From NCBI RefSeq assembly GCF_000718165.1, contig NZ_JOEY01000025.1:86283-150282 (forward strand): a DNA stretch of 64,000 nt, written 5' to 3'. The notes beneath the pieces were generated by a model. The model made no database searches. It saw nothing but the letters and a program-made list of their open reading frames with translations, and had not been told where the DNA came from. Position 1 is the stretch's first letter, and each line of letters begins with the position of its first letter. The translations under genes and the position numbers were made by a program. Below, in pieces: positions 1-64,000 of the stretch. The stretch comes from Streptomyces fulvoviolaceus. Its GTDB lineage: Bacteria; Actinomycetota; Actinomycetes; Streptomycetales; Streptomycetaceae.

Positions 1-526
1 AGAAGCCGCCGTAGCTCTGGCCGAGGACGGTCCAGGGGGCGCCGCCGGTCAGCTCGGCGCGGATCGCCTCGCAGTCGCGGACGATCGAGTCGGCGCGGAA
101 ACGGGCCAGGTAGTCGGCCTGGGCGGCGGGGCCGCCGCGCAGCGGGAGCGTCTGGCGGTTGGCGGGCGTGGAGTGCCCGGTGCCGCGCTGGTCGAGGAGC
201 AGGACGCGGTACTCCTTCAGGGCGCGGCCGAGCCAGCCGCCCTTGCCGACGAAACGGTTCGCTCCGAAGCCCGGGCCGCCCTGGAGGTAGACCAGCCACG
301 GCAGGCCCTGGGCCGCCTTGTCGCCGGCGACGACCTCGCGGGCGTAGAGCTCGACCGTCTCTCCGGCCGGGTTCTCGTGATCGAGGGGCACGGTGAAGTG
401 GCGGTCGGTGAGGACGACGCCGGGCTGGCGGTAGGTCGCGGTCAACAGGGCTCCCGGGACGGACGGATTTTCAGGCGCGTCCCAGTTCAGCACATGTTCG
501 TCCGACCCGCCGACCCTCGGGATCAT
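1..526 (-). CDS. alpha/beta hydrolase, proline iminopeptidase-like (S33), C-terminus beyond window
   Basis: This is the N-terminal part of an alpha/beta hydrolase of the S33 proline iminopeptidase type, which removes N-terminal residues (often proline) from small peptides in the cytoplasm. The family marks are visible: the oxyanion-loop motif QGGPGFG, the DQRGTGHS strand and the nucleophile elbow GQSYGGF, whose Ser is the predicted nucleophile. The Asp and His of the triad lie beyond the window edge. Two starts are possible, ATG at 526 and GTG at 493; neither has a convincing ribosome binding site, and the hydrolase similarity begins near the GTG. It lies 22 bases downstream of the LacI-type gene on the same strand and may be the last gene of the rhamnose transport operon. 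A link to rhamnose use is not evident from its sequence. Confidence 0.85.
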   Translation of the reverse strand, partial: MIPRVGGSDEHVLNWDAPENPSVPGALLTATYRQPGVVLTDRHFTVPLDHENPAGETVELYAREVVAGDKAAQGLPWLVYLQGGPGFGANRFVGKGGWLGRALKEYRVLLLDQRGTGHSTPANRQTLPLRGGPAAQADYLARFRADSIVRDCEAIRAELTGGAPWTVLGQSYGGF

Positions 527-547
527 GGAATCGTACTGAACGGCTGA

Positions 548-1573
548 TCAGCGCGCCGAGAGGCTGGAGCGCCGCACCACCAGTTCGGGCTGGAGCACGA
601 CCCGTCGGTGCTCGTGTTTCCTCGGCGAGCTCTCGGCCTCCGTCTCCTCCAGGAGGAGTTCGGCGGCCATGGCGCCCATGGTGACGGCGGGCTGGCGGAC
701 CGAGGTGAGCGGGACGGCCGCGGCGGCCGCGAACTCGATGTCGTCGTAGCCGACGATGGCGAGGTCGTCGGGGACTCCTATGCCGGCCGCGTACATGGCC
801 TGCAGGACGCCCAGGGCGAGCAGGTCGTTGGCACAGAAGACGGCGGTGGGGCGGTCGGCGAGGCCGAGCAGACGGGCGCCCGCGTCCCGCCCGGCGGCCA
901 CGTCGAGCCGTTCGGTGGGCAGCTCGCGCAGGCACTCCGGCCCGAGCCCCGCCTCGGCGAGCGCGTTCAAAGCGCCGGTACGGCGGTCGCGGACCTGGTT
1001 GAGCCCGGGCGGGCCGCTGACGTACGCGATGGAGCGGTGCCCGGCGTCGACGAGGTGGCGCACCGCCAGGGCGCCGCCCGCCACGTCGTCGACGGAGACC
1101 GAGCACTCCGTGGTGCCCTCGGCGACCCGGTCGACGAGGACGAAGGGGATGCCGTGGCGCCGGAAGCTCTCGATGTTGCGGCCCGTCGCGTCGGCGGGGG
1201 TCAGCAGCACACCGCGCACCCGCTGCTCGGCGAAGAGGGACAGGTACTCGGCCTCCTCGCTCGCGCTCTGGGCGCTGTTGCAGACCATCACGCCGAGCCC
1301 GTCCTCGCGCGCGGCCCGCTCGGCACCGCGCGCGACGTCGACGAAGAACGGGTTGCCCATGTCGAGGACGAGCAGACCCATGATTCGGCTGCGGCCCGCG
1401 CGCAGCTGGCGCGCGGACTCGCTGCGGACGTAGCCGAGCCGGTCGATCGCGGACAGCACCCGCGCCCGGGTCTCGGTGGCGACGGTGTCCGGACGATTGA
1501 TCACGTTCGACACCGTGCCGACGGAGACTCCGGCGACGCGGGCGACATCCTTGATACCCACCGACTGGGCCAT
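548..1573 (-). CDS. LacI-family transcriptional regulator, probable rhamnose regulon repressor
   Basis: A 341-residue LacI/GalR-family repressor. The N-terminal helix-turn-helix (about residues 5-25, IKDVARVAGVSVGTVSNVIN) is followed by the hinge helix and a periplasmic-binding-protein-like ligand domain that reaches the C-terminus (VVRRSSL). Family members bind palindromic operators and release them when a sugar is bound. It is co-oriented with, and downstream of, the rhamnose uptake genes. The divergent rhaT/rhaI region carries two LacI-type palindromes with the core TGAA..GTTTCA, so it is inferred to be the LacI-type rhamnose regulator known from actinobacterial rhamnose regulons. The effector (rhamnose, rhamnulose or a phosphate) cannot be read from sequence. 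Its own upstream gap (1574-1652) has no such palindrome. Confidence 0.9.
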   Translation of the reverse strand: MAQSVGIKDVARVAGVSVGTVSNVINRPDTVATETRARVLSAIDRLGYVRSESARQLRAGRSRIMGLLVLDMGNPFFVDVARGAERAAREDGLGVMVCNSAQSASEEAEYLSLFAEQRVRGVLLTPADATGRNIESFRRHGIPFVLVDRVAEGTTECSVSVDDVAGGALAVRHLVDAGHRSIAYVSGPPGLNQVRDRRTGALNALAEAGLGPECLRELPTERLDVAAGRDAGARLLGLADRPTAVFCANDLLALGVLQAMYAAGIGVPDDLAIVGYDDIEFAAAAAVPLTSVRQPAVTMGAMAAELLLEETEAESSPRKHEHRRVVLQPELVVRRSSLSAR

Positions 1574-1652
1574 CAGGCAGGGACCTCCAGAGGGACGTGG
1601 GAGGGCGGAAGGACCTTCACATTACCGTCATGAACGCCGGCGTCTCCCCCGG

Positions 1653-3077
1653 TCACGCGGGCAGTGCGAAGTCGACGACGTGCAGCGCCGACGGAGTCGT
1701 GCCGCTCGACGCCTCCTGGTACATGACCGACAGGACGTTGTCCGCCTTCACCCGGAGCTCGTCGATCACTACCTCGCCGAAGGCGTTCAGGTCGCTGCCG
1801 TCGTACAGCACCGCCCAGTCGGTGTACCCGGAGGACTTCGACGCGGCGGCGATACGGCCGAAGGGGAAGATCGCGTAGGCGTTGTCGTACTTGTCCAGGA
1901 CCAGCTTGGTGCGCTGGCTGGAGCCCAGCACGACAGGGATCTCCGTCTTGGTCCAGGTGCCCGAGGAGTTCTTTCGGAGGTGGAAGGCCCGGCCGTTGGC
2001 GGTGCGGTCGCTGACGTAGTTGGTGGTGCACTGGCCGAAGCGGCCCGGGACGTAGCTGATGATCGCGTGCGGGAGGCCGGCCGAGTCGGTGAACTGGCTC
2101 TCCTGGTTCATCAGGGAGTGGTCCGGGTTGAGGGAGTCGACGACCAGTCCGGAGTCGGTGACGGCCACGGTGTCGGAGCTGCCCGTGGTGCCCACGAGGG
2201 TGCCGGCGTTGTTGCGCCAGGTGCGGCCGCGGTCGGTCGAGTAGACGTAGCCCGTGTCGTGGTTGGTGATGCCGCCGCTGTTGCACATCACGGCGGCGCT
2301 CTGCTCGCGCCAGGTGAAGAAGGAGTGCAGGCGGCCGTTGACGTCGTAGTCGATGCCGTGCAGGTACATGTTGCGGGCCGTGCTGGAGCCGTGCGAGCTG
2401 GTGTAGGTGCCGGTGGAGCTGGACCACTCCCCAAGAGCGGTCCAGGACGAACCGTCGTACTCGGCAAGGGCGTTGCGCCCGTTGCCGGAGATCCCGACCC
2501 GGTAGCTGAGCTGCAGCTTGCCCTCGGGGGTCGCGACGAACTGCGGGTAGGTGAACTGCGAGGTGAGCGCGAGACCGTCGAGCGAGGTCTGGACGGAGCC
2601 GAAGACGGACGAGGTCCAGGACGTGGACGCCGGGTTGTCGAGGAGGCCCGCGACCGACTTCACGTAGAAGAAGCCGTCGCTGTGCGAGTCCATGTTGATG
2701 TGCAGGCGGCCGTCGACCTTGGAGACGCCCATGGAGATGACGTTGTGGGAGTCGCTGCTCTTGAGGGTGTGGGAGAGCGTGACCTTCGACCAGCTGGACC
2801 CGCCGAGGACGCGGCGGGCGATGACGGCGTTCTTCGTCGAGGTGTACCAGGCGGCGTACTGGTAGCCCTTGTACGTGAACAGGCCGTTCTTCTGGAACGA
2901 GTTGTTGTTGACCAGGCCGTCGTAGGAGACGAAGAAGACGGCCTGACCGTCGAGTTGGGTGGTCCCCGTCTTGCTGACGGAGGGGCCGGGGTCGGCGGCC
3001 CGGGCTGTGCCGGAAGCAAGGGCAGGGGTCATCACGGCTCCGGCGAGTGCGGCGCCCAGCAGGGTGCGTCTCTTCAT
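1653..3077 (-). CDS. secreted BNR_4-family beta-propeller protein, candidate rhamnose-releasing polysaccharide lyase/glycosidase
   Basis: A 474-residue exported protein. The first 27 residues form a signal peptide with a twin-arginine start (MKRRTLLGAA) and an A-x-A cleavage site near residue 27. The mature part matches the BNR repeat family-4 fold by its signature near residues 109-132: an HN pair at 111-112, then DGRLH with His126, and D-S-H at 130-132. A TYPQF strand and repeated blades follow. Relatives include seven-bladed propeller enzymes of the PL24/PL25 (ulvan lyase), PL27 (rhamnosyl-glucuronate lyase) and GH145 (rhamnosidase) families. These all act on rhamnose-uronate linkages. It lies 48 bases after the mutarotase gene on the same strand, so it probably supplies rhamnose to the importer. 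Which chemistry applies is not decided here, and the active-site residues were not assigned. Confidence 0.75.
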   Translation of the reverse strand: MKRRTLLGAALAGAVMTPALASGTARAADPGPSVSKTGTTQLDGQAVFFVSYDGLVNNNSFQKNGLFTYKGYQYAAWYTSTKNAVIARRVLGGSSWSKVTLSHTLKSSDSHNVISMGVSKVDGRLHINMDSHSDGFFYVKSVAGLLDNPASTSWTSSVFGSVQTSLDGLALTSQFTYPQFVATPEGKLQLSYRVGISGNGRNALAEYDGSSWTALGEWSSSTGTYTSSHGSSTARNMYLHGIDYDVNGRLHSFFTWREQSAAVMCNSGGITNHDTGYVYSTDRGRTWRNNAGTLVGTTGSSDTVAVTDSGLVVDSLNPDHSLMNQESQFTDSAGLPHAIISYVPGRFGQCTTNYVSDRTANGRAFHLRKNSSGTWTKTEIPVVLGSSQRTKLVLDKYDNAYAIFPFGRIAAASKSSGYTDWAVLYDGSDLNAFGEVVIDELRVKADNVLSVMYQEASSGTTPSALHVVDFALPA

Positions 3078-3125
3078 CTCGAGGACTCCATTGTCGTGCG
3101 AGGAAGGGGGAGGGGACGAACGGGG

Positions 3126-3446
3126 TCAGGCGAGGTGGAACACTTCGGTGAGCGGTTTCATGGCCTCATCGGGACGGGCGCCGTCCAGCGACTCGAAGAA
3201 CGGCGCCATCTCCGCCTGCCAGCGGGCGTTGACATAGGCGGCTTCCATGCCGGCCTGGGCGGCGGCGAAGTCCTCGGTCTCCAGGTAGCCGACCAGGAGG
3301 CCGTCTTCACGCAGGAAGAGCGAGTAGTTGCGCCAGCCGGTGGCCGAGAGCGCCTCGAGCATCTCGGGCCACACGGCTGCGTGCCGCTCGCGGTACTCGT
3401 CGAGGCGGTCCGCCCGGACCATGAGCAGGAAGCACACGCGCTGCAT
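3126..3446 (-). CDS. rhaM: L-rhamnose mutarotase
   Basis: A 106-residue protein of the RhaM/RhaU family, which interconverts alpha- and beta-L-rhamnose so the isomerase receives its preferred anomer. The dimeric alpha/beta-barrel family pattern is clear: MQRVCFLLMV, then the Y..RH..VWPEM stretch, the GWRNYSLFL strand, the WQAEMAPFF helix and a short hydrophobic tail. The ATG at 3446 is preceded by a strong GGAGGG ribosome binding site. The gene starts 17 bases after the stop of the rhamnose-binding protein gene, which places it inside the transport operon. Length is normal for the family. It has no signal peptide, so it acts in the cytoplasm. Confidence 0.96.
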   Translation of the reverse strand: MQRVCFLLMVRADRLDEYRERHAAVWPEMLEALSATGWRNYSLFLREDGLLVGYLETEDFAAAQAGMEAAYVNARWQAEMAPFFESLDGARPDEAMKPLTEVFHLA

Positions 3447-3463
3447 CAACAACCCTCCGGCTA

Positions 3464-4543
3464 CTAGAAGTTGAACTGGTCGATGTTCTTGGCGTTGAAC
3501 ACGGTCGGCTTGCCGAGGTTGATCACGCCGTCCTTGCCGATGGTGTAGGTGGTGTCGCCGGCCTTGAAGGTCTCGCCCTCCTTGCCGGTGATCTGACCCG
3601 AGACCAGCGCCACGGCCGTACGCGCGGCCAGGTCGCCGAGCTTCGCCGGGTCCCACAGCTCGAACCCCTCGACGGTGCCGTTCTTGACGTACTTGCGCAT
3701 GTCGTTCGGGGTGCCGAGGCCGGTCAGCTTGACCTTGCCCTTGTACTTGGAGCCGGAGAGGTACTGGGCGGCGGCCTTGATGCCGACGGTGGTCGGGGAG
3801 ATGATCCCCTTCAGGTTCGGGTACTCCTGGAGGAGGCCCTGGGTCTGCTGGAAGGACTGCTGGGCGTCGTCGTTGCCGTACGCGATCTTGACGAGCTTGA
3901 TGTCCTTGTACTTGGCGTCCTTCAGCTCGTCCTTCATGAAGTCGATCCAGGTGTTCTGGTTCGTAGCGGTCTGCGCGGCGGACAGGATCGCGATCTCGCC
4001 CTTGTAGTCGATCTGTTCGGCGAGCAGCTGCACCTCGGTGCGGCCCAGGTCCTCGGCACTGGCCTGCGAGACGAAGGCGTTGCGGCACTCGGGCTTGGTG
4101 TCGGAGTCGTAGGTGACGACCTTGATGTCGTTGTTCATGGCCTGCTTGAGCGCGGTGCACAGGGCGCCCGGGTCCTGCGCGGAGACGGCCATCGCGTTCA
4201 CCTGCTGCTGGGTGAGCGTGTTGACGTAACTGACCTGCCCGGCGGTGTCGGTGGCGCTGGAGGGGCCGACCTCCTTGTACTTGCTGCCCAGTTCGGTGAG
4301 GGCCTTCTCGCCGCCCTTGTCGGCGGAGGTGAAGTACGGGTTGTTGACCTGCTTGGGCAGGAACCCGACGGTCAGGCCCTTCTTGGTGGCAGCGTTGGGG
4401 TCGGCCTTGCCGGCGGAGGCGGCAGCGGAGCTGTCGTCCTTGACGTCGCTCTTGGTGGTGCCACCGCAGGCGGTGAGGGCGAGGGCGAGGGAGGTTCCGG
4501 CGGCGATCGCGGCACAAGTGCGGCGGAGGGATGACTTACGCAT
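3464..4543 (-). CDS. rhaS: rhamnose ABC transporter substrate-binding lipoprotein
   Basis: A 359-residue sugar-binding protein of the periplasmic-binding-protein type I fold (RbsB/RhaS group), anchored outside the membrane. The N-terminus is a lipoprotein signal with basic residues, a hydrophobic stretch and the lipobox LTAC, with the lipidated Cys near residue 26. Family traits include the LTVGFLPKQVNNPYF opening strand, the AVSAQDPGALCTAL strand and a TYDSDT motif. The adjacent mutarotase, permeases and divergent rhamnose enzymes make rhamnose the likely ligand. It is separated from rhaQ by 158 bases that hold a dispersed palindromic repeat. That hairpin may partly terminate or stabilise the transcript and so set the binding-protein level; this last point is inference. 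Confidence 0.94.
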   Translation of the reverse strand: MRKSSLRRTCAAIAAGTSLALALTACGGTTKSDVKDDSSAAASAGKADPNAATKKGLTVGFLPKQVNNPYFTSADKGGEKALTELGSKYKEVGPSSATDTAGQVSYVNTLTQQQVNAMAVSAQDPGALCTALKQAMNNDIKVVTYDSDTKPECRNAFVSQASAEDLGRTEVQLLAEQIDYKGEIAILSAAQTATNQNTWIDFMKDELKDAKYKDIKLVKIAYGNDDAQQSFQQTQGLLQEYPNLKGIISPTTVGIKAAAQYLSGSKYKGKVKLTGLGTPNDMRKYVKNGTVEGFELWDPAKLGDLAARTAVALVSGQITGKEGETFKAGDTTYTIGKDGVINLGKPTVFNAKNIDQFNF

Positions 4544-4576
4544 GGCATGGGGTCCTTTGATACGAGGGTGAGTGGA

Positions 4577-4700
4577 GCGCCCCTTCAGGGGCGCGGGACT
4601 GTTTCGATATGCGGCTCCGCCGCGATGGAGGTCCCCCGCTCGAGCGAAGCCGAGAGTGGGGGGAGCGACCAGCCACAGGCGGTCCGCAGCCGACGAACGG
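4577..4700. repeat. Streptomyces-type dispersed palindromic repeat, copy 1 (composite)
   Basis: A non-coding composite between rhaQ and rhaS. It contains the hairpin GCGCCCC-TTCA-GGGGCGC (4577-4594), the short palindrome GCGGCTCCGCCGC (4611-4623), a longer hairpin with CCCCCGCTC and GAGAGTGGGGG arms (about 4633-4662), and the tail AGCGACCAGCCACAGG. The same words recur at 9706-9764, 17477-17590 and 55606-55668, and the hairpin type recurs inside the gene at 16.76 kb. Confidence 0.8.
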
Positions 4701-4701
4701 C

Positions 4702-5697
4702 CTATCCGGTGGAGCGTGCCGCCCTCGCCACTGCGATCTGGCGTGCCACACGCGGGCCGAGCACCGACAGCACAAGCAGCACACCGGTGACGACGATCTG
4801 CGACTGCGCCGAGACGTCCTGCAGGCTCATCACGTTCTGCAGAGCCCCGAGCAAGAACACCCCGGCGATGGCGCCACCGAGCGTGCCCTTGCCGCCGTCG
4901 AAGTCGATGCCACCGAGCAACACGGCCGCGACCACGGAGAGTTCGAGGCCCGTCGCGTTGTCATAGCGAGCGCTGGCGTAGTGCAGCGCCCAGAAGATCC
5001 CGGTGAGCGAGGCCATCAGCCCCGTCACCGTGAACAGGATCAACTTCTGCCGCCTGACCCGGAGACCGGCGAACCGTGCCGCCTCCTCGCTCGCGCCGAT
5101 CGCGAACAGCGACCGCCCGAACGGGGTGGCGTGCAGCACGACCACGGCGATCGCGAGCAGGACGAGGAAGGGCAGGAAGGCCTGCGGGATGAAGGTGTCC
5201 CCGATGCGTCCGGACGCGAAGTCCAGGTACTGGGTGGGGAAGTCGGTCACCGCGTCGGAGCCGAGCACGATCTGTGCGATGCCCCGGTAGGCGGCGAGGG
5301 TGCCGATGGTGACGGCGAGGGAGGGCAGCCCGAGCCGGGTGACGAGGAGGCCGTTGATGAGGCCGCACACCACGCCGAGCAGCAGGCAGATCGGGATGAT
5401 CGTCTCGATCGTCATGCCCTGGTTCCACAGGGCGCCCATCACCGCGCCGGACAGACCGGCGGTGGAGGCGACCGAGAGGTCGATCTCGCCGGCGACCACG
5501 AGCAGCGTCATGGGCAGGGCGATCAGCGCGATCGGCAGAGTGTTGCCGATCAGGAACGACAGGTTGAGGGCGTTGCCGAAGCCGTCGACAGTGCCGAAGG
5601 ACAGCAGCAGGACGACGATGAGAAGGGCGCCGACGGCTGAATCCCACCTTTTCAAGGCGGACCAGCGGATCGCTCGACTCAGGGAGAAGTCAGCCAT
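4702..5697 (-). CDS. rhaQ: rhamnose ABC transporter permease
   Basis: A 331-residue inner-membrane permease of the branched-chain amino acid/ribose type (BPD_transp_2). It has about eight to ten hydrophobic helices and the conserved GEIDLSVAS and ATPFGRSLFAIGASEEAARFAG loops, the latter contacting the ATPase. It pairs with RhaP to form the channel of the RhaSTPQ importer. The gene overlaps the end of rhaP by 8 bases, so translation is coupled. The start at 5697 ([12 protein letters not shown]) places a short basic tail before the first helix, as usual for this family. Length is normal. Rhamnose specificity is taken from the neighbours, not from the permease itself. Confidence 0.93.
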   Translation of the reverse strand: MADFSLSRAIRWSALKRWDSAVGALLIVVLLLSFGTVDGFGNALNLSFLIGNTLPIALIALPMTLLVVAGEIDLSVASTAGLSGAVMGALWNQGMTIETIIPICLLLGVVCGLINGLLVTRLGLPSLAVTIGTLAAYRGIAQIVLGSDAVTDFPTQYLDFASGRIGDTFIPQAFLPFLVLLAIAVVVLHATPFGRSLFAIGASEEAARFAGLRVRRQKLILFTVTGLMASLTGIFWALHYASARYDNATGLELSVVAAVLLGGIDFDGGKGTLGGAIAGVFLLGALQNVMSLQDVSAQSQIVVTGVLLVLSVLGPRVARQIAVARAARSTG

Positions 5698-6730
5698 GGC
5701 GGGCGTTCCTCTTCTTCAGGGCGGAGGCCACGCGCAGCGCGACGATCCGGTCGACCGCGATGGCGAGGATGAGCAGGATGCCGTTGATGGCCAGCACCCA
5801 GACCGAGCTGACGCCGAGGGCGGGCAGCACGCTGTTGATCGAGGTCAGCAGCAGGGCGCCGAGGGCCGCGCCGTAGACGCTGCCGGAGCCGCCGGTGAAG
5901 ACGACGCCGCCGACCACGACCGCGCTGACGACGGTCAGTTCGTAGCCGTTGCCGGTGCCCGAGTCGACGTTGCCGAACCGGGCCAGGTACATCGCGCCGG
6001 CCAGTCCGGCGAGGCCGCCGCAGAAGGTGTACGCCGCCAGGATCCGCTTGCGGACGGGGATGCCGGCGAGGCGGGCGGCCTCGGGGTTGGAGCCGAGCGC
6101 GTACAGCTCGCGTCCGCTGCCGAAGTGCTTGAGGTAGTACGCGGTCGCGATCAGCACCGCCAGCGCGATCAGCGCCAGCCACGGCACCGCGGAGATGCCG
6201 CCGGAGCCGAAGTCCACGAAGCCGTCCGAGAGGTCGGCCGCCGTGATCTGGCGGGAGCCGACCCAGATCGAGTCGATGCCTCGGATGATGTAGAGCGTGC
6301 CGAGGGTGACGACGAGCGCGGGCACCTGGCCGAGGCTCACAAGAAGGCCGTTGAGCAGGCCGAAGCCGATGCCCATCAGGACCGCCAGGAGGATGGCGAC
6401 GACCGGGTTGCCACCGCCCTGGAGGTAGGTGCCGGCGGCGAAGGCGCTGATGCCGAGCGTGGAGCCGACCGACAGGTCGACGTTGCGCGTGATGACGACC
6501 AGCGACTGTCCGGTGGCGACCAGGACCAGGATGGTGGCGTTCAGCAGCAGGTCCTTGATGCCCTGCTCGGTGAGGAACTCGCTGTTGCCGGCCTGGGTGA
6601 CGCCGATCATCACCAGGAAGACGAGCAGGATGGCGAGCTCGCGCATCTTGAACACACGGTCGACGAGCCGGGTGGCACCGGCCTTGGGCACCTCTGCGGG
6701 AGGGGCCTGCTGAGGGGTGGTCACCGTCAT
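5690..6730 (-). CDS. rhaP: rhamnose ABC transporter permease
   Basis: A 346-residue inner-membrane permease of the same ribose-type family as RhaQ. The first 30 residues are a Pro-rich cytoplasmic tail, then come about nine to ten hydrophobic helices. The family loop RNVDLSVGS (corresponding to GEIDLSVAS in RhaQ) and the ATPase-coupling segment [17 protein letters not shown] are present. Its ATG at 6730 overlaps the stop of rhaT by 4 bases (ATGA) and its end overlaps rhaQ. The two permeases are clearly distinct paralogues rather than a recent duplication, consistent with the heterodimeric channel of RhaSTPQ systems. Confidence 0.93.
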
Positions 6731-8244
6731 GCGGCGGCCCTCCCGGTGGCTGCGGCCATCACGGTTTCCTCGGTGGCTTCGGAGCGCGGGATCTCTGCGG
6801 TGAGCCGGCCCTCGTGCATGACCAGCACGCGGTCGGCCATGCCGAGGATCTCGGGCAGGTCGGAGGAGATCATCAGGATGGCCACCCCGTCGGCGGCCAG
6901 CTCGCTGAGCAGCCGGTGCACCTCGGCCTTGGTGCCGACGTCGATGCCGCGGGTGGGCTCGTCGACGATCAGCACCTCGGGGCCGGTGGCGAGCCACTTG
7001 GCGAGGACGACCTTCTGCTGGTTTCCGCCGGACAGGGTGTTGACGGTGTCGGCGATGCGGGCGTACTTGACCTGGAGCTTGACGGCCCAGTCGAAGGAGC
7101 GGCTGCGTTCGGCGCCGCGGTCCATGAGGCCGGCCTTGACGGTCGTACGGAGCCCTGTGAGCCCGATGTTGCGCTCGATGGACATGTCCATCACCAGACC
7201 CTGGGCGCGCCGGTCCTCGGGGACGAGGGCGAGCCCTGCGGCCATCGCGGTGGACGGGGCGCCGTTGACCAGCGCCTTGCCGCCCACGGACACCTCACCG
7301 GCGTCCCAGCGGTCGATGCCGAACACCGCCCGGGCGACTTCGGTACGGCCGGCTCCCACGAGGCCCGCGAGGCCGACGATCTCGCCGCGCCGCACATCGA
7401 AGGAGACGTCGGTGAAGACGCCCTCCCGGGTCAGCCGGCGCACGGTCAGCGCGACCTCGCCCGGCCGCACGTCCTGCTTCGGGTACAGCTCGTCGAGGTC
7501 GCGGCCGACCATACGGCGGACGAGGTCGTCCTCGGTCATGTTCTCGACCGGTTCGCTGGCGATCCAGGCCCCGTCGCGCAGGGTGGTCACCTGCTGGCAG
7601 ATCTGGAAGATCTCCTCGAGGCGGTGCGAGATGAAGAGAACGGCCGCGCCCTGCTCGCGCAGCGTGCGGACTACGCCGAAAAGACGGGCGACCTCGCTGC
7701 CGGTGAGGGCGGCGGTCGGCTCGTCCATGATCAGGACGCGGGCCTCGAAGGAGAGCGCCTTGGCGATCTCGACGATCTGCTGGTCGGCGATGGACAGGCC
7801 GCGCGCAGGGCGGTCGGGGTCGAGTTCGACACCGAGCCGCTGCATCAGGGCCAGGGTCGCCGAATGAGTGGTCTTGTGGTCGATCCGGCCGAAGGCGCGC
7901 CGGGGCTGGCGGCCCATGAAGATGTTCTCGGCGATCGACAGGTCGGGGAAGAGCGTGGGCTCCTGGTAGATCACGGCGATACCGGCGTCGCGGGCGTCAC
8001 CGGGACCGTGGAAGACGACGGGCGCGCCGTCGAGCAGCACCTGGCCGGCGTCCGGTCGGTGCACTCCTGCAAGGGTCTTGATGAGGGTCGACTTGCCCGC
8101 GCCGTTCTCCCCGGCGAGGGCGTGCACCTCCCCGGGATAGAGATCCAGGGAGACATCCCGCAGGGCGCGGACCGCGCCGAAGGACTTCGAGATGCCCTTG
8201 AGCGCGAGAACCGGGGCCGGACCCGTGGTGGACGGGTGGGTCAT
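6727..8244 (-). CDS. rhaT: rhamnose ABC transporter ATP-binding protein (two ABC domains)
   Basis: A 505-residue sugar ABC ATPase with two fused nucleotide-binding domains, the RbsA/RhaT layout. The N-terminal half has the Walker [10 protein letters not shown], a [17 protein letters not shown] signature region and MDEPTAAL. The C-terminal half has the degenerate Walker [10 protein letters not shown], an intact [15 protein letters not shown] signature and [15 protein letters not shown]. The weakened second Walker A is normal in this family. It energises rhamnose import through RhaP and RhaQ. It is the first gene of the leftward operon, starting 45 bases downstream of a palindromic operator and divergent from rhaI. 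Confidence 0.95.
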
Positions 8245-8288
8245 GGAGGCTCCTCGACGACGCCGGCGGGACGGCCCTCACGGCGTCG

Positions 8289-8344
8289 TGAAAGGTTTCA
8301 ACTTGGTTGCCGGGACGTTAGGCATGGAGCCCATGTCACGTCAA
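8289..8344 (-). promoter_or_regulatory. leftward rha promoter with LacI-type operator O1
   Basis: Read on the minus strand, a -35 TTGACG (8344-8339) is followed by an 18-base spacer and a -10 TAACGT (8320-8315). The palindrome TGAAAGGTTTCA lies at 8289-8300, just downstream of the -10, where a bound repressor would block initiation towards rhaT. The palindrome has the layout typical of LacI-family operators. Confidence 0.65.
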
Positions 8345-8354
8345 TGGGTCCGTG

Positions 8355-8369
8355 TCGAAAATATTTCGA
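8355..8369. promoter_or_regulatory. central AT-rich palindrome in the rha divergent region
   Basis: TCGAAAATATTTCGA is a perfect inverted repeat with 6-base arms and a 3-base centre. It is unusually AT-rich for this DNA and lies between the two divergent promoters, roughly midway between O1 and O2. It differs from the TGAA..TTCA operators, so it may bind another regulator. No protein is assigned. Confidence 0.45.
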
Positions 8370-8418
8370 TGAACGAAGGTCACAGCGGAGTCACGAGCAA
8401 CAGCCTTGGTCGGAGGGG

Positions 8419-8466
8419 TTGACACTCTCCCGAAGGGCTCATACTTTCCCGTCTTGAATCGTTTCA
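8419..8466 (+). promoter_or_regulatory. rightward rha promoter with LacI-type operator O2
   Basis: A consensus -35 TTGACA (8419-8424) is followed, 16 bases on, by a -10-like ATACTT (8441-8446). The palindrome TGAATCGTTTCA (8455-8466) sits across the expected transcription start. It shares the TGAA..GTTTCA core and its position relative to the -10 with O1 on the other side. It should control rhaI and the genes behind it. Confidence 0.65.
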
Positions 8467-8528
8467 CAGCGAAGCCTTTCAGAAGTCCTACCGAAGTCCT
8501 TTTGACCCGACGTCACAGGAGCCCTCAA

Positions 8529-9689
8529 GTGACCGAGCTCGCCGCGGTGAAGGCCGCTCTCAAGACACAGGCCGTCGAGACGCCGTCGTGGGCGTACGGG
8601 AATTCAGGGACCCGCTTCAAGGTGTTCGCCCAGCAAGGTGTTCCGCGGACTCCGCAGGAGAAGCTGGAGGACGCGGCGCAGGTGCATGCGGTGACCGGTG
8701 TCGCGCCGACCGTCGCCCTGCACATCCCCTGGGACAGGGTCGAGGACTATGCCGCGCTGGCCAAGTTCGCCGAGGAGCGGGGCGTGAAGCTCGGCGCGAT
8801 CAACTCCAACACGTTCCAGGACGACGACTACAGGCTGGGCAGCATCTGCCATCCCGAGGCGGCGATCCGCCGTAAGGCGGTGGACCACCTGCTCGAGTGC
8901 GTCGACATCATGGATGCGACGGGCTCCGCCGATCTGAAGCTGTGGTTCGCCGACGGGACGAACTATCCCGGTCAGGACGACATCCGGGCGCGGCAGGACC
9001 GGCTCGCCGAAGGGCTCTCCGAGGTCTACGCGCGGCTGGGGGACGGGCAGCGGATGCTGCTGGAGTACAAGTTCTTCGAGCCGGCGTTCTATGCGACGGA
9101 CGTCCCTGACTGGGGGACGGCTTACGTCCACTGCCTGAAGCTCGGCTCGAAGGCCCAGGTAGTTGTCGACACCGGTCATCACGCGCCCGGCACCAACATC
9201 GAGTTCATCGTCGCGACGCTGCTGCGGGAGGGGAAGCTCGGTGGGTTCGACTTCAACTCTCGGTTCTACGCCGACGACGACCTCATGGTGGGTGCGGCCG
9301 ATCCGTTCCAGCTCTTCCGGATCATGTACGAGGTGATCCGTGGGGGTGGGTTCTCGCCCGACGTGGCGTTCATGCTCGATCAGTGCCACAACATCGAGGC
9401 GAAGATTCCGGCGATCATCCGGTCGGTGATGAATGTGCAGGAGGCCACGGCGAAGGCGCTGCTTGTCGATGCGGTGGCTCTGGCGGAGGCTCAGCGGTCG
9501 GGGGATGTGCTTGAGGCCAATGCGGTGCTGATGGCCGCGTACAACACGGACGTGCGTCCGCTGCTTGGCGAGGTTCGTGAGGAGCTGGGGTTGGACGCGG
9601 ATCCCATTGCCGCGTACCGCCGGTCCGGGTGGGCCGAGAAGATCGTGGCCGAGCGGGTTGGTGGGCAGCAGGCCGGGTGGGGGGCGTAA
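8529..9689 (+). CDS. rhaI: L-rhamnose isomerase (RhaI type)
   Basis: A 386-residue TIM-barrel isomerase that converts L-rhamnose to L-rhamnulose in the cytoplasm. It is of the RhaI (Pseudomonas stutzeri) type, not the longer RhaA type. Metal-site and barrel motifs are visible: LKLWFADGTNYPGQ, LEYKFFEPAFY with the metal-ligand Glu, VDTGHHAPGTN and GGFDFNSRFYADDDL. The GTG at 8529 was chosen because AGGAG (8517-8521) lies 7 bases upstream and the family N-terminus begins there; an earlier in-frame start would add an unconserved leader spanning the promoter. It is the first gene of the rightward operon and has an operator about 65 bases upstream. Confidence 0.95.
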   Translation: MTELAAVKAALKTQAVETPSWAYGNSGTRFKVFAQQGVPRTPQEKLEDAAQVHAVTGVAPTVALHIPWDRVEDYAALAKFAEERGVKLGAINSNTFQDDDYRLGSICHPEAAIRRKAVDHLLECVDIMDATGSADLKLWFADGTNYPGQDDIRARQDRLAEGLSEVYARLGDGQRMLLEYKFFEPAFYATDVPDWGTAYVHCLKLGSKAQVVVDTGHHAPGTNIEFIVATLLREGKLGGFDFNSRFYADDDLMVGAADPFQLFRIMYEVIRGGGFSPDVAFMLDQCHNIEAKIPAIIRSVMNVQEATAKALLVDAVALAEAQRSGDVLEANAVLMAAYNTDVRPLLGEVREELGLDADPIAAYRRSGWAEKIVAERVGGQQAGWGA

Positions 9690-9705
9690 GCGTCTGCCGA
9701 GTTCT

Positions 9706-9764
9706 GTCTGCTGCGGACTGCGGGCCGTATGTGGCTGGTCGCGCAGTTCCCCGCGCCCCTGAAG
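9706..9764. repeat. dispersed palindromic repeat, copy 2
   Basis: The intergenic gap between rhaI and the aldolase gene contains the words GTGGCTGGTCGCGCAGTTCC and CCGCGCCCCTGAAG, the reverse complement of the tail and hairpin half of copy 1. No gene is seen here. It sits inside an operon, as copy 1 does. Confidence 0.75.
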
Positions 9765-9803
9765 AAGTGCACTCACCCTCTCTCCAGTAAGGACTGAACG
9801 TTC

Positions 9804-11843
9804 ATGGCACCCCACCCCGAAGCCGCCGCCCTCCTCGCCCGGTCCCATCGGCTCGGCGCTGATCCCCGTAACACCAACTACGCCGGTGGCAACACGTCCG
9901 CGAAAGGCACCGACACCGATCCCGTCACCGGTGGTGACGTGGAGCTGATGTGGGTCAAGGGGTCCGGTGGGGATCTCGGGACGCTCACCGAGGGTGGGCT
10001 GGCCGTGTTGCGGCTGGACCGGATGCGGGCGCTCGTCGATGTCTATCCGGGCGTCGAGCGCGAGGACGAGATGGTCGCCGCCTTCGACTACTGCCTGCAC
10101 GGCAAGGGTGGCGCGGCTCCTTCCATCGACACCGCCATGCACGGGCTCGTCGAGGCCGCACACGTCGACCACCTCCACCCCGACTCCGGGATCGCGCTCG
10201 CCTGTGCCGCCGACGGGGAGAAGCTGACCGCCGAGTGTTTCGGGGACACCGTGGTGTGGGTGCCGTGGCGGCGGCCCGGTTTTCAGCTGGGGCTGGACAT
10301 CGCGGCGGTCAAGGAGGCCAATCCGCAGGCCATCGGGTGCGTGCTCGGCGGGCACGGGATCACGGCCTGGGGGGACACCTCCGAGGAGTGCGAGCGGAAC
10401 TCGCTGCACATCATCCGGACCGCGGAGGCCTTCCTCGCCGAGCGCGGGAAGCCGGAGCCGTTCGGGCCGGTCATCGAGGGGTACGAGCCGCCGGCCGAGG
10501 CCGAGCGGCGGGAGCGGGCCGCGGCGCTGGCCCCGTACGTCCGTGCCGTCGCCTCCCAGGACAAGCCGCAGGTCGGGCACTTCACCGACTCCGAGGTCGT
10601 CCTCGACTTCCTCGCCGCCGCCGAGCATCCGCGGCTGGCCGCGCTCGGCACCTCCTGCCCGGACCACTTCCTGCGGACCAAGGTGCGGCCCCTCGTCCTC
10701 GACCTGCCGCCCACCGCCCCGCTCGACGAGGCGATCGCGCGGCTCAAGGAGCTGCACGCCGAGTACCGCGAGGAGTACGCCGCCTACTACCAGCGGCACG
10801 CCGAGCCCGACTCCCCCGCGATGCGCGGCGCCGACCCGGCGATCGTGCTGATCCCGGGCGTGGGCATGTTCTCCTTCGGCAAGGACAAGCAGACCGCCCG
10901 GGTCGCCGGCGAGTTCTACGTCAACGCGATCAACGTGATGCGCGGGGCCGAGGCGGTCTCGACATACGCGCCGATCGAGGAGTCGGAGAAGTTCCGCATC
11001 GAGTACTGGGCCCTCGAGGAGGCCAAGCTCCAGCGGATGCCGAAGCCCAAGCCGCTGGCGACACGCGTGGCGCTGGTGACGGGTGCCGGCAGCGGGATCG
11101 GCAAGGCGATCGCGCACCGGCTCGTCGCCGAGGGCGCGTGCGTTGTCGTCGCCGACCTCAACGCCGAGAACGCCGCTCAGGTCGCCGAGGAACTCGGCGG
11201 GGCCGACAAGGCCGTCGCCGTGACCGTCGACGTGACCTCCGAGGAGCAGATCACCGCGGCCTTCAAGGCGGCCGCGCTGGCCTTCGGCGGTGTCGATCTG
11301 ATCGTCAACAACGCCGGGATCTCCATCTCCAAGCCGCTGCTGGAGACCTCGGCGAAGGACTGGGACCTCCAGCACGACATCATGGCCCGCGGTTCCTTCC
11401 TGGTGTCGAGGGAGGCGGCCCGGGTGATGATCGCGCAGGGGCTGGGCGGCGACATCGTCTACATCGCCTCGAAGAACGCCGTGTTCGCCGGCCCGAACAA
11501 CATCGCCTACTCGGCCACCAAGGCCGACCAGGCCCACCAGGTCCGGCTGCTGGCCGCCGAGTTGGGCGAGCACGGCATCCGCGTCAACGGGGTCAACCCG
11601 GATGGTGTGGTGCGCGGGTCCGGCATCTTCGCCGGCGGCTGGGGTGCCCAGCGGGCCGCCGTGTACGGGGTGGAGGAGGCGAAGCTCGGCGAGTTCTACG
11701 CCCAGCGGACCATCCTCAAGCGGGAGGTGCTGCCCGAGCACGTCGCGAACGCGGTCTTCGCGCTGACCGGCGGGGAGTTGACCCACACCACGGGGCTGCA
11801 CGTCCCGGTCGACGCCGGCGTCGCGGCCGCCTTCCTGCGATGA
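9804..11843 (+). CDS. rhaEW: bifunctional rhamnulose-1-phosphate aldolase / L-lactaldehyde dehydrogenase
   Basis: A 679-residue fusion. Residues 1 to about 400 form a class II aldolase/adducin domain with the entry motif RNTNYAGGNTSAKG and the metal-site segment MHGLVEAAHVDHLHPDS. Residues about 415-679 form a short-chain dehydrogenase with the NAD(P) motif TGAGSGIG, NNAGIS, and the catalytic pair in YSATK. In family members the aldolase splits L-rhamnulose-1-phosphate into dihydroxyacetone phosphate and L-lactaldehyde, and the dehydrogenase oxidises the lactaldehyde to L-lactate. The following LutABC genes fit L-lactate as product. Its stop overlaps the ATG of rhaB. The fusion is normal for actinobacterial and Bacillus RhaEW proteins, not an artefact. 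Confidence 0.95.
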   Translation: MAPHPEAAALLARSHRLGADPRNTNYAGGNTSAKGTDTDPVTGGDVELMWVKGSGGDLGTLTEGGLAVLRLDRMRALVDVYPGVEREDEMVAAFDYCLHGKGGAAPSIDTAMHGLVEAAHVDHLHPDSGIALACAADGEKLTAECFGDTVVWVPWRRPGFQLGLDIAAVKEANPQAIGCVLGGHGITAWGDTSEECERNSLHIIRTAEAFLAERGKPEPFGPVIEGYEPPAEAERRERAAALAPYVRAVASQDKPQVGHFTDSEVVLDFLAAAEHPRLAALGTSCPDHFLRTKVRPLVLDLPPTAPLDEAIARLKELHAEYREEYAAYYQRHAEPDSPAMRGADPAIVLIPGVGMFSFGKDKQTARVAGEFYVNAINVMRGAEAVSTYAPIEESEKFRIEYWALEEAKLQRMPKPKPLATRVALVTGAGSGIGKAIAHRLVAEGACVVVADLNAENAAQVAEELGGADKAVAVTVDVTSEEQITAAFKAAALAFGGVDLIVNNAGISISKPLLETSAKDWDLQHDIMARGSFLVSREAARVMIAQGLGGDIVYIASKNAVFAGPNNIAYSATKADQAHQVRLLAAELGEHGIRVNGVNPDGVVRGSGIFAGGWGAQRAAVYGVEEAKLGEFYAQRTILKREVLPEHVANAVFALTGGELTHTTGLHVPVDAGVAAAFLR

Positions 11844-13288
11844 GCGCGGACGTGAAGTCGTACGCCGCGGTCGACCTCGGCGCGTCCAGCGGACGTGTCA
11901 TGGTCGGCCGCGTCGGCCCCGACAGCCTGGAGCTCAGCGAGGCACACCGCTTCCCCAACCGGCCCGTCCGGGTGCCGGAGGGGCTGCGCTGGGACGTTCT
12001 CTCGCTGTACGGCGGTGTCCTGGACGGGCTTCGGGCGGCGAGCCAGGTGGACTCCATCGGCATCGACAGCTGGGCCGTCGACTACGGCCTGCTCGACGCC
12101 GACGGAGCGCTGCTCGGCAACCCCGTGCACTACCGGGACGCCCGGACCGAGGGCGTCGCGGAGAAGGTGTGGGCGACCGTGCCCGCCCCCGAGCTGTACG
12201 CCGCGACGGGGCTGCAGTACGCGCCCTTCAACACGCTGTACCAGCTCACAGCCGCGCGCTCCACGACCCAACTGGCCCACGCCCAACGCCTGTTGCTCAT
12301 CCCCGACCTGCTCACGTACTGGCTCACCGGCCAACAGGGCACCGAGCTGACCAACGCCTCCACCACCCAGCTGATCGATCCCCGGACGCGCGAGTGGTCG
12401 TACGACATCGCCGCCCGACTGGGCATCGACCTGGGCCTGTTCGCGCCGCTGCGGCAGCCCGGTGAGACCGCGGGTGTGCTGCGGGCGGAGGTGCTGGAGG
12501 AGACCGGGCTGACCGGGCCGGTGCCTGTGACGGCGGTCGGGTCGCACGACACCGCGTCCGCGGTCGCGGCCGTCCCGGCCACCGGCGAGCGGTTCGCGTA
12601 CATCTGCACCGGCACCTGGTCCCTGGCGGGCCTGGAGCTGGACGCTCCGGTGCTCACCGAGGAGAGCCGGACCGCCAACTTCACCAACGAGCTGGGACTG
12701 GACGGCACGGTCCGGTATCTGCGCAACATCATGGGGCTGTGGCTGCTCCAGGAGTGCCTACGGGCCTGGGGCGACCCCGACCTGGGCGAGTTGCTGCTGG
12801 ATGCGGCCAAGGTGCCGGCGCTGCGGTCGGTCGTGGACGCGGGGGACGCGGCGTTCCTGGCGCCGGGCCGGATGCCGGAGCGGCTCGCCGAGGCCTGCCG
12901 GGCCTCGGGGCAGCCGGTGCCCGAGTCGCCGGCCGAGATCACGCGCTGCATCCTCGACTCCCTGGCCCTCGCCCATCGCAAGGCCGTCGAGGACGCGCAG
13001 AGGCTCGCCGACCATCCGGTGGATGTGGTGCACGTCGTCGGCGGCGGCACCCGCAACGCCCTGCTGTGCCAACTCACCGCCGACGCCTGCGGGTTGCCGG
13101 TGGTGGCGGGTCCGACGGAAGCGGCGGCGCTCGGGAACGTCCTGGTCCAGGCCCGGGCCCACGGCCTTGTCGGTGACCTCGCGGGCGGGCGCCGACTGCT
13201 CACCCGTACGCAGCCACTGACCCGGTACGAACCCAGGGGCGACCCGGAGCGCTGGCGCGAGGCTCAGGCCCGGCTCGCCGGGAGCTGA
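11840..13288 (+). CDS. rhaB: rhamnulokinase
   Basis: A 482-residue FGGY-family carbohydrate kinase that phosphorylates L-rhamnulose to L-rhamnulose-1-phosphate. The N-terminal ATPase-fold motif AAVDLGASSGRVM, the GIDSWAVDYGLL substrate-side motif and the C-terminal HVVGGGTRNALLCQLTAD motif of the family are all present. The ATG at 11840 overlaps the aldolase stop by 4 bases, so the two genes are translationally coupled. Length is normal. It acts between RhaI and the aldolase in the pathway even though its gene comes third. Confidence 0.96.
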   Translation: MSADVKSYAAVDLGASSGRVMVGRVGPDSLELSEAHRFPNRPVRVPEGLRWDVLSLYGGVLDGLRAASQVDSIGIDSWAVDYGLLDADGALLGNPVHYRDARTEGVAEKVWATVPAPELYAATGLQYAPFNTLYQLTAARSTTQLAHAQRLLLIPDLLTYWLTGQQGTELTNASTTQLIDPRTREWSYDIAARLGIDLGLFAPLRQPGETAGVLRAEVLEETGLTGPVPVTAVGSHDTASAVAAVPATGERFAYICTGTWSLAGLELDAPVLTEESRTANFTNELGLDGTVRYLRNIMGLWLLQECLRAWGDPDLGELLLDAAKVPALRSVVDAGDAAFLAPGRMPERLAEACRASGQPVPESPAEITRCILDSLALAHRKAVEDAQRLADHPVDVVHVVGGGTRNALLCQLTADACGLPVVAGPTEAAALGNVLVQARAHGLVGDLAGGRRLLTRTQPLTRYEPRGDPERWREAQARLAGS

Positions 13289-13372
13289 CGAGGCCGCCCC
13301 CGGACCTCTCGCCCGGACCCCTCCCCCGGACTACGCTGCACTCATCCGATGATCGACCACAAGGAGCCCGCG

Positions 13373-14128
13373 ATGCGTGTCGCCCTGTTCCTGACCTGTG
13401 TCAACGACACGCTCTACCCGGATACCGGGCGCGCCGTGGTGAAACTCCTGACCAGACTGGGCGTCGAGGTCGACTTCCCGATGGCCCAGACCTGCTGCGG
13501 GCAGGCGCACTACAACACCGGGTACCGGCATGAAGCCGAGCCGATGGCCCGGCATTTCTCCGATGTATTCCGGGACTACGAGGCGATCGTGACGCCGTCC
13601 GGGTCGTGCGGGGCCATGGTGCGGGAGCTGTATCCGCGGATGGGTGAGCGGGCCCGGGCCGAGGGGCGCGGGGACACCCTCGCGGCCACCCTGGCGCCCG
13701 TGGTGCCCAAGACGTACGAGCTCACGGAGTTCCTGGTGGACGTGCTGGGGGTGACGGACGTCGGGGCGTACTACCCGCACACGGTGACGTACCACCCGAC
13801 CTGCCACGGGTTGCGCAGCCTGGGGCTCGGTGACCGGCCCCGGCGGCTGCTCCAGGCCGTCAAAGGACTCGAACTCAAGGAGCTTCCCGGCGCCGACGAG
13901 TGCTGCGGCTTCGGCGGCACCTTCGCGCTGAAGAACTCCGATGTCTCGGCGGCGATGGGCGCGGACAAGGTGCGCAACGCCGAGTCGACGGGCGCCGAGG
14001 TGCTGTGCGCGGCCGACAACTCCTGTCTGATGCACATCGGCGGGACGATGGCCCGGCTGGAGACGGACATGCGACCGGTGCACATCGCCGAGATCCTGGC
14101 GAGCACTGAGGAGGAGCCGACGGCATGA
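13373..14128 (+). CDS. lutA: L-lactate oxidation complex subunit LutA (CCG-domain Fe-S protein)
   Basis: A 251-residue protein with the two cysteine-rich CCG domains of LutA/YkgE, which bind an Fe-S cluster. The visible motifs are AQTCCGQAHYNTGY, HPTCHG and DECCGFGGTF. LutABC together oxidise L-lactate to pyruvate. The ATG at 13373 is preferred because AAGGAG lies 7 bases upstream; an in-frame ATG at 13349 lacks such a site. The gene follows rhaB by 84 bases, overlaps lutB by 4 bases, and is read as the continuation of rhamnose breakdown after lactaldehyde is oxidised. Confidence 0.95.
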   Translation: MRVALFLTCVNDTLYPDTGRAVVKLLTRLGVEVDFPMAQTCCGQAHYNTGYRHEAEPMARHFSDVFRDYEAIVTPSGSCGAMVRELYPRMGERARAEGRGDTLAATLAPVVPKTYELTEFLVDVLGVTDVGAYYPHTVTYHPTCHGLRSLGLGDRPRRLLQAVKGLELKELPGADECCGFGGTFALKNSDVSAAMGADKVRNAESTGAEVLCAADNSCLMHIGGTMARLETDMRPVHIAEILASTEEEPTA

Positions 14129-15603
14129 GCGGAACGTTCGTAGGAATGCCGGCCTTCCCGAAGGCCGCGCACGAGGCCGTCAACAACCAGACCCTGCGCG
14201 GCAATCTGCGCCACGCCACGCACACGATCCGCGCCAAGCGGGCGAAGGCCGTCACCGAGGTCTCCGACTGGGCCGAGCTGCGCGAGGCCGGCAAGCGGAT
14301 CAAGGACCACACGCTGCGTCATCTCGACCGCTATCTCGTGCAGTTGGAGGAGTCGGTGACGGCCGCGGGCGGCATCGTCCACTGGGCCGCCGACGCCGAC
14401 GAGGCCAACCGGATCGTCACCGAACTGGTCAAGGAGACCGGCGAGTCGGAGGTCGTCAAGGTCAAGTCGATGGCCACGCAGGAGATCGGGCTCAACGAGG
14501 CGCTGGAGGAGGAGGGAATCCGCGCCTACGAGACCGATCTCGCCGAGCTGATCGTGCAGTTGGGCAAGGACCGGCCCTCGCACATCCTCGTCCCTGCGAT
14601 CCATCGCAACCGGGGTGAGATCCGGGAGATCTTCGCGCGCGAGATGAGCGAGTGGGGCCGCCCGGCTCCCGAGGGCCTCACGGACACACCCGCAGAACTC
14701 GCCGAGGCCGCACGCCTCCACCTCCGCGAGAAGTTCCTGCGCGCCAAGGTCGGCGTCTCCGGCGCCAACTTCATGATCGCGGAGACCGGCACCCTGGTGG
14801 TCGTCGAGTCCGAGGGCAACGGCCGGATGTGCCTGACGCTGCCCGAGACGCTGATCTCGGTCGTCGGCATCGAGAAGATCCTGCCGACCTGGCGTGACCT
14901 GGAGGTGTTCCTGCAGACCCTCCCCCGCTCGTCCACTGCCGAGCGCATGAACCCGTACACCTCGATGTGGACGGGCACGACGGACGAGGACGGCCCACAG
15001 AACTTCCACCTGGTCCTGATCGACAACGGCCGCACCGACACCCTGGCCGACGAGGTCGGCCGCCAGGCCCTGCGCTGCATCCGCTGCTCGGCCTGCCTGA
15101 ACGTCTGCCCGGTGTACGAGCGGGCCGGCGGCCACGCCTACGGCTCGGTCTATCCAGGCCCGATCGGCGCCATTCTCAGCCCCCAACTCCGGGGCACGGC
15201 AAGCGAGATCGACGCCTCACTGCCGTACGCGTCGACTCTGTGCGGGGCCTGCTACGAGGTCTGCCCGGTCGCCATCGACATCCCCGAGGTGCTCGTGCAT
15301 CTGCGGGAGCGGATCGTCGAGGGCGGACCGGTGACGCGCGAGGGCAACAAGGTCGTGCTGCAGCCGGCGAAGGGGCATGCCGCCGAGCGGGCGGCCATGC
15401 GGGCGGCGCGCTGGGCGTTCTCGCACCCGGGCGCCCTGCGCACCGGCCAGCGGTTCGCCTCACGCACCCGGCGCCTCCATCCGCGTTCACTGCCGGGCCC
15501 CGGCAAGGCGTGGAGCGAAACGCGCGACCTGCCGCCGGTACCTAAGGAGCCCTTCCGCGACTGGTGGCAACGTACGAACGGCGGAAAGGACGGCTCCAAG
15601 TGA
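14125..15603 (+). CDS. lutB: L-lactate oxidation iron-sulfur protein LutB
   Basis: A 492-residue LutB/YkgF homologue. The N-terminal two thirds is the LUD (DUF162) domain, with the GETGTLVVVESEGN-like loop near residue 220. It is followed by two 4Fe-4S ferredoxin motifs, CIRCSACLNVCPVY and LCGACYEVCPVAIDIP (residues about 310-385), and a basic C-terminal tail. It carries electrons from lactate within the LutABC complex. Its ATG overlaps the lutA stop and its stop overlaps the lutC start, so the three subunits are coupled. Length matches the family. Confidence 0.95.
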   Translation: MSGTFVGMPAFPKAAHEAVNNQTLRGNLRHATHTIRAKRAKAVTEVSDWAELREAGKRIKDHTLRHLDRYLVQLEESVTAAGGIVHWAADADEANRIVTELVKETGESEVVKVKSMATQEIGLNEALEEEGIRAYETDLAELIVQLGKDRPSHILVPAIHRNRGEIREIFAREMSEWGRPAPEGLTDTPAELAEAARLHLREKFLRAKVGVSGANFMIAETGTLVVVESEGNGRMCLTLPETLISVVGIEKILPTWRDLEVFLQTLPRSSTAERMNPYTSMWTGTTDEDGPQNFHLVLIDNGRTDTLADEVGRQALRCIRCSACLNVCPVYERAGGHAYGSVYPGPIGAILSPQLRGTASEIDASLPYASTLCGACYEVCPVAIDIPEVLVHLRERIVEGGPVTREGNKVVLQPAKGHAAERAAMRAARWAFSHPGALRTGQRFASRTRRLHPRSLPGPGKAWSETRDLPPVPKEPFRDWWQRTNGGKDGSK

Positions 15604-16247
15604 GCAGCAGGGAGCGGATCCTGGGCCGGGTGCAGCGCGCGCTGGCGGACGTACAGCAGGACGACACGCCGTACGAGCAGGCGGTTCCCCGGGACTATCT
15701 GCGCGAGCACGGCGACCGGAGTGTCGAGGAGACGGTGGATCTGCTCGCCGAGAACCTGGCGGACTACCGGGCGATCGTGCACCGATGCACGACCGCCGAC
15801 CTTGCCGCGACGCTCGCCGGGATGCTGGCGGCGCGGGGTGTGAAGACGGTGCTCGTGCCGCCCGGTCTCGATCCCGCGTGGCTCGCGGCCGCCGACGCCG
15901 AGCGGGTGCCGGACCGGGCCGAGAGCACTCAGCACGCACTGGACCAGGTGGACAGCGTGGTCACCGGGTGTGCGGTCGCCATCGCCGAGACCGGCACCAT
16001 CGTCCTGGACGGCTCGCCCGACCAGGGCCGCCGCCGTATCACCCTCGTACCCGACCACCACATCTGCGTCGTACGGGTCCCCGACCAGGTCGTCTCCTCC
16101 GTCCCGCAGGGCCTCGAACGCCTGGACCCGACCCGCCCGCTGACCTGGATCTCCGGCCCGTCCGCGACCAGTGACATCGAACTCGACCGGGTGGAGGGGG
16201 TACACGGTCCACGCACCCTGGAGGTGGTGCTGGTGAGCGGGGAATGA
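15600..16247 (+). CDS. lutC: L-lactate oxidation subunit LutC (LUD domain)
   Basis: A 215-residue LUD-domain protein (DUF162), the third subunit of the lactate-oxidising complex. The GCAVAIAETGTIVLDGSPDQGRR loop and the VPDHHICVV strand are typical. The GTG at 15600 overlaps the lutB stop (GTGA); an upstream in-frame ATG would overlap lutB far more and lacks conservation. Genes of this operon end here; the next ATPase gene starts 22 bases later but belongs functionally to an osmoprotectant transporter. Confidence 0.93.
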   Translation: MSSRERILGRVQRALADVQQDDTPYEQAVPRDYLREHGDRSVEETVDLLAENLADYRAIVHRCTTADLAATLAGMLAARGVKTVLVPPGLDPAWLAAADAERVPDRAESTQHALDQVDSVVTGCAVAIAETGTIVLDGSPDQGRRRITLVPDHHICVVRVPDQVVSSVPQGLERLDPTRPLTWISGPSATSDIELDRVEGVHGPRTLEVVLVSGE

Positions 16248-16269
16248 CCGCTCCCGTTAGCGTGAGGTC

Positions 16270-17476
16270 ATGATCCGGTTCGAGCAGGTCACCAAGCGGT
16301 ACCCGGACGGTACGACAGCGGTGGACGACCTGAGTTTCGAGGTGTCCGAGGGCGAGCTCGTCACGCTCGTGGGCCCGTCCGGCTGCGGCAAGACGACGAC
16401 CATGATGATGGTCAACCGGCTGATCGAGCCGACCTCGGGGCGGATCTTCGTGAACGGCGAGAACATCGCGACCGTGGACCCGGTGCGGCTGCGCCGCCGT
16501 ATCGGATACGTCATCCAGCAGGTGGGGCTCTTCCCGCACCGCACGGTCCTCGACAACACGGCGACCGTGCCCTCGCTCGTCGGCTGGAAGCGGGCGAAGG
16601 CCCGGGCGCGCGCCGCCGAGCTGCTGGATCTGGTGGGCCTGGACCCGAAGCGGTACGGCCGGCGCTATCCCGAACAGCTGTCGGGCGGTCAGCGTCAACG
16701 GGTCGGCGTGGCACGGGCGTTGGCCGCCGATCCGCCGGTACTGCTGATGGATGAGCCTCCCCCACTGCCCTGAACGGGCGTGGGAGGTGCCCCCAGGGGC
16801 GGTCGACCCCGTGGTGCGGGAACAGTTGCAGGACGAGTTCCTGCGGATGCAGGCCTCCGTGCGCAAGACGGTGCTGCTGGTCACCCACGACATCGAGGAG
16901 GCCGTACGCCTCGGCGATCGTATTGCCGTGTACGGGCAGGGGCGGATCGAGCAGTTCGGCACGCCCGGGACGGTGCTCGGGCGCCCGGCGACGCCGTACG
17001 TCGCCGAGTTCGTGGGTGCCGACCGCGGGCTGAAGCGGCTGTCGGTCACCGAGATCGAGCCCGACGACCTTCAGCAGCCGCCGGTCGCCCGGCCGGACGA
17101 GCCGGCCGGGCGGGCCGGGCGGGCCGGGCGGGCCGCGGAGCGGTTGCGTGCCGAGGGCGCGCGCTGGGCCGTGGTCCTGGACGCACAGGGCGACCTGCAC
17201 GGCTGGGTCGGCATCGACGACCTCGGCGCGGACCGCTCGGTGGGCGAGCTCGCCCACCGGATGAACGCCTGGGTGCCGGTCGGCGCCCCCTTGAAGCAGG
17301 CGTTCGGCGTGATGCTCCAGCACGACGCCGGCTCGGTCGCCGGACTGGACGGAGCGCGCTTCCTCGGCGTGCTGACCCCGGCGAAACTCCACGAGGCGCT
17401 GCGGCGGTCGGTGGACGCGGACGCGCTGGGCGTGTCGCGCGGTCAGGTGCCGTTCGACTCGGTGGCGGACGCGTAA
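16270..17476 (+). pseudogene. osmoprotectant (betaine/choline) ABC transporter ATPase, disrupted by a palindromic insertion
   Basis: The reading frame starts as a normal OpuCA/ProV-type ATPase: Walker A GPSGCGKTT, then the [15 protein letters not shown] signature and LLMDEP of Walker B. After that Pro the frame meets a stop at 16771-16773. The homologous sequence resumes in another frame at 16796 with GAVDPVV, then LVTHDIEEA and a C-terminal CBS domain (to 17476). Functional relatives read DEPFGAVDP here. About 40 bases stand where 6 are expected, a net gain of 34 bases, which shifts the frame. The inserted bases form the palindromic repeat described separately. A full-length protein cannot be made, so this is a pseudogene unless the second part is separately translated without its Walker A. 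Its probable partners are at 21.6-23.5 kb. Confidence 0.85.
16757..16795. repeat. short palindromic repeat inserted in the ATPase gene
   Basis: CCTCCCCCACTGCCC and CGGGCGTGGGAGG form an imperfect hairpin, followed by TGCCCCCA. The structure resembles the C-run/G-run hairpin in the 4.6 kb intergenic repeat. It lies exactly at the Walker B/D-loop codons of the ATPase gene and contains the in-frame stop. It is too short to encode anything, so it must have been moved or copied by another activity. Confidence 0.75.
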
Positions 17477-17590
17477 GCGCTCCGCCGGCTGTGTCGATAT
17501 GCGGCTCCGCCGCGGGGCCACGATGTGCCGTCGATCGTCTGCGGCGCCGTCGTCGCAGGTCGCGCCGTTCCCCGCGCCTCTTCGGGGCGC
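17477..17590. repeat. dispersed palindromic repeat, copy 3
   Basis: The gap after the broken ATPase gene contains GTCGATATGCGGCTCCGCCG, a GTCGCAGGTCGCGCCGTTCC word and the CCCCGCGCCTCTTCGGGGCG hairpin, the same parts as copies 1 and 2 in order. It lies between convergent genes and its last hairpin could terminate transcription from both sides. Confidence 0.75.
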
Positions 17591-18508
17591 TTAGTCCCTG
17601 CCCGATTTACTGGTCGCGTCGCGCCTCAGGATGCCGAAGGCCCAGCGTTCGTTGAACCCGGCGATGAAGCCGATGGCGCACCAGAAGCCCCAGAACTCCG
17701 TGCCCGTGGCGGGCGCGGTCGCGCTCCCCGCGGGCCCGCAGATCTCGGCCGTCGTGGCGGGAACCTCGATCACCGGCACGATGCCTCCGCTGAGCACGAA
17801 GTAGACGGCCACCGCGAGGATCCAGCCCACGCACACCCGGTAGACCCCTTCGTGGCGCATCCGCCGGGCGAGCTGCCGGGCGGGGACCGCCGCGCTCCCC
17901 GACCCGGCCGCCTGGCGGTTCGCCAGCTCCTCGACGCTGAGCCGTAGCCGCCCCAGGACACTGAGCACCGCCCCGAAGGCCCCCACTCCGCCCGCGGCGA
18001 AGGCGCCCAGCAGGCCCCAGCGGTCGCCGCAGCCCAGAGTGACGCCCAGCATGTGCAGCGTGGGCCGGCCCGCGAGAAGCGGCACGGCCAGCAGCAGCAC
18101 CCCAGCGACGGCCCCCAACCCCAGACCGATGTTGAGGCCCCGGCCGACCGCGGTCACACGATCCTGGTCCAGCCAGCCCTCCAGGTCGGCGAGCTCCCGC
18201 TCCAGGTAGCCGCGCACATGGTCGCCGGAGGGGCGGGTCTCCGCCAGCACGTTCCGCAGGGCGCCCCGCAGCGCCTGCTCCACGCTTCGCCGGGTCGCCC
18301 GGTCGAACGCGCGCTGCGCGGTGCCGAGCGCCGCCTGCATCCGCAGGTGCTGTGCGGGATGGGTCGCGCAGAACTCCTTGTAGGCCGGTTCGTCCTCGGA
18401 CCGTACGAGTTCCGCCAGGCTCTTCGGCCGTCGCTCGGCCTCCGCGCCGTCCAGTACTTCTCTCAATCGACGCCACCACCGGCGACGTCCCCCGTTGTTG
18501 TCCCCCAT
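17591..18508 (-). CDS. four-helix membrane protein of unknown function
   Basis: A 305-residue protein that I do not recognise as a named family. The first 120 residues are basic and charged with a helical, possibly coiled-coil character (runs such as ALRGALRNVLAETR and YLERELADLEGWLDQ). Four hydrophobic segments follow near residues 125-147, 165-188, 225-247 and 275-292, with a basic loop between the second and third. The last helix region contains GFIAGFNERW. The ATG at 18508 was chosen as the start of the MGDNN segment; an upstream extension has no conserved look. It is divergent from the amidase gene, with a 22-base palindrome in between, so the two may be co-regulated. Confidence 0.7.
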   Translation of the reverse strand: MGDNNGGRRRWWRRLREVLDGAEAERRPKSLAELVRSEDEPAYKEFCATHPAQHLRMQAALGTAQRAFDRATRRSVEQALRGALRNVLAETRPSGDHVRGYLERELADLEGWLDQDRVTAVGRGLNIGLGLGAVAGVLLLAVPLLAGRPTLHMLGVTLGCGDRWGLLGAFAAGGVGAFGAVLSVLGRLRLSVEELANRQAAGSGSAAVPARQLARRMRHEGVYRVCVGWILAVAVYFVLSGGIVPVIEVPATTAEICGPAGSATAPATGTEFWGFWCAIGFIAGFNERWAFGILRRDATSKSGRD

Positions 18509-18571
18509 GTACCGGGTGTACCGATTCGCGCCTTCTCCGGGAACCCACCGCACCGCACCAGTCCGGTCACC

Positions 18572-18593
18572 GACGTCACGGACCCGTGACGTC
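18572..18593. promoter_or_regulatory. 22-base palindrome in a divergent intergenic region
   Basis: Two perfect 10-base arms, GACGTCACGG and CCGTGACGTC, flank a 2-base AC centre. It lies in the 236-base gap between the divergent membrane-protein and amidase genes, 64 bases from the membrane-protein start. The size and symmetry suggest an operator for a dimeric regulator. No recognised -10/-35 pair was confidently placed around it. Confidence 0.55.
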
Positions 18594-18744
18594 CCGTCAG
18601 CAGTGGGCCCCGGGCAGCCGACCTGCGCCTTTCGAACTGGCTCGAAGGCGGTTGAGTCCGTTCCGGACGGTCCAGCACGCTGAACGCGTCCACTCGTCGA
18701 GATACGGCGGGTTGCGAACAGCGAACGACGAACGGGGGATTCAC

Positions 18745-19584
18745 ATGGCGTACCTGACATGGCTGGCGGACATCCTGCGCAAGGAAGGACTCCAGGTCCA
18801 GGAAGAGGGCGGCTGGCAGCAGCGGGGCCACGGCGACATGGCCGACATCCGCGGTGTTCTGCTGCACCACACCGCCGGCGCGCCCGAGGGCAACTACCCG
18901 AGCCTGGCCATCGTGCGGGACGGGGACGCGACACTCGAAGGGCCCCGGGCGCACCTCGGTCTGGCGCGCGACGGCAGTTGGATCGTCATCGCGGCCGGGC
19001 AGGCATGGCACGCCGGAAAGGGCGGACCGTGGCAGAACGTCCCGAAGGACGACGCAAACAAGTACATGATCGGCGTCGAGGCCGAGTCGGTCGGGACCCG
19101 CTTCGACTGGACGCCCGCGCAGATCGACTCCTACCCGCGCGGGGTGGCCGCCCTGCTGCGCCATGTCGGTCTCGGGGCCGACCGGGCGCTGGCCCACAAG
19201 GAGTGGGCTCCGGAGCGCAAGACGGACCCCGCCTTCTGGCCGGGTGACATGGCGGGTTTCCGGGCCCGTGTCGGCGAGATCCTGGGCGGCGCACCCGCGC
19301 CCGGTCCGACGCCGCCTCCGCCGGGCGGTGGGCAGAGCCCGAACTTCCGTACCTGGGGCACCCAGGTACGCGTCCGCAAGGACGTCAAGCTCGACGCTCC
19401 CGTCGTCACCACCCTCGCCGGACCGACACCGGTCTTCGTGGAGTACCAGCGACGCGGCGACACGGTCAACGCCGAGGGCTTCAGCAACCCGTTCTGGTCC
19501 TTCGTACCGGCCCTCGGCGGCTTCCTCTCCAACATCTTCATCGACAACCCGGACTCGTTTCTCCCGGGCGTGCCGGAGCGCTGA
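18745..19584 (+). CDS. N-acetylmuramoyl-L-alanine amidase with C-terminal targeting module, no signal peptide
   Basis: A 279-residue peptidoglycan amidase (Amidase_2 type, zinc-dependent), which cuts the muramyl-alanine bond. The catalytic domain (about residues 25-180) shows the first zinc-ligand region LLHHTAG, the WHAGKGGPW loop and the second zinc region AHKEWAPERKTDP. A Pro-rich linker (PTPPPPGGG) leads to an 86-residue C-terminal module that is almost identical to that of the next gene. The start at 18745 has a GGGGGA site. There is no signal peptide or membrane helix, unlike ordinary secreted autolysins, so it resembles phage or lysis-dependent enzymes. Its stop overlaps a possible start of the next gene. 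Confidence 0.88.
   Translation: MAYLTWLADILRKEGLQVQEEGGWQQRGHGDMADIRGVLLHHTAGAPEGNYPSLAIVRDGDATLEGPRAHLGLARDGSWIVIAAGQAWHAGKGGPWQNVPKDDANKYMIGVEAESVGTRFDWTPAQIDSYPRGVAALLRHVGLGADRALAHKEWAPERKTDPAFWPGDMAGFRARVGEILGGAPAPGPTPPPPGGGQSPNFRTWGTQVRVRKDVKLDAPVVTTLAGPTPVFVEYQRRGDTVNAEGFSNPFWSFVPALGGFLSNIFIDNPDSFLPGVPER
19324..19584 (+). repeat. C-terminal module, copy A (86 residues)
   Basis: Encodes the segment from GGGQ to GVPER at the end of the amidase. It matches copy B (20091-20351) at 84 of 86 residues by direct comparison, while about two dozen codons differ synonymously. It contains an aromatic, Gly/Asn-rich pattern (NFRTWGTQV, NPFWSFVP) suited to a beta-rich cell-wall binding domain; this role is inferred. 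Confidence 0.85.
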
Positions 19585-19688
19585 TGGGCCTCCCACTCCT
19601 CGACCGGGTCATCGGGTGGGGCAGAAGGCAGCTCAACACCCGCACGGATCAAGCAACGCAACGACAGCCAGAGGCCAGGAGGAACGCC

Positions 19689-20351
19689 GTGGCATACGAC
19701 ATGGAAGTCGCCAAGACCATCTACCGGGTCGGCCGGGAACTGAACGTCAACGACAAGGTGATGCTCGCCGCCTTCGAGACGGGCATCGTCGAGTCGGGCA
19801 TGCGCAATCTCAACTACGGCGACCGTGACTCGCTGGGCGTGTTCCAGCAGCGGCCCCAGTGGTGGGGAACGCCGGAGCAGATCATGAACCCCGACTACGC
19901 GGCGCGGAAGTTCTTCGAGCACGCGGTGCCCAACGACCAGAAGAACCCGGGCCAGACGGCGGGCCAACTCGCCCAGAGCGTGCAGCGGTCGGCGTACCCG
20001 GCGAAGTACGACGAGGCGGAGGCCGCGGCCAAGCAGCTGCTCGCGGACACCGCGGCGGCCGTGGGCAACGCGCCGGCGCCGCTTCCGCCGGGCGGCGGGC
20101 AGGCTCCGAACTTCCGTACCTGGGGCACCCAGGTGAACGTTCGCAAGGACGTGAAGCTCGACGCCCCTGTCGTCACGACTCTCGCGGGGCCGACGCCGGT
20201 GTTCGTGGAGTACCAGCGGCGGGGTGACACGGTGAACGCCGAGGGGTTCAGCAACCCGTTCTGGTCCTTCGTACCGGCGTTGGGCGGCTTCCTGTCCAAC
20301 ATCTTCATCGACAACCCGGACTCCTTCCTCCCCGGAGTTCCGGAGCGCTGA
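19689..20351 (+). CDS. lysozyme/transglycosylase-like peptidoglycan hydrolase with the same C-terminal module
   Basis: A 220-residue protein if started at the GTG at 19689, which has AGGAGGA five bases upstream. An alternative ATG at 19584 overlaps the amidase stop and would add 35 residues. The catalytic domain (first ~115 residues) has the lysozyme-like pattern FETGIVESGM with a likely catalytic Glu, then DSLGVFQQRPQWWGTPEQI and NPDYAARKFF. This type is common in actinobacteria and their phages. A linker APLPPGGG leads to the 86-residue module shared with the amidase. No signal peptide is seen. The two genes form one transcription unit, closed by the terminator at 20376. Together they would cut both the glycan strand and its peptide attachment. 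Confidence 0.83.
   Translation: MAYDMEVAKTIYRVGRELNVNDKVMLAAFETGIVESGMRNLNYGDRDSLGVFQQRPQWWGTPEQIMNPDYAARKFFEHAVPNDQKNPGQTAGQLAQSVQRSAYPAKYDEAEAAAKQLLADTAAAVGNAPAPLPPGGGQAPNFRTWGTQVNVRKDVKLDAPVVTTLAGPTPVFVEYQRRGDTVNAEGFSNPFWSFVPALGGFLSNIFIDNPDSFLPGVPER
20091..20351 (+). repeat. C-terminal module, copy B (86 residues)
   Basis: The partner of copy A. It differs by only two residues (Ser to Ala after GGGQ, Arg to Asn after GTQV). The DNA differs at roughly two dozen third positions, so the duplication is not brand new and the protein sequence is under strong constraint. Confidence 0.85.
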
Positions 20352-20375
20352 CCGCCCACCCCGCTTCCCCTCCGC

Positions 20376-20411
20376 ACCGCCCCCGACCGGCCCCCTCCGG
20401 TCGGGGGCGGT
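20376..20411 (+). terminator. rho-independent-type terminator after the hydrolase pair
   Basis: A 15-base perfect stem (ACCGCCCCCGACCGG with its complement) and a 6-base loop CCCCCT begin 25 bases after the stop codon. A short T pair follows. It fits the strong-stem, weak-U-tract terminators of high-GC actinobacteria. Confidence 0.8.
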
Positions 20412-20573
20412 TCACATTGGTGAAGGACTGAAGACCGCGGTAAAGAGGGCCATCGAGTTCTGTGAAGGTCCCCGCGCCCCCGGTGACACGCGTGACACAA
20501 GGCCAACCATGGGTGGAGAGACACCGAAGGGGAACCACGGGGGTAACCGCGGTGTCCACGGGGATGGCTCACC

Positions 20574-21581
20574 ATGGCATTGCGCATTCACTTCACCGAC
20601 GACGACCTCACACGGATCAGGCTGGCTCAGGCCCCCGACCCCATGTGGGAAGCCCTGCAGAGCATGCACATGCTCCAGACACGGGACGGCTGGGCGGTCT
20701 TCGGCCGGTGGCGCGGCCGGGTCCGCACCGGCCTCACCGGACCGGAGCGCCAGTTGCTGCGCCTCGCACCGCCGGTCGGCTATTCGCCGGACTTCCTCAC
20801 GCCCAGCGCCGGCGAGGGCGGCCTGGAGTTGGGGATCGACGCCCTGCTGTCCACGCCCCGGGCACGATTACGGCACGACTTGCGCGAACTCGCGGCCGCG
20901 GGGCGCCGGCTCCCGCCGTGGGGCCGCCCACTGGCGGACGGCGACAGCGAAGCGGTCCATCATCTGGGCCGCACCCTCCGGACCTACTTCCGCAGGAGCC
21001 TGGCGCCCTACTGGCACCAGGTACGCGCCCGGCTCGACGCCGAACGCGCCGCGCACGCCAGGCCGTCGGCCTCCGGTGACCGCGGCGGCCTGCTCGCCGG
21101 GCTGCACCCGGAACTGCGCTGGCAGTCGCCCGTGCTGACGATCGGCGGGCTGCGCGTGGAGCGGGACGTGCATCTGCGCGGGCGGGGACTGCTGGTGCTC
21201 CCGTCCTACTTCTGCTGGCGGTATCCGACCGTGCTCAAGGACACCCGCCTGCCTCCGGTCGTCGTCTATCCGATGACGCACCCGGACGCCCTGGACGTGG
21301 CAGACCCGGCGGCCGAGGGCATCAGGACACCGTCACGGTCGCTGGTCGCCCTGCTGGGGCGGACCCGGGCGGAGATCCTCGGTCATGTGGCCGAGGGCGG
21401 GCGTACGACCACGGAGCTGGCCCGTGGCACGGGCATGTCCCCCGCCACCGCCAGCTACCACGCCACGGTCCTGCGGGACGCGGGCCTGCTCAGCACCCAC
21501 CGCCTGGGCGGCGCCGTCCTGCACACACCCACCCCGCTCGGGGCGGCCCTGCTGGAAGGACGGCGCCGTTCGGCGGCCTGA
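20574..21581 (+). CDS. winged-helix (ArsR-like) transcriptional regulator
   Basis: A 335-residue regulator of the large Streptomyces ArsR/DUF5937-like group. The long N-terminal part (LRIHFTDDDLTRIRLA, then LLPSYF-like strands) is a putative sensor of unknown ligand. The C-terminal 75 residues form a winged helix: LLGRTRAEILGHVAEGGRTTTELA, then the recognition helix MSPATASYHATVLRDAGLL and a basic wing. It follows the terminator after the hydrolase pair and is convergent with the broken binding-protein gene. No target site was recognised. It could control neighbouring genes or act elsewhere. Confidence 0.85.
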   Translation: MALRIHFTDDDLTRIRLAQAPDPMWEALQSMHMLQTRDGWAVFGRWRGRVRTGLTGPERQLLRLAPPVGYSPDFLTPSAGEGGLELGIDALLSTPRARLRHDLRELAAAGRRLPPWGRPLADGDSEAVHHLGRTLRTYFRRSLAPYWHQVRARLDAERAAHARPSASGDRGGLLAGLHPELRWQSPVLTIGGLRVERDVHLRGRGLLVLPSYFCWRYPTVLKDTRLPPVVVYPMTHPDALDVADPAAEGIRTPSRSLVALLGRTRAEILGHVAEGGRTTTELARGTGMSPATASYHATVLRDAGLLSTHRLGGAVLHTPTPLGAALLEGRRRSAA

Positions 21582-21592
21582 CCACCGTGTCC

Positions 21593-22107
21593 TCACTTCA
21601 GCAGGCCCTTCCCCTCCGGATAACTGTGCGCCACGTCCTTCGCCAACCGTCGCCAGCTGTCGACCTGTTGGTTCATGGAAGCGAGGTCGGCCGTCGTCAG
21701 GACGTCGTTGAGCTTGCCGAGCGCCTTGGTGACGCCCTCGGCGCCCGCGCGGGAGCGGTTGACGACGGGGACGACGTAGTCGGCGTTCTGCAGATGCTTG
21801 TCGTCGGTGAGGAGGACCAGGCCGAAGTCGTCCAGGGTGGCGTCCGTAGTGGTGGTGAGCACCATCTGGTCCTGACCACTCTCCACGGCCCGCTTCGCCT
21901 GGGTCGTGCCGACGCCCTTCGGGTCGACGCCCGTGAGGGCGTACATCTGGGCGAGCAGGTCGCTCTCGGTGAATCCGGCGGATCCGATGGTCAGGTGGCG
22001 GCTGTCGCCGGCGGTGCGGTGACCTCGCCCTGCGTCTCCAGAGAGGGGCCGGCCGAGCAGCCCGTGAGCAGCAGCAGAACGGCGGTCGGGCCCAGGGCAC
22101 GTCTCAT
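21593..22107 (-). pseudogene. osmoprotectant ABC transporter substrate-binding protein, frameshifted and internally deleted
   Basis: The ATG at 22107 overlaps the upstream permease stop and begins a lipoprotein signal with lipobox LTGC, but the frame stops at 21991 after 38 residues. The expected sequence continues in another frame with GDSRHLTIGSAGFTESDLLAQMYAL, which is the opening of the mature OpuAC/ProX-type protein. It then jumps directly to TGVDPKGVGTTQAKRAVES and on to a normal C-terminus at 21593. Full-length relatives are about 300 residues and have roughly 120-150 residues between these two segments, including most of the ligand-contacting part. So there is one small indel near 22000 and one in-frame deletion near 21935. 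No functional binding protein is expected. Confidence 0.85.
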
Positions 22108-22775
22108 CGCACGTCCCTCGCCCACCGGGGCGCGAGCCGCTCGGCCACCTCGAAGACCCCCTCCACGACCAGCGCGAACAGGGCGACGAGCACAGCTCCC
22201 GCCAGCACCTGCGGCGTACTGGCGAGGTTGAAGCCCGCTGCGATGATCCTGCCCAGCCCTCCCCCGCCCGCGAGCGCGGCGATGGTGGCGGTCGCGACGA
22301 GCTGGACGGCGGCGATCCGCACCCCGGTCAGGACAATGGGGAGCGAAAGGGGCAGTTCCACGTGAAACATCACTTGTCGCCCGGTCATCCCCATCCCGCG
22401 CGCCGCCCGCACGATGCTGCGGTCGACCTCGCGCATGCCGACGTACGCGTTGGTGAGCAGGGGCGGCACGGCGAACAGCACGAGCGCCACGACCGTCGGA
22501 CCCTCGCCCCACTTGCCCACGGGGGTGAGGAGCAGGAGGACCAGGACGGCGAAGGTCGGGACCGCCCGGCCTATGTTGGAGATGTTGACGGCCAGGGCGC
22601 CGCCCTTGCCCAGATGCCCCAGGACGAGAGCGACCGGCAGGGCGATCAGACAGCTGACGACCAGGCAGACGACAGTGAGGACGAAGTGTTGGAGGAGCCG
22701 GTGCCAGATGCCGTCCTCGCCTGCCCAGTGCGAGGCGTCGGCGAGCCAGTCCCAGGCGTCGGTCAGGGTGTTCAT
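22104..22775 (-). CDS. osmoprotectant ABC transporter permease (OpuCB/ProW type)
   Basis: A 223-residue inner-membrane permease of the BPD_transp_1 family, the choline/betaine group. About six hydrophobic helices are present. The ATPase-contact EAA-like loop reads DRSIVRAARGMGMTGRQVMFHVELPLSLPIVLTG and is intact. It would pair with the preceding permease. The ATG at 22775 overlaps that gene's stop by 4 bases, and its own stop overlaps the binding-protein start, so this is a former tight operon. Although the gene is open, its ATPase and binding-protein partners are both broken in this window. Confidence 0.9.
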   Translation of the reverse strand: MNTLTDAWDWLADASHWAGEDGIWHRLLQHFVLTVVCLVVSCLIALPVALVLGHLGKGGALAVNISNIGRAVPTFAVLVLLLLTPVGKWGEGPTVVALVLFAVPPLLTNAYVGMREVDRSIVRAARGMGMTGRQVMFHVELPLSLPIVLTGVRIAAVQLVATATIAALAGGGGLGRIIAAGFNLASTPQVLAGAVLVALFALVVEGVFEVAERLAPRWARDVR

Positions 22776-23452
22776 CCGCGGGCCGCCCTGGTCCACGGGG
22801 TCATCAGGCGCTGCGCCCCGAGGAGCAGCAGGTCGGCCACGACCGCGATCACCACGCACAGCACCGACGCGGTGAGCACCTGTGCCTTGAAGTACGTGTT
22901 CATGCCGACGTAGATGAGGTTCCCGAGCCCGCCGAAGCCGACGATCGCGCCGACCGTCACGAGGGACACCGCCGAGACCATGGCGATGCGCAGTCCGGCC
23001 ATCGCGGCGGGCAGGGCGAGGGGCAGTTCGACGGTGAGCAGGAGCCGGATCGGGCCGTAGCCCATGCCGCGCGCGGCCTGCCGGGTCTCCTCGGGGACGG
23101 CGCGCAGCCCGGCGAGGACGTTCCGCACGAGGAGGGTCAGCGAGTACAGGACGAGGCCTGCGACGACAAGGCTCTCCGAGAGCCCGTACACCGGCAGGAG
23201 CGGCGAGAACATCGCCAGGGACGGGATCGTGTAGAGGATCGTCGTCACGGCGAGGACGGGTCCGGCCGCCCAGCCCCAGCGGCGTGCGAGTACCGCGAGC
23301 GGCAGCGCGACGACGAGGCCGATGAGCACCGAGACCGCGGTCAGCTGCAGATGCTGGAACACCGCGTCGAGGAGGATGTGCCGGCGGGTGCTCAGATACT
23401 CACCGCAGATCCACTCGTTGCGCGCGAGGCAGTCGTCGGGGGGCGCGGTCAC
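22772..23452 (-). CDS. osmoprotectant ABC transporter permease
   Basis: A 226-residue permease of the same family. It has an N-terminal extracytoplasmic stretch (CLARNEWICGEYLSTRRH), five to six hydrophobic helices and the intact coupling loop VPEETRQAARGMGYGPIRLLLTVELPLALPAAMAGLR. The GTG at 23452 starts the conserved region. In related operons the ATPase gene lies directly upstream on the same strand. Here nothing of the kind is upstream; the broken ATPase lies 5.3 kb away in opposite orientation. Confidence 0.9.
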   Translation of the reverse strand: MTAPPDDCLARNEWICGEYLSTRRHILLDAVFQHLQLTAVSVLIGLVVALPLAVLARRWGWAAGPVLAVTTILYTIPSLAMFSPLLPVYGLSESLVVAGLVLYSLTLLVRNVLAGLRAVPEETRQAARGMGYGPIRLLLTVELPLALPAAMAGLRIAMVSAVSLVTVGAIVGFGGLGNLIYVGMNTYFKAQVLTASVLCVVIAVVADLLLLGAQRLMTPWTRAARG

Positions 23453-23513
23453 GGGTTCATTGCACCGGGTGGGCCCTGGTGTCGGCTTGTTCTGGTGGCC
23501 CGTACGGGGTGGG

Positions 23514-23870
23514 TCAGGGGTTCCAGTAGGTGGAGAGGGACGCGATGAAGGCCGCGCTCGCGGTGAGCAGCACGAGTTGTGTGGCGGCGGCGGTCCACAG
23601 ACGGAAGGTCACGGCCAGTCCGACGGTGACGGCTTCGAGCCTGCAGAGGAACATCACACAGTCGTACTGATAGGACGCACTCGTCGAGTCCATCGGCCCG
23701 GGGTACCCCAGCCAGTCCTCCGTGAAGACGCCGTCGCTGCCCAGGAGGAGGATCACTCCGAACAGGACGACGTCCACGAGGGCGAGCACCGTGGCCACGG
23801 CCAGGTCCACGCCCCGCCGCTGCTCCGGCCGCCGCAGCACGCGTCGCAACCGTCTGCCGTCGGTCTTCAT
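23514..23870 (-). CDS. small membrane protein of unknown function
   Basis: A 118-residue protein with a basic N-terminus (MKTDGRRLRRVLRRPEQRR) and three hydrophobic segments (about residues 22-43, 72-90 and 92-112). Between the first two lies an acidic, exported-looking loop with a Cys pair (YDCVMFLCR). Its ATG overlaps the stop of the upstream DUF4232-like gene by 4 bases, so they are co-translated. I do not recognise a family. The overlaps through 24433 suggest a three-gene unit. Confidence 0.75.
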   Translation of the reverse strand: MKTDGRRLRRVLRRPEQRRGVDLAVATVLALVDVVLFGVILLLGSDGVFTEDWLGYPGPMDSTSASYQYDCVMFLCRLEAVTVGLAVTFRLWTAAATQLVLLTASAAFIASLSTYWNP

Positions 23871-24433
23871 CGGGAGCCTCCTGTCCGCCACGGGCCGACT
23901 CCGAGCTTCCCGGTGGTTCCGAGGTCGAGGCCACCGTCCGGTGCCACGAGGAGGCCGAGCGCGCCGGCCTTCGCCTGCACCGAGACGTACGGCACGCCGG
24001 TCGCGCCGTCCGTGCCGGCGACGGTGTTGCGCCACAGCAGGCCCGCGGAGGCGGTCTCGCCGGGCTCCAGGGACACCGGACGGGGCGGGTCGTCGAAGCC
24101 GGTGACGGTGGCGATGCCGCCGCTTCCGTGCACCACCGACACGCCGGTCACCTGCTGCTGGTCCGCGTCGAGCAGGCGGAGTACGGGATAGCCCTCGACC
24201 CGGTAGACGCGTGTCCCGCAGTTCTCCAGGGTCAGCGCCATGGCCCGCAGCCCCATGGCGGGGTTCACCGGACCAGCCGTGACTCGAACGCCTCCCGTAG
24301 GACAGGCGGCCCGCTTCGGCAGGGGCGCGGGCTCATCGAACACGGCCTCGGACACGCTCCAGATGACGGCGGCCACGATGATTCCCGCCACGGCGCGGAG
24401 TGCCGTGTCCAGCGTGGTCGTCAGGCGGGTCAC
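23867..24433 (-). CDS. membrane-anchored DUF4232-like protein
   Basis: A 188-residue protein with one N-terminal membrane segment (about residues 12-30) and an exported beta-rich domain resembling DUF4232 of actinobacteria. The typical pattern is visible: a strand AGPVNPAMGLRAMALTLENCG with a conserved Cys, GYPVLRLLDADQQQV, then LEPGETASAGLLWRN. The function of that domain is unknown. The gene overlaps the upstream DUF6461-like gene and the downstream small membrane protein gene by 4 bases each. Confidence 0.8.
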   Translation of the reverse strand: MTRLTTTLDTALRAVAGIIVAAVIWSVSEAVFDEPAPLPKRAACPTGGVRVTAGPVNPAMGLRAMALTLENCGTRVYRVEGYPVLRLLDADQQQVTGVSVVHGSGGIATVTGFDDPPRPVSLEPGETASAGLLWRNTVAGTDGATGVPYVSVQAKAGALGLLVAPDGGLDLGTTGKLGVGPWRTGGSR

Positions 24434-25074
24434 CGATCGGTGAGGAGGACGGTGGGCAGCGTGTCCTCAAGGATCCGCGTGCGGGGCAGGGAGAGGTCGA
24501 AGTGCCGCTGGAGGACCTCCAGCGCGGTCCTGTGCACGATGCGGCGGTCCAGATCGGGGTCGGGCAGTCCGGCGGCGGCCAGCAGTTCCTCGACGGCGGG
24601 CGCCACTTCGGGGTCTCCCTCCACGTTGCCGTACCCCCAGGAGGCATCCAGGTGCAGGTTGAACGCGCACATCAGGCGCTCGTCGTGGCGGTAGGCGAAC
24701 CGCGGGGGCACCGGCTTGAAGTTCTCCTCCTGGAACTCCAGGTGGAAGACGTGCAGACAGCCGCGGTCGACCGGTCGGCCGCCGTCGCCGAACTCGGCCT
24801 GCCAGCCGCCGTACTTGATCACGTACGCCCACTCGCCGATCTCCCCGTGACGCAGGGCGAGCCCCTCGGACACATGCCCGAAGAGGCCTTCCAGCAGGTC
24901 CTGCACCTGGCGGCCGGTGAGCTCTCCGATGGAGCGGGGTCTGCTCCGTCTGTGAGCGGTCTCCGCGATGCGCCTCGCCAGCGATTCCGACTCGAGGTCG
25001 CGGGCCATCGTGACGCTGTATCCGCCGTAGGCGATGGACTCGGGCTCGGCGAGCCAGGCTATTCCGTCGGTCAT
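24430..25074 (-). CDS. DUF6461-like cytoplasmic protein
   Basis: A 214-residue protein without signal or membrane segments. It starts at ATG 25074 (MTDGIAWLAEPES); the frame is open further up but those residues look non-coding. The segments GIAWLAEPESIAYGG and IGEWAYVIKYGGWQ resemble DUF6461-type proteins of Streptomyces, which have no known activity. Its stop overlaps the DUF4232-like start by 4 bases. It is divergent from the ABC exporter genes with a 131-base shared upstream region. Confidence 0.65.
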   Translation of the reverse strand: MTDGIAWLAEPESIAYGGYSVTMARDLESESLARRIAETAHRRSRPRSIGELTGRQVQDLLEGLFGHVSEGLALRHGEIGEWAYVIKYGGWQAEFGDGGRPVDRGCLHVFHLEFQEENFKPVPPRFAYRHDERLMCAFNLHLDASWGYGNVEGDPEVAPAVEELLAAAGLPDPDLDRRIVHRTALEVLQRHFDLSLPRTRILEDTLPTVLLTDR

Positions 25075-25205
25075 GGCGATCACGATGGCGCATTCGCCGG
25101 GAGGTGTCACTGAGTACACCCCGGAACACGGGTTCTGCGCCCAATGTGCCGTGCTCGCCCGCTCCGTAGCTTTTTGAGCGAGGCACACGGCGTGCCGGAC
25201 GGAGA

Positions 25206-26000
25206 GTGATGACGATGTTTCGCACAGGCTCACGACGTACGCCCGACACGGGACCCGCTCCCGAGGCGCTGCGGCTGGTCAAGGTCAGCAAGACCTACGG
25301 AACGGACGACAGTGCCGTGACCGCTCTGGACGACGTCACGCTCAGCCTCGGCCGGGGCACCTTCACGGCGGTGATGGGGCCGTCGGGCTCCGGCAAGTCC
25401 ACGCTGCTGCAGTGCGCGGCGGGGCTGGACCGGCCCGACAGCGGGATCGTGCGGGTGGACGGCACGGAGCTGACGGGCGGCAGCGAGGCCGAGTTGACGC
25501 GGTTCCGGCGCGGCCGGGTCGGGTTCGTGTTCCAGCAGTACAACCTCCTGGAGACGCTGACCGTCGCGCAGAACACGGTGCTGCCGCTCAAGCTCGCCGG
25601 GCGGCGGGTCGACCGGAGGCGGGCCCGCGAGGTCCTCACCCAGGTCGGACTCGGGGACCGCCTCGGTCACCGCCCCGACCAGCTCTCCGGCGGGCAGCGG
25701 CAGCGCGTGGCGATCGCCCGGGCGCTGGTCACCGAACCCCGGGTGATCTTCGCGGACGAGCCGACCGGCGCCCTGGACACGCGCAGCGCGCGGGACGTGC
25801 TGCGGCTGCTCCAGGAGGCGGTGCGCGTGCACGGGCGGACCGTGGTGATGGTGACGCACGACCCGGTCGCCGCCTCCTACGCCGACTCCGTGCTGTTCCT
25901 CGCGGACGGGCGGCTGGCGGGCCGACTGGACGCGCCGACTCCGGACGCGGTCGCCGAGCGGCTGGCGCACCTGGGCGACGACATGATGGCGGGAGTGTGA
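25206..26000 (+). CDS. ABC transporter ATP-binding protein (MacB/LolD type)
   Basis: A 264-residue ABC ATPase of the MacB/LolD group, which drives extraction or export of lipids, peptides or drugs rather than import. It has Walker [10 protein letters not shown], the Q-loop FVFQQYNLL, the signature [15 protein letters not shown], Walker [13 protein letters not shown] and the switch His in VTHDPVAA. The start is uncertain among GTG 25206 and two nearby ATGs, all within nine bases. It precedes its FtsX-like permease by three bases. No substrate is indicated by the neighbours. Confidence 0.92.
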
Positions 26001-26003
26001 GCG

Positions 26004-27314
26004 ATGTTCATGCTGGCGATGCGGTCGATACGGCAACGGCCCGGACGGTTCCTCGCGACACTGCTGGCCGCCTTCCTGGGCGCGGCGATCATCATGACGT
26101 TCAACTCGCTGTACGACACGGCGGGGCAGTCCGGCGTCGACTCGGCGAGCGCGGACACACTGACTACCTCGGCGAGTGTCGTCGGGGGCTACGGCACCCT
26201 CCTGGTGTTCTTCGCCGTCGCCTCGACGCTGACGGTCAACGTCCGTCAGCGGGCTGCCGAGTTGGAGCTGCTGCGCTGCTCGGGGGCGACTCCGGCGCAG
26301 ATCAAGCGGATGGTGGTGGGTGAGGCCGTGGCCGTCGCCCTGGTGGGTGCGGTGCTGGCGATCGGTCCGGCGATGCTCGGCGGGCAGGCGCTGCTGGACG
26401 TGTTCCAGGACAGCGGGCAGGTCGCGGAGTCCGTCGACCACTCCTTCGGTCCGGTCGCGCTGATGTCGGGTGTCGACATCACGCTCGTCGCGGCGGCGGG
26501 CGCGGCCTTCCTCGCCGTACGGCGGGCGACGCGGGGACACCAACAGCGGGGCAGGGCACGGAAGTTCCTCGCCTACGGCGCTCTGGTCATCGGTGCCGTG
26601 GCCGTCACCTCCACCTTCGCCTTCTCGGCGACGGACGAGGCCCTGATGGCGACGCCGGCGTACGGGGCGATCCTGCTGTCGGTGGGATTCGCGCTGCTGG
26701 CGCCACGGCTGCTGAAGGGCGTGCTGGACCGGCTTCCGCTGACCGGCGCGAGCGGCTGGCTGGCCGTGCGCAACCTGCGCCGCCGGGCGGACCACCTCTC
26801 CGGGATCCTGATGTCGCTGATCCTGTTCACGGCGGTGTCCCTGGCCACGCTGTACATGCAAGGCGTGGAAAGTGACGCCGTGAAGGCCTCGGGTGCGGTC
26901 AAGTCGGTCGACGCGAAGAACCTGGAGACGCTGAACTTCACGGTCGTCGGCATCATCGTGGTGTTCGTCTGCGTCATGCTGGTCAACTCGCTGTACGCGG
27001 CGACGACCTACCGCCGCCGGGAGCTCGGGCAGCAGCGCCTCGCGGGGGCGACTCCGGGGCAGGTGCTCGCCACGGTGGGCGCCGAGGGACTGGTCCTCAC
27101 GGTCGTCGGTCTCTTCTTCGGCACGGTGGCGGCGCTGGCCGGGATCATCCCGTTCACCGTCGTCCGGACCAACTCGGTACTGCCGCACCAGGGGTTGGGT
27201 ATCTGGCTGGCGGTCGTCTCGATCGCGGCGGCGGCGACGCTGGGGACGAGCCTGGCCACGGCACGGCGGGTGCTGCGTACTCCGGCGACGGACGCGGTGG
27301 CACTGGCCGCCTGA
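26004..27314 (+). CDS. FtsX-like ABC transporter permease
   Basis: A 436-residue permease with two FtsX domains fused in one chain. Each has a cluster of hydrophobic helices (about residues 15-35, 62-85, 110-130 and 155-175, then 190-215, 225-250 and the C-terminal group at 310-335, 365-390 and 400-425). The cytoplasmic loops RQRAAELELLRCSGATPAQIKR and YRRRELGQQRLAGATPGQVLA are the duplicated coupling motifs. It lacks the large extracytoplasmic domain of MacB. A 20-base-pair terminator hairpin follows the stop at once. Confidence 0.92.
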   Translation: MFMLAMRSIRQRPGRFLATLLAAFLGAAIIMTFNSLYDTAGQSGVDSASADTLTTSASVVGGYGTLLVFFAVASTLTVNVRQRAAELELLRCSGATPAQIKRMVVGEAVAVALVGAVLAIGPAMLGGQALLDVFQDSGQVAESVDHSFGPVALMSGVDITLVAAAGAAFLAVRRATRGHQQRGRARKFLAYGALVIGAVAVTSTFAFSATDEALMATPAYGAILLSVGFALLAPRLLKGVLDRLPLTGASGWLAVRNLRRRADHLSGILMSLILFTAVSLATLYMQGVESDAVKASGAVKSVDAKNLETLNFTVVGIIVVFVCVMLVNSLYAATTYRRRELGQQRLAGATPGQVLATVGAEGLVLTVVGLFFGTVAALAGIIPFTVVRTNSVLPHQGLGIWLAVVSIAAAATLGTSLATARRVLRTPATDAVALAA

Positions 27315-27315
27315 A

Positions 27316-27359
27316 CACGGCGAAGGGGCGGCCGCTTCCGCGGCCGCCCCTTCGCCGTG
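27316..27359 (+). terminator. strong terminator after the ABC exporter operon
   Basis: Two perfect 20-base arms (27316-27335 and 27340-27359) enclose a TTCC loop. The stem starts two bases after the permease stop. It could act in both directions. Confidence 0.9.
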
Positions 27360-27683
27360 CGTTCCCGTCGGCCGTCGGACCACGGCGATGAATCCGCCGA
27401 AGGGCGCGGTGTCGACCGTGACCCTGGTGCCGCGCGGGCTCGTCAGGCGCAGGGTCGCGTCGGTGGCCGAGGTGTCGGCGAACAGCTTCATGCCCGCCGG
27501 GGAAGTGATGCCCAGATCGCGCAGGTCGAACGTCAGCCGCTGGGCCTGGCCGGTCGGAGGGGTGTAGTCCGGCGTCGATGTGTCGGGGTGGCGGTGCCCG
27601 ACCGACGCTGTCCGTGCGGGGTGACGTGGCGGTGTCCCCCAACCGAAGAGTCATTGAAGGTTCACGGACCGGGCAGGCCGAAC
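27360..27683 (-). other. gene-poor stretch with a coding-like fragment on the minus strand
   Basis: Between the terminator and the TetR gene no complete gene is convincing. One minus-strand frame from about 27575 to 27360 reads like the end of a real protein: an Arg-Leu-Thr-Phe-Asp-Leu-Arg strand, then GMKLFADTSATDATLRLTSP and APFGGFIAVVRR. It has no clear start with a ribosome binding site and no stop before the permease's antisense. I take it as a possible gene remnant of unknown family. Confidence 0.35.
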
Positions 27684-28250
27684 CTAGGCCACGCCCGCCG
27701 CGTCCAGGAGCGCCGTCACCGTCGTCGTGGCCAGCCCGTCGAGAGTCTCCACCCGGGCGCCGGCGCGGGCGCTCGCACCGTCGAAGACCAGCATCAACTG
27801 GCGGGCGAGGAAGTCGGGCTCGCGCGCACCGCCGAGCTCGGCCTGGACACGGAACGCCTCCTGGAGGCGTTTCTTGGCCTCGCGGGCGACCGCACTCGCC
27901 GGGTGTTCGGGGTCCTTCAGCTCGACGAGCGCGGCGAGGTAGGGGCACCCCCGGCACTCGGGCTCGGCCGACAGCTTCTCCAGCCGCTCGAAGACGTACA
28001 GGATCCGTTCCCGCGGGGTGCCTACGTCCTCGCCCGGGGTGAGCAGTGCCGCGTACCCGGGGGCGCGGCGCTCGAGGCTCGCCGCGAGCACCTCGTCCTT
28101 GCTCGCGAAGAGCTGGTACATCGACCGCTTCGAGACACCGGCCGTCCGGCACAGCGCCTCGACGCCGATGGAGACGCCGTCGCGGTAGAAGAGCTCGGCC
28201 GCCGCGTCGAGGAGCCGGTCCCTCGTGGACGCCTTGTCTGTCGTGGCCAT
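27684..28250 (-). CDS. TetR/AcrR-family regulator
   Basis: A 188-residue TetR-type repressor. The N-terminal helix-turn-helix (about residues 8-52) reads TRDRLLDAAAELFYRDG, then GVEALCRTAGVSKRSMYQLFASKDEV. The C-terminal ligand domain contains a Cys pair CRGCPYLAALVEL, like regulators of the TetR_C_33/LmrA-YxaF-like group. A palindrome AAACCGATCGGTCT lies 34 bases upstream of the start, and two perfect copies of the same site lie before the SDR gene at 31.3 kb. This points to autoregulation and control of the SDR. The ligand is unknown. Confidence 0.92.
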   Translation of the reverse strand: MATTDKASTRDRLLDAAAELFYRDGVSIGVEALCRTAGVSKRSMYQLFASKDEVLAASLERRAPGYAALLTPGEDVGTPRERILYVFERLEKLSAEPECRGCPYLAALVELKDPEHPASAVAREAKKRLQEAFRVQAELGGAREPDFLARQLMLVFDGASARAGARVETLDGLATTTVTALLDAAGVA

Positions 28251-28283
28251 ACGGCGAGGTTACCTCCGCAGGCGGGAGCACAG

Positions 28284-28297
28284 AAACCGATCGGTCT
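28284..28297. promoter_or_regulatory. TetR operator copy 1 (upstream of tetR gene)
   Basis: AAACCGATCGGTCT, one base off the perfect palindrome AAACCGATCGGTTT found twice at 31.3 kb. Flanking bases also agree (AG before, ACC after, as in 31321-31339). Confidence 0.8.
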
Positions 28298-28396
28298 ACC
28301 CATGCGGACCAGGTACCCAATCCGCGTGACAGAGTGGGTGAACAAGCGCTTAGATAGTTGTCCGACCTGGTTCGCGCCGTGCGCTGGAGGCCCCCG

Positions 28397-29257
28397 TTGC
28401 TGTTCACATCCGTCGACGACGTCTCCGCGCGTCTCGCCGCGACCGGCTACCTCGCCTCGCCCGCAGTCGCCACGACCGTGTTCCTCGCCGACCGCCTCGG
28501 CAAGCCGCTCCTCGTGGAGGGCCCCGCCGGGGTCGGCAAGACGGAGCTCGCCAAGGCGGTGGCCGAGGTCGCGGGGGCCCGGCTGGTGCGACTGCAGTGC
28601 TACGAGGGCGTCGACGAGGCCCGGGCGCTGTACGAGTGGAACCACGCCAAGCAGCTCCTGCGCATCAGTGCCGGCCGGGACGAGAGCTGGGACGAGGCGC
28701 GCACGGACATCTTCAGCGAGGAGTTCCTGCTCCCCCGCCCCCTGCTGACCGCGATCCGCGGGGACGACCCCAAGGTGCTGCTGATCGACGAGACCGACAA
28801 GGCGGACGTCGAGGTCGAGGGCCTGCTTCTGGAGGTGCTCAGCGACTTCCAGGTCACGGTCCCGGAGCTGGGCACGATCACCGCGTCCCGCCGCCCCTTC
28901 GTGGTCCTCACCTCGAACGCCAGCCGCGAGCTGTCCGAGGCCCTGCGCCGCCGCTGCCTCTTCCTGCACATCGGCTTCCCCGACGAGCAGTTGGAGCGCC
29001 GGATCGTACGGCTGAAGGTGCCGGGCCTGGACGCGGCGCTGGCCGAGTCCGTGGTGCGGGTCGTCGGCGCTTTGCGGGCCATGGACCTGCGCAAGGTGCC
29101 GTCGGTCGCGGAGACCATCGACTGGGCGCGCACGCTCCTCGCGCTCGGCGCGGACACCCTCGACGAGTCTGTCGTACGCGACACCCTGGGCGTGCTCCTC
29201 AAGCACCAGGACGACGTCCTGAAGGCGGAGGCCAAGCTGGACCTGGACGCCCTGTGA
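28397..29257 (+). CDS. MoxR-type AAA+ ATPase
   Basis: A 286-residue AAA+ ATPase of the MoxR/CoxD group, which uses ATP to remodel or activate partner proteins, often together with a VWA-domain protein. Walker A is GPAGVGKTE, Walker B is VLLIDETDK, and sensor 1 lies in FVVLTSNASREL, with the arginine-finger region LRRRCLFLHI. The TTG at 28397 is preferred because GGAGG lies 6 bases upstream; open frame continues to a TTG at 28358. It overlaps the VWA gene by 4 bases. No metalloenzyme gene is adjacent, so its client is unknown. Confidence 0.92.
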   Translation: MLFTSVDDVSARLAATGYLASPAVATTVFLADRLGKPLLVEGPAGVGKTELAKAVAEVAGARLVRLQCYEGVDEARALYEWNHAKQLLRISAGRDESWDEARTDIFSEEFLLPRPLLTAIRGDDPKVLLIDETDKADVEVEGLLLEVLSDFQVTVPELGTITASRRPFVVLTSNASRELSEALRRRCLFLHIGFPDEQLERRIVRLKVPGLDAALAESVVRVVGALRAMDLRKVPSVAETIDWARTLLALGADTLDESVVRDTLGVLLKHQDDVLKAEAKLDLDAL

Positions 29258-30600
29258 GCGTCCCCGAGCGGCTCACGTCTCTCGTCGGTGCGCTGCGCTC
29301 CCACGGGATCCGCATCGGCACCGGCGAGACCGTGGACGCCGCGCAGGCCGTCCAGGCGCTGGGGCTCGCGGACCGCGAACTGCTGCGCGAGGGACTGGCC
29401 GCGACGCTCCTGCACGGCACGTCCCAACGGCCGGTGTTCGACCCGGTCTTCGACCTGTACTTCCCGCGGGGCGTCGGCGCGCCCGACGGCGAGCCCGCGG
29501 ACCGGGACGACCTGCGCGACCGGCTCGCGGCCGCCCTCGCCGCGAACGACGAGGCGATGATGGCCCGGCTGGCGGTCGAGGCGGTCGACGGTTTCGGCGG
29601 ATACGGCTCGTCGCCGGCCTCGGACGGCTGGTCGTCGCACCAGACACTCGACCGGCTCCGACCGCAGACCCTTCTCGCCCGGATCCGCGACACCATCCGT
29701 GCCCAGGGCGGGAGTTCGGGCTTCACCGACCGGCTGCTGGAGGACGAGATCCGGCGGCGCATCGAGGCGTTCCGCGCACTGGTGGCGGCGGAGGCCCGGC
29801 GGCGGGTCGCCGAGCGGCGCGGCACCGACGAGATCGCCCGGCGGGCGGTGGCCCCGACCCCCGACCGGGTCGACTTCCTGTTCGCCGGGAAGGCCCAACT
29901 GGCCGAACTGCGCAGGACGGTGCAGCCGCTGGCCCGCAAACTCGCCACCCGCCTCGCGGCCCGCCGCCGCCGTGCCACGCGCGGCAGCATCGATCTACGG
30001 CGGACCGTGCGCGGGTCGCTGTCCACGGGCGGGGTGCCGATGCGGCCCGTGCTGCGCCGGCGTCGGCCCGCCCGTCCCGAACTGGTGCTGCTGTGCGACG
30101 TGTCGGGCTCGGTGTCCGGCTTCTCGGACTTCACGATGCTGCTGGTGCAGGCGCTGCACGACCAGTTCAGCAAGGTGCGGGTGTTCGCCTTCGTCAACCG
30201 GATCGACGAGGTGACCGGGCTGCTCGTGCACGGCACGGCGGATCCGGAAGGACTCGGCGCCCGCATCCGGGCCGAGGCGACGCTCACCGGCTGGCACGGC
30301 AGCAGCGACTACGGCGTCGCGCTGGGCGAGTTCGCGGAGCGGTACGGGGAGGCGATCGGCCCGCGCTCCACCGTGTTCGTGCTCGGTGACGCCCGCACCA
30401 ACATGAGCGACCCGAACCTGGCTGCCGTACGGCAGATCACCGAACGGGCCCGCCGCGTCTACTGGTTGAACCCGGAGGGCCGCTCCCAGTGGGGCACCGG
30501 GGACTCCGCCGCGCCCGCCTACGCCGAGCTGGTCGAGATGCACGAGTGCCGCACGGCACGGCAGCTCAGCGCCCTGGTCGGACGACTGCTGCCGATCTGA
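29254..30600 (+). CDS. VWA-domain CoxE-like protein
   Basis: A 448-residue CoxE/YehP-like protein. The N-terminal 270 residues are helical and charged, including a strongly basic segment (KLATRLAARRRRATRG). The C-terminal VWA domain (about residues 275-448) carries the metal-ion site D-x-S-x-S in LLCDVSGSVSGFSDF and GHGSSDYG-like and VLGDARTN loops. Such proteins work as a pair with MoxR ATPases in cofactor insertion or complex assembly, for example in CO dehydrogenase maturation. The GTG at 29254 overlaps the ATPase stop. The pair stands alone between tetR and the SDR gene. Confidence 0.92.
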   Translation: MSVPERLTSLVGALRSHGIRIGTGETVDAAQAVQALGLADRELLREGLAATLLHGTSQRPVFDPVFDLYFPRGVGAPDGEPADRDDLRDRLAAALAANDEAMMARLAVEAVDGFGGYGSSPASDGWSSHQTLDRLRPQTLLARIRDTIRAQGGSSGFTDRLLEDEIRRRIEAFRALVAAEARRRVAERRGTDEIARRAVAPTPDRVDFLFAGKAQLAELRRTVQPLARKLATRLAARRRRATRGSIDLRRTVRGSLSTGGVPMRPVLRRRRPARPELVLLCDVSGSVSGFSDFTMLLVQALHDQFSKVRVFAFVNRIDEVTGLLVHGTADPEGLGARIRAEATLTGWHGSSDYGVALGEFAERYGEAIGPRSTVFVLGDARTNMSDPNLAAVRQITERARRVYWLNPEGRSQWGTGDSAAPAYAELVEMHECRTARQLSALVGRLLPI

Positions 30601-31302
30601 TCACGCGGCCAACTGCGGGTAGAGCACGGCGAGATCGGCGGCCAGCCCCGCCTTCACCTGTCGAGTGAGGTCGTCGGCGAGCACCTCGAAGGCGCCGGAC
30701 TCGATGCCGTCGAGCGCCTGGGCCGCCACGCTCTCGGGCGTGACCTTCGGCGCGTCGATCTTCGCGGTCATGTCCGTGTCGACGTATCCGACATGCAGAC
30801 CGGTGACCTCGATCCCGCGCGGCTTCAGGTCCAGACGCAGGGAGTTGGTCTGTGACCACAGGGCGGCCTTGGAGGCGCTGTAGGAGTTCCCGATGCCGAG
30901 CCACGAGAGCACCGAGTGGACGTTGAGGATGTGTCCGCCGCCGTTGCGCTCGATGACCGGGACGAAGGCGCGGGTGACGAGCAGCGGGCCGTAGAAGTTC
31001 GTCTCGAATTCGCGCCGGACGTCCTCGACGGGTGCGTCCAGGAAGTTCGCGTTCACGGACGTGCCCGCGTTGTTGATCAGCAGGGTGACGTCCTGTGCCT
31101 GCTCGGCGGCCGCCGCGACGGACGCCGGGTCGCTCACCTCCAGGGCCAGCGGCACCGCGTCGGGGTGCGTGACGGTCCGCGGGTCGCGGGCGGTGGCGTA
31201 GACCTTCTTCGCGCCACGCTCGTACAGGGCGCTCACCAGCGCCCGGCCGATGCCGCGACTGCCGCCGGTGACCAGGGCGACGGAGCCTTCGATGGTGGTC
31301 AT
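30601..31302 (-). CDS. SDR-family oxidoreductase
   Basis: A 233-residue classical short-chain dehydrogenase/reductase. The NAD(P)-binding motif TGGSRGIG, the NNAG motif in LLINNAGTS, the catalytic Ser region NVHSVLSWLG and YSASK are all present. Arg in the TARD segment after the second strand suggests NADP preference. It is convergent with the VWA gene (stop codons adjoin at 30600/30601). Two perfect TetR operators lie 21 and 53 bases upstream of its start, so it is probably repressed by the TetR protein at 27.7-28.3 kb. The substrate is unknown. Confidence 0.93.
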   Translation of the reverse strand: MTTIEGSVALVTGGSRGIGRALVSALYERGAKKVYATARDPRTVTHPDAVPLALEVSDPASVAAAAEQAQDVTLLINNAGTSVNANFLDAPVEDVRREFETNFYGPLLVTRAFVPVIERNGGGHILNVHSVLSWLGIGNSYSASKAALWSQTNSLRLDLKPRGIEVTGLHVGYVDTDMTAKIDAPKVTPESVAAQALDGIESGAFEVLADDLTRQVKAGLAADLAVLYPQLAA

Positions 31303-31322
31303 GAACCCTCCGGAACGTCGAG

Positions 31323-31368
31323 AAACCGATCGGTTTACCTACGTCGGACAGAGTAAACCGATCGGTTT
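31323..31368. promoter_or_regulatory. paired TetR operators between SDR and MDR genes
   Basis: Two perfect copies of AAACCGATCGGTTT, at 31323-31336 and 31355-31368, 32 bases apart (three helical turns). The palindrome matches the site before the tetR gene. The pair lies before the SDR and could also affect the divergent oxidoreductase at 31480. Confidence 0.85.
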
Positions 31369-31479
31369 CCGTACGGCAAGCGCGGCGAACGGCGAGCTAA
31401 TCCGGGAGAACTAGGGGTTCGTCCCTGATGTGCGTCCCGCCGCCGCTTCCCTACGCTCCGAGCAACGGAGGGGGACGTC

Positions 31480-32454
31480 ATGAAGGCAGTGGTCCAGGAC
31501 CGCTACGGCTCGGCGGACGTACTGGAGTTCAGGGAGGTCGACCAGCCGGTGCCCGCCGCCGGCGAGGTGCTGGTGCGGGTGCACGCGGCCGCGGTGAACG
31601 CGTACGACTGGCACCTGATGCACGGCGATCCGAAGCTCTTCCGCACGGTGGCCGGACTGCGCAGGCCCAAGGTGCGGATCCGGGGCCGGGACGTCGCCGG
31701 CCGGGTCGAAGCGGTCGGCAGCGGGGTCAAGGGGCTCCACCCGGGCGACGAGGTGTTCGGCGAGGCCGACGGCACGTTCGCCGAGTTCGTGTGCGCCCAG
31801 GACGGCGAGGTGGACCTGAAACCGGCCAACCTCACCTTCGAGCAGGCGGCCGCGATGCCGCTCGCCGCGAACACCGCCCTCATGGGCCTGCGCGACGTGG
31901 CCGGGGTCCGGGCCGGCCAGACCGTGCTGGTGAACGGCGCGTCCGGCGGCGTGGGCACCTTCGCCGTGCAGATCGCGAAGGCGTACGGCGCGGAGGTGAC
32001 CGGTGTCTGCAGCACACGCAACGTGGACCTGGTCCGGTCGCTCGGCGCCGACCACGTCATCGACTACACCCGGGAGGACTTCACCCGTGGGACGCCTCGG
32101 TACGACGTCGTGCTGGACCTCGTGGGCAACCGCTCACTCGGCGAACTCCGACGCGCGCTGACCCCGGCCGGAGCGCTCGTCCTGTCCGGCGGGGGCGTGT
32201 ACGAGGGCGGCAGCGTGCTCGGCCCGATGCGGCTCCTGCTCGGCGCCCGCCTGGTGTCCCCCTTCGTCCGTCAACGGGTGCTCCAACTCCCCGCGAAGGC
32301 GAGCAAGGAGAACCTCTCGGCGCTGCGCGAGCTCGCCGAGTCGGGGAAGGTCACCCCGGTGATCGAGCGCACATACCCGCTGGCCGAGGCGGCCGAGGCG
32401 ATCCGGCATCTGGAGGTGGAGCACGCCCGATCGAAGATCGTCGTCACCGTGTGA
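31480..32454 (+). CDS. NAD(P)-dependent alcohol dehydrogenase/quinone reductase (zinc-free MDR)
   Basis: A 324-residue medium-chain dehydrogenase/reductase of the quinone oxidoreductase-like group. The catalytic GroES domain (residues 1-120) lacks the four-Cys structural zinc site of true alcohol dehydrogenases. The nucleotide-binding domain shows VNGASGGVGTFAVQIAKAYGAEVTGVCS and GADHVIDYTREDF. The start at 31480 follows a GGAGGGGG site. It is divergent from the SDR gene across the twin TetR operators. The substrate cannot be told from sequence. Confidence 0.92.
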   Translation: MKAVVQDRYGSADVLEFREVDQPVPAAGEVLVRVHAAAVNAYDWHLMHGDPKLFRTVAGLRRPKVRIRGRDVAGRVEAVGSGVKGLHPGDEVFGEADGTFAEFVCAQDGEVDLKPANLTFEQAAAMPLAANTALMGLRDVAGVRAGQTVLVNGASGGVGTFAVQIAKAYGAEVTGVCSTRNVDLVRSLGADHVIDYTREDFTRGTPRYDVVLDLVGNRSLGELRRALTPAGALVLSGGGVYEGGSVLGPMRLLLGARLVSPFVRQRVLQLPAKASKENLSALRELAESGKVTPVIERTYPLAEAAEAIRHLEVEHARSKIVVTV

Positions 32455-32493
32455 GACGGGCCGGCACCGCCTGCCGTCTCCGCACCGCGCGCG

Positions 32494-32853
32494 CTACTTC
32501 CCCTTCGCGTAGTCCTGCGCCATGCCTCCCGCGAAGTCGTACACCACGCACTGCTCGTCGCCGACGACCCAGGCGTCGTGCCCGGGCGGCACCACGAAGA
32601 TGTCACCGGGGCCCAGTTCGCCCTCACCGCCGTCGTCCATGACGACGTGCAGGCGACCCTGGACGACATAGCCGTTGTGGTGGACCTCGCAGCTCTTGGT
32701 CCCCGCGATCGGCGCCACGGACTCGGACCAGCGCCAACCGGGCTCGAAGGTGCCCACGGCGAAGTCGAGTCCGGTCATGTGGACCGCTTCCAGGTGGCCC
32801 TTGGGGAAATCACGGCGCTCATCCGGCTTGTCGAGCGTCTTCACCTCAAACAT
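32494..32853 (-). CDS. small cupin-domain protein
   Basis: A 119-residue single-domain cupin. The conserved cupin 1 region is EVHHNGYVVQGRLHVVMDDG with two His residues, and cupin 2 is LGPGDIFVVPPGHDAWVVG with one His, enough for a metal site. A related arrangement is found in dioxygenase-like, isomerase-like and purely binding cupins, so no reaction is assigned. It is convergent with the MDR gene and stands alone on its strand. Confidence 0.85.
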   Translation of the reverse strand: MFEVKTLDKPDERRDFPKGHLEAVHMTGLDFAVGTFEPGWRWSESVAPIAGTKSCEVHHNGYVVQGRLHVVMDDGGEGELGPGDIFVVPPGHDAWVVGDEQCVVYDFAGGMAQDYAKGK

Positions 32854-33001
32854 GTCGGTTCTCCCTTCCGGCCGCGTTCGCCGCGGCCAGGGCCGGTCTC
32901 CGTCTCCCGCCCACCGCGAGCGGCACCGGCGGGGGCCGCGCCCCACCACTCCATCGTCCGCCCGTCCGGCCGGGACGGCCATTCGGGTGAGCCCGGCCAT
33001 G

Positions 33002-33979
33002 TCACTCCCCGCCCGCGCAGAGCCGCGCGAAGCGGTCCGCGTCGACGTTTCCGCCGGAGACGATCACGCCGACACGGCGCGGGAGTCGGCTCACCCGCCC
33101 GCTGAGCAGAGCGGCCAACGGCGTGGCACCGCTGGGCTCGACGACGATCTTCAGTCGCTCGAAGGCGAAGCGCATCGCGTCCCGGATCTCGTCGTCCGAC
33201 ACGAGGACGACCTCGTCGAGGAGCCGCCGGTTCACGGAGAAGGTGAGCTCGCCGGGCGTGTGCAGGGCCTGTCCGTCGGCGATGGTCTTCGGTACCGGGA
33301 TGCCGATGCGCCGCCCCGCCTCCAGGGACCGCTTGGTGTCGTCCCCGGCCTCCGGTTCCACGCCGATCGTGCGGATGTCCGGGTACTGCCCCTTGGCCGC
33401 CGTCGAGCTGCCGGCCATCAGCCCCCCGCCACCGACCGGGGTCAGCAGGGCATCCAACTCCCCCGTTTCTTCGAGGAGTTCGAGTGCCGCGGTGCCCTGC
33501 CCGGCGATCACGTGCGGGTGTTCGTAGGGCGGGATGAGCGCGAGGCCCCGCTCTGCGGCGAGGGCCTCGGCGATGGCCACACGGTCGCCGGTGTAGCGGT
33601 CGTACGTGACGATCTCGGCGCCGTATCCGGCGGTGGCGTCCCGCTTGGAGCGCGGGGCGTCCTCGGGCATGACGATCACGGCGGTGGTGCCGAGTTCCCG
33701 GGCGGCCAGGGCGACGGCCTGAGCGTGGTTCCCGGACGAGTAGGCGGCGATGCCCCGGGCCAGCTGGTCCGGCGTCAGCCGGGAGGCCGCGTTGTAGGCG
33801 CCGCGGAACTTGAAGGCGCCCACGCGCTGGAAGTTCTCGCACTTGAGGAAGACCTCGGCGCCGACCAGCGCGTCGAGGGTGCGCGAGCGCAGCACCGGCG
33901 TGCGGTGCGCGACGCCCTTGAGCCGGGCGGCCGCGTCACGGACGTCGTCCAGGGTGACCGGCGGGGTGGTGGTCGTCAC
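33002..33979 (-). CDS. PLP-dependent threonine/serine dehydratase-like protein
   Basis: A 325-residue fold-type II PLP enzyme similar to threonine ammonia-lyase and serine racemase. The PLP lysine is in the motif FQRVGAFKFRGAYNA, the Ser-Gly-Asn-His loop in YSSGNHAQAVA, and the phosphate-binding Gly loop in VGGGGLMAGSS. It lacks the C-terminal ACT-like regulatory domain, so it is the catabolic, single-domain form. It would deaminate a hydroxy amino acid to an oxo acid. Its GTG overlaps the stop of the YheO-type regulator by 4 bases, with GGAGGG just upstream. Serine, threonine, hydroxyaspartate or a D-amino acid are all possible substrates. Confidence 0.88.
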   Translation of the reverse strand: MTTTTPPVTLDDVRDAAARLKGVAHRTPVLRSRTLDALVGAEVFLKCENFQRVGAFKFRGAYNAASRLTPDQLARGIAAYSSGNHAQAVALAARELGTTAVIVMPEDAPRSKRDATAGYGAEIVTYDRYTGDRVAIAEALAAERGLALIPPYEHPHVIAGQGTAALELLEETGELDALLTPVGGGGLMAGSSTAAKGQYPDIRTIGVEPEAGDDTKRSLEAGRRIGIPVPKTIADGQALHTPGELTFSVNRRLLDEVVLVSDDEIRDAMRFAFERLKIVVEPSGATPLAALLSGRVSRLPRRVGVIVSGGNVDADRFARLCAGGE

Positions 33980-34626
33980 GAGTGCCCTCCAGCGGACTTG
34001 GTTCGGGACTGGGAGAGGTAGCTGTACGCCGACGCCCGGGAGATGCCGAGCCGCCCGGCCACCTGCTCGATCGCCCGGCGCACCGCGAACACGCCCCGCT
34101 CGTCGAGGCTGCGGAACAGGTCCAGGCGCCCGGCGCGGTCGAGTGCGGCCCATGAGCGGTGCCGGTGCTCGTCGAGCATGGCGTCGACCACGGAGTCGAT
34201 GTCGTCGCCGAAGGTGGTGACGGGCGGTTCGGCGGCTGCCGTGCCGCTCCCGGCCAGCGCTCCGAGCAGGGCGTGGACCTGGTTCGCCGCGGTGACGTCG
34301 ACATTGACGCACAGCGCGCCGAACACCGCGCCGGTCGAGTCCCGCAGCACCATCGTGGACGACTTGACCAGCTGCCCGGTGGGCGTGCGGGTGACGTAGT
34401 TCAGCTCGTCGGCCGCCTCGTCGCCCCGGGCGAGCATCCGCATGCCGATCTCGCTCATCGCCCCGCCCACCGAGCGCCCCGTCACCGAGCCGGCGACGGC
34501 AACGACCGACTTCTCCGGGTTCCGGTAGTCGTGGAGCACCACTTCGCAGACCGGGCCGAAGGTCGCCGCGATCCCGTCGACGACCGGGGTCAGCGCGGCG
34601 AGGATCGCATTCCGCTCGGCTTCCAC
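33976..34626 (-). CDS. YheO/DauR-type PAS-HTH transcriptional regulator
   Basis: A 216-residue regulator of the YheO family. The N-terminal PAS-like YheO domain (about residues 5-120) has the opening VVDGIAATFGPVCEVVLHDYRNPE and a DSTGAVFGALCVNVDVT strand. The C-terminal HTH_22 domain ends in GRLGISRASAYSYLSQSR. The family includes DauR, which controls D-arginine catabolism in Pseudomonas. The start is GTG 34626. It is the first gene of a two-gene unit with the dehydratase, and two tandem operator-like sequences lie 30-65 bases upstream, one covering a TATAGT -10 candidate. Autoregulation is likely; the effector is unknown. Confidence 0.9.
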   Translation of the reverse strand: MEAERNAILAALTPVVDGIAATFGPVCEVVLHDYRNPEKSVVAVAGSVTGRSVGGAMSEIGMRMLARGDEAADELNYVTRTPTGQLVKSSTMVLRDSTGAVFGALCVNVDVTAANQVHALLGALAGSGTAAAEPPVTTFGDDIDSVVDAMLDEHRHRSWAALDRAGRLDLFRSLDERGVFAVRRAIEQVAGRLGISRASAYSYLSQSRTKSAGGHS

Positions 34627-34655
34627 CGTGCCCTCACTCTCCTCAGCAGGAGATC

Positions 34656-34690
34656 TAGACTACACGTCCAAAGGCTGGACTATAAGTCCA
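34656..34690. promoter_or_regulatory. tandem operator upstream of the YheO-type regulator
   Basis: TGGACTATAAGTCCA (34676-34690) is a perfect 15-base palindrome. A second copy, TAGACTACACGTCCA (34656-34670), repeats it with four changes and starts exactly 20 bases away, two helical turns. The palindrome contains a minus-strand TATAGT that could be the -10 of the regulator gene. Confidence 0.7.
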
Positions 34691-34736
34691 ATTCCGGCTC
34701 GATGCACCACCCGCCCCCCGAAGCCGTCCGGGGATC

Positions 34737-34765
34737 TTGACGGGCCGGATGTTACCGGTAACATC
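34737..34765 (+). promoter_or_regulatory. promoter with 18-base palindromic operator, beta-galactosidase operon
   Basis: A -35 TTGACG (34737-34742), 16-base spacer and -10 TAACAT (34759-34764) stand just before the MFS gene. The -10 lies inside the perfect palindrome GATGTTACCGGTAACATC (34748-34765). A LacI-type repressor, presumably the one at 40.3 kb, bound here would block the promoter. The predicted transcription start coincides with the ATG at 34773. Confidence 0.7.
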
Positions 34766-34772
34766 AACGTCC

Positions 34773-35942
34773 ATGTCATTGACGAAGGCACCCCCGCACA
34801 CCCCGGTCTTCAGCTCGTCCGCCGTGGTCGCCTCCTGCGTGGGCTTCGTCCTCATCGGTGCGCTCCAGGCCCTGTACGGTCCGGCCATCCCCGCCTTCCG
34901 CGCGGAGTTCGGTCTGTCGCCCTCGGCCGCGGGGCTCGGGCTGAGCGCCCACTTCGTCGGCGGAGTGGCCGGTGTGCTGCTGTTCGACCGGCTCTACGGA
35001 CGGATCGGCAACCGGCAGATCCTCGGCGCCTCGTACCTGCTCATGGCCATCGGCGCGGCGGGCTTCGCGCTGGCGCCGAACTGGCCGGCCGCACTGGCCG
35101 CGGCCCTGTTCGCCGGGCTCGGCTTCGGCGGCATCGACTACGGCCTCAACCAGCTGTTCGCGGTCGGCTTCGGCCACCGTTCGACCGCGATGCTGAACAT
35201 CCTCAACGCCCACTTCGGCGTGGGCGCGATCCTCGGCCCGGCGCTGATCGGCGCGGTCGGCTCGGCGCACTACCCGGCGGTCTTCCTCGCCTTCGCGCTC
35301 GCCAACCTGCCGCTGCTGCTGTGCCTGCGAGGCGTACGCGACCGGGTGCCCGGCCCGGGCGCCGGGGCCGAGGCCGCCGGCGGGCCGGTCCTCGCCCGCA
35401 GTCTGGGCTCGGTGCTCGCCGTGTTCGTCGCGCTCTACGTCCTGCACGTGGGCATCGAGGCGGGCGTCGGCGGATGGGAGCCCACCCATCTGGAGACGGT
35501 GGGATACGGCGCCGGGGTGGCTGCGACCGCCACCTCCGTCTACTGGCTGATGATGACCGTGGGCCGGTTCCTGGTCGCACCGATCGCGCTGCGCTTCTCG
35601 GCGCAGACCATCATCACGGTCTCCTGTGCGGGCATGACGGTGTGTCTGCTGCTGGCCTCCGTACGGGAGTTGGCACCGTACGCGTACGCCGGTGTCGGTC
35701 TCTTCATCGCGCCGATCTTCCCCACCGGGCTGCCCTGGCTGCACAAGGCCGCACCGCGGGCCCGGCGGGCCGGCGCGCTGGTCATCGCCGCCTCGATGAT
35801 CGGCGGGGTGGCCGCGGGACCGGCGCTCGGCAAGGCCATCGAGTGGTCCGGGATCCGTGCCGTACCGCTGCTGCTGTGCGGCGTGTCGGCACTGTGCCTG
35901 GCCGCCACGCTCTGGCTGATCCGCACCACGCGACCTCGCTGA
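34773..35942 (+). CDS. MFS sugar transporter, apparently leaderless
   Basis: A 389-residue major facilitator superfamily permease with about twelve hydrophobic helices. The loop DRLYGRIGNRQ after helix 2 is the family motif A equivalent, and FGVGAILGPALIG resembles motif C. The GIDYGLNQLF and LNAHFGVG segments recall FucP-like sugar:proton symporters. The ATG at 34773 is 9 bases downstream of a -10 hexamer and has no ribosome binding site, so the mRNA is probably leaderless. It is the first gene of a cluster with two GH35 enzymes and a LacI regulator and probably imports a galactoside. Confidence 0.85.
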   Translation: MSLTKAPPHTPVFSSSAVVASCVGFVLIGALQALYGPAIPAFRAEFGLSPSAAGLGLSAHFVGGVAGVLLFDRLYGRIGNRQILGASYLLMAIGAAGFALAPNWPAALAAALFAGLGFGGIDYGLNQLFAVGFGHRSTAMLNILNAHFGVGAILGPALIGAVGSAHYPAVFLAFALANLPLLLCLRGVRDRVPGPGAGAEAAGGPVLARSLGSVLAVFVALYVLHVGIEAGVGGWEPTHLETVGYGAGVAATATSVYWLMMTVGRFLVAPIALRFSAQTIITVSCAGMTVCLLLASVRELAPYAYAGVGLFIAPIFPTGLPWLHKAAPRARRAGALVIAASMIGGVAAGPALGKAIEWSGIRAVPLLLCGVSALCLAATLWLIRTTRPR

Positions 35943-36001
35943 ACCCACTCGACCCTCTCCAACAAGGCTCCGTACTCCGCACCCGAAGGGAAGCCCCCCG
36001 C

Positions 36002-37762
36002 ATGCCCGCACTGACGACGTCGTCCGACGGTTTCCTCCTGCACGGCGAGCCGTTCCGGATCATCTCCGGGGCCATGCACTACTTCCGGATCCATCCCGAC
36101 CAGTGGGCCGACCGGCTGCGCAAGGCCCGGCTCATGGGCCTCAACACCGTCGAGACGTACCTGCCGTGGAACCTGCACGAACCCGAGCCCGGCACGCTCG
36201 TCCTCGACGGCTTCCTCGACCTGCCCCGCTGGCTGCGGCTGGCCCAGGAGGAGGGCCTGCACGTCCTGCTGCGCCCGGGGCCGTTCATCTGCGCCGAGTG
36301 GGACGACGGCGGGCTGCCCGCATGGCTCGTGGCGGACCACGACATCCCGCTGCGCACCAGCGACCCCCGCTTCACGGCCGCGTTCGACCGCTACCTGGAG
36401 CAGCTGCTGCCGCCGCTGCGGCCCCACTTCGCCGCGAACGGCGGCCCGGTGATCGCCGTACAGGTGGAGAACGAGTACGGCGCGTACGGCGACGACACCG
36501 CGTACCTCAAGCATGTCGAGCAGGCTCTTCGCTCCCGTGGCGTCGAGGAGCTGCTGTTCACCTGCGACCAGGCCAACGCCGAGCACCTGGGCACCGGCAG
36601 CCTGCCCGGCACGCTCGCCACCGTCACCTTCGGCAGCCGCGTCGAGGAGAACCTGGCGGCGCTGCGCACGCACCAGCCCGAAGGCCCGCTGATGTGCGCC
36701 GAGTTCTGGATCGGCTGGTTCGACCACTGGGGCGGACCGCACCACACGCGGTCGGCGACCGACGCGGCGGCCGACCTGGACCGGCTGCTGAACGCCGGTG
36801 CCTCCGTCAACATCTACATGTTCCACGGCGGCACCAACTTCGGTTTCACCAACGGCGCCAACCACAAGCACGCCTACGAGCCCACCATCACGTCGTACGA
36901 CTACGACGCCGCGCTCACCGAGAGCGGCGACCCCGGCCCCAAGTACCACGCGTTCCGCGAGGTCATCGCCCGGCACGCACCGGTCCCCGACGAGCCGGCC
37001 CCTTCGAAGGGTCCCAAACTCCCGCTCACGGACGTGGACCTGGACCGTCGCGCACCGCTGCTGCCGTATGTCCGCGGGCTGGCCGGGGCCGTGCGTTCGG
37101 AGGACCCGTCGACGATGAACGAGCTCGGGGTGCACACGGGTTACGTGCTCTACCGCACCACCGTTCCCGCCTCGGGCGACGGTCTGCTGCACTTCGCGGG
37201 CGGCGTCGGCGACCGCGCCCAGGTCTTCGTGGACGGCGCCTCCGTCGGCGTACTGGAGCGGGAACGCCACGACGAGACGCTGCCCGTACGCGTGCCGCAC
37301 GCCGGCGCCGTGCTGGAGGTTCTCGTGGAGAACATGGGCGGGGTCAACTACGGACCGCGCATCGGCGCACCCAAGGGGCTGCTCGGTCCGGTGTCCTTCC
37401 AGGGGGACGCCCTGCACGGCTGGGAGTGCCGGGCCGTGCCCCTGGACGACCTGGACGCCGTGCCGTTCGGCCCGTCCGACGCCGCCACGGACGCCGTGCC
37501 CGCCTTCCATCGGGGCACCTTCGACGTGGACACCCCGGCCGACACCTTCCTCGCCCTGCCCGGCTGGACCAAGGGCCAGGCCTGGATCAACGGCTTCCAC
37601 CTCGGCCGCTACTGGAACCGCGGCCCGCAGCGCACCCTGTACGTACCCGGCCCGGTCCTGCGCCCTGGCCCCAACGAACTGGTCCTGCTGGAGCTGCACG
37701 CCACGACCGGCACCCGCGCCCAGCTGACCGACACTCCCGACCTCGGACCGGAGAACGACTGA
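36002..37762 (+). CDS. beta-galactosidase, GH35
   Basis: A 586-residue GH35 glycosidase that releases terminal beta-galactose. The TIM-barrel (to about residue 320) contains the acid/base Glu158 in VENEYGAYG and the nucleophile Glu234 in CAEFWIGWFDHWGG, with the MFHGGTNFGF motif after them. Two jelly-roll domains follow and end with GWTKGQAWINGFHLGRYW, typical of the family. No signal peptide is present, so it works on imported galactosides. The ATG at 36002 is preceded by GAAGGGA. The gene ends overlapping the next GH35-like gene (TGATG). Confidence 0.95.
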   Translation: MPALTTSSDGFLLHGEPFRIISGAMHYFRIHPDQWADRLRKARLMGLNTVETYLPWNLHEPEPGTLVLDGFLDLPRWLRLAQEEGLHVLLRPGPFICAEWDDGGLPAWLVADHDIPLRTSDPRFTAAFDRYLEQLLPPLRPHFAANGGPVIAVQVENEYGAYGDDTAYLKHVEQALRSRGVEELLFTCDQANAEHLGTGSLPGTLATVTFGSRVEENLAALRTHQPEGPLMCAEFWIGWFDHWGGPHHTRSATDAAADLDRLLNAGASVNIYMFHGGTNFGFTNGANHKHAYEPTITSYDYDAALTESGDPGPKYHAFREVIARHAPVPDEPAPSKGPKLPLTDVDLDRRAPLLPYVRGLAGAVRSEDPSTMNELGVHTGYVLYRTTVPASGDGLLHFAGGVGDRAQVFVDGASVGVLERERHDETLPVRVPHAGAVLEVLVENMGGVNYGPRIGAPKGLLGPVSFQGDALHGWECRAVPLDDLDAVPFGPSDAATDAVPAFHRGTFDVDTPADTFLALPGWTKGQAWINGFHLGRYWNRGPQRTLYVPGPVLRPGPNELVLLELHATTGTRAQLTDTPDLGPEND

Positions 37763-40152
37763 TGGCCCCGCACCGCCTGCGCACGACCTTCCCCGACGAT
37801 GCCCCGGTGGCCGGGCACCTGCCGTTCGCCGACGCCCCCGGGGTGCCCGACCCGATCGGGATCAACAGCCAGTGGCTCACGCGCGGCGGCCGCCCCTGGT
37901 TCCCGGTCTCCGGCGAGTTCCACTACTCCCGCTACCCGGCCGTGGAGTGGGAGGAGGAGCTGCTGAAGATGAAGGCGGGCGGGATCACCGCCGTCGCCAG
38001 CTACATCATCTGGATCCACCACGAGGAGATCGAGGGCCGCGTCCGCTTCGACGGCGACCGCGACCTGCGCCGCTTCGCCGAGCTGTGTGCCCGGCACGGC
38101 CTGGACTTCATCCCGCGCATCGGCCCCTGGTCCCACGCGGAGGCCCGCAACGGCGGCCTGCCCGACTGGCTGCTGACCCGCGACCTGACACCCCGCACCG
38201 ACGACCCGGCTTATCTGGCGGCCGTACGGCCGTGGTTCGCGGCGATCGCCGAACAGCTCCGCGGCCTCGACCGGGCGCACGGCGGCCCGATCGTGGCGAT
38301 CCAGATCGAGAACGAGCTCTACGACCAGCCCGGCCATCTGCTGACACTGAAGCGGATGGCTCAAGAGGCCGGTCTGAGCGCGCCCTTGTGGACCTCGACC
38401 GCATGGGGCGGTGTCCGGCTCCCGCCCGACGAACTGCTTCCGCTCTACGGCGGCTACACCGAGGCCTTCTGGACCGAGGCGGACGGCGGCTGGCCCGACA
38501 CCTGCCGCAAGCACTTCTTCTTCACCCACCAGCGCGACGACGAGGGCATCGGCGCCGACCTGAGGCCGGCCACCGTCCGCGGTGGCGAGCCCGACGCCCT
38601 CGCGGACCGATTCCCCTGGGCCACCTGCGAGTTGGGCGGCGGCATGGCGGTGTCGTACCACCGACGGCCGTATGTCGACCCCGACGACATCGGCGCGCTC
38701 GGCCTCACCAAGATCGGCTGCGGCTCGGTGTGGCAGGGCTTCTACATGTTCCACGGCGGCACGAACCCGTCCGGTGAGCTCACCACCCTCCAGGAGTCTC
38801 ACGCCACCGGCTATCCGAACGACGTACCGGTCCTGACGTACGACTTCCAGGCACCCCTCGGCGAGTACGGCCAGTACCGCCGGACCTACCACGAACTCCG
38901 GCTTCAACACCTGCTGTTGGCGGACTACGGGCATCTGATCGCGCCCATGTGGTCCGCACTGCCGGAACGGCGACCGGAGGGCCAGCACGACCGGGACACC
39001 CTGCGATGGGCCGTGCGCACCGACGGCGGTTCGGGGTTCCTGTTCGTCAACAACCACCAGCCGCACGAGCCGCTGCCGGACCACCCGGAAACCTCGTTCA
39101 CCGTCGAATTCCCCTCCTCGGACAGCGAGTTGGCTCTGCCGAGCACTCCCGTCACCATCCCGACCGGCGCCTACTTCTGCTGGCCGCTGCGTCTCGACGT
39201 GGCCGGGCTGCGGCTGGAGTGGGCCACCGCCCAGCCGGTGTGCACGGTCGAGGACGACGGCCGTACGGTCCTGGTGCTGGCCGCGACCGACGGCATCGCT
39301 CCCGAACTCGCCCTGGACGCGGCCACGGTGACGGCGGTCAACACTCCCTCGGGGAGTGTCACCCCGGTCGGCGACCGGCTGCTGGTGACCGGGCTGCGCC
39401 CCGGCACCGACGCCCTGGTCGAGGTGGACACCGCGGACGGCGGACGGGTCGGCCTGCTGGTCCTGGACGCGACCACGGCACGCACCGCCTACCGGGGTGT
39501 GGCCTGGGGCGCCGAGCGGCTGGTGCTGTGCGATGGCGGTGTCGTCTTCGACCAGGAGGAGGTACGACTGCACGGCTCGGGCGCGACGACCTCCTTCGCC
39601 GTGTTCCCCGCTCCGGAGCGGGTTCCGGTGGTGGACGGAGTGACGGTGGGCGCGCGGGCGGACGGGGTGTTCACGCAGTACCCGGTCCCGTCCGCGATCG
39701 CCGTCGACACGGGCGTCTCCGTCACGCTGGTGCGGTCCGCCGGGCCGGCACCCGAGACCGTGACGGGCGTGCAGAACCGGGCGAGTGCCCCGGAGGACAA
39801 GTACTTCGACACCGTGGCCGCCGAGTACCGCGTCGAGGTGCCGGACGACGTGCCGCCCGGGACGCTGCTGCGGCTGCACTGGAGCGGAGACGTGGCACGG
39901 GCGTACCTGGGCGACACGATCGTCGCCGACCAGTTCTACTCGGGACGCGTCTGGGACATCGGCCTCGACCGGCTGCCCGTCGGCGCCCTGCGCGCCGAGG
40001 GTCTGCGGCTGCGGGTGCTGCCCCTGCACGCGCAGGCGCCGGTCCATCTGCCGGAGCAGGCGGGCAGCTCCGGGGAGACGGCCGCCGTCACGCACGCCGA
40101 GTTGGTCACCGCCCGCTCCTGGTCGGTCCGGGCGGGCCGACCCGCCGCCTGA
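37762..40152 (+). CDS. second GH35-family glycosidase, multidomain
   Basis: A 796-residue protein with a GH35 barrel clearly different from the first. The barrel shows PVSGEFHYSRYP, the likely acid/base Glu185 in IQIENELYD and the likely nucleophile near Glu290 in TCELGGGM, then FYMFHGGTNPSGELTTLQES. The C-terminal 350 residues are beta-rich and include a PVPSAIAVDTG linker and a final jelly-roll. No signal peptide is present. It may act on a different linkage or aglycone than the first enzyme; beta-galactosidase or exo-glucosaminidase-like activity are both within the clan's range. It overlaps the first GH35 gene, so they are co-translated. Confidence 0.9.
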   Translation: MAPHRLRTTFPDDAPVAGHLPFADAPGVPDPIGINSQWLTRGGRPWFPVSGEFHYSRYPAVEWEEELLKMKAGGITAVASYIIWIHHEEIEGRVRFDGDRDLRRFAELCARHGLDFIPRIGPWSHAEARNGGLPDWLLTRDLTPRTDDPAYLAAVRPWFAAIAEQLRGLDRAHGGPIVAIQIENELYDQPGHLLTLKRMAQEAGLSAPLWTSTAWGGVRLPPDELLPLYGGYTEAFWTEADGGWPDTCRKHFFFTHQRDDEGIGADLRPATVRGGEPDALADRFPWATCELGGGMAVSYHRRPYVDPDDIGALGLTKIGCGSVWQGFYMFHGGTNPSGELTTLQESHATGYPNDVPVLTYDFQAPLGEYGQYRRTYHELRLQHLLLADYGHLIAPMWSALPERRPEGQHDRDTLRWAVRTDGGSGFLFVNNHQPHEPLPDHPETSFTVEFPSSDSELALPSTPVTIPTGAYFCWPLRLDVAGLRLEWATAQPVCTVEDDGRTVLVLAATDGIAPELALDAATVTAVNTPSGSVTPVGDRLLVTGLRPGTDALVEVDTADGGRVGLLVLDATTARTAYRGVAWGAERLVLCDGGVVFDQEEVRLHGSGATTSFAVFPAPERVPVVDGVTVGARADGVFTQYPVPSAIAVDTGVSVTLVRSAGPAPETVTGVQNRASAPEDKYFDTVAAEYRVEVPDDVPPGTLLRLHWSGDVARAYLGDTIVADQFYSGRVWDIGLDRLPVGALRAEGLRLRVLPLHAQAPVHLPEQAGSSGETAAVTHAELVTARSWSVRAGRPAA

Positions 40153-40155
40153 CCT

Positions 40156-40192
40156 GGTCCCGAGGGTCCGGTGCCCCCGGATCCTCGGGACC
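40156..40192 (+). terminator. hairpin between the GH35 genes and the LacI gene
   Basis: Arms GGTCCCGAGG (40156-40165) and CCTCGGGACC (40183-40192) form a 10-base stem with an inner CCGG pairing. It starts three bases after the stop. It could partly terminate before the regulator gene. Confidence 0.65.
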
Positions 40193-40282
40193 GTCCCGCC
40201 TATGCTGTGGTCCAGCCGGGCCGTCCTGCCGGCGGGACAGGCCCGCCGTACCCGCCGTATCGATGTCGAGGAAATCGCCACC

Positions 40283-41350
40283 ATGACCCGTAGCGCCGCC
40301 GAAGGAGCCGTCCCGAAGGGGCGCAGCAGGCGGAACTTCGCGGGTTCGCGTCCGGTGATGGACGACGTGGCCCGGCTGGCCGGTGTCTCCAAGCAGACCG
40401 TCTCGCGTGTGCTCAACGAGCATCCGTCCGTGCGTCCCGAGACCCGCGAGGGGGTCCTGGCAGCGATGCGGACGCTCGGCTACCGCCCGAGCCGCAGTGC
40501 CAGGTCGCTGGCCAGCGGCCGGACCCGGATGCTCGGCGTCATCTCCTTCGACGCCGCCCGCTACGGGCCGGCCGCCATCCTCACCGCGATCAACACCGCG
40601 GCCCAGGAGGCGGGCTACCTGGTCAGCTCCATCGCCCTCGACACGGCCGAGCACGACACCGTGGTCGAGGCCGTCGACCGGCTCTCGGCCGAGGGCGCGG
40701 ACGGGGTGATCGCCATCGCCCCGCAGCTGTGGGTGGGCAAGGCGCTCGCGGACACGCACCTCGACACCCCGCTGGTGGTGCTGGAGAACGGCTTCGACAC
40801 CGAGACCGAGCAGGTCACGGGCGATTCGCGGGCCGGCGCCCGCAAGGCCACCGAACACCTGCTGCAGCTCGGTCACTCGACCGTGTGGCACATCGCGGGC
40901 CCGAGCGGCTGGACCTCCGCCGACCACCGGCTGACCAGCTGGCGCTCGACGCTGGAGGCGGCCGGTGCGCAGATCCCCGAGCCACTGGTCGGCGACTGGA
41001 GCGCCGACTCCGGCTACCACCTGGGCCGCCGCCTGGCCCAGCGGGCGGACGTCACCGCGGTGTTCGTCTCCAACGACCAGATGGCCCTCGGCGTCCTGCA
41101 CGCCTTCCACGAAGCGGGCCGCTCCGTCCCCGGCGAGGTCAGCGTCGTCGGCTACGACGACATCCCGGAGGCCGCGCACCTGCTCCCGCCGCTGACCACG
41201 GTCCGCACGGACTTCGCGGAGATCGGCACCCGCTCCCTACGGCTGCTGCTGAACCGCATCGACGGTTCCGTCGAGCCGCCCCGGCCCGAGTCACTCGTCC
41301 CCGTCGACCTGGTCGTCCGGCGCAGCAGCGGCCCGGCGCCCGGCAGCTGA
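40283..41350 (+). CDS. LacI-family regulator of the beta-galactosidase cluster
   Basis: A 355-residue LacI/GalR-family repressor. A 25-residue basic N-terminal tail precedes the helix-turn-helix VMDDVARLAGVSKQTVSRVLN and the hinge RSLASGRTRMLG. The ligand domain has ASVVGYDD-like (VSVVGYDDIPEAA) and AVFVSNDQMALGVL motifs, close to GalR/CebR-type regulators of galactosides and cellobiose. The start ATG 40283 has only a weak GAGGAA site. The predicted operator is the 18-base palindrome before the MFS gene, 5.5 kb upstream. The gene is separated from the GH35 genes by a hairpin. Confidence 0.93.
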   Translation: MTRSAAEGAVPKGRSRRNFAGSRPVMDDVARLAGVSKQTVSRVLNEHPSVRPETREGVLAAMRTLGYRPSRSARSLASGRTRMLGVISFDAARYGPAAILTAINTAAQEAGYLVSSIALDTAEHDTVVEAVDRLSAEGADGVIAIAPQLWVGKALADTHLDTPLVVLENGFDTETEQVTGDSRAGARKATEHLLQLGHSTVWHIAGPSGWTSADHRLTSWRSTLEAAGAQIPEPLVGDWSADSGYHLGRRLAQRADVTAVFVSNDQMALGVLHAFHEAGRSVPGEVSVVGYDDIPEAAHLLPPLTTVRTDFAEIGTRSLRLLLNRIDGSVEPPRPESLVPVDLVVRRSSGPAPGS

Positions 41351-41455
41351 GGCGACCCGTCCGGCAAGCGGCTCAGTGCACCCTGCCCCCCGGCTTCAAC
41401 GAGGCCGAAGCAGGCGATCCGGACGGTGTCGCTGTGCCCCTGGACCAGGTCGGGC

Positions 41456-41486
41456 GGGGCCTTCCGTGACGGACGCGGAAGGCCCC
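41456..41486. terminator. bidirectional terminator between convergent operons
   Basis: An 11-base stem (GGGGCCTTCCG with CGGAAGGCCCC) around a 9-base loop lies between the LacI gene and the convergent oxidase gene. It can serve both. Confidence 0.8.
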
Positions 41487-41513
41487 TGGGCCGTCGCCGT
41501 TGCCTGGGCGGAC

Positions 41514-42806
41514 TCAGCTCAGGCGGTCCTTGGCCTTGTAGTAGGCGCCGCCGAACGGCAGGAACCAGGCAGTGCCGTTGTAGAAGGGGACGGGGACCTT
41601 GGGGAAGCCGAGGTCGCGCAGGGGGTTGGCCTCCGGCTTGCCGTCCATCATCTCGGCGACCGCGCGGCCCATGTAGGAGGCCATCTGGACGCCGTGGCCG
41701 CAGTACCCCATGGAGTAGTAGAGGCCCTTGGCCCCGTCGGCCTCGCCCGCGTGCGGGAGACGGTCCCAGGAGAAGCCGACCGTGCCGCCCCAGACGTAGT
41801 CGATCCGCACGTCGGACAGCTGCGGGAAGATCTCCGCCATCTCCCGCTTCAGGATGTCTCCGCTCTTGACGTCGGAGGCCGGGTTGGACGGGGCGAAGCG
41901 GGCCCGGCCGCCGAAGGCGAGACGGTTGTCGGGGGTAAGACGGAGGTAGTGGCCGATGTTCTTGGAGTCGACCACCAGGCGGGCCTTGGGGATCAGCTCG
42001 CGGGCACGCTCCTCCCCCAGCGGCTCGGTGACGATGATGAAGCTGCCGACGTTGATCAGCCGCTTGCGGAACCACGGCAGCGCCTTGTCGGTGTAGGCGT
42101 CGGTGGCGGCCATGACCTGCTGGGCGCGAATGGTGCCGTGCAGGGTCTCGACCAGGAATCCGCCGCCGGGGAGCCGGGTGAGGCCGGTGGCCGCGTTGCG
42201 CTCGTGGATCTCGGCGCCGGCTCGCTCGGCGGCGTCCGCGAGGCCGTGGACGTACTTGCCGACGTGCAGGGCGGCGCTCAGCGGATCGAGCAGGGCGCCG
42301 TGGTAGTAGTCCGAGCCGAGTTCCGACTTCAGCTCACCGCGGGAGAGCAGCGTGGTGTGGTGGTCGAAGTTCTCCGCCAGATCGCGCTGGGTGGCCTTCA
42401 TCGCCTCGAAGTGCTGCGGTTTGTAGGCCACTCCCAGCCGGCCGGCGCGATGGAAGTCGCAGTCGATCTGCTCCTTCTGCGTCAGCTCCTCGACGACGTC
42501 GACCGCCTCGCGGAAGGCGTCGTACAACTCACGGGCCCGTTCCTGGCCGTAGCGCTTGCGGGCCTCGCCGACACCGATGGTGATGCCCTGGGTGCACATG
42601 CTGCCGTTGCGGCCGGAGGCGCCCGAGCCGACCTTGTCCTTCTCGACGAGAACGACCCGGGCGCCCTTGCGCGCGGCGTGGTAGGCGGTGGACAGGCCGG
42701 TGAGGCCGCCGCCGACGACCACCACGTCCGCCTCGTCGGGCAGGTCCTTTCCCGAGCGGTCGGGCAGAGCGGGGGCGGTGTCGAGCCAGTAGGGGATCTG
42801 CTTCAT
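41514..42806 (-). CDS. FAD-dependent amine oxidase, gamma-glutamylputrescine oxidase-like
   Basis: A 430-residue FAD oxidoreductase of the DAO family, closest in layout to PuuB (gamma-glutamylputrescine oxidase). The dinucleotide motif is VVVVGGGLTGLSTAYHAARKG, with the SGASGRNGSM flavin loop after it and a C-terminal YSMGYCGHGVQMASYMGRAVAEMM FAD motif. PuuB-type enzymes oxidise a primary amine to an aldehyde, ammonia and peroxide. It is the last gene of the leftward operon, 29 bases after the HAD gene, and ends at the shared terminator. The aldehyde dehydrogenase of the same operon could take its product. Confidence 0.88.
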   Translation of the reverse strand: MKQIPYWLDTAPALPDRSGKDLPDEADVVVVGGGLTGLSTAYHAARKGARVVLVEKDKVGSGASGRNGSMCTQGITIGVGEARKRYGQERARELYDAFREAVDVVEELTQKEQIDCDFHRAGRLGVAYKPQHFEAMKATQRDLAENFDHHTTLLSRGELKSELGSDYYHGALLDPLSAALHVGKYVHGLADAAERAGAEIHERNAATGLTRLPGGGFLVETLHGTIRAQQVMAATDAYTDKALPWFRKRLINVGSFIIVTEPLGEERARELIPKARLVVDSKNIGHYLRLTPDNRLAFGGRARFAPSNPASDVKSGDILKREMAEIFPQLSDVRIDYVWGGTVGFSWDRLPHAGEADGAKGLYYSMGYCGHGVQMASYMGRAVAEMMDGKPEANPLRDLGFPKVPVPFYNGTAWFLPFGGAYYKAKDRLS

Positions 42807-42835
42807 GGCGTGCGTCCTCTGTTTCGTACGAAGGT

Positions 42836-43501
42836 TCAGCAGCCGAGCAGTGCCGGCAGGCCCGAGAGGTCGGGCAGCTCGTCGTAGTGCTGGTAGTCCG
42901 CGCTGCCGGGGCGGCCGTAGCGGTTGATCCACACGCGGCGCTTCAGGCCGAGGTCGCGGGTCGGGATGAGGTCGTACTCCCAGCCCTGGGCGGTGTGGAT
43001 GACCTGGGACGGCTCGACGCCCATCGTCTTGTACGCGTGCTCGAAGGTCTGGCGGTCCGGCTTGTACGCCCCCGCCTGCTCGGCGGTGATGACGTGGTCG
43101 AACTCGACGCCGATGTTCTCGACGTTCCGCGCGATCAGGCGGTCCTCGGTGTTCGAGATGATGGCGATCTCGTACTTGCTCTTCAACGCCCGCAGCGCGT
43201 CCGGGACTTCGGGGAACGGGCCGAAGGTGGGGACGGCTTCCACGAGTGCGTCGCCGTCGGATTCTCGGTACTCCAAGCCGTGCAGGCGCATGGCCATCTC
43301 CAGGCTGGAGTGCAGGACCTCGTGGTAGGGGCGGTACGCCTCCAGGACGGCTTGGAAGCGCATCACGCGGAAGTCGTCGAGGAACTCGTCGACGTCCAGG
43401 TTGTCCAGGTCAAGGCGGTCGGCGAGGACCTTCAGGGTGGTGGGGCCGAGCTGGAAGTCGATCAGGGTGCCGTAGGCGTCGAAGGTGACGATCTCTCGCA
43501 T
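42836..43501 (-). CDS. haloacid dehalogenase type II-like HAD hydrolase
   Basis: A 221-residue HAD-superfamily protein of the L-2-haloacid dehalogenase/HAD type II group. The nucleophile motif is FDAYGTL (Asp8), motif II is ISNTEDR, and the conserved Lys is in GAYKPDRQTF. A WINRYG strand after the GWEYDL loop is typical. True dehalogenases release halide from 2-haloacids; many relatives act on phosphates, so the reaction is open. Two tandem 21-base repeats lie just upstream of its start. It sits inside the amine operon, where a phosphatase or detoxifying role is possible. Confidence 0.85.
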   Translation of the reverse strand: MREIVTFDAYGTLIDFQLGPTTLKVLADRLDLDNLDVDEFLDDFRVMRFQAVLEAYRPYHEVLHSSLEMAMRLHGLEYRESDGDALVEAVPTFGPFPEVPDALRALKSKYEIAIISNTEDRLIARNVENIGVEFDHVITAEQAGAYKPDRQTFEHAYKTMGVEPSQVIHTAQGWEYDLIPTRDLGLKRRVWINRYGRPGSADYQHYDELPDLSGLPALLGC

Positions 43502-43518
43502 GAAGTTCAGCCTCGATT

Positions 43519-43563
43519 CGCGGGTTCTCAGGGGGAGTTTGCGCGGGTTCTCAGGGGGAGTTG
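43519..43563. repeat. tandem 21-base repeat between AKR and HAD genes
   Basis: Two perfect copies of a 21-base unit, with a 23-base period (43519-43539 and 43542-43562). In the mRNA sense the unit is C-rich and contains CTCCCCCTGAGAACCCGCG. A related C-rich triplet lies at 52396-52454 in the same operon. Confidence 0.85.
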
Positions 43564-43569
43564 AGAGCT

Positions 43570-44508
43570 TCAGACGACGCGGTCGCCGGGGGTGACGATC
43601 GCGTCGAGTGCGGCCAGGTCGGCCGGGTCGGGGATCCAGTCGGCCGCCGCCGCGTTGGCGGTGACCTGGTCGGGGGTCATGGCGCCGCAGATGACGGAAC
43701 CGACGGCCGGCAGGGCGGCGAGTCCGCCCACCGCGACCTGGAGGAGGGTCAGGCCTCGCTCTGCGCCGAACGCGGTGAGTGCCTCGACCCGGTCGAGGGC
43801 CTCGTCCGTCAGCCAGCCCTGCCGCCAGGACAGGCGGCTGCCGGCCGGCGGCTGTTCACCACGCCGGTACTTGCCGCTGAGCAGGCCGTTGGCCAGGGGG
43901 TAATAAGGGAGCAGGCCGAGCCCGTGGCGCAGACAGGCGGGGATCAGGTCGACCTCCGCGCCGCGGTCGAGCAGGTGGTAGCGGGCCTGGGTGGACACGA
44001 ACGCCTCGGAGAGCTGCTCGGCCGGGATGTTGGAGCAGCCGACGTACCCGATCTTGCCCTCGTCGACGAGTTCGCGCAGGGCGGCGACCGTCTCCTCCAG
44101 CGGGGTGAGGCCGTCCGGCTCGTGGTACTGGTACAGGTCGATCCGGTCGGTGCCCAGGCGGCGCAGCGACTCCTCGACGGCGTGGCGGATGTAGGGGCGG
44201 GCGCCCCGCGGGCCGTGGCGGTCGGCGTCCGGTCCCATCTCCATGCCGAACTTGGTGGCGAGTACGACCCCGTCCCGCCGGCCTTTGAGTGCCGCGCCCA
44301 GCAGCCGCTCGCCGTCCCCACGCGAGCCGTCGCCCGAGCCGAATCCGCCGTACATGTCGGCGGTGTCGAACAGGGTGATCCCGGCGTCGAGGGCCGCGTG
44401 CACAACTGCCTTGGTGCCCTCCTCGTCGAGGCGGGAGCCGAAGTTGTTGCCGCCGAGGCCGACCACCGAGACGGCCGGCCCCCGCTCGCCGAGCGTGCGG
44501 TACCTCAT
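43570..44508 (-). CDS. aldo/keto reductase
   Basis: A 312-residue NADPH-dependent aldo/keto reductase with an (alpha/beta)8 barrel. The opening MRYRTLGERGPAVSVVGLGGNNFG, the catalytic Asp and Tyr in FDTADMYGGFGSGDG, the Lys in LATKFG and the QYHEPDG strand are visible. The C-terminal NADPH-binding region is AVGSVICGAMTPDQVTAN. It reduces or oxidises an aldehyde or ketone. Its ATG overlaps the stop of the aldehyde dehydrogenase gene, so the two probably handle the same intermediate. Confidence 0.92.
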   Translation of the reverse strand: MRYRTLGERGPAVSVVGLGGNNFGSRLDEEGTKAVVHAALDAGITLFDTADMYGGFGSGDGSRGDGERLLGAALKGRRDGVVLATKFGMEMGPDADRHGPRGARPYIRHAVEESLRRLGTDRIDLYQYHEPDGLTPLEETVAALRELVDEGKIGYVGCSNIPAEQLSEAFVSTQARYHLLDRGAEVDLIPACLRHGLGLLPYYPLANGLLSGKYRRGEQPPAGSRLSWRQGWLTDEALDRVEALTAFGAERGLTLLQVAVGGLAALPAVGSVICGAMTPDQVTANAAAADWIPDPADLAALDAIVTPGDRVV

Positions 44509-45953
44509 GAACCGAACCCGATGCAGACGTTCTTGGTCTGCGTGTAACTCGCCAGCGCCTCAAGGCCCTTCTCCCGGCCCCAGCCGCTGTGCTTGTAGCC
44601 GCCGAAGGGGAGTTCCACGCCCGTGCCGACGCCGGTGGCGTTGACGTAGACCTGGCCGGCCCGGATGCCCTCCGCCATGCGCAGTGCCTGGTTGATGTCG
44701 CGGGTCCAGACGTAGGAGGACAGGCCGTACGGGGTGTCGTTGGCGATCTCCAGCGCCTCCTCGGCGTCGTCGAAGTCGATGACCGTGACGACGGGGCCGA
44801 AGATTTCCTCACGGGCGCAACGGGCCTGGTTCGTCAGGCCGGTGAGGACGGTCGGCTCGATGTAGTAGCCGTCGGCGAGCGCGGGGTCGACGGGGGCGCG
44901 ACCGCCGGTGCGCACGTCGGCGCCCTCCTGCCGGGCCAGGTCCAAGTAGCCCTGCACGCGGTCGCGTTGGCGGGCGGCGACCAGCGGTCCGACGTCGGAG
45001 TCGGCCAGCCCGGGGCCCAGTCGCAGCGAGGCGGCATGGGCGACCAGCTTGTCGAGGAATTCCTCGGCGCCGCGTTGGAGCAGGATCCGGGTGCCGGCCG
45101 AGCAGGTCTGTCCGGCGTTGCCGAAGGCGGAGCCCGCCACGGCGCCCAGTGCCAGGTCGAAGTCGGCGTCGGCGAAGACGACGACGGGTGACTTGCCGCC
45201 CAGCTCCACGACCGCGGGCACCACATTGGCCGCCGCCGCCTGGGCGACCTTGATGCCGGTCGGCACCGAACCGGTGAAGGTGACCTGGTCGATGCCCGGG
45301 TGTCCGGCGAGGGCGGCGCCCGTTTCGCCGTCGCCGGGCAGGACGTTCAACACCCCTGGCGGGAGGCCGCATTCGAGGGCGATACGGCCGATCTCCAGCG
45401 GGGTCAGGGGTGCTTCGGGGGAGGGTTTGAGTACGACAGTGCAGCCCGCTGCCAGTGCCGGCGCCGAGCCCCTCGCGGTGTTCTGGAGCGGGTAGTTGAA
45501 CGGGATGATCTGGCCGGAGACCCCGATCGGCTCGCGGACGGTGTAGTCGAGGAGACCGGCGCCGAGCGGGATGGTGGAGCCGCCGAGCTTGTCGGCCACG
45601 CCCGCGTAGAACTCGAAGTAGCGGGCGGCGGCCTCGACATCGGCCTTGGCCTGGCTGAGCGGCTTGCCGACGTCCCGGCTCTCCAGTCGGGCCAGCCGAT
45701 CGCCGTCGGCGCGGATCGCCGCGGCGATGCGGTTCAGCAGCCGCCCCCGGTCGGCGGCGCGCATCCGCGCCCACTCGGGTGCGGTGAAGGCCGCCCGGGC
45801 CGCCGCCACCGCCTGGTCCACGTCCGCCGCACCGGCCAGCGCCACTTCGGCGAGGGCCGTGCCGTCCGACGGGTCGAGGACGGTGAAGGTGCGGCCGTCG
45901 GCGGCCGGGACCTGCTTTCCGTCAACGAGAAGGAGCCGGGTGTCGTCGCTCAC
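44505..45953 (-). CDS. NAD(P)-dependent aldehyde dehydrogenase
   Basis: A 482-residue aldehyde dehydrogenase, betaine aldehyde/aminobutyraldehyde-like. The catalytic Glu is in ELGGKSPVV and the catalytic Cys in FGNAGQTCSAGTR. The NAD site includes PFNYPLQN and FTGSVPTG. It oxidises an aldehyde to an acid, most likely the product of one of the two amine oxidases or of the aminotransferase in this operon. The GTG at 45953 overlaps the deacylase stop, and its stop overlaps the AKR start. Confidence 0.93.
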   Translation of the reverse strand: MSDDTRLLLVDGKQVPAADGRTFTVLDPSDGTALAEVALAGAADVDQAVAAARAAFTAPEWARMRAADRGRLLNRIAAAIRADGDRLARLESRDVGKPLSQAKADVEAAARYFEFYAGVADKLGGSTIPLGAGLLDYTVREPIGVSGQIIPFNYPLQNTARGSAPALAAGCTVVLKPSPEAPLTPLEIGRIALECGLPPGVLNVLPGDGETGAALAGHPGIDQVTFTGSVPTGIKVAQAAAANVVPAVVELGGKSPVVVFADADFDLALGAVAGSAFGNAGQTCSAGTRILLQRGAEEFLDKLVAHAASLRLGPGLADSDVGPLVAARQRDRVQGYLDLARQEGADVRTGGRAPVDPALADGYYIEPTVLTGLTNQARCAREEIFGPVVTVIDFDDAEEALEIANDTPYGLSSYVWTRDINQALRMAEGIRAGQVYVNATGVGTGVELPFGGYKHSGWGREKGLEALASYTQTKNVCIGFGS

Positions 45954-46903
45954 GGGCGGATCTCCCCCTGCACCTCGCCGAAGATGACGACCTCGTCGCC
46001 GGGGCGGACGGTGCGGATCCGGCGGACCCAGAGGACGATGCCGTCCTGGGGGGCGCGGACCTCCTCCAGCGTGTTGCCGTAGTGGTCGACGATGTGGGCG
46101 ATCAGATCGCCTTCCTTGCAGGTCTCCCCCGGCGCGGCGTGCCCGAGGAAGAAGCCGCCGGCGGCGGAGCGGGCGAAGGTTCCGGAGACCGTCGTGTAGC
46201 TGTCGCGCAGCTTCGCCTCGCCGTCGGTCATGCCGAGTTGGCGCATGATGTTGCGGACGGAGTCGATGTGCAGTTCGACGGTGGCCTCGCGGTAGGTGCC
46301 GCCGCCGGCCTCGATGGTGATGGCGGGCTTGCCCGCCGCGAGGGTGGGGTGGCGGACCGTGCCGCCCCACTTGCCGCCCTTCCAGACCAGCTCGTGACCG
46401 GCGGCGAGGGCGAGGTCCGTGGCCAGTTCCTCGTAGCCGCCCTGGAGGATGGCGAGCGGAGCGATCTCCCCGAAGGTGCCGCCGGTGTGCAGGTCCACCA
46501 GGGCGTCGATGGCCGGGACGACCTGCTCGACGAAGGTGGCGGCCAGGCGCAGGGAGTACGAGCCGTCCGCGTCGCCCGGGAAGATGCGGTTGAGGTTGAG
46601 ATGGTCCAGGCCGCTCGTGCGAGCGGCCGCCTCGAAGGCCGGGGTGTTCATGCAGGGGATGCCGACCAGGGTGCCGCGCAGGCCGGCCGGATCGGTCTCG
46701 GCGAGGACCCGGCGGATGGCTTCCTGGCCGTCGTACTCGTCGCCGTGCACACCCGCGTCGACGCAGAGCACCGGGCCGTCCTCGGTACCGTTGACGACGA
46801 TCACGGGTAGCCCGAGGTCCACGCCGTAGGTGCTGGTGCCGACCGGGATGAGGCCCTGGGCGCGCTCGCCGGGGGCGACGGTCAGCGGACCGATGGAGTA
46901 CAT
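45950..46903 (-). CDS. AspA/AstE-family zinc deacylase, copy 2
   Basis: A 317-residue member of the succinylglutamate desuccinylase/aspartoacylase family, zinc carboxypeptidase fold. The zinc ligands are in DAGVHGDEYDG (H-x-x-E) and VDLHTGG. The C-terminal beta domain (from about residue 225) ends with VVIFGEVQGEIRP. These enzymes remove an acyl group from an N-acyl amino acid or amine; DoeB (acetyl-diaminobutyrate deacetylase) and AstE are relatives. The ATG at 46903 has AAAGGAA upstream. A second, diverged copy is encoded 5.6 kb upstream in the same operon. Both being active-site-intact suggests two different acyl substrates. Confidence 0.88.
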   Translation of the reverse strand: MYSIGPLTVAPGERAQGLIPVGTSTYGVDLGLPVIVVNGTEDGPVLCVDAGVHGDEYDGQEAIRRVLAETDPAGLRGTLVGIPCMNTPAFEAAARTSGLDHLNLNRIFPGDADGSYSLRLAATFVEQVVPAIDALVDLHTGGTFGEIAPLAILQGGYEELATDLALAAGHELVWKGGKWGGTVRHPTLAAGKPAITIEAGGGTYREATVELHIDSVRNIMRQLGMTDGEAKLRDSYTTVSGTFARSAAGGFFLGHAAPGETCKEGDLIAHIVDHYGNTLEEVRAPQDGIVLWVRRIRTVRPGDEVVIFGEVQGEIRP

Positions 46904-46929
46904 GTCGTTCCTTTCGAAAGCGGGGTGTG

Positions 46930-48330
46930 TCACAGGCGGGCGGAGGCCTCGTCGAGCGTCTCCGCGAGGATGTCGGCGATACGGTCGAGGAGGTCGCGGT
47001 CGCTGATCAGCGGGGGCGCGATCTGGACCAGGGGGGCCGCGCGGTTGTAGACGCGGGCCAGGAGGCCGGCCTCGCGCAGCCGGCGTGGGATGAGACCGGC
47101 GACCAGGTCGGCGCGGGCGGTGTCGCTGAAGCCGCCGCCCTCCAGGTCCCCGACGAGCTCGCAGGCGTAGAAGAAGCCCGCGCCCCGGACGTCGCCGACG
47201 ATGGGCAGGTCCGCGAGGGAGGTCATGCGGGCCGCGAGGTGGTCCTGTTGGCCGCGGACGTTCTCCAGGATCCGGTCCCGCTCCATGATCTCCAGGCTGC
47301 GCAGGGCGATCGCGGCGCTCAGCGGGTGGCCGGCGAAGGTGTAGCCGTGGTTGAGGACCGCGCCGGGCTGGTTGATGACCTCGGTGACGCGGCTGCTGAC
47401 GAGGGTGGCGCCCATGGGGGCGTACCCGGCGGTGATTCCCTTGGCGACGGTGACGATGTCCGGGCGGGCGCCGTACCGGTCGCCGCCGAACCACTCCCCC
47501 AGCCGTCCGAAGGCGGTGATCACCTCGTCGGCGACGAGCAGGAACCCGTACCGGTCGGCCAGCGTCCTGAGGCCCGGCCAGTACCCCTCGGGCGGTGTGA
47601 TGCAGCCGCCCCGGTTCTGTACCGGCTCGGCGATCAGCATCGCGATCGTCTCCGGGCCCTCGGCCAGGATCGCGGCCTCCAGTTCGGCGAGCAGCATGGC
47701 GGTGTACGCGTCGTCGTCGAGGAACTCGGGTGCTTCGGGTACGAGGCCGAAGCGGTTGGTGTTGGACACGAACCGCGTCTCGATCGCCCCCGGTCCGTAG
47801 GGCTCGCGCAGTCCGGGGTCGTCGGTGAGGGACAGGGCGCCGATGGTCAGTCCGTGGTAGGCGCCGCGGCGGGAGATCGCCTTGGTGCGGCCCAACTCGC
47901 CGCGCAGGGCGTGGTACTTGCGGGCGATCTTCCAGGCGGTCTCCACGGCTTCGGCGCCGCCGCCGGAGAAGAAGGTGTGCTCGATGTCGACGGGGGCGAT
48001 CCGGGCCAGTCGTTCGGAGAGTTCGATGGCCGTGGGGTGGGCGGAGGCGGACCACAGCGGGCTGAAGCACAGTTCGCGCAGCTGCTTGTCGGCCGCCTCG
48101 GCGAACTCGGGGGCGTAGGAGTAGCCGAGCTGGCAGCAGTACAGACCGGAGAGGCCGTCGATGTAGCGCCGGCCGGTCCCATCCCAGATGTACGGGCCCT
48201 CACCGCGCTGTACGACGAAGAGGTTCTCGCCGTCCTGGCCCAGCGAGCCGTTGGGGGTCATGTTGAGCAGGAGGTGGCGGGCCGCGGTGGCGGACAGCTC
48301 CCCGGTGGGGGTGCGGGTGCTGGTGGTCAT
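46930..48330 (-). CDS. class III PLP aminotransferase
   Basis: A 466-residue class III aminotransferase (omega-amino acid/diamine type). The PLP Lys is in IVTVAKGITAGYAPMGA. Other family marks are FFSGGGAEAVETAWKIARKYH, the AYHGLTIGALSLT strand and LLVADEVITAFGRLGEWF. It moves a terminal amino group to an oxo acid and gives a semialdehyde. The GabT-type protein at 60 kb is only distantly similar. It overlaps the permease start downstream? its own ATG overlaps the stop of the permease gene at 48327 by 4 bases, so it follows the transporter directly in the operon. Confidence 0.93.
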   Translation of the reverse strand: MTTSTRTPTGELSATAARHLLLNMTPNGSLGQDGENLFVVQRGEGPYIWDGTGRRYIDGLSGLYCCQLGYSYAPEFAEAADKQLRELCFSPLWSASAHPTAIELSERLARIAPVDIEHTFFSGGGAEAVETAWKIARKYHALRGELGRTKAISRRGAYHGLTIGALSLTDDPGLREPYGPGAIETRFVSNTNRFGLVPEAPEFLDDDAYTAMLLAELEAAILAEGPETIAMLIAEPVQNRGGCITPPEGYWPGLRTLADRYGFLLVADEVITAFGRLGEWFGGDRYGARPDIVTVAKGITAGYAPMGATLVSSRVTEVINQPGAVLNHGYTFAGHPLSAAIALRSLEIMERDRILENVRGQQDHLAARMTSLADLPIVGDVRGAGFFYACELVGDLEGGGFSDTARADLVAGLIPRRLREAGLLARVYNRAAPLVQIAPPLISDRDLLDRIADILAETLDEASARL

Positions 48331-49196
48331 TTTGCGGTCTCACTTCCGGCGGGGAGGCCCACCGCGGTCTCGGTCGGCAGCAGGCCGTCCTGAGCGCCGG
48401 AGCCGCTGAGTCGACGTACCGCGGCGACCAGGGCGAGTGCCACGACGGCGACGGCGATGAGGATCGCGCTGACGGCGGTCACCGACGGGTCGACGTTGTA
48501 CTGAAGGACGTTGAACACCTCGACGGGCAGGGTCACGGTGTCCACGGAGGACAGGAACTGCGAGATGAAGAACTCGTCGAAACTGGTGATGAAGGCGAAG
48601 ATCCCGGCGGCGACGAGCCCGGGCGCGGCCAGCGGGAAGGTGATGCGCCGGGCGATCGTGAGGCGGCTCGCGCCCATGCTGGCGGCCGCGTCCTCCAGCC
48701 GTTCGTCGATGCCCTTCAGCGTGGCCATGAGGATCATCACGGCGATCGGCGAGGCCAGCACGGTGTGGCCCAGGGCGATGGCGATCGGGCTGCCGAGCAT
48801 CGCGGCCGGCTCGAAGAGCAGGAACAGGCCGAGGGCTACGACGACCTGGGGGATCACCAGCGGGGCGAGGACCAGGCCGTAGACCGCCGAGCGCAGCGGG
48901 AGTTCGCTGCGGACCAGGGCCGTGGCGGCGGTCATGCCGAGAACGAGCGAGAAGACCGTGGTCATGGCCGCCACCAGGGCGCTGAGCGACAGCGCGGCGG
49001 GCCACTTGCTGCCCTCGGCGAACAGCTGCTTGTACCAGCCGAGCGTCCAGGAGTCCGGCGGGAAGGAGCCGAAGGCGTCCTTGCCGAAGGAGGTGACGAC
49101 GATGACGACGATCGGCAGGGCCAGGACCAGCAGGATCAGGATGGCGAGGACGGTCAGGGTGATGCGTCCGGCCAGGGTGGAGCGCAGCTCGATCAT
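48327..49196 (-). CDS. ABC transporter permease, PotC-like
   Basis: A 289-residue permease of the spermidine/putrescine PotC type. Six hydrophobic helices are visible, from LTVLAILILLVLALPIVVIV at the N-terminus. The coupling EAA loop reads DERLEDAAASMGASRLTIARRITFPLAAPGL. The segment FITSFDEFFISQFLS is typical of PotC. The ATG at 49196 overlaps the PotB-like stop by 4 bases. Together with the PotB-like protein it forms the channel of the importer that feeds this operon. Confidence 0.93.
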   Translation of the reverse strand: MIELRSTLAGRITLTVLAILILLVLALPIVVIVVTSFGKDAFGSFPPDSWTLGWYKQLFAEGSKWPAALSLSALVAAMTTVFSLVLGMTAATALVRSELPLRSAVYGLVLAPLVIPQVVVALGLFLLFEPAAMLGSPIAIALGHTVLASPIAVMILMATLKGIDERLEDAAASMGASRLTIARRITFPLAAPGLVAAGIFAFITSFDEFFISQFLSSVDTVTLPVEVFNVLQYNVDPSVTAVSAILIAVAVVALALVAAVRRLSGSGAQDGLLPTETAVGLPAGSETAK

Positions 49197-50125
49197 GACG
49201 CCGCACCTCGCTTCCGGAGGGCCTCGCCCGCCGACCGCCCCAGCCTGAGCAGCACGAGTCCGGCGAAGGTGAGGAGCAGGAGGATGATGCCGAGCGCTGA
49301 GGCGCCGTTCCACTGGTTCTGCTTCATGACCTGCTCGTCGATGAGCGAGGCGACCATGGTCTGTTTCTCGCCGCCCATGAGGGCGGGGGTGAGGTAGTAG
49401 CCGAGGCAGAGGATGAAGGACAGCACACCCGCGTTGACCAGGCCGGGGGCCACCAGCGGGAGGTACACCCGGCGGAAGATGGTCAGCCGTCCGGCGCCCA
49501 TGCCGGCCGCGGCGGCCGGCAGCCGGCGATCGATGCCCTTCATGACCGCGTACAGCAGCAGCACGGTGTACGGCAGCATCACGGCGGTGGTGCCGATGAC
49601 GACGCCGATCTCGTTGTAGAGCAACTGGAAGGGCGCACCCGGGAAGTGGATGTCCGTCAGGACGTTGTTCACCACGCCGTTGTCACCGAGCAGGATGATC
49701 CAGCCGTAGGTGCGCACCAGGGCGCTGATGAAGTGCGGGACGACGACGACCAGCATGGCCAGGCCCGCCCACAGCGGCTTGAGCCGGGAGATCGCGGCAG
49801 CGAGAAGGAAGCCGGTGACCAGGGCGAGCAGGGAGGTCTCGGCGGAGATCCGCAGGGTGGTGAGCAGGATCTCCAGGTTGGCGCCGCGGAAGGCGTCGGC
49901 GTACCAGTGGAGCGTGAAGCCGCCGTCCTCGCCCTCGATGCTCAGCATCAGGGTGCTGAAGATCGGATAGACGAAGAGGATCAACAGGTAGACGACGACG
50001 GGGGCCGCGTTGAACAGGCCGAAGCGGGTGCGGCGGTCGGACCACACCCGGTTCAGCCGCTTCTTGCGGGGCGTCTTGTGGTGCGCGGGTGCGGTGGAGT
50101 CCGATACGGGGGCGAGTACGGCCAC
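49193..50125 (-). CDS. ABC transporter permease, PotB-like
   Basis: A 310-residue permease of the PotB type. A basic, cytoplasmic N-terminal tail (about 35 residues) precedes six hydrophobic helices. The coupling loop is DRRLPAAAAGMGAGRLTIFRRVYLPLVAPGLVNAG. The GTG at 50125 begins five bases after the ATPase stop, and its own stop overlaps the PotC-like start. Length and layout match the family. Confidence 0.93.
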   Translation of the reverse strand: MAVLAPVSDSTAPAHHKTPRKKRLNRVWSDRRTRFGLFNAAPVVVYLLILFVYPIFSTLMLSIEGEDGGFTLHWYADAFRGANLEILLTTLRISAETSLLALVTGFLLAAAISRLKPLWAGLAMLVVVVPHFISALVRTYGWIILLGDNGVVNNVLTDIHFPGAPFQLLYNEIGVVIGTTAVMLPYTVLLLYAVMKGIDRRLPAAAAGMGAGRLTIFRRVYLPLVAPGLVNAGVLSFILCLGYYLTPALMGGEKQTMVASLIDEQVMKQNQWNGASALGIILLLLTFAGLVLLRLGRSAGEALRKRGAAS

Positions 50126-50130
50126 GGCTC

Positions 50131-51264
50131 TCACCCTCCGTGTTCCGGGTCGGCGAAGACGCTGACGTTGCCCGGGTCCGCGGTGAGACCGACGCGCGCG
50201 CCGAGGGCGGGGGCGCGGCCGGCGGGCAGCTCCAGCCGTACGCATCCGGTGTCCGCGCCGCCATCGGAGCGGACGGTGACCCGGACGAGAGTGCCCACGT
50301 AGGTGACCGTTTCCACGGTCCCGGTACAGAACCCGTCGCCGGCGGGGCACAGGACGAGCCGGCCGGGCTGGACCGCGGCGAGGACCTTCGGCGCCGGCGG
50401 GACGGCCTGCGGGCGGGCCTTGAGCAGACCGCCGGTGTCGAGCCGTACGAGGATGTGGTCCGCCGTCTGCTCCGCCACCTGGCCCGGGAGGAAGTTGGCG
50501 GCGCCGAGGAAGTCGGCGACGAACGGGGTGCGGGGGCGCTCGAAGAGCTCCTGCGGGGTGTCGAACTGGTCGATCCGCCCGTCCCGCATGACCGCGATGC
50601 GGTCGGAGAGGACGAGCGCCTCCTCCTGATCGTGCGTCACATAGATGACGGTCAGGCCGAGTTCGCGCTGGATGCGTTTGATCTCGGTCTGGAGCTGGTC
50701 GCGCAGCTTCTTGTCGAGGGCGCCCAGCGGCTCGTCCATGAGGATGACCGGCGGCCGGTAGACAAGGGCGCGGCACAGCGCGACCCGCTGCTGCTGGCCG
50801 CCGGACAGCTCGCGCGGCCGGCGGCGTGCCATGGCCGAGAGGCCGGCCATCTCCAGGGTCTCGCCGACCCTCCGGCGCAGCTCCGCCTTCGGCACACCGC
50901 GCAGTTGCAGCGGGAAGGCGACGTTCTCCCACACCGTCATGTGCGGGAAGAGCAGGTACTGCTGGAAGACGAAGCCCAGGCCGCGCTTCTGCGGGGCGAG
51001 GCGGGTCATGTCGTGGCCGCCGACGACGATGCTGCCGGAGTCGGGCTCGCAGAACCCGGCGATCATCATCAGGGTGGTGGTCTTGCCGGAGCCGGAGGAT
51101 CCCAGGAAGGTGACGAACTCGCCCGCCGCGATCTCCATGGAGACCTCGTCCACGGCCGTGACTCCGCCGTAGGTCTTGCGAAGTCGTGTCACGGACACGG
51201 GTTTTCCGGAGCCGGTCAGGGTCTCGGGCAGGGCGAGCGAAGGCATCACGTCGGCCTCAGGCAT
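50131..51264 (-). CDS. ABC transporter ATP-binding protein, PotA-like
   Basis: A 377-residue importer ATPase of the PotA type. The nucleotide-binding domain has Walker A GSSGSGKTT, the Q-loop FVFQQYLLFPHMTV, signature LSGGQQQRVALCRAL, Walker B VILMDEPLGALD and the switch His in VTHDQEEAL. The C-terminal TOBE domain (from about residue 285) is present. It powers import through the PotB/PotC-like permeases. It overlaps the binding-protein gene by 8 bases. Confidence 0.95.
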   Translation of the reverse strand: MPEADVMPSLALPETLTGSGKPVSVTRLRKTYGGVTAVDEVSMEIAAGEFVTFLGSSGSGKTTTLMMIAGFCEPDSGSIVVGGHDMTRLAPQKRGLGFVFQQYLLFPHMTVWENVAFPLQLRGVPKAELRRRVGETLEMAGLSAMARRRPRELSGGQQQRVALCRALVYRPPVILMDEPLGALDKKLRDQLQTEIKRIQRELGLTVIYVTHDQEEALVLSDRIAVMRDGRIDQFDTPQELFERPRTPFVADFLGAANFLPGQVAEQTADHILVRLDTGGLLKARPQAVPPAPKVLAAVQPGRLVLCPAGDGFCTGTVETVTYVGTLVRVTVRSDGGADTGCVRLELPAGRAPALGARVGLTADPGNVSVFADPEHGG

Positions 51265-52360
51265 GCGTCCACTCCTGCCAGCGCTTGGACACCGCGTCCT
51301 GGTTCTTGATCCACCACTCGACGTCCAGGTCGAAGCCGGACTCCAGGTGCGCGGGCGAACTGCCCAGGTTCGCGGCGGTGGTGGCGGAGAGCTTCTTGTA
51401 GGCGCCAGGCACCGACGGGGCCATCGGGTAGATCTCGGCGTAGGCGGCCTGCACCTCGGGGCGCAGGGCGAAGTCGATCAGCTTGTAGGCGGCGTCGAGG
51501 TTGGCGGCGCCCTTGGGGATGCCGAGGGCGTTGCTCTGCCGGCGGGCACCGTTCCACTGGTAGGCCAGCGGCGAGCCGCCCTTGATCAGGGCGTCGAGGC
51601 GGCCGTGCCAGACGCTGGAGGCGACGACCTCCTTGCGTGCGAGGAGTACGCCGGGCAGGGCACCGGTGTCCCAGAACTTCCGGACGGAACCCTTGATCTC
51701 GCTGAGGACCTTGAAGGCGCGGTCCACGTCGAGCGGATACAGCTTGTCCAGTGCCACGCCGTCGGCCAGCAGGGCGAACTCCAGCTCGGGCAGGTCCGCG
51801 TCGAGGGCCTGCAGGGCGCGGCTGCCCGGGAACGCCTTGGTGTCCCAGAAGTCGGCCCACGAGGCCGGCTTCTTCCCGTCGAAGGCGTCGGTGCGGTACG
51901 CCATCACGCTGGCCCAGTAGTTCTTGCCGACGGCGTTGGAGGTCACCAGGGCCTTGGCGATGCCGGAGTTCTTGAAGTACTTCAGCCGGTCGTAGTCGAG
52001 GTCCTGGGTGGCGCCCTCCTGCTTGAAGAGCACGAAGTCGGCCATCGAGTCGTCGATCACGTCGAACTGCGGGCGGCCCTGCTTGATCTGGGCGAGCATC
52101 TGGGCGTACTCGATGTTCACCACCTTGACCTGGATGCCGGTCTCCTTGGTGAACGGGTCGTAGATCGCCTGCTGGTTGGCGTCGCCGTAGCTGCCGCCGC
52201 TGTTGCGGACGACGAGGGTCTTGGAGTCGCTGCCGTCGCCTCCGCCGACTGACCGGCTGGTGCCGGTGCCGCAGGCGGTGAGCGAGGTGGCGGCGATGCC
52301 GGCGGCGACTCCGCCGACTCCGCGCAGGAACACTCTGCGGTCTATCCGGACATCTGACAC
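51257..52360 (-). CDS. ABC transporter substrate-binding protein, PotD-like Tat lipoprotein
   Basis: A 367-residue binding protein of the PotD/PotF group. The signal peptide combines a twin-arginine motif (RRVFLRG, residues 8-14) with a lipobox LTAC near residue 30, so it is folded before export and then lipid-anchored. The mature part begins LVVRNSGGSYGDANQQAIYDPFTKETGI and contains FDVIDDSMADFVLF. These resemble polyamine-type binding proteins, but the ligand-binding acidic residues were not assigned. It follows the deacylase copy 1 after a 101-base gap that holds three C-rich repeats. Confidence 0.92.
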   Translation of the reverse strand: MSDVRIDRRVFLRGVGGVAAGIAATSLTACGTGTSRSVGGGDGSDSKTLVVRNSGGSYGDANQQAIYDPFTKETGIQVKVVNIEYAQMLAQIKQGRPQFDVIDDSMADFVLFKQEGATQDLDYDRLKYFKNSGIAKALVTSNAVGKNYWASVMAYRTDAFDGKKPASWADFWDTKAFPGSRALQALDADLPELEFALLADGVALDKLYPLDVDRAFKVLSEIKGSVRKFWDTGALPGVLLARKEVVASSVWHGRLDALIKGGSPLAYQWNGARRQSNALGIPKGAANLDAAYKLIDFALRPEVQAAYAEIYPMAPSVPGAYKKLSATTAANLGSSPAHLESGFDLDVEWWIKNQDAVSKRWQEWTHA

Positions 52361-52395
52361 CGGGGGCCTCCTGGGGGTGCGCTGCGTGATGAGGG

Positions 52396-52454
52396 GTGCG
52401 TGCTTTGCAGGGCGGTGCGGGTGCTTTGCAGGGAGTGCGGGTGTTTTCAGGGGG
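52396..52454. repeat. three imperfect ~20-base C-rich tandem repeats before the binding-protein gene
   Basis: On the plus strand the units are GTGCG(GG)TGCTTTGCAGGG-like, at 52396-52414, 52415-52435 and 52436-52454. In the mRNA sense each reads CCCTGCAAAGCACCCGCAC or a variant, rich in C and A and poor in secondary structure. The CCCTG..AA..CCCGC core is shared with the 43.5 kb repeat. Confidence 0.75.
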
Positions 52455-52461
52455 GGTGGGG

Positions 52462-53445
52462 TCAGTGGGCGCTGTCGCCGGGTGCCGGGACGGCGATGGC
52501 GGCGAGTTCGGCGCCGGGAGCGACGGTCAGGCCGCGCATGCCGTAGAAGATCCGTCCGGTGGCCGGGGTGTGGACCTTGTGCTCCTGGCCGTCGGCCGGG
52601 TCGACGACGTGGCCGATGACCTGGCCCTCCGTGACGTCGTCGCCGGCGGTGAACTCCGGGTACCAGAGGCCGGTGGTCTCGGCGGTGACGCCGGCGGCCC
52701 AGACCCAGTCGCGGACGGCCGTCGTGGCCTTGGGCCCGGTGTCGAGGACGCCGAGTCGGCTCAGCACCCCGTACAGACCGGTGACGAGGCGGCGCGCGGT
52801 CTCGGCGTCGCGTTCGCCGAGTTGGCCGGTCTCGACGAGGATCGCCGGGATGCCCTGGCGGGCGGCGGCCGCGTGGCTGTTGCCGCCTTCGGCGTTCAGG
52901 CCGAGGATGACGTCCTCGATGCCGAGGGCGCTCGCCATGTCGGCTGTCTTCGCGTCCAGTTGGGGGTCTCCGGTGAGGCGGTAGCCGACGAAGTCGTCGA
53001 GGACCTCGTCGATGCCGCCCGAGTGGAGGTCGACGTAGGCGTCGGCGCCGTCCAGGAGGTGGGTGAAGAGCCAGGCGGCGAGCCGCTCGGTGGGGCTGCC
53101 GTCGGGGTCGCCGGGGAAGACGCGGTTGATGTTGACGCCGTCGAGCGGGGAGACGCCGAGTCGGCCCTGGTACACGGCCGGGGGGTTGGCGACCGGGCAG
53201 ACGATCACCTGGCCGTGGAGCTCGCCGGGCTCCAGCAGGGCCGCGAGCCGGGTGGCCGCGTCGATGCCGGTGAACTCGCCGCCGTGGACTCCCGCGGTGA
53301 TCAGGACGCGGGGGCCGGGGTGGGCGCCGTTGACCAGGGTCAGCGGGATGTCGACGGTGAGGGTGCCGAGGTCGGCGGGGACGGTGCCGCGGGTCTTGGT
53401 GCCGGGTTCGGCGTGCAGGGTGCCGATGGAGAGAGTGCTGGTCAT
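52462..53445 (-). CDS. AspA/AstE-family zinc deacylase, copy 1
   Basis: A 327-residue succinylglutamate desuccinylase/aspartoacylase-family protein. The zinc site is TAGVHGGEFTG (H-x-x-E) and VDLHSGG, and the C-terminal beta domain contains DVTEGQVIGHVVDPADGQEHKV. It is clearly diverged from copy 2 (45950-46903) while sharing layout. ATG 53445 was chosen with GGAGG ten bases upstream; a GTG nine bases earlier overlaps the oxidase stop but leaves almost no spacing. It probably frees an amine or amino acid from an N-acyl form, before or after import. Confidence 0.87.
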   Translation of the reverse strand: MTSTLSIGTLHAEPGTKTRGTVPADLGTLTVDIPLTLVNGAHPGPRVLITAGVHGGEFTGIDAATRLAALLEPGELHGQVIVCPVANPPAVYQGRLGVSPLDGVNINRVFPGDPDGSPTERLAAWLFTHLLDGADAYVDLHSGGIDEVLDDFVGYRLTGDPQLDAKTADMASALGIEDVILGLNAEGGNSHAAAARQGIPAILVETGQLGERDAETARRLVTGLYGVLSRLGVLDTGPKATTAVRDWVWAAGVTAETTGLWYPEFTAGDDVTEGQVIGHVVDPADGQEHKVHTPATGRIFYGMRGLTVAPGAELAAIAVPAPGDSAH

Positions 53446-53450
53446 CGTGG

Positions 53451-54584
53451 TCACGCCTCCGTCCGGTCGAGGGTGGAGAGGAAGTCGACGGGCCGGGGCG
53501 AGGTGCCGTCCAGCGCGAGGTCGGCGGCGATGTCGCCGAAGGCGGGCGAGAGCTTGAAGCCGTGTCCGGAGAACCCGGCGAGGAGCACGACGTTTTCGGC
53601 GCCGGGCAGGGGTCCGACGAGGGGACGGCTGCTCTCGGTGTAGCCCTCCATGTAGACGGAGAGGCGGACCGGGTCGGGGTTCAGGTCCGGCATGTGGCGG
53701 CCGATCAGCTCGGTGAAGATCTCCAGTTCCTCCGGCTCCACCGTCCGGTCCAGGTGGTTGGGGTCGCCGGCGGGGCGGTGCAGCGCCCGGGACAGCCCGA
53801 GCTTGACGGAGACGCCGTCCGGCGAGGGCAGGCCGTAGCAGTGCGTGGGTGCCGTACGGATGAAGGCGGGGAGCTCCTCGCCGAACCAGGTGTCGGTGGT
53901 GGGCACGTACCAGGCGCTGATGAGGCGGCGGATGTCCACCTCCCACGGCAGGTCCGGCAGCAGGTTGTTCACCCAGGGGCCGACGGTGACCACGGCGGTG
54001 TCGAAGTGCTCGCTCCCGGCGTCCGTGCGGATCTCGACGCCGTTCGCGACGGGCACGATCTCGCGGACCGGGGTGTAGCGGTGGATGACGGCGCCCAGCT
54101 CCTCGGCGCGGCGGGCGGCCGTCTGGATCGTCAACTCGGGCCGGATGAAGCCCGCGTGGCGGTCGAGTACGGCCGCGTCGCCGTCCTCGATCCGGAACTG
54201 CGGGAAGCGCTTGGCGAGGGCGTCGACGTCGAGCACCTCGTGGTCGAGACCGTGTTCCGCTATCGATTCCAGGACGGTCGCCATCTGGTGGTGCTCGGTC
54301 GGCCCCATGAGCAGACAGCCGGTCAGACGGCGCAGCTCGCGGCCGGTCTCCTCCTGGAGCCGCTCCCAGAGGGTGTCGGCGTGCTGGAGGAGCGGGACGT
54401 ACCGGGAGTCCTCGAAGTGAGCGCTGCGGAAGATCCGGGTCTCGCCGCCGGCGGCGCCGCGGTCGTGACCCGGGGCGAAGCGGTCGTAGCCGACGACCTC
54501 GGCTCCGCGGGCGGCCAGGCGCCAGGCGGCCTGGCTGCCCATCGTTCCGACGCCGACGACGGCGACACGCTTGCTGGCAGGCAC
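53451..54584 (-). CDS. FAD-dependent oxidase, sarcosine/N-methyltryptophan oxidase-like
   Basis: A 377-residue monomeric sarcosine oxidase-like flavoprotein (SolA/MSOX group). The FAD motif is VAVVGVGTMGSQAAWRLAARG, with the HDRGAAGGETRIFRSAH flavin loop and a C-terminal LAGFSGHGFKLSPAFGDIAADL motif. The Cys that covalently holds FAD in MSOX (C-M-Y-T) appears as Ser in LSVYMEG here, so FAD is probably not covalently bound by that link. It would oxidise an N-methyl or secondary amine. GTG 54584 has AAAGGAA five bases upstream. It is the first gene of the thirteen-kilobase operon, divergent from the IclR gene. Confidence 0.88.
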   Translation of the reverse strand: MPASKRVAVVGVGTMGSQAAWRLAARGAEVVGYDRFAPGHDRGAAGGETRIFRSAHFEDSRYVPLLQHADTLWERLQEETGRELRRLTGCLLMGPTEHHQMATVLESIAEHGLDHEVLDVDALAKRFPQFRIEDGDAAVLDRHAGFIRPELTIQTAARRAEELGAVIHRYTPVREIVPVANGVEIRTDAGSEHFDTAVVTVGPWVNNLLPDLPWEVDIRRLISAWYVPTTDTWFGEELPAFIRTAPTHCYGLPSPDGVSVKLGLSRALHRPAGDPNHLDRTVEPEELEIFTELIGRHMPDLNPDPVRLSVYMEGYTESSRPLVGPLPGAENVVLLAGFSGHGFKLSPAFGDIAADLALDGTSPRPVDFLSTLDRTEA

Positions 54585-54741
54585 AAGGGTTCCTTTCGTC
54601 TCCCGGGCCGTGGATGCTGGGCGCCCGGTGTGCGGATTGTGTGATTCCGGATGGAGGGGGCGGCCAAGGGCCGCCGACTGGGGCTTTCCGGAGGGAGGGG
54701 CTTCGGACCGCCCCTTCGCGGCCACCCCTTCAACTTCCTCC

Positions 54742-54778
54742 GTGCCACATTGTGGAACGCTATGCTAGAATCTGGCAC
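54742..54778. promoter_or_regulatory. inverted repeats between the amine operon and its IclR gene
   Basis: CCACATTGTGG (54745-54755) is a palindrome with a one-base centre. It lies inside a wider pair, GTGCCA (54742-54747) and TGGCAC (54773-54778). A plus-strand -10 candidate TAGAAT (54766-54771) lies within. The site resembles short IclR-type operators and probably controls both directions. Confidence 0.5.
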
Positions 54779-54852
54779 GAGAATGGCAGTGGCGCCGAAG
54801 GGGAGTCAAGGGGTGCGCGCATGGAGTTCGCAGAGTTAACGGGGGAAACCAG

Positions 54853-55605
54853 ATGGAAATGAAGAGCGTGACCAGGTCACTGCGGATACTCGAGGCGGTC
54901 GCACAGCACCAGCCGGTGACCGTGGGAGAACTGACCAAACTGTTCGGCCTGCCCAAGTCGACGGTGCAGCGCACGCTGGTCACCCTGAACGAGGCCGGGT
55001 GGCTGCGGGCGAACCGGAAGGACACGACCCGCTGGGAGATCGGCGCGCGGGTGCTGGCCGTACGCCCGGCGGCGCTGCAGGGGTCGAGCCTGTTCGCGGC
55101 CGCACGGGAGCCCATGATCCGGCTGCGGGACGCCGTGAACGAGACCATTCATCTGTCGGTGCCGGACGCGTTGCAGTGCATGGTGGTCGTCGACCGGGTG
55201 GACTGCACGCACGCGGTACGGACGTTCCACGCCATCGGCGACACGTCGCCGCTGCACGCGACGGCGACGGGGCGTGCGGTTCTCGCGTATGCGCCGCGGG
55301 CGGACGTCGATGAGCTGGTCGCGCGGGGGTTGGAGCGGTTCGGGGAGGCGACGCCGGTCGATGCGGAGACGCTGCGCTTGGAGCTGGACCGGGTGCGGGC
55401 CGATGGGTATTCGGTGAACCGGAATCAGTATCGGCCGGATGTGTGCGCCGTGGCCGCGGCGATTCTGGATGAGGGTGGGACGCCGTTGGCGACGGTCGCT
55501 GTTTCCATGCCGGAGTCTCGGTACGACGCTGAGAGGCTGCCTGAGTTGGGGCGGCTTGTCGGGGAGACGGCCCAAGAGATCGCGGCGCGCCGTTTGGGTG
55601 CGTGA
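54853..55605 (+). CDS. IclR-family transcriptional regulator
   Basis: A 250-residue IclR-type regulator. The N-terminal winged helix (residues 5-65) shows SVTRSLRILEAVAQHQPVTVGELTKLFGLPKSTVQRTLVTL. The C-terminal GAF-like effector domain contains SPLHATATGRAVLAYAP and the C-A-V strand DVCAVAAAILDE. IclR proteins bind small acids. The start ATG 54853 has GGGGGAAAC upstream. It is divergent from the amine operon and convergent with gabD, so it most likely regulates the amine operon; whether as activator or repressor is unknown. Confidence 0.93.
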   Translation: MEMKSVTRSLRILEAVAQHQPVTVGELTKLFGLPKSTVQRTLVTLNEAGWLRANRKDTTRWEIGARVLAVRPAALQGSSLFAAAREPMIRLRDAVNETIHLSVPDALQCMVVVDRVDCTHAVRTFHAIGDTSPLHATATGRAVLAYAPRADVDELVARGLERFGEATPVDAETLRLELDRVRADGYSVNRNQYRPDVCAVAAAILDEGGTPLATVAVSMPESRYDAERLPELGRLVGETAQEIAARRLGA

Positions 55606-55668
55606 ATGATTTGCGGGCGCGGGGAGTCTGTGGCTGGTCGCTCAGTTCCCCGCGCCCCTGGGGTGGTC
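55606..55668. repeat. dispersed palindromic repeat, copy 4
   Basis: The gap between the convergent IclR and gabD genes has GGGCGCGGGGA, GTGGCTGGTCGCTCAGTTCC and CCGCGCCCCTGGGG. The order and orientation match copy 2. The GC-rich arms could act as a shared terminator. Confidence 0.75.
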
Positions 55669-57106
55669 ACCGCACCGGGATTGCCAAGTACTGGTACTCC
55701 AGGAACTCGTCGATGCCCACCCGGCCGCCTTCCCTGCCCAGGCCGGACTGCTTCACGCCGCCGAAGGGGGCGGCCGGGTTGGAGACCAGTCCTGTGTTCA
55801 GTCCCACCATCCCGACCTCCAGGCGTTCGCTGACGCGAAGGGCGCGGTTCAGGGTCTCGGTGAAGACGTAGCCGACCAGTCCCCAGGGGGTGTCGTTGGC
55901 CCGGCGGACGACCTCGTCCTCGTCGTCGAAGGTGAGGATCGCGGCGACCGGGCCGAAGATCTCCGTGTCCATCAGACGGCTTTCGGGGTCGACCGCCGAC
56001 AGCACGGTCGGCGGGTAGAAGCAGCCCGGTCCCTCGGGTGTACGGCCCCCGACGAGCACCCGGGCACCGCGCTCCACCGCGTCGGCAACCAGGTCCTCGA
56101 CCTTGGCGCGACCGGTCGCGTCGATCAGCGGGCCCACGTCGACCCCGTCGCGGGTGCCGGGACCCACGACCAGGGCTCCCATGCGCTCGGCCAGGCGGCG
56201 CCCGAACTCCTCCGCCACCGACCGGTGGACGAAGAAGCGGTTGGCGGCCGTGCACGCCTCGCCCATGTTGCGCATCTTGGCGAGCATCGCGCCGTCGACG
56301 GCCGTGTCCAGGTCGGCGTCGTCGAAGACGATGAACGGCGCGTTGCCTCCCAGCTCCATCGAGGTCCGTACGACCGCGTCGGCGCTCTGCGCCAGCAGCA
56401 GCCGTCCGACCTGCGTGGAGCCGGTGAAGGACAGCTTGCGGATCCGGCCGCCGCGGAGGAGCGGTTCGCAGACCTCCCCGGCACGGGAGGTGGTGACGAC
56501 GTTCAGCACGCCGTCCGGCAGGCCGGCCTCCTGGAGGATCGCGGCGAGGGCCAGGCTGGAGAGCGGGGTCTGGGGAGCCGGTTTGAGGATCATCGTGCAG
56601 CCGGCGGCGATCGCCGGGCCGATCTTGCGGGTGCCCATGGCGAGCGGGAAGTTCCAGGGCGTGATCAACAGGCAGGGGCCGACCGGCCGGCGGGAGAGCA
56701 GCATGCGGTTGCGCCCGTCCGGCAGGATGCCGCCACCGCCGTCGATACGGACGGCCTCCTCGGAGAACCAGCGGAAGAACTCCGCGGCGTAGGCCACCTC
56801 TCCCCTGGCCTCGGCCAGCGGCTTGCCCATCTCGGAGGTCATCAGACGGGCGAGCTCCTCGGTCCGGTCGAGGATGATCTCGTAGGCGCGGCGCAGGATC
56901 TCGCTGCGCGCCCGGGGTGCCGTACGCGCCCACTCCCCCTGGGCCTGGACGGCCGCGTCCTCAGCGAGCCGGGCGTCCTTGGGGCCGGCGTCGGCGACGT
57001 GCGCGATGATCTCGCCGGTCGCGGGATCGTCCACCGGCAGAGTGGCGCCGTCCGCGGCGTCCACCCAGGCCCCGCCGATGAACAACTGCGTGAGTGTGTC
57101 GGTCAT
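55667..57106 (-). CDS. gabD: NAD(P)-dependent succinate-semialdehyde dehydrogenase
   Basis: A 479-residue aldehyde dehydrogenase of the GabD group. The catalytic Glu is in ELGGNAPFIVF and the catalytic Cys in MGEACTAANRFFVH. The N-terminal segment PVDDPATGEIIAHVADAG and the C-terminal VGYVFTETLNRALRVSERLEVGMVGLN are typical of GabD. It oxidises succinate semialdehyde to succinate, or glutarate semialdehyde to glutarate in DavD-like variants. Its ATG overlaps the stop of the FAD/Fe-S dehydrogenase gene. With GabT it closes a GABA degradation route. Confidence 0.92.
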   Translation of the reverse strand: MTDTLTQLFIGGAWVDAADGATLPVDDPATGEIIAHVADAGPKDARLAEDAAVQAQGEWARTAPRARSEILRRAYEIILDRTEELARLMTSEMGKPLAEARGEVAYAAEFFRWFSEEAVRIDGGGGILPDGRNRMLLSRRPVGPCLLITPWNFPLAMGTRKIGPAIAAGCTMILKPAPQTPLSSLALAAILQEAGLPDGVLNVVTTSRAGEVCEPLLRGGRIRKLSFTGSTQVGRLLLAQSADAVVRTSMELGGNAPFIVFDDADLDTAVDGAMLAKMRNMGEACTAANRFFVHRSVAEEFGRRLAERMGALVVGPGTRDGVDVGPLIDATGRAKVEDLVADAVERGARVLVGGRTPEGPGCFYPPTVLSAVDPESRLMDTEIFGPVAAILTFDDEDEVVRRANDTPWGLVGYVFTETLNRALRVSERLEVGMVGLNTGLVSNPAAPFGGVKQSGLGREGGRVGIDEFLEYQYLAIPVR

Positions 57107-59973
57107 TTGGTCTCTCCTGGTCGATCGGCGGCGGGGTCGAGCAGTTCCGCGAGATGCAGGGCGCGCACGCCCCGGTCACCGGCGAGGTGGTCGATCTGGG
57201 TGGCGCAGCTGAAGCCGTCGGCCACGACCGCGGTCGGCGCGGCCCGGTCGATGCCGTCGAGGCGCGGCTTCAGCGCCAGGCCGGCGACGGCCATCGAGGT
57301 GTCGTAGTGCTGCTCCTCGAAGCCGAAGTTCCCGGCGAGGCCGCAGCAGCCCTCGGCCTCGTCGACCCGGCGTACGCCGAAACGGCGCAGCAGGTCGGCG
57401 GGGCGGCGGCCCTTGAAGGTGGCGTACTCGTGGCAGTGGGTCTGGAGTACGACGTCCTCGGGCAGCGGCGGCGGGACCCAGCCCGGCTCGGCGAGGTCGG
57501 TCAGGGCGCCGGTGAAGGTGTGGACGCGGTCGGCGACGCGCCGGGCGGCTTCGGTGCCGAGCAGTTCGGGGACGTCGCGCTTGAGGGCGGCGGCGCAGCT
57601 GGGCTCGGCCACGATGATCGGCCGGCCGTCGCCGTCGTCCAGGTGGGCGACCGTGCGGGCCATGATCCTGCGGGCCACGGACAGTTGACCGGTGCTGACC
57701 CAGGTCAGGCCGCAGCACAAGCCGTCCTGTGCGGTGGTGGGGATGCCTGCGTCGGCGAGGACGCGGCCGGCGGCACCCGCCACCTGGGGGCGGAAGGCGC
57801 GCGTGAAGCTGTCGACGAAGAGCAGGGCCTTCGACGGTTCGGCGGTCGTGGCCTCCCGCAGGACCGCACGCGACTCGCGCCGGGAGGCGAACGCCGGGAT
57901 CCTGCGCTCGGTGGTCACACCCCCGAGCCGCGCGAGCAGCCTGCCGAGCGGTCCACGCAGCAGTGCGTTGAGCGGCCGGGCCGCGTATCCGGCGAGAGCG
58001 GACGTCAGGGGCAGCCATCCCAGCGAGTAGTGGGAGCGCGGCCGCAGCCTGCCCTTGTAGTGCCGGTGCAGGAACTCGGCCTTGTACGTGGCCATGTCGA
58101 CGCCGACCGGGCAGTCGCTGGAGCACGCCTTGCAGGACAGGCACAGGTCGAGGGCGTCGCGGACCTCTGTCGAGCGCCAGCCGTCCTGGACCGTTTCCCC
58201 CCGCACCATCTCCTGGAGGAGGCGGGCCCGGCCCCGGGTGGAGTCGTTCTCCTCCCCCGTGGCCCGGTAGCTCGGGCACATCACGCCACCCGTGTCGCTG
58301 CGGCACCGGCCGATGCCCACGCAGCGGCGCACGGCGCCTTCGAAGCCGTCCTCGTCGTGCGGGAAGGTGAAGAGCGTGGTGACGGGCAGCAGTTCCGGCG
58401 TGTGCAGGGCGAGGTCGGCGTCGAGTCGGGCCGGGGCCACGATGACGCCGGGGTTCAACAGCCCCTCGGGGTCGAAGACTTCCTTGAAGGCGGCGAACGC
58501 CCGGATCATCCGGTGGCTGTACATGACCTCCAGCAGCTCACCGCGGGCCCGCCCGTCGCCGTGCTCGCCCGAGAGGGTCCCGCCGTGCTCGACGACCAGG
58601 GCGGCGGCCTCGCCGAGGAACCGGCGGGCGGCGGCGCGACCGGTGTCCGTGGCGAGGTCGAAGTCGATGCGTACGTGGACGCAGCCCGCGCCGAAGTGGC
58701 CGTAGAGCACGCCGGTCAGTCCGTGGGCGGTCAGCAGCTCGCGGAAGTCCCGCAGGTAGGCGGCGAGTTCCTCGGGCGCGACCGCCGCGTCCTCCCAGCC
58801 GGGCCAGGACTCCCCGCCGTCCACCAGGCGGGCGGCGAGGCCGGCGCCGTCCTCGCGGACCCGCCACAGAGAGCGCCGCTCGGCCGCGCTGTCCACGACC
58901 CGGCCGTCGGTCATACGACCCCGGGCCTTGAGCACGTCCAGCAGTTCGGCCGCACGGGCGGCGACCAACTCCTCGTCGTCGCCGTCGAGTTCGACGTAGA
59001 GCCAGGCGCGTCCCTCGGGCAGTCCGGTGACGGAGTCCGGGCCCCGGCGGGCGCGCATGGTGGCGACGATCGCCTCGTCCATGCCCTCCACGGCGGTGGG
59101 GTTCCAGTGGAGGATCTCCGGGACGTCCTCGGCGGCGTCGACGACGTCGTCGTAGCCGAGGGTCAGCAGCGCCGAGGCCGGTGCGGTCGCCACCAGGCGG
59201 ACCGTCGCGGCGGTGACGACCGCGCAGGAACCCTCGGTGCCGACCAGGGCGCGGGCCAGGTCGAAGCCGTTCTCGGGCAGGAGGTGATGCAGCTGGTAGC
59301 CGGAGACCTGGCGCGGGATGCGGCCCAACTCGGTACGGATCGGGGCCAGTTCGGCGTCGATCAGTCGTCGTACGTCCGCTTCCAGGCGGGCTACGGGCTC
59401 CGCGTCCGCGGGGTTCAGCGGGTGCAGCCCCGCGTGGTCGGCGACGGCCCGTACGCCGTCGGCCGTCACGATCTCCAGGGCCTCGATGTGGGAGCTGGTC
59501 CGCCCGTGCCGCACGGACCGGTTCCCGCACGCGTCGTTGCCGATCATCCCGCCGATGGTGCAGCGGCTGTGGGAGGACGGGTCGGGGCCGAAGGTGAGCC
59601 CGTGCGGGGCGGTCGCGGCGCACAGCGCGTCGAGGACCACGCCGGCCTGGACCCGCGCGGTCCCGGCGGCCGGGTCGATGTCCAGGACCCGGTTCATGTA
59701 CCGGGAGAGGTCGAGGACGACACCCGGCCCGACCGCGTTGCCGGCCATGCTGGTGCCGCCGCCGCGCGCGGTGACCGGGACGCCCGTCTCCCGGCAGGCC
59801 CGCAACACCGCGCACACGTCGTCGGCAGTGCGAGGGAAGGCCACTGCCCGTGGCGGGACACGGTAGTTGGAGGCGTCGTAGGCATAGGGGCCGGTGCCGG
59901 GGCCCGTGTCCACCCGCAGGCCGGGAGCCGTCTCGGCGAGCCGGGCGGTCAGCCGCGCCAGGGGATCGCTCAT
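57103..59973 (-). CDS. FAD-binding and 4Fe-4S dehydrogenase, YdiJ-like (D-2-hydroxyacid dehydrogenase)
   Basis: A 956-residue fusion. It starts with an FAD_binding_4 domain (RGGGTSMAGNAVGPGVVLDLSRYMN, residues about 45-210) and the FAD-oxidase C domain with HFGAGCVHVRIDFD and SGEHGDGRARGELL. It continues with 4Fe-4S motifs (CVGIGRC and CLSCKACSSDCPVGVD, about residues 550-640) and CCG domains (GLCCGLTW, EGCCGLAGNFGFEEQHY). The layout matches E. coli YdiJ, a D-2-hydroxyglutarate dehydrogenase, and GlcD/DLD-type dehydrogenases. It would oxidise a D-2-hydroxy acid and pass electrons to the membrane. It is coupled to gabT and gabD by 4-base overlaps. So D-2-hydroxyglutarate, which can form alongside semialdehyde metabolism, is a plausible substrate; this is inference. 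Confidence 0.88.
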   Translation of the reverse strand: MSDPLARLTARLAETAPGLRVDTGPGTGPYAYDASNYRVPPRAVAFPRTADDVCAVLRACRETGVPVTARGGGTSMAGNAVGPGVVLDLSRYMNRVLDIDPAAGTARVQAGVVLDALCAATAPHGLTFGPDPSSHSRCTIGGMIGNDACGNRSVRHGRTSSHIEALEIVTADGVRAVADHAGLHPLNPADAEPVARLEADVRRLIDAELAPIRTELGRIPRQVSGYQLHHLLPENGFDLARALVGTEGSCAVVTAATVRLVATAPASALLTLGYDDVVDAAEDVPEILHWNPTAVEGMDEAIVATMRARRGPDSVTGLPEGRAWLYVELDGDDEELVAARAAELLDVLKARGRMTDGRVVDSAAERRSLWRVREDGAGLAARLVDGGESWPGWEDAAVAPEELAAYLRDFRELLTAHGLTGVLYGHFGAGCVHVRIDFDLATDTGRAAARRFLGEAAALVVEHGGTLSGEHGDGRARGELLEVMYSHRMIRAFAAFKEVFDPEGLLNPGVIVAPARLDADLALHTPELLPVTTLFTFPHDEDGFEGAVRRCVGIGRCRSDTGGVMCPSYRATGEENDSTRGRARLLQEMVRGETVQDGWRSTEVRDALDLCLSCKACSSDCPVGVDMATYKAEFLHRHYKGRLRPRSHYSLGWLPLTSALAGYAARPLNALLRGPLGRLLARLGGVTTERRIPAFASRRESRAVLREATTAEPSKALLFVDSFTRAFRPQVAGAAGRVLADAGIPTTAQDGLCCGLTWVSTGQLSVARRIMARTVAHLDDGDGRPIIVAEPSCAAALKRDVPELLGTEAARRVADRVHTFTGALTDLAEPGWVPPPLPEDVVLQTHCHEYATFKGRRPADLLRRFGVRRVDEAEGCCGLAGNFGFEEQHYDTSMAVAGLALKPRLDGIDRAAPTAVVADGFSCATQIDHLAGDRGVRALHLAELLDPAADRPGETK

Positions 59974-61238
59974 CGTGCCGAGGCTCCCGAGGTACCGCCC
60001 TCCACCGCGGTCGCCCACGCCTGGAGACCCTCGTCCACCGCCGCCTCGTCGATGACGAGCGCCGGGATCATCCGCACGACCTGGTTCCAGGCCCCGCACA
60101 GCAGCAGGAGCAGCCCCTCGTCGACGGCGGCCCGCTGCACACGGGCGGCGGTCTCGGGGTCGGGGCTGCCGTCCTCGGTGACGAACTCGGTGGCCAGCAT
60201 CAGCCCGAGCCCGCGTACGTCCCCGATGCCCGGCGTCCGCTCGGCCACCGCTTCCAGGCCTGCGCGCAGCCTGGCGCCCATGGCCTCGGCGTTCTCGACG
60301 AGCTTCTCGTCCCGTACGACGTCGAGGGTGGCGCAGGCCGCCGCGCAGGCGACCGCGTTGGCGCCGTACGTGCCGCCCTGCGAGCCGGGCCATGCCTTGG
60401 TCATCAGCTCCTCGGACGCGGCGATCCCGGAGAGCGGGAAGCCGCTGGCCAGGCCCTTGGCGGTGATGAGGATGTCCGGGGTGACGCCGAAGTGGTCGTG
60501 GCCCCAGAACCGGCCGGTGCGGCCGACGCCGGTCTGCACCTCGTCGAGGATCAGCAGGAAGCCGTGCCGGTCGGCGCGTTCGCGCAGGCCTTCCAGGAAG
60601 GCGCGGGTCGCGGGCACGTAGCCGCCCTCGCCGAGTACCGGTTCGACGATGACGGCGGCGGTGTCGGCGGGCGAGGAGATGGTCTGGAGGGTGTAGTCGA
60701 GCTCCTGGAGGGCGAAGCGGGTGGCCGCGTCCTCGTCCCAGCCGTAGCGGTAGGCCGTCGGGAAGGGGGTGACGACCACGCCGCTCATCAGCGGGGAGAA
60801 GCCGGACCGGAAGCGGGTGCCGGACGTGGTCATGGCGGCGGCGGCCACGGTACGGCCGTGGAAACCGCCGTGGCAGACCAGGATGTTGGGCCGGCCGGTG
60901 GCCTGGCGGGCCAGGCGCAGTGCGGCCTCGACGGCCTCGCTGCCGGAGTTGGTGAAGAACAGGCTGTCGAGGCCGGCCGGCAGCACCTCGCCGAGTTTGT
61001 CGACGAGCCGCTGCAGGGGTTGGTGCATGACCGTCGTGTACTGACCGTGGACGAGGGTGCCCACCTGCTCCCGCGCCGCCTCCACCACCCTGGGGTGGCA
61101 GTGCCCGGTGCTGGTGACGCCGATGCCGGCGGTGAAGTCGAGGTAGCGGCGGCCGTCCTCGCCGTACAGGTGGACGCCCTCGCCCCGGACCGCCACCACG
61201 GGCGTGGCCTGGCGAAGGTGCGGCGACAGTGCGGTCAT
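59970..61238 (-). CDS. gabT: 4-aminobutyrate aminotransferase
   Basis: A 422-residue class III PLP aminotransferase of the GabT group. The opening FTAGIGVTSTGHCHPRVVEA, the FFTNSGSEAVEAALRLARQATG motif and LILDEVQTGVGRTGRFW are typical; the PLP Lys is in DILITAKGLASGFPLSG. It moves the amino group from GABA to 2-oxoglutarate and yields succinate semialdehyde. 5-aminovalerate (DavT) is an alternative substrate. It is the first gene of the three-gene leftward operon and is divergent from the PucR gene. Confidence 0.93.
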   Translation of the reverse strand: MTALSPHLRQATPVVAVRGEGVHLYGEDGRRYLDFTAGIGVTSTGHCHPRVVEAAREQVGTLVHGQYTTVMHQPLQRLVDKLGEVLPAGLDSLFFTNSGSEAVEAALRLARQATGRPNILVCHGGFHGRTVAAAAMTTSGTRFRSGFSPLMSGVVVTPFPTAYRYGWDEDAATRFALQELDYTLQTISSPADTAAVIVEPVLGEGGYVPATRAFLEGLRERADRHGFLLILDEVQTGVGRTGRFWGHDHFGVTPDILITAKGLASGFPLSGIAASEELMTKAWPGSQGGTYGANAVACAAACATLDVVRDEKLVENAEAMGARLRAGLEAVAERTPGIGDVRGLGLMLATEFVTEDGSPDPETAARVQRAAVDEGLLLLLCGAWNQVVRMIPALVIDEAAVDEGLQAWATAVEGGTSGASAR

Positions 61239-61259
61239 GTTCGTCTCCCGGCCGTGTCT

Positions 61260-61334
61260 CGTGATCTGGGTGTTCTGCTCCCACTTCCTTCCCGAGCATC
61301 CAGGCCGCCGCGGAGGGCGACAACGCGTGATCTG
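61260..61334. promoter_or_regulatory. divergent gabT/pucR region with a short direct repeat
   Basis: The 260-base gap (61239-61498) contains two copies of CGTGATCTG, at 61260-61268 and 61326-61334. It must hold both promoters, but no good -35/-10 pair was fixed. The repeat is only nine bases and may be chance. Confidence 0.3.
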
Positions 61335-61498
61335 TCCAGCGGGGACACGGTGTTCGGACGTTGTGTCAACCGCGGGGGCCGTTATGCGCCCCCCGGCACC
61401 GTGGTGGCCGCTGTGAGGCCCCTCTTGCGCAGGTCAGCGGCGCTTGTCAGAGTGACCGGGCCGGCTTCGCACGAGCGGGGCGTCCCCATGGAGACACC

Positions 61499-63142
61499 GT
61501 GAACGAGAACCACCCCGCCACTCGTCCACCGGACACGGACGACGGGGACACAAGCGCCGCCGGCCGCACACTCACCGTCGCCGACGTCCTGGCCCTCCCC
61601 GTCCTGGCCGCCGGACAGCCCCAGGTCGTCACCGGTGTGCCCCACCTCGACCGGCCGGTGCGCTGGGTCCACATCACGGAGCTGACGGACCCCGCCTCCT
61701 TCCTCAAGGGCGGCGAACTCGTCCTGACCACGGGCATGCCCCTGCCCGACGACGCCGCGGATGTCCGCCGGTACGTCGACGAGCTCGCCGACGTCGAAGC
61801 GGCGGCCCTGGTCATCGAACTCGTACGGCGTTACCACCGCCCGCCCGAAGCACTCGTCCACGCCTGCCACGCCCGCGGACTCCCGCTGATCACCCTCGCC
61901 AAGGACGTCAACTTCCTGGAGGTCACCCAGGTCGTCCACACCCTCATCCTCGGCAACCAGACCGACGCGATGCGCCGGACCCAGCGGATCCACGAGGCGT
62001 TCACGGCCCTGACGCTGCGCGGCGCGGGTGCGGAGGACGTGGTGCGGGCGGCGTCGGAGATGAGCGGCCGCACGGTCGTCCTGGAGAACCTGGCGCACCA
62101 GGCGCTGATCTGCGAGCCTTCCGGCAGCACGGTGGAAGAGGCGCTCACCGACTGGGAGCGGCGCTCCAGGGCGACCCCGCCCGGCGATCCCTCGGACGTA
62201 CGCGGTGCGGAACGCTGGCTCGTCACACCCGTGGAGTACCAGGGCGAACGCTGGGGCCGCGTCGCCATGCTCCCGGCCCGCGCCGACGGGCCGTCCTTCG
62301 GCCCGGAGCACCTCACCGTCCTGCAGAGAACGGCGATGGCGCTGACCGTCGCCCGTCTCATCCACCCCACGCCCTGGGAGCGCACCGCACACCGAAACGC
62401 CCTGCGTGACCTGGCCGAACAGCGCCACCACTCCCCCGAGGACGCCCGCGCCCGCTGCGCCGCACTGGGCCTGCCCACGGACGACAGTCGGTTCCTCGCG
62501 ATCCTCGTCGATCAGGGCGGCGCCGAAACGGAGGCCCTTCTGTCCCGGGAGCTGAGGACCGCGGGTATCCCCACCCTCGTCGGCGAACTGTCCCCCGGCC
62601 GCCTCGGCATCCTGCTGGCCCTGCGCCCCTCCCAGCCCTGGCGTCCCGTCGCCGAACGCCTCGGCCGCGCCGCCCTGGACCTGGTCCCGCTGGCGGTCGT
62701 GAGCGTCGGCTCGGAGGTCACGGACCTCGCCGACACCGCCCGCTCGTTCCGCGAGGCGGCCCGGGTCGCCGAGGCCACCCCGCCCGGCCGGCCCCTGCCC
62801 CCGGACCGCTCCTTCCACGAACTGTCCGACATCGGCCTGAGCCGGTTGCTGTACGCACTCCGCGAGGACACCCGGATCCAGGAGTACACCGAACGGCAGC
62901 TGGGCCGCCTGATCGACCACGACACCCGGCACGGCAGCGACCTGCTGACGACCCTGCGCCACTACCTCGACGCGGCCGGCAACAAGACCACCGCCGCCCG
63001 CCGCGGCGGCGTGTCCCGCGAGACCGTCTACCAACGCCTGCGCACCATCGAGCGCCTCCTGAACCGCGACCTCGAATCCGGCGAACAGCGCACCGAACTC
63101 CACATCGCACTCACGGCACTCGACGTCCTGCGGGCCTCCTGA
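61499..63142 (+). CDS. PucR-family transcriptional regulator
   Basis: A 547-residue PucR/CdaR-type regulator. The N-terminal PucR domain (about residues 27-150) contains GVPHLDRPVRWVHITELTDP and LKGGELVLTTGMPLP. A middle GAF/GGDEF-like region follows. The C-terminal HTH_30 domain reads LLTTLRHYLDAAGNKTTAARRGGVSRETVYQRLRTIERLL. Relatives activate GABA, polyamine and purine catabolism. GTG 61499 was chosen because upstream in-frame residues look non-coding; the ribosome binding site is weak. Its position opposite gabT makes it the likely activator of the gab operon. Confidence 0.92.
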   Translation: MNENHPATRPPDTDDGDTSAAGRTLTVADVLALPVLAAGQPQVVTGVPHLDRPVRWVHITELTDPASFLKGGELVLTTGMPLPDDAADVRRYVDELADVEAAALVIELVRRYHRPPEALVHACHARGLPLITLAKDVNFLEVTQVVHTLILGNQTDAMRRTQRIHEAFTALTLRGAGAEDVVRAASEMSGRTVVLENLAHQALICEPSGSTVEEALTDWERRSRATPPGDPSDVRGAERWLVTPVEYQGERWGRVAMLPARADGPSFGPEHLTVLQRTAMALTVARLIHPTPWERTAHRNALRDLAEQRHHSPEDARARCAALGLPTDDSRFLAILVDQGGAETEALLSRELRTAGIPTLVGELSPGRLGILLALRPSQPWRPVAERLGRAALDLVPLAVVSVGSEVTDLADTARSFREAARVAEATPPGRPLPPDRSFHELSDIGLSRLLYALREDTRIQEYTERQLGRLIDHDTRHGSDLLTTLRHYLDAAGNKTTAARRGGVSRETVYQRLRTIERLLNRDLESGEQRTELHIALTALDVLRAS

Positions 63143-63504
63143 CGGGATCCTGCGCCGGGTGCGGGCCGCGGGCCTGTGCCGCGGGGAGAACGGCCGGCGC
63201 CTCGCGGTCGACTGCCCAGCCGTTCGCTTCGGTGGGTGTCAGCAGGGCGGAATCTGCTCACCACGTGGAGCACGGGTCAAGGGTCGGCGACCCGCAACCT
63301 GCCTCCACCCAACCCATCGGCGCATCTCAGCGCACTCTCCCCCGCGGTTTCAACGGCACCGGCGGAAGCCTCGGGGTGTAGCTCAAAACCCGTGGATCAC
63401 CCCGGTGCTTGGCCGGCAGCCCGGAACGATCCCCGACCACGTCGCGGAGAACAGCCCGGACACGGTCCCGCGCCCGTCGCGGATCCGGCATCGGCCGGGT
63501 CATC
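63143..63504. other. no gene recognised
   Basis: This stretch after the PucR gene has several open frames on both strands but none shows a family motif, ribosome binding site or conserved look. It includes a GGGCCGCGGGCC palindrome. It is probably degraded DNA left of the transposase remnant. Confidence 0.5.
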
Positions 63505-63633
63505 CAGAACCAGCTCAACAAGGAGATCAGGCGTCGCGCCGACGTGGTCGACGTCTTCCCGGACCGCTCCGCCCTGATCCGACTCGTAGGCACGGTGCTG
63601 ACCGGGCAGAACGGCGAATGGACCGAGACCCGC
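63505..63633 (+). mobile_element. IS256-family transposase remnant (C-terminal part)
   Basis: One plus-strand frame reads QNQLNKEIRRRADVVDVFPD, then RSALIRLVGTVLTGQNGEWTE, which matches the C-terminal region of IS256/mutator-type transposases. The catalytic DDE domain, start codon and terminal inverted repeats are missing. Only about 43 residues are recognisable, so this is a fossil and not active. Confidence 0.8.
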
Positions 63634-63694
63634 CGCAGCCCAGGCCGAGGACGCCGGTCTCCGGGCCGCCGGTGCCGAGTGTCGTCGTGCGCAT
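63629..63694 (-). pseudogene. aldo/keto reductase, N-terminal fragment
   Basis: The ATG at 63694 opens MRTTTLGTGGPETGVLGLGC, the usual start of an NADPH aldo/keto reductase. The match ends after about 22 residues, exactly where the transposase remnant begins. The catalytic Asp, Tyr, Lys and His regions are absent. In Streptomyces such genes often stand opposite an XRE regulator, which is what lies to the right. Confidence 0.75.
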
Positions 63695-63916
63695 GGACTC
63701 TGCCTGCTTCCTGGCAGCGGTTGTGGGGCTGTTCCTCGTCGTGATGTGCTCGCCCCAGGTGGTCTCGCCGTCAGGTGGAGATCCCCACACCGGCAACGCT
63801 CCCTCGCACACGCGTCACCTGCCAGACCGCACTGTGCCAGGGATCCGCGTTCAGGGGTACGACAGGGCCCCCCACACGCCTACCGGCGGGTCACCGACAT
63901 CCGCACACTCGAAGAC

Positions 63917-64000
63917 ATGACACGTGAGCAGCAGAGCGGGGGTACCGAGCTGGGGCGTTTCCTGCGCGCCCGCCGGGCCCGGATCACCCCCGCCGAGGCC
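63917..64000 (+). CDS. XRE-family helix-turn-helix regulator, N-terminus only
   Basis: The final 28 codons (ATG at 63917) read ELGRFLRARRARITPAEA near their end. This is the characteristic start of Streptomyces XRE-type regulators with a C-terminal MmyB-like ligand domain. The helix-turn-helix proper lies beyond the window. It is divergent from the truncated aldo/keto reductase, which may have been its target. Confidence 0.75.
   Translation, partial: MTREQQSGGTELGRFLRARRARITPAEA

Follow-up and report, generated by a model that had tools for sequence, protein, structure and literature searches.

Mugineic acids are readily degraded by soil microbes, with the azetidine ring thought to be the weak point, and the fast degradation of phytosiderophores in soil prompted a stabler synthetic analogue in which proline replaces azetidine, as one report describes (PMC7946895). 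Free azetidine-2-carboxylate is assimilated in Aspergillus nidulans by the HAD hydrolase AzhA and a GABA transaminase, and that work presents the known azetidine systems as one HAD plus general GABA genes (PMC8016842). A HAD hydrolase and a GABA-type transaminase are common to AzhA and to the AC hydrolase system of Pseudomonas A2C, and a semialdehyde dehydrogenase, expected there from the GABA pathway, is likewise present at the locus described here. In contrast to these systems, the gene set described here also comprises its own dedicated importer, a pair of FAD oxidases, a pair of deacylases and an aldehyde dehydrogenase. A search of mainly openly accessible literature gave, among the matches listed, no bacterial genes for nicotianamine or phytosiderophore breakdown and none for this gene set. 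Tentatively, we propose that the operon, with a second unit nearby, imports and degrades an aminocarboxylate that contains azetidine-2-carboxylate and is either of the nicotianamine/mugineic acid (phytosiderophore) type or closely derived from it.

The window, a stretch of 64,000 nucleotides from Streptomyces fulvoviolaceus, contains twelve genes at 41514–54584, all on the minus strand and read leftward. From the 5’ end, these encode DAO1, an MSOX/MTOX-type FAD amine oxidase lacking the covalent-flavin Cys (53451–54584; PF01266); AstE1, an AspA/AstE-type M14 zinc deacylase (52462–53445; PF24827); a solute-binding protein of the PotD/GABA/mannopine/agropine-binder family (51257–52360); a PotA-like importer ATPase (50131–51264); PotB-like and PotC-like permeases (49193–50134 and 48327–49196); AT3, a class III aminotransferase (46930–48330) in which a motif marks Lys297 as presumably catalytic; AstE2, a second M14 deacylase of the same type (45950–46903; PF24827); an aldehyde dehydrogenase of the betaine/aminobutyraldehyde type (44505–45953); an aldo/keto reductase, AKR (43570–44508); a HAD type II hydrolase, the proposed azetidine-ring opener, with Asp8 as nucleophile (42836–43501); and DAO2, an AmaA/PuuB-like FAD oxidase (41514–42806). 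All twelve genes are real, and their Pfam and NCBIfam assignments agree with those of an earlier note on this DNA. That note had described tiny gaps or overlaps of 4–8 bases; the junctions are +5, +101, −8, −4, −4, −4, +26, −4, −4, +68 and +29 bases, 5’ to 3’, and the +101 and +68 gaps are not tiny. Four terminator-like sites were found against 3.7 expected by chance, none of them inside an operon gap, including these two. The binding protein and permeases are related to the importers of opines, GABA and polyamines (mannopine, agropine and GABA binders, PotABCD). Unlike PotABCD itself, the importer reaches none of the PotA, PotB, PotC and PotD cut-offs of NCBIfam, and the binding protein scores 68.4 bits against a PotD equivalog cut-off of 582; its family would suit GABA, opines or polyamines as well as a chelator, a point against the azetidine proposal.

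The twelve-gene set is a conserved unit, because complete copies occur in several genera: Streptomyces, Kribbella, Saccharothrix, Lentzea and Nonomuraea. Among the matches listed, 80 loci came from named genomes, and 49 of these span at least 9 kb on each side of AstE2; all twelve genes are present in 41 of the 49, the incomplete ones being L048, L053, L062, L069, L083, L089, L091 and L092. Lack of conservation as a unit, which the earlier note had set as a refuting condition, was thus not observed. The spread is patchy, with an AstE2 match at E≤1e-40 in 8 of the 120 genomes searched, counting the source genome and one distant match at 34% (G112). In 30 of 65 loci among the matches listed, the gene directly after the operon encodes aspartase, and the copy in L012 scores above the TIGR00839 cut-off. 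The source locus itself lacks aspartase and tartrate dehydrogenase, which counts against the azetidine proposal, and homologues of both are found elsewhere in the same genome. A further point against it is that AT3 and DAO2 are absent from two Streptomyces loci.

The HAD is among the best conserved members of the operon (81–94% between operon copies). It has the HAD fold, the Asp nucleophile and the remaining conserved motifs of HADs; Asp8, Thr12, Asn117, Lys147, His169 and Asp177 are invariant across 20 HADs and occupy the same columns in 3smv. Its automatic name, haloacid dehalogenase type II, implies that a haloacid or a halogenated amino acid is dehalogenated, in keeping with a TIGR01428 score of 142.6 bits (cut-off 125.4) and a relative at 85 bits that its depositors call an (S)-2-haloacid dehalogenase (8hp5). 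Its best solved relative, however, is L-azetidine-2-carboxylate hydrolase (94 bits), the classical L-2-haloacid dehalogenases such as 1zrm score much lower (58 bits), and no halogen-related partner gene was noticed, so that we regard dehalogenation as most improbable. The azetidine hydrolase is not an ortholog either: identity is 31% (61/195), and in the HAD tree, which has flagged long branches and a split beside the root supported at 78/58 only, the operon’s HAD forms its own clade with L107 and L108 (support 97/97), outside both the azetidine hydrolase branch and the clade of DAO2-adjoining HADs elsewhere. The candidate assignment as an azetidine hydrolase was therefore dropped, as was the idea of one HAD shared by all these loci, the Streptomyces-type and DAO2-paired HADs being separate clades. 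This distance counts against the azetidine proposal. The pairing of HAD and transaminase, on the other hand, follows the same logic as AzhA and GABA transaminase and counts in favor of the azetidine proposal.

The company of the HAD also speaks for the azetidine proposal. Outside this operon, every DAO2 place sampled in two actinobacterial families (11 of 11) has an adjoining HAD, and in 10 of 13 DAO2-selected plasmid records a HAD is found no more than 12 kb from DAO2. In the DAO2 tree, 29 of 35 rows fall in one group, that of the DAO2s of HAD-linked clusters, at a support of 82/89 that is below the tool’s 95/80 mark; the operon’s DAO2 groups with these. Frequent companions of the pair are a tartrate or D-2-hydroxyacid dehydrogenase, an aminotransferase and a semialdehyde dehydrogenase, and the D-2-hydroxy-acid enzymes recurring with HAD are of three unrelated types (tartrate/D-malate dehydrogenase, GhrA/2-Hacid_dh and FAD/Fe-S). 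Seven plasmid records were selected by HAD; five of them show no DAO2 near the HAD (Roseomonas, A. vitis, A. tumefaciens, P. syringae and Rhodococcus JS3073), the remaining two being R. binae and R. opacus. Plasmid records selected by AstE had peptide-transport or unrelated contexts and were set aside. In twenty control stretches, each 20 kb long and taken from the same actinobacterial genomes, HAD, DAO1, DAO2, aspartase and tartrate dehydrogenase were all absent at the thresholds used. What these stretches did contain was one weak DAO match (25%), a small number of matches to aldehyde dehydrogenase, aminotransferase and IclR, one P-type ATPase and one Opp-type importer. This test is not unbiased, as its metal queries had been drawn from the clusters themselves. 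Four plasmid control stretches away from the cluster lacked genes for HAD type II, tartrate dehydrogenase, SSADH and copper. They did contain GNATs (two stretches), a class III aminotransferase (one), genes for siderophore-type biosynthesis (one) and two plain TonB receptors (one), which makes GNAT, aminotransferase and TonB weak markers.

Similar company is found near the operon itself. Just beyond the IclR gene, a second leftward unit of three genes (55667–61238, minus strand) encodes a succinate-semialdehyde dehydrogenase (SSADH)-like enzyme (55667–57106; TIGR01780 575.7 bits, cut-off 646), a YdiJ/GlcD-GlcF-like FAD/Fe-S D-2-hydroxyacid dehydrogenase (57103–59940, start approximate) and a GabT-like class III aminotransferase (59970–61238), enzyme types that also occur in HAD-DAO2 clusters. 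GabT is 64–66% identical to aminotransferases of six HAD-linked actinobacterial clusters; SSADH is 65–71% identical to its counterparts in these GabT-matching clusters and 53–71% identical to genes of HAD-linked clusters overall; and the FAD/Fe-S dehydrogenase is 57–59% identical to those in two of the six. Orthologue-like genes for the unit occur in L107 and L120, and for GabT in four more clusters. The aminotransferase of L106, L110, L122 and L135 belongs to another subfamily (31–33% identical to GabT), a further point against the azetidine proposal. The HAD’s kinship to azetidine hydrolase, the GabT/D-2-hydroxyacid dehydrogenase/SSADH unit and the aspartase, none of which the earlier note had weighed, suggest a substrate assembled from C4 amino acids, not an N-methyl compound.

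The earlier note had instead proposed that an imported diamine or amino acid, N-acylated and N-alkylated, is broken down by deacylation, oxidative demethylation, transamination and aldehyde oxidation, a reading unrelated to azetidines. A conserved import-and-catabolism operon with amine oxidation, transamination and aldehyde oxidation is supported, as are two zinc hydrolases with intact ligands: AstE1 and AstE2 both retain the HxxE...H ligands together with a Glu. The intact catalytic residues of both deacylases, a DAO1 score of 311.6 bits against N-methyltryptophan oxidase (NF008425, cut-off 257), the aminotransferase, the aldehyde dehydrogenase and an importer of polyamine/GABA/opine type all accord with an acyl-amine. 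DAO1 reaches only 228.6 bits against TIGR01377, below its cut-off of 479.65, and Tyr311 aligns with a Cys of 7exs that we take to carry the covalent flavin in the N-methyltryptophan oxidase family. Oxidative N-demethylation is not supported, because this Cys is missing and no one-carbon genes were noticed among the annotated neighbours. An acyl-amine substrate would also leave the HAD, the D-2-hydroxyacid dehydrogenase and the aspartase without a role, and neither annotation nor tblastn revealed an AstE in the HAD-DAO2 clusters of other loci; we consider it unlikely.

Other known pathways share parts of the set. The gamma-glutamyl-putrescine (Puu) pathway has the PuuB-like oxidase, aldehyde dehydrogenase and aminotransferase in common with the operon, but no glutamyl ligase was among the genes identified at the locus, and the HAD, deacylases and D-2-hydroxyacid dehydrogenase are additional here. 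Ectoine catabolism (DoeA-DoeB-DoeD-DoeC) shares DoeB-like deacylases, a class III aminotransferase, an aldehyde dehydrogenase and the likely product aspartate. In a related route, N-acetyl-2,4-diaminobutyrate or another ectoine-derived compound would undergo DoeB-like deacetylation, DoeD-like transamination and DoeC-like oxidation to aspartate, with aspartase as the end point. DoeB is the sole NCBIfam match of AstE1 (97.5 bits) and AstE2 (112.5 bits), and DoeB2 is the third-best model (336.5 bits, cut-off 550) of an M20 enzyme in the Novosphingobium cluster, behind a general amidohydrolase model that exceeds its cut-off. Both AstEs, however, fall far under the DoeB cut-off of 402.7, the HAD and two oxidases are extra and unexplained, and none of six operon-bearing genomes has a DoeA ectoine hydrolase above the TIGR02993 cut-off. 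Ectoine catabolism is weakened because DoeA is missing and the DoeB cut-offs fail, and a route of this type is rather improbable. Opine or Amadori catabolism (mannopine/agropine-like compounds or fructosyl amino acids) would make DAO1 a fructosyl-amino-acid/opine oxidase, with AKR and HAD acting on the sugar part, and draws on DAO1’s MSOX-family kinship and the mannopine and agropine binders among the binding protein’s relatives. We judge it very unlikely, as the linked clusters, with their GabT, tartrate dehydrogenase, aspartase and semialdehyde dehydrogenase, speak for C4 acids and not for sugars, and AKR, dispensable in some relatives, is missing from L091.

While the gene set, its conservation, the enzyme families and the recurring company of HAD and DAO2 are observed, the azetidine-containing chelator as substrate and each of the following reactions are predictions. 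The ABC importer would take up the compound, and DAO1 may oxidize its saccharopine-like secondary amine and DAO2 the second C-N bond. Together they would give L-azetidine-2-carboxylate and aspartate semialdehyde (or malate semialdehyde from a mugineic acid). Aspartate semialdehyde would be converted by the aldehyde dehydrogenase to aspartate and by aspartase, encoded with the operon in about half of the relatives and elsewhere in the source genome, to fumarate. The HAD would open the azetidine ring with inversion to D-4-amino-2-hydroxybutyrate (D-hydroxy-GABA), which AT3 or GabT could convert to D-malate semialdehyde, the semialdehyde dehydrogenase to D-malate and the FAD/Fe-S dehydrogenase to oxaloacetate. 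Hardest to place in this scheme are AstE1 and AstE2; to our knowledge nicotianamine contains no amide, and the absence of an obvious job for them on it counts against this pathway. At a guess, they may remove N-acyl groups from protected C4 intermediates such as N-acetyl-aspartate or N-acetyl-diaminobutyrate.

Metal genes in the wider clusters hint at a chelate. Five of 13 plasmid clusters, and also R. opacus and G198, carry copper, heavy-metal or siderophore-uptake genes; one cluster TonB protein scores above the cut-off for a siderophore receptor, and the binding proteins of three clusters have nickel Opp5A/NikA as nearest models, below cut-off. Against a chelator, no metal genes were identified among the annotated neighbours of the Streptomyces-type operon, several recurring neighbour families being unannotated. 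With somewhat greater reserve than for the operon’s substrate, we suggest that the operon and the actinobacterial and proteobacterial HAD-DAO2 clusters may be the bacterial genes for nicotianamine/phytosiderophore catabolism, with ring opening by the HAD, carbon passing to fumarate and D-malate, and linked copper/nickel genes releasing metal in some hosts. If so, the gene set would be a marker of phytosiderophore breakdown in soils and provide a testable pathway; should the substrate be a different one, the module of HAD, oxidase, transaminase and semialdehyde dehydrogenase that recurs in these clusters would still be a widespread unassigned catabolic route with concrete candidates.

Two regulator genes accompany these units. 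The IclR-family gene (54853–55605, plus strand) is present in 45 of 49 spanning loci among the matches listed. Acid sensing by its product, as the earlier note had suggested, is plausible because the nearest NCBIfam model is BhcR of the beta-hydroxyaspartate cycle, although the score of 162.9 bits is below the equivalog cut-off of 350. BhcR senses glyoxylate. A PucR-family regulator divergent from the second unit (61361–63142, plus strand) is met again in G007, G009 and G049. The divergent promoter/operator region between the operon and the IclR gene (54585–54852) contains a TTGACT box at 54804–54809 on the minus strand and an inverted repeat, GTGCCA...TGGCAC, at 54740–54779, and 9-letter words from it are common to 46 and 38 of 53 such regions. 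This conserved region, the second three-gene unit and the aspartase of relatives had been overlooked in the earlier note.

The twelve-gene leftward run at 41514..54584 is a real, conserved catabolic unit, and it is bigger than the earlier note stated. All twelve genes called there are confirmed on the same strand, and the junctions between them range from -8 to +101 bases; the suggestion that they form a unit in other genomes is borne out as well. A search of named genomes with AstE2, the second of the two AspA/AstE-type zinc deacylases, yields at least 80 loci, 49 of which extend at least 9 kb on both sides; all twelve genes are present in 41 of these spanning loci, and the divergent IclR gene in 45. 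The eight exceptions take four forms. First, the Lentzea loci L089, L091 and L092 are without the Pot-type importer and the aminotransferase; L089 has an amino-acid-type binding protein (SBP_bac_3) and permease, and L091 an ABC ATPase. Second, L048 and L053 lack the class III aminotransferase (AT3) and the AmaA/PuuB-like oxidase DAO2. Third, L062 lacks the MSOX/MTOX-type oxidase DAO1 and the first deacylase, AstE1. Fourth, L069 and L083 retain DAO1, AstE1 and AstE2 alone of the twelve. The short form in L069 (6263-13697) contains tartrate dehydrogenase, DAO1, AstE1, AstE2, a DUF1537 four-carbon-acid kinase and an Asp/Glu racemase-family gene, with neither importer nor HAD hydrolase; L083, from S. 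tuirus, has in common with it the three operon genes and at least tartrate dehydrogenase. Left of the operon, a large ORF with GH35 beta-galactosidase domains and a LacI-family gene (34628-37762 and 39785-41350) apparently bear no relation to it.

Two additions, both absent from the earlier note, enlarge the unit. An aspartate ammonia-lyase directly follows the operon in 30 of the 65 listed loci that have at least 9 kb on the right, and the L012 copy scores 695 bits against the TIGR00839 cut-off of 681. The best copy in the 11.6 Mb S. fulvoviolaceus genome, at 90% identity, lies on a different contig. Across the IclR gene stands a second leftward unit, comprising a succinate-semialdehyde dehydrogenase-like enzyme (SSADH, 55667-57106), a D-2-hydroxyacid dehydrogenase of the FAD/Fe-S type (57103 to roughly 59940) and a GabT-like aminotransferase (59970-61238), with junctions of -4 and, given the correct start, +29, and with a divergent PucR gene; on the right, the window extends to the last base of its contig. 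The second unit also adjoins the operon in G013, G007, G009 and G049, and was not found beside it in G014 within the stretch taken. Just past PucR, G007 carries a second HAD (36%) and a second DAO2 (51%), along with a duplicate Pot-type importer (57-76%) and a further DAO2 (88%).

The 268-base region between DAO1 and the IclR gene contains an inverted repeat, GTGCCA...TGGCAC, at 54740-54779. Measured by common words and not by alignment, the region is conserved: nine-letter words from the two repeat halves occur in 46 and 38 of 53 DAO1-IclR regions, the window counted, and a word containing a TTGACT box in 43 of 53.

Among the best conserved operon members is the HAD type II hydrolase, for which opening of an azetidine ring is proposed. 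Among its solved relatives, L-azetidine-2-carboxylate hydrolase comes closest (94 bits; 31% identity over 195 positions), followed by 8hp5, which its depositors named an (S)-2-haloacid dehalogenase, at 85 bits; classical L-2-haloacid dehalogenases score near 58 bits. Type II HADs act with inversion at the 2-carbon, so an L-azetidine would yield a D-2-hydroxy acid. In A. nidulans, such a hydrolase and a GABA transaminase are reported to make azetidine-2-carboxylate usable as a nitrogen source (PMC8016842). Contig 43 of S. fulvoviolaceus (L108:4786-13725) carries a second HAD, 56% identical to that of the window. Its neighbours are an MFS carrier, a DAO oxidase, a D-2-hydroxyacid dehydrogenase, a PucR-like gene and an SSADH that shares 79% identity with the window enzyme, and the whole is perhaps a stand-alone azetidine route.

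The HAD and DAO2 genes keep company elsewhere in actinobacteria. A DAO2 search of two families (E<=1e-110) finds it in 5 genomes out of 168 and in 5 out of 351; the sample comprises 11 places, of which those in R. opacus B4 and G901 are nearly the same. HAD adjoins DAO2 at all 11. Within the stretches taken, a class III aminotransferase is found at 10, a semialdehyde dehydrogenase that shares 53-71% identity with that of the window at nine, a DAO1-like oxidase (32-43% identity) at nine and tartrate dehydrogenase at six. The window GabT is 64-66% identical to the aminotransferases of L107, L120, L126, L128, L132 and L134, those of L106, L110, L122 and L135 being more remote (31-33%), and its D-2-hydroxyacid dehydrogenase is 57-59% identical to the L107 and L120 counterparts. 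This likeness places the second unit of the window in clusters of the same kind. The DAO2 tree places the window, other actinobacteria and proteobacteria in a single group (29 of 35 rows, support 82/89). In the HAD tree, DAO2-adjacent HADs outside the Streptomyces type form a single clade (100/98), and the window HAD falls in a separate one (97/97) with L107 and L108. L107, from Rhodococcus JS3073, combines DAO1, the Pot-type importer, HAD, two types of D-2-hydroxyacid dehydrogenase, SSADH, GabT and AT3. The window and the other HAD-DAO2 clusters have a common pathway logic and different HAD lineages. The R. opacus and G198 clusters contain a CDF transporter and an ArsR-type regulator. A region of ~35 kb in G198 (L109, L110, L130) holds three divergent HADs and a weaker fourth, with an Opp importer, an M20 enzyme, tartrate dehydrogenase, ArsR, CDF and a P-type ATPase.

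Nicotianamine and the mugineic acids are built of azetidine-2-carboxylate and C4 amino- or hydroxy-acid units. Azetidine-2-carboxylate is reported to be the starting material for deoxymugineic acid synthesis (PMC7946895). The gene set fits breakdown of these chelators with few genes unexplained, and we tentatively infer that such a compound could be the substrate. DAO1 would cleave a saccharopine-like secondary amine and DAO2 a second C-N bond; aspartate semialdehyde would pass to fumarate via the aldehyde dehydrogenase and aspartase, and azetidine to oxaloacetate via HAD, the aminotransferase, semialdehyde dehydrogenase and D-2-hydroxyacid dehydrogenase. More broadly, the unit probably turns a C4 amino-aldehyde into aspartate and passes a D-hydroxy C4 acid on to malate/oxaloacetate. 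The weakest part of the azetidine-chelator reading is the role of AstE1 and AstE2, which retain their catalytic residues and have no clear job in the pathway. Their sole NCBIfam relative is DoeB; this kinship, an M20 enzyme of the Novosphingobium cluster related to DoeB2 among others, and the GNATs common in proteobacterial HAD-DAO2 clusters may point to an acyl-protected C4 intermediate. Among the matches listed, in a search mostly outside subscription journals, no paper was found that deals with this gene set or with the bacterial genes that break down nicotianamine or phytosiderophores.

Plasmids provide a further sample, 13 mostly annotated DAO2-chosen records of different genera, from 50 listed of 366 matches. 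HAD lies within 10-12 kb of DAO2 in 10 of the 13 and is its immediate neighbour in six. Tartrate dehydrogenase is present in seven, a GhrA-type D-2-hydroxyacid dehydrogenase in six (once at the extreme edge), SSADH in six, a class III aminotransferase in five and a GNAT in 10. Eleven have a Dpp/Opp-looking ABC importer, peptide-type by annotation in four and by our reading in the others, and five have copper, heavy-metal or siderophore-uptake genes. In three clusters, nickel Opp5A/NikA models are the top match of the binding protein, under cut-off, and a TonB protein of the Sphingobium cluster matches a siderophore receptor model above cut-off. Of the HAD-chosen plasmid records, those of R. 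binae and R. opacus B4 also contain the HAD-DAO2 pair, which was not found in five others. By annotation, alanine racemase (L114, L117, L165) and the ornithine cyclodeaminase family (L114, L115, L117, L165) recur beside DAO2, with a threonine/serine dehydratase in L115; together with the BhcR-like IclR, these neighbours bring to mind the beta-hydroxyaspartate cycle, and hydroxylated mugineic acids are compounds on which they might act. On a Cytobacillus oceanisediminis plasmid (L096:20001-35974), five AspA/AstE-family genes are interspersed with peptide-type ABC importer genes over 16 kb.
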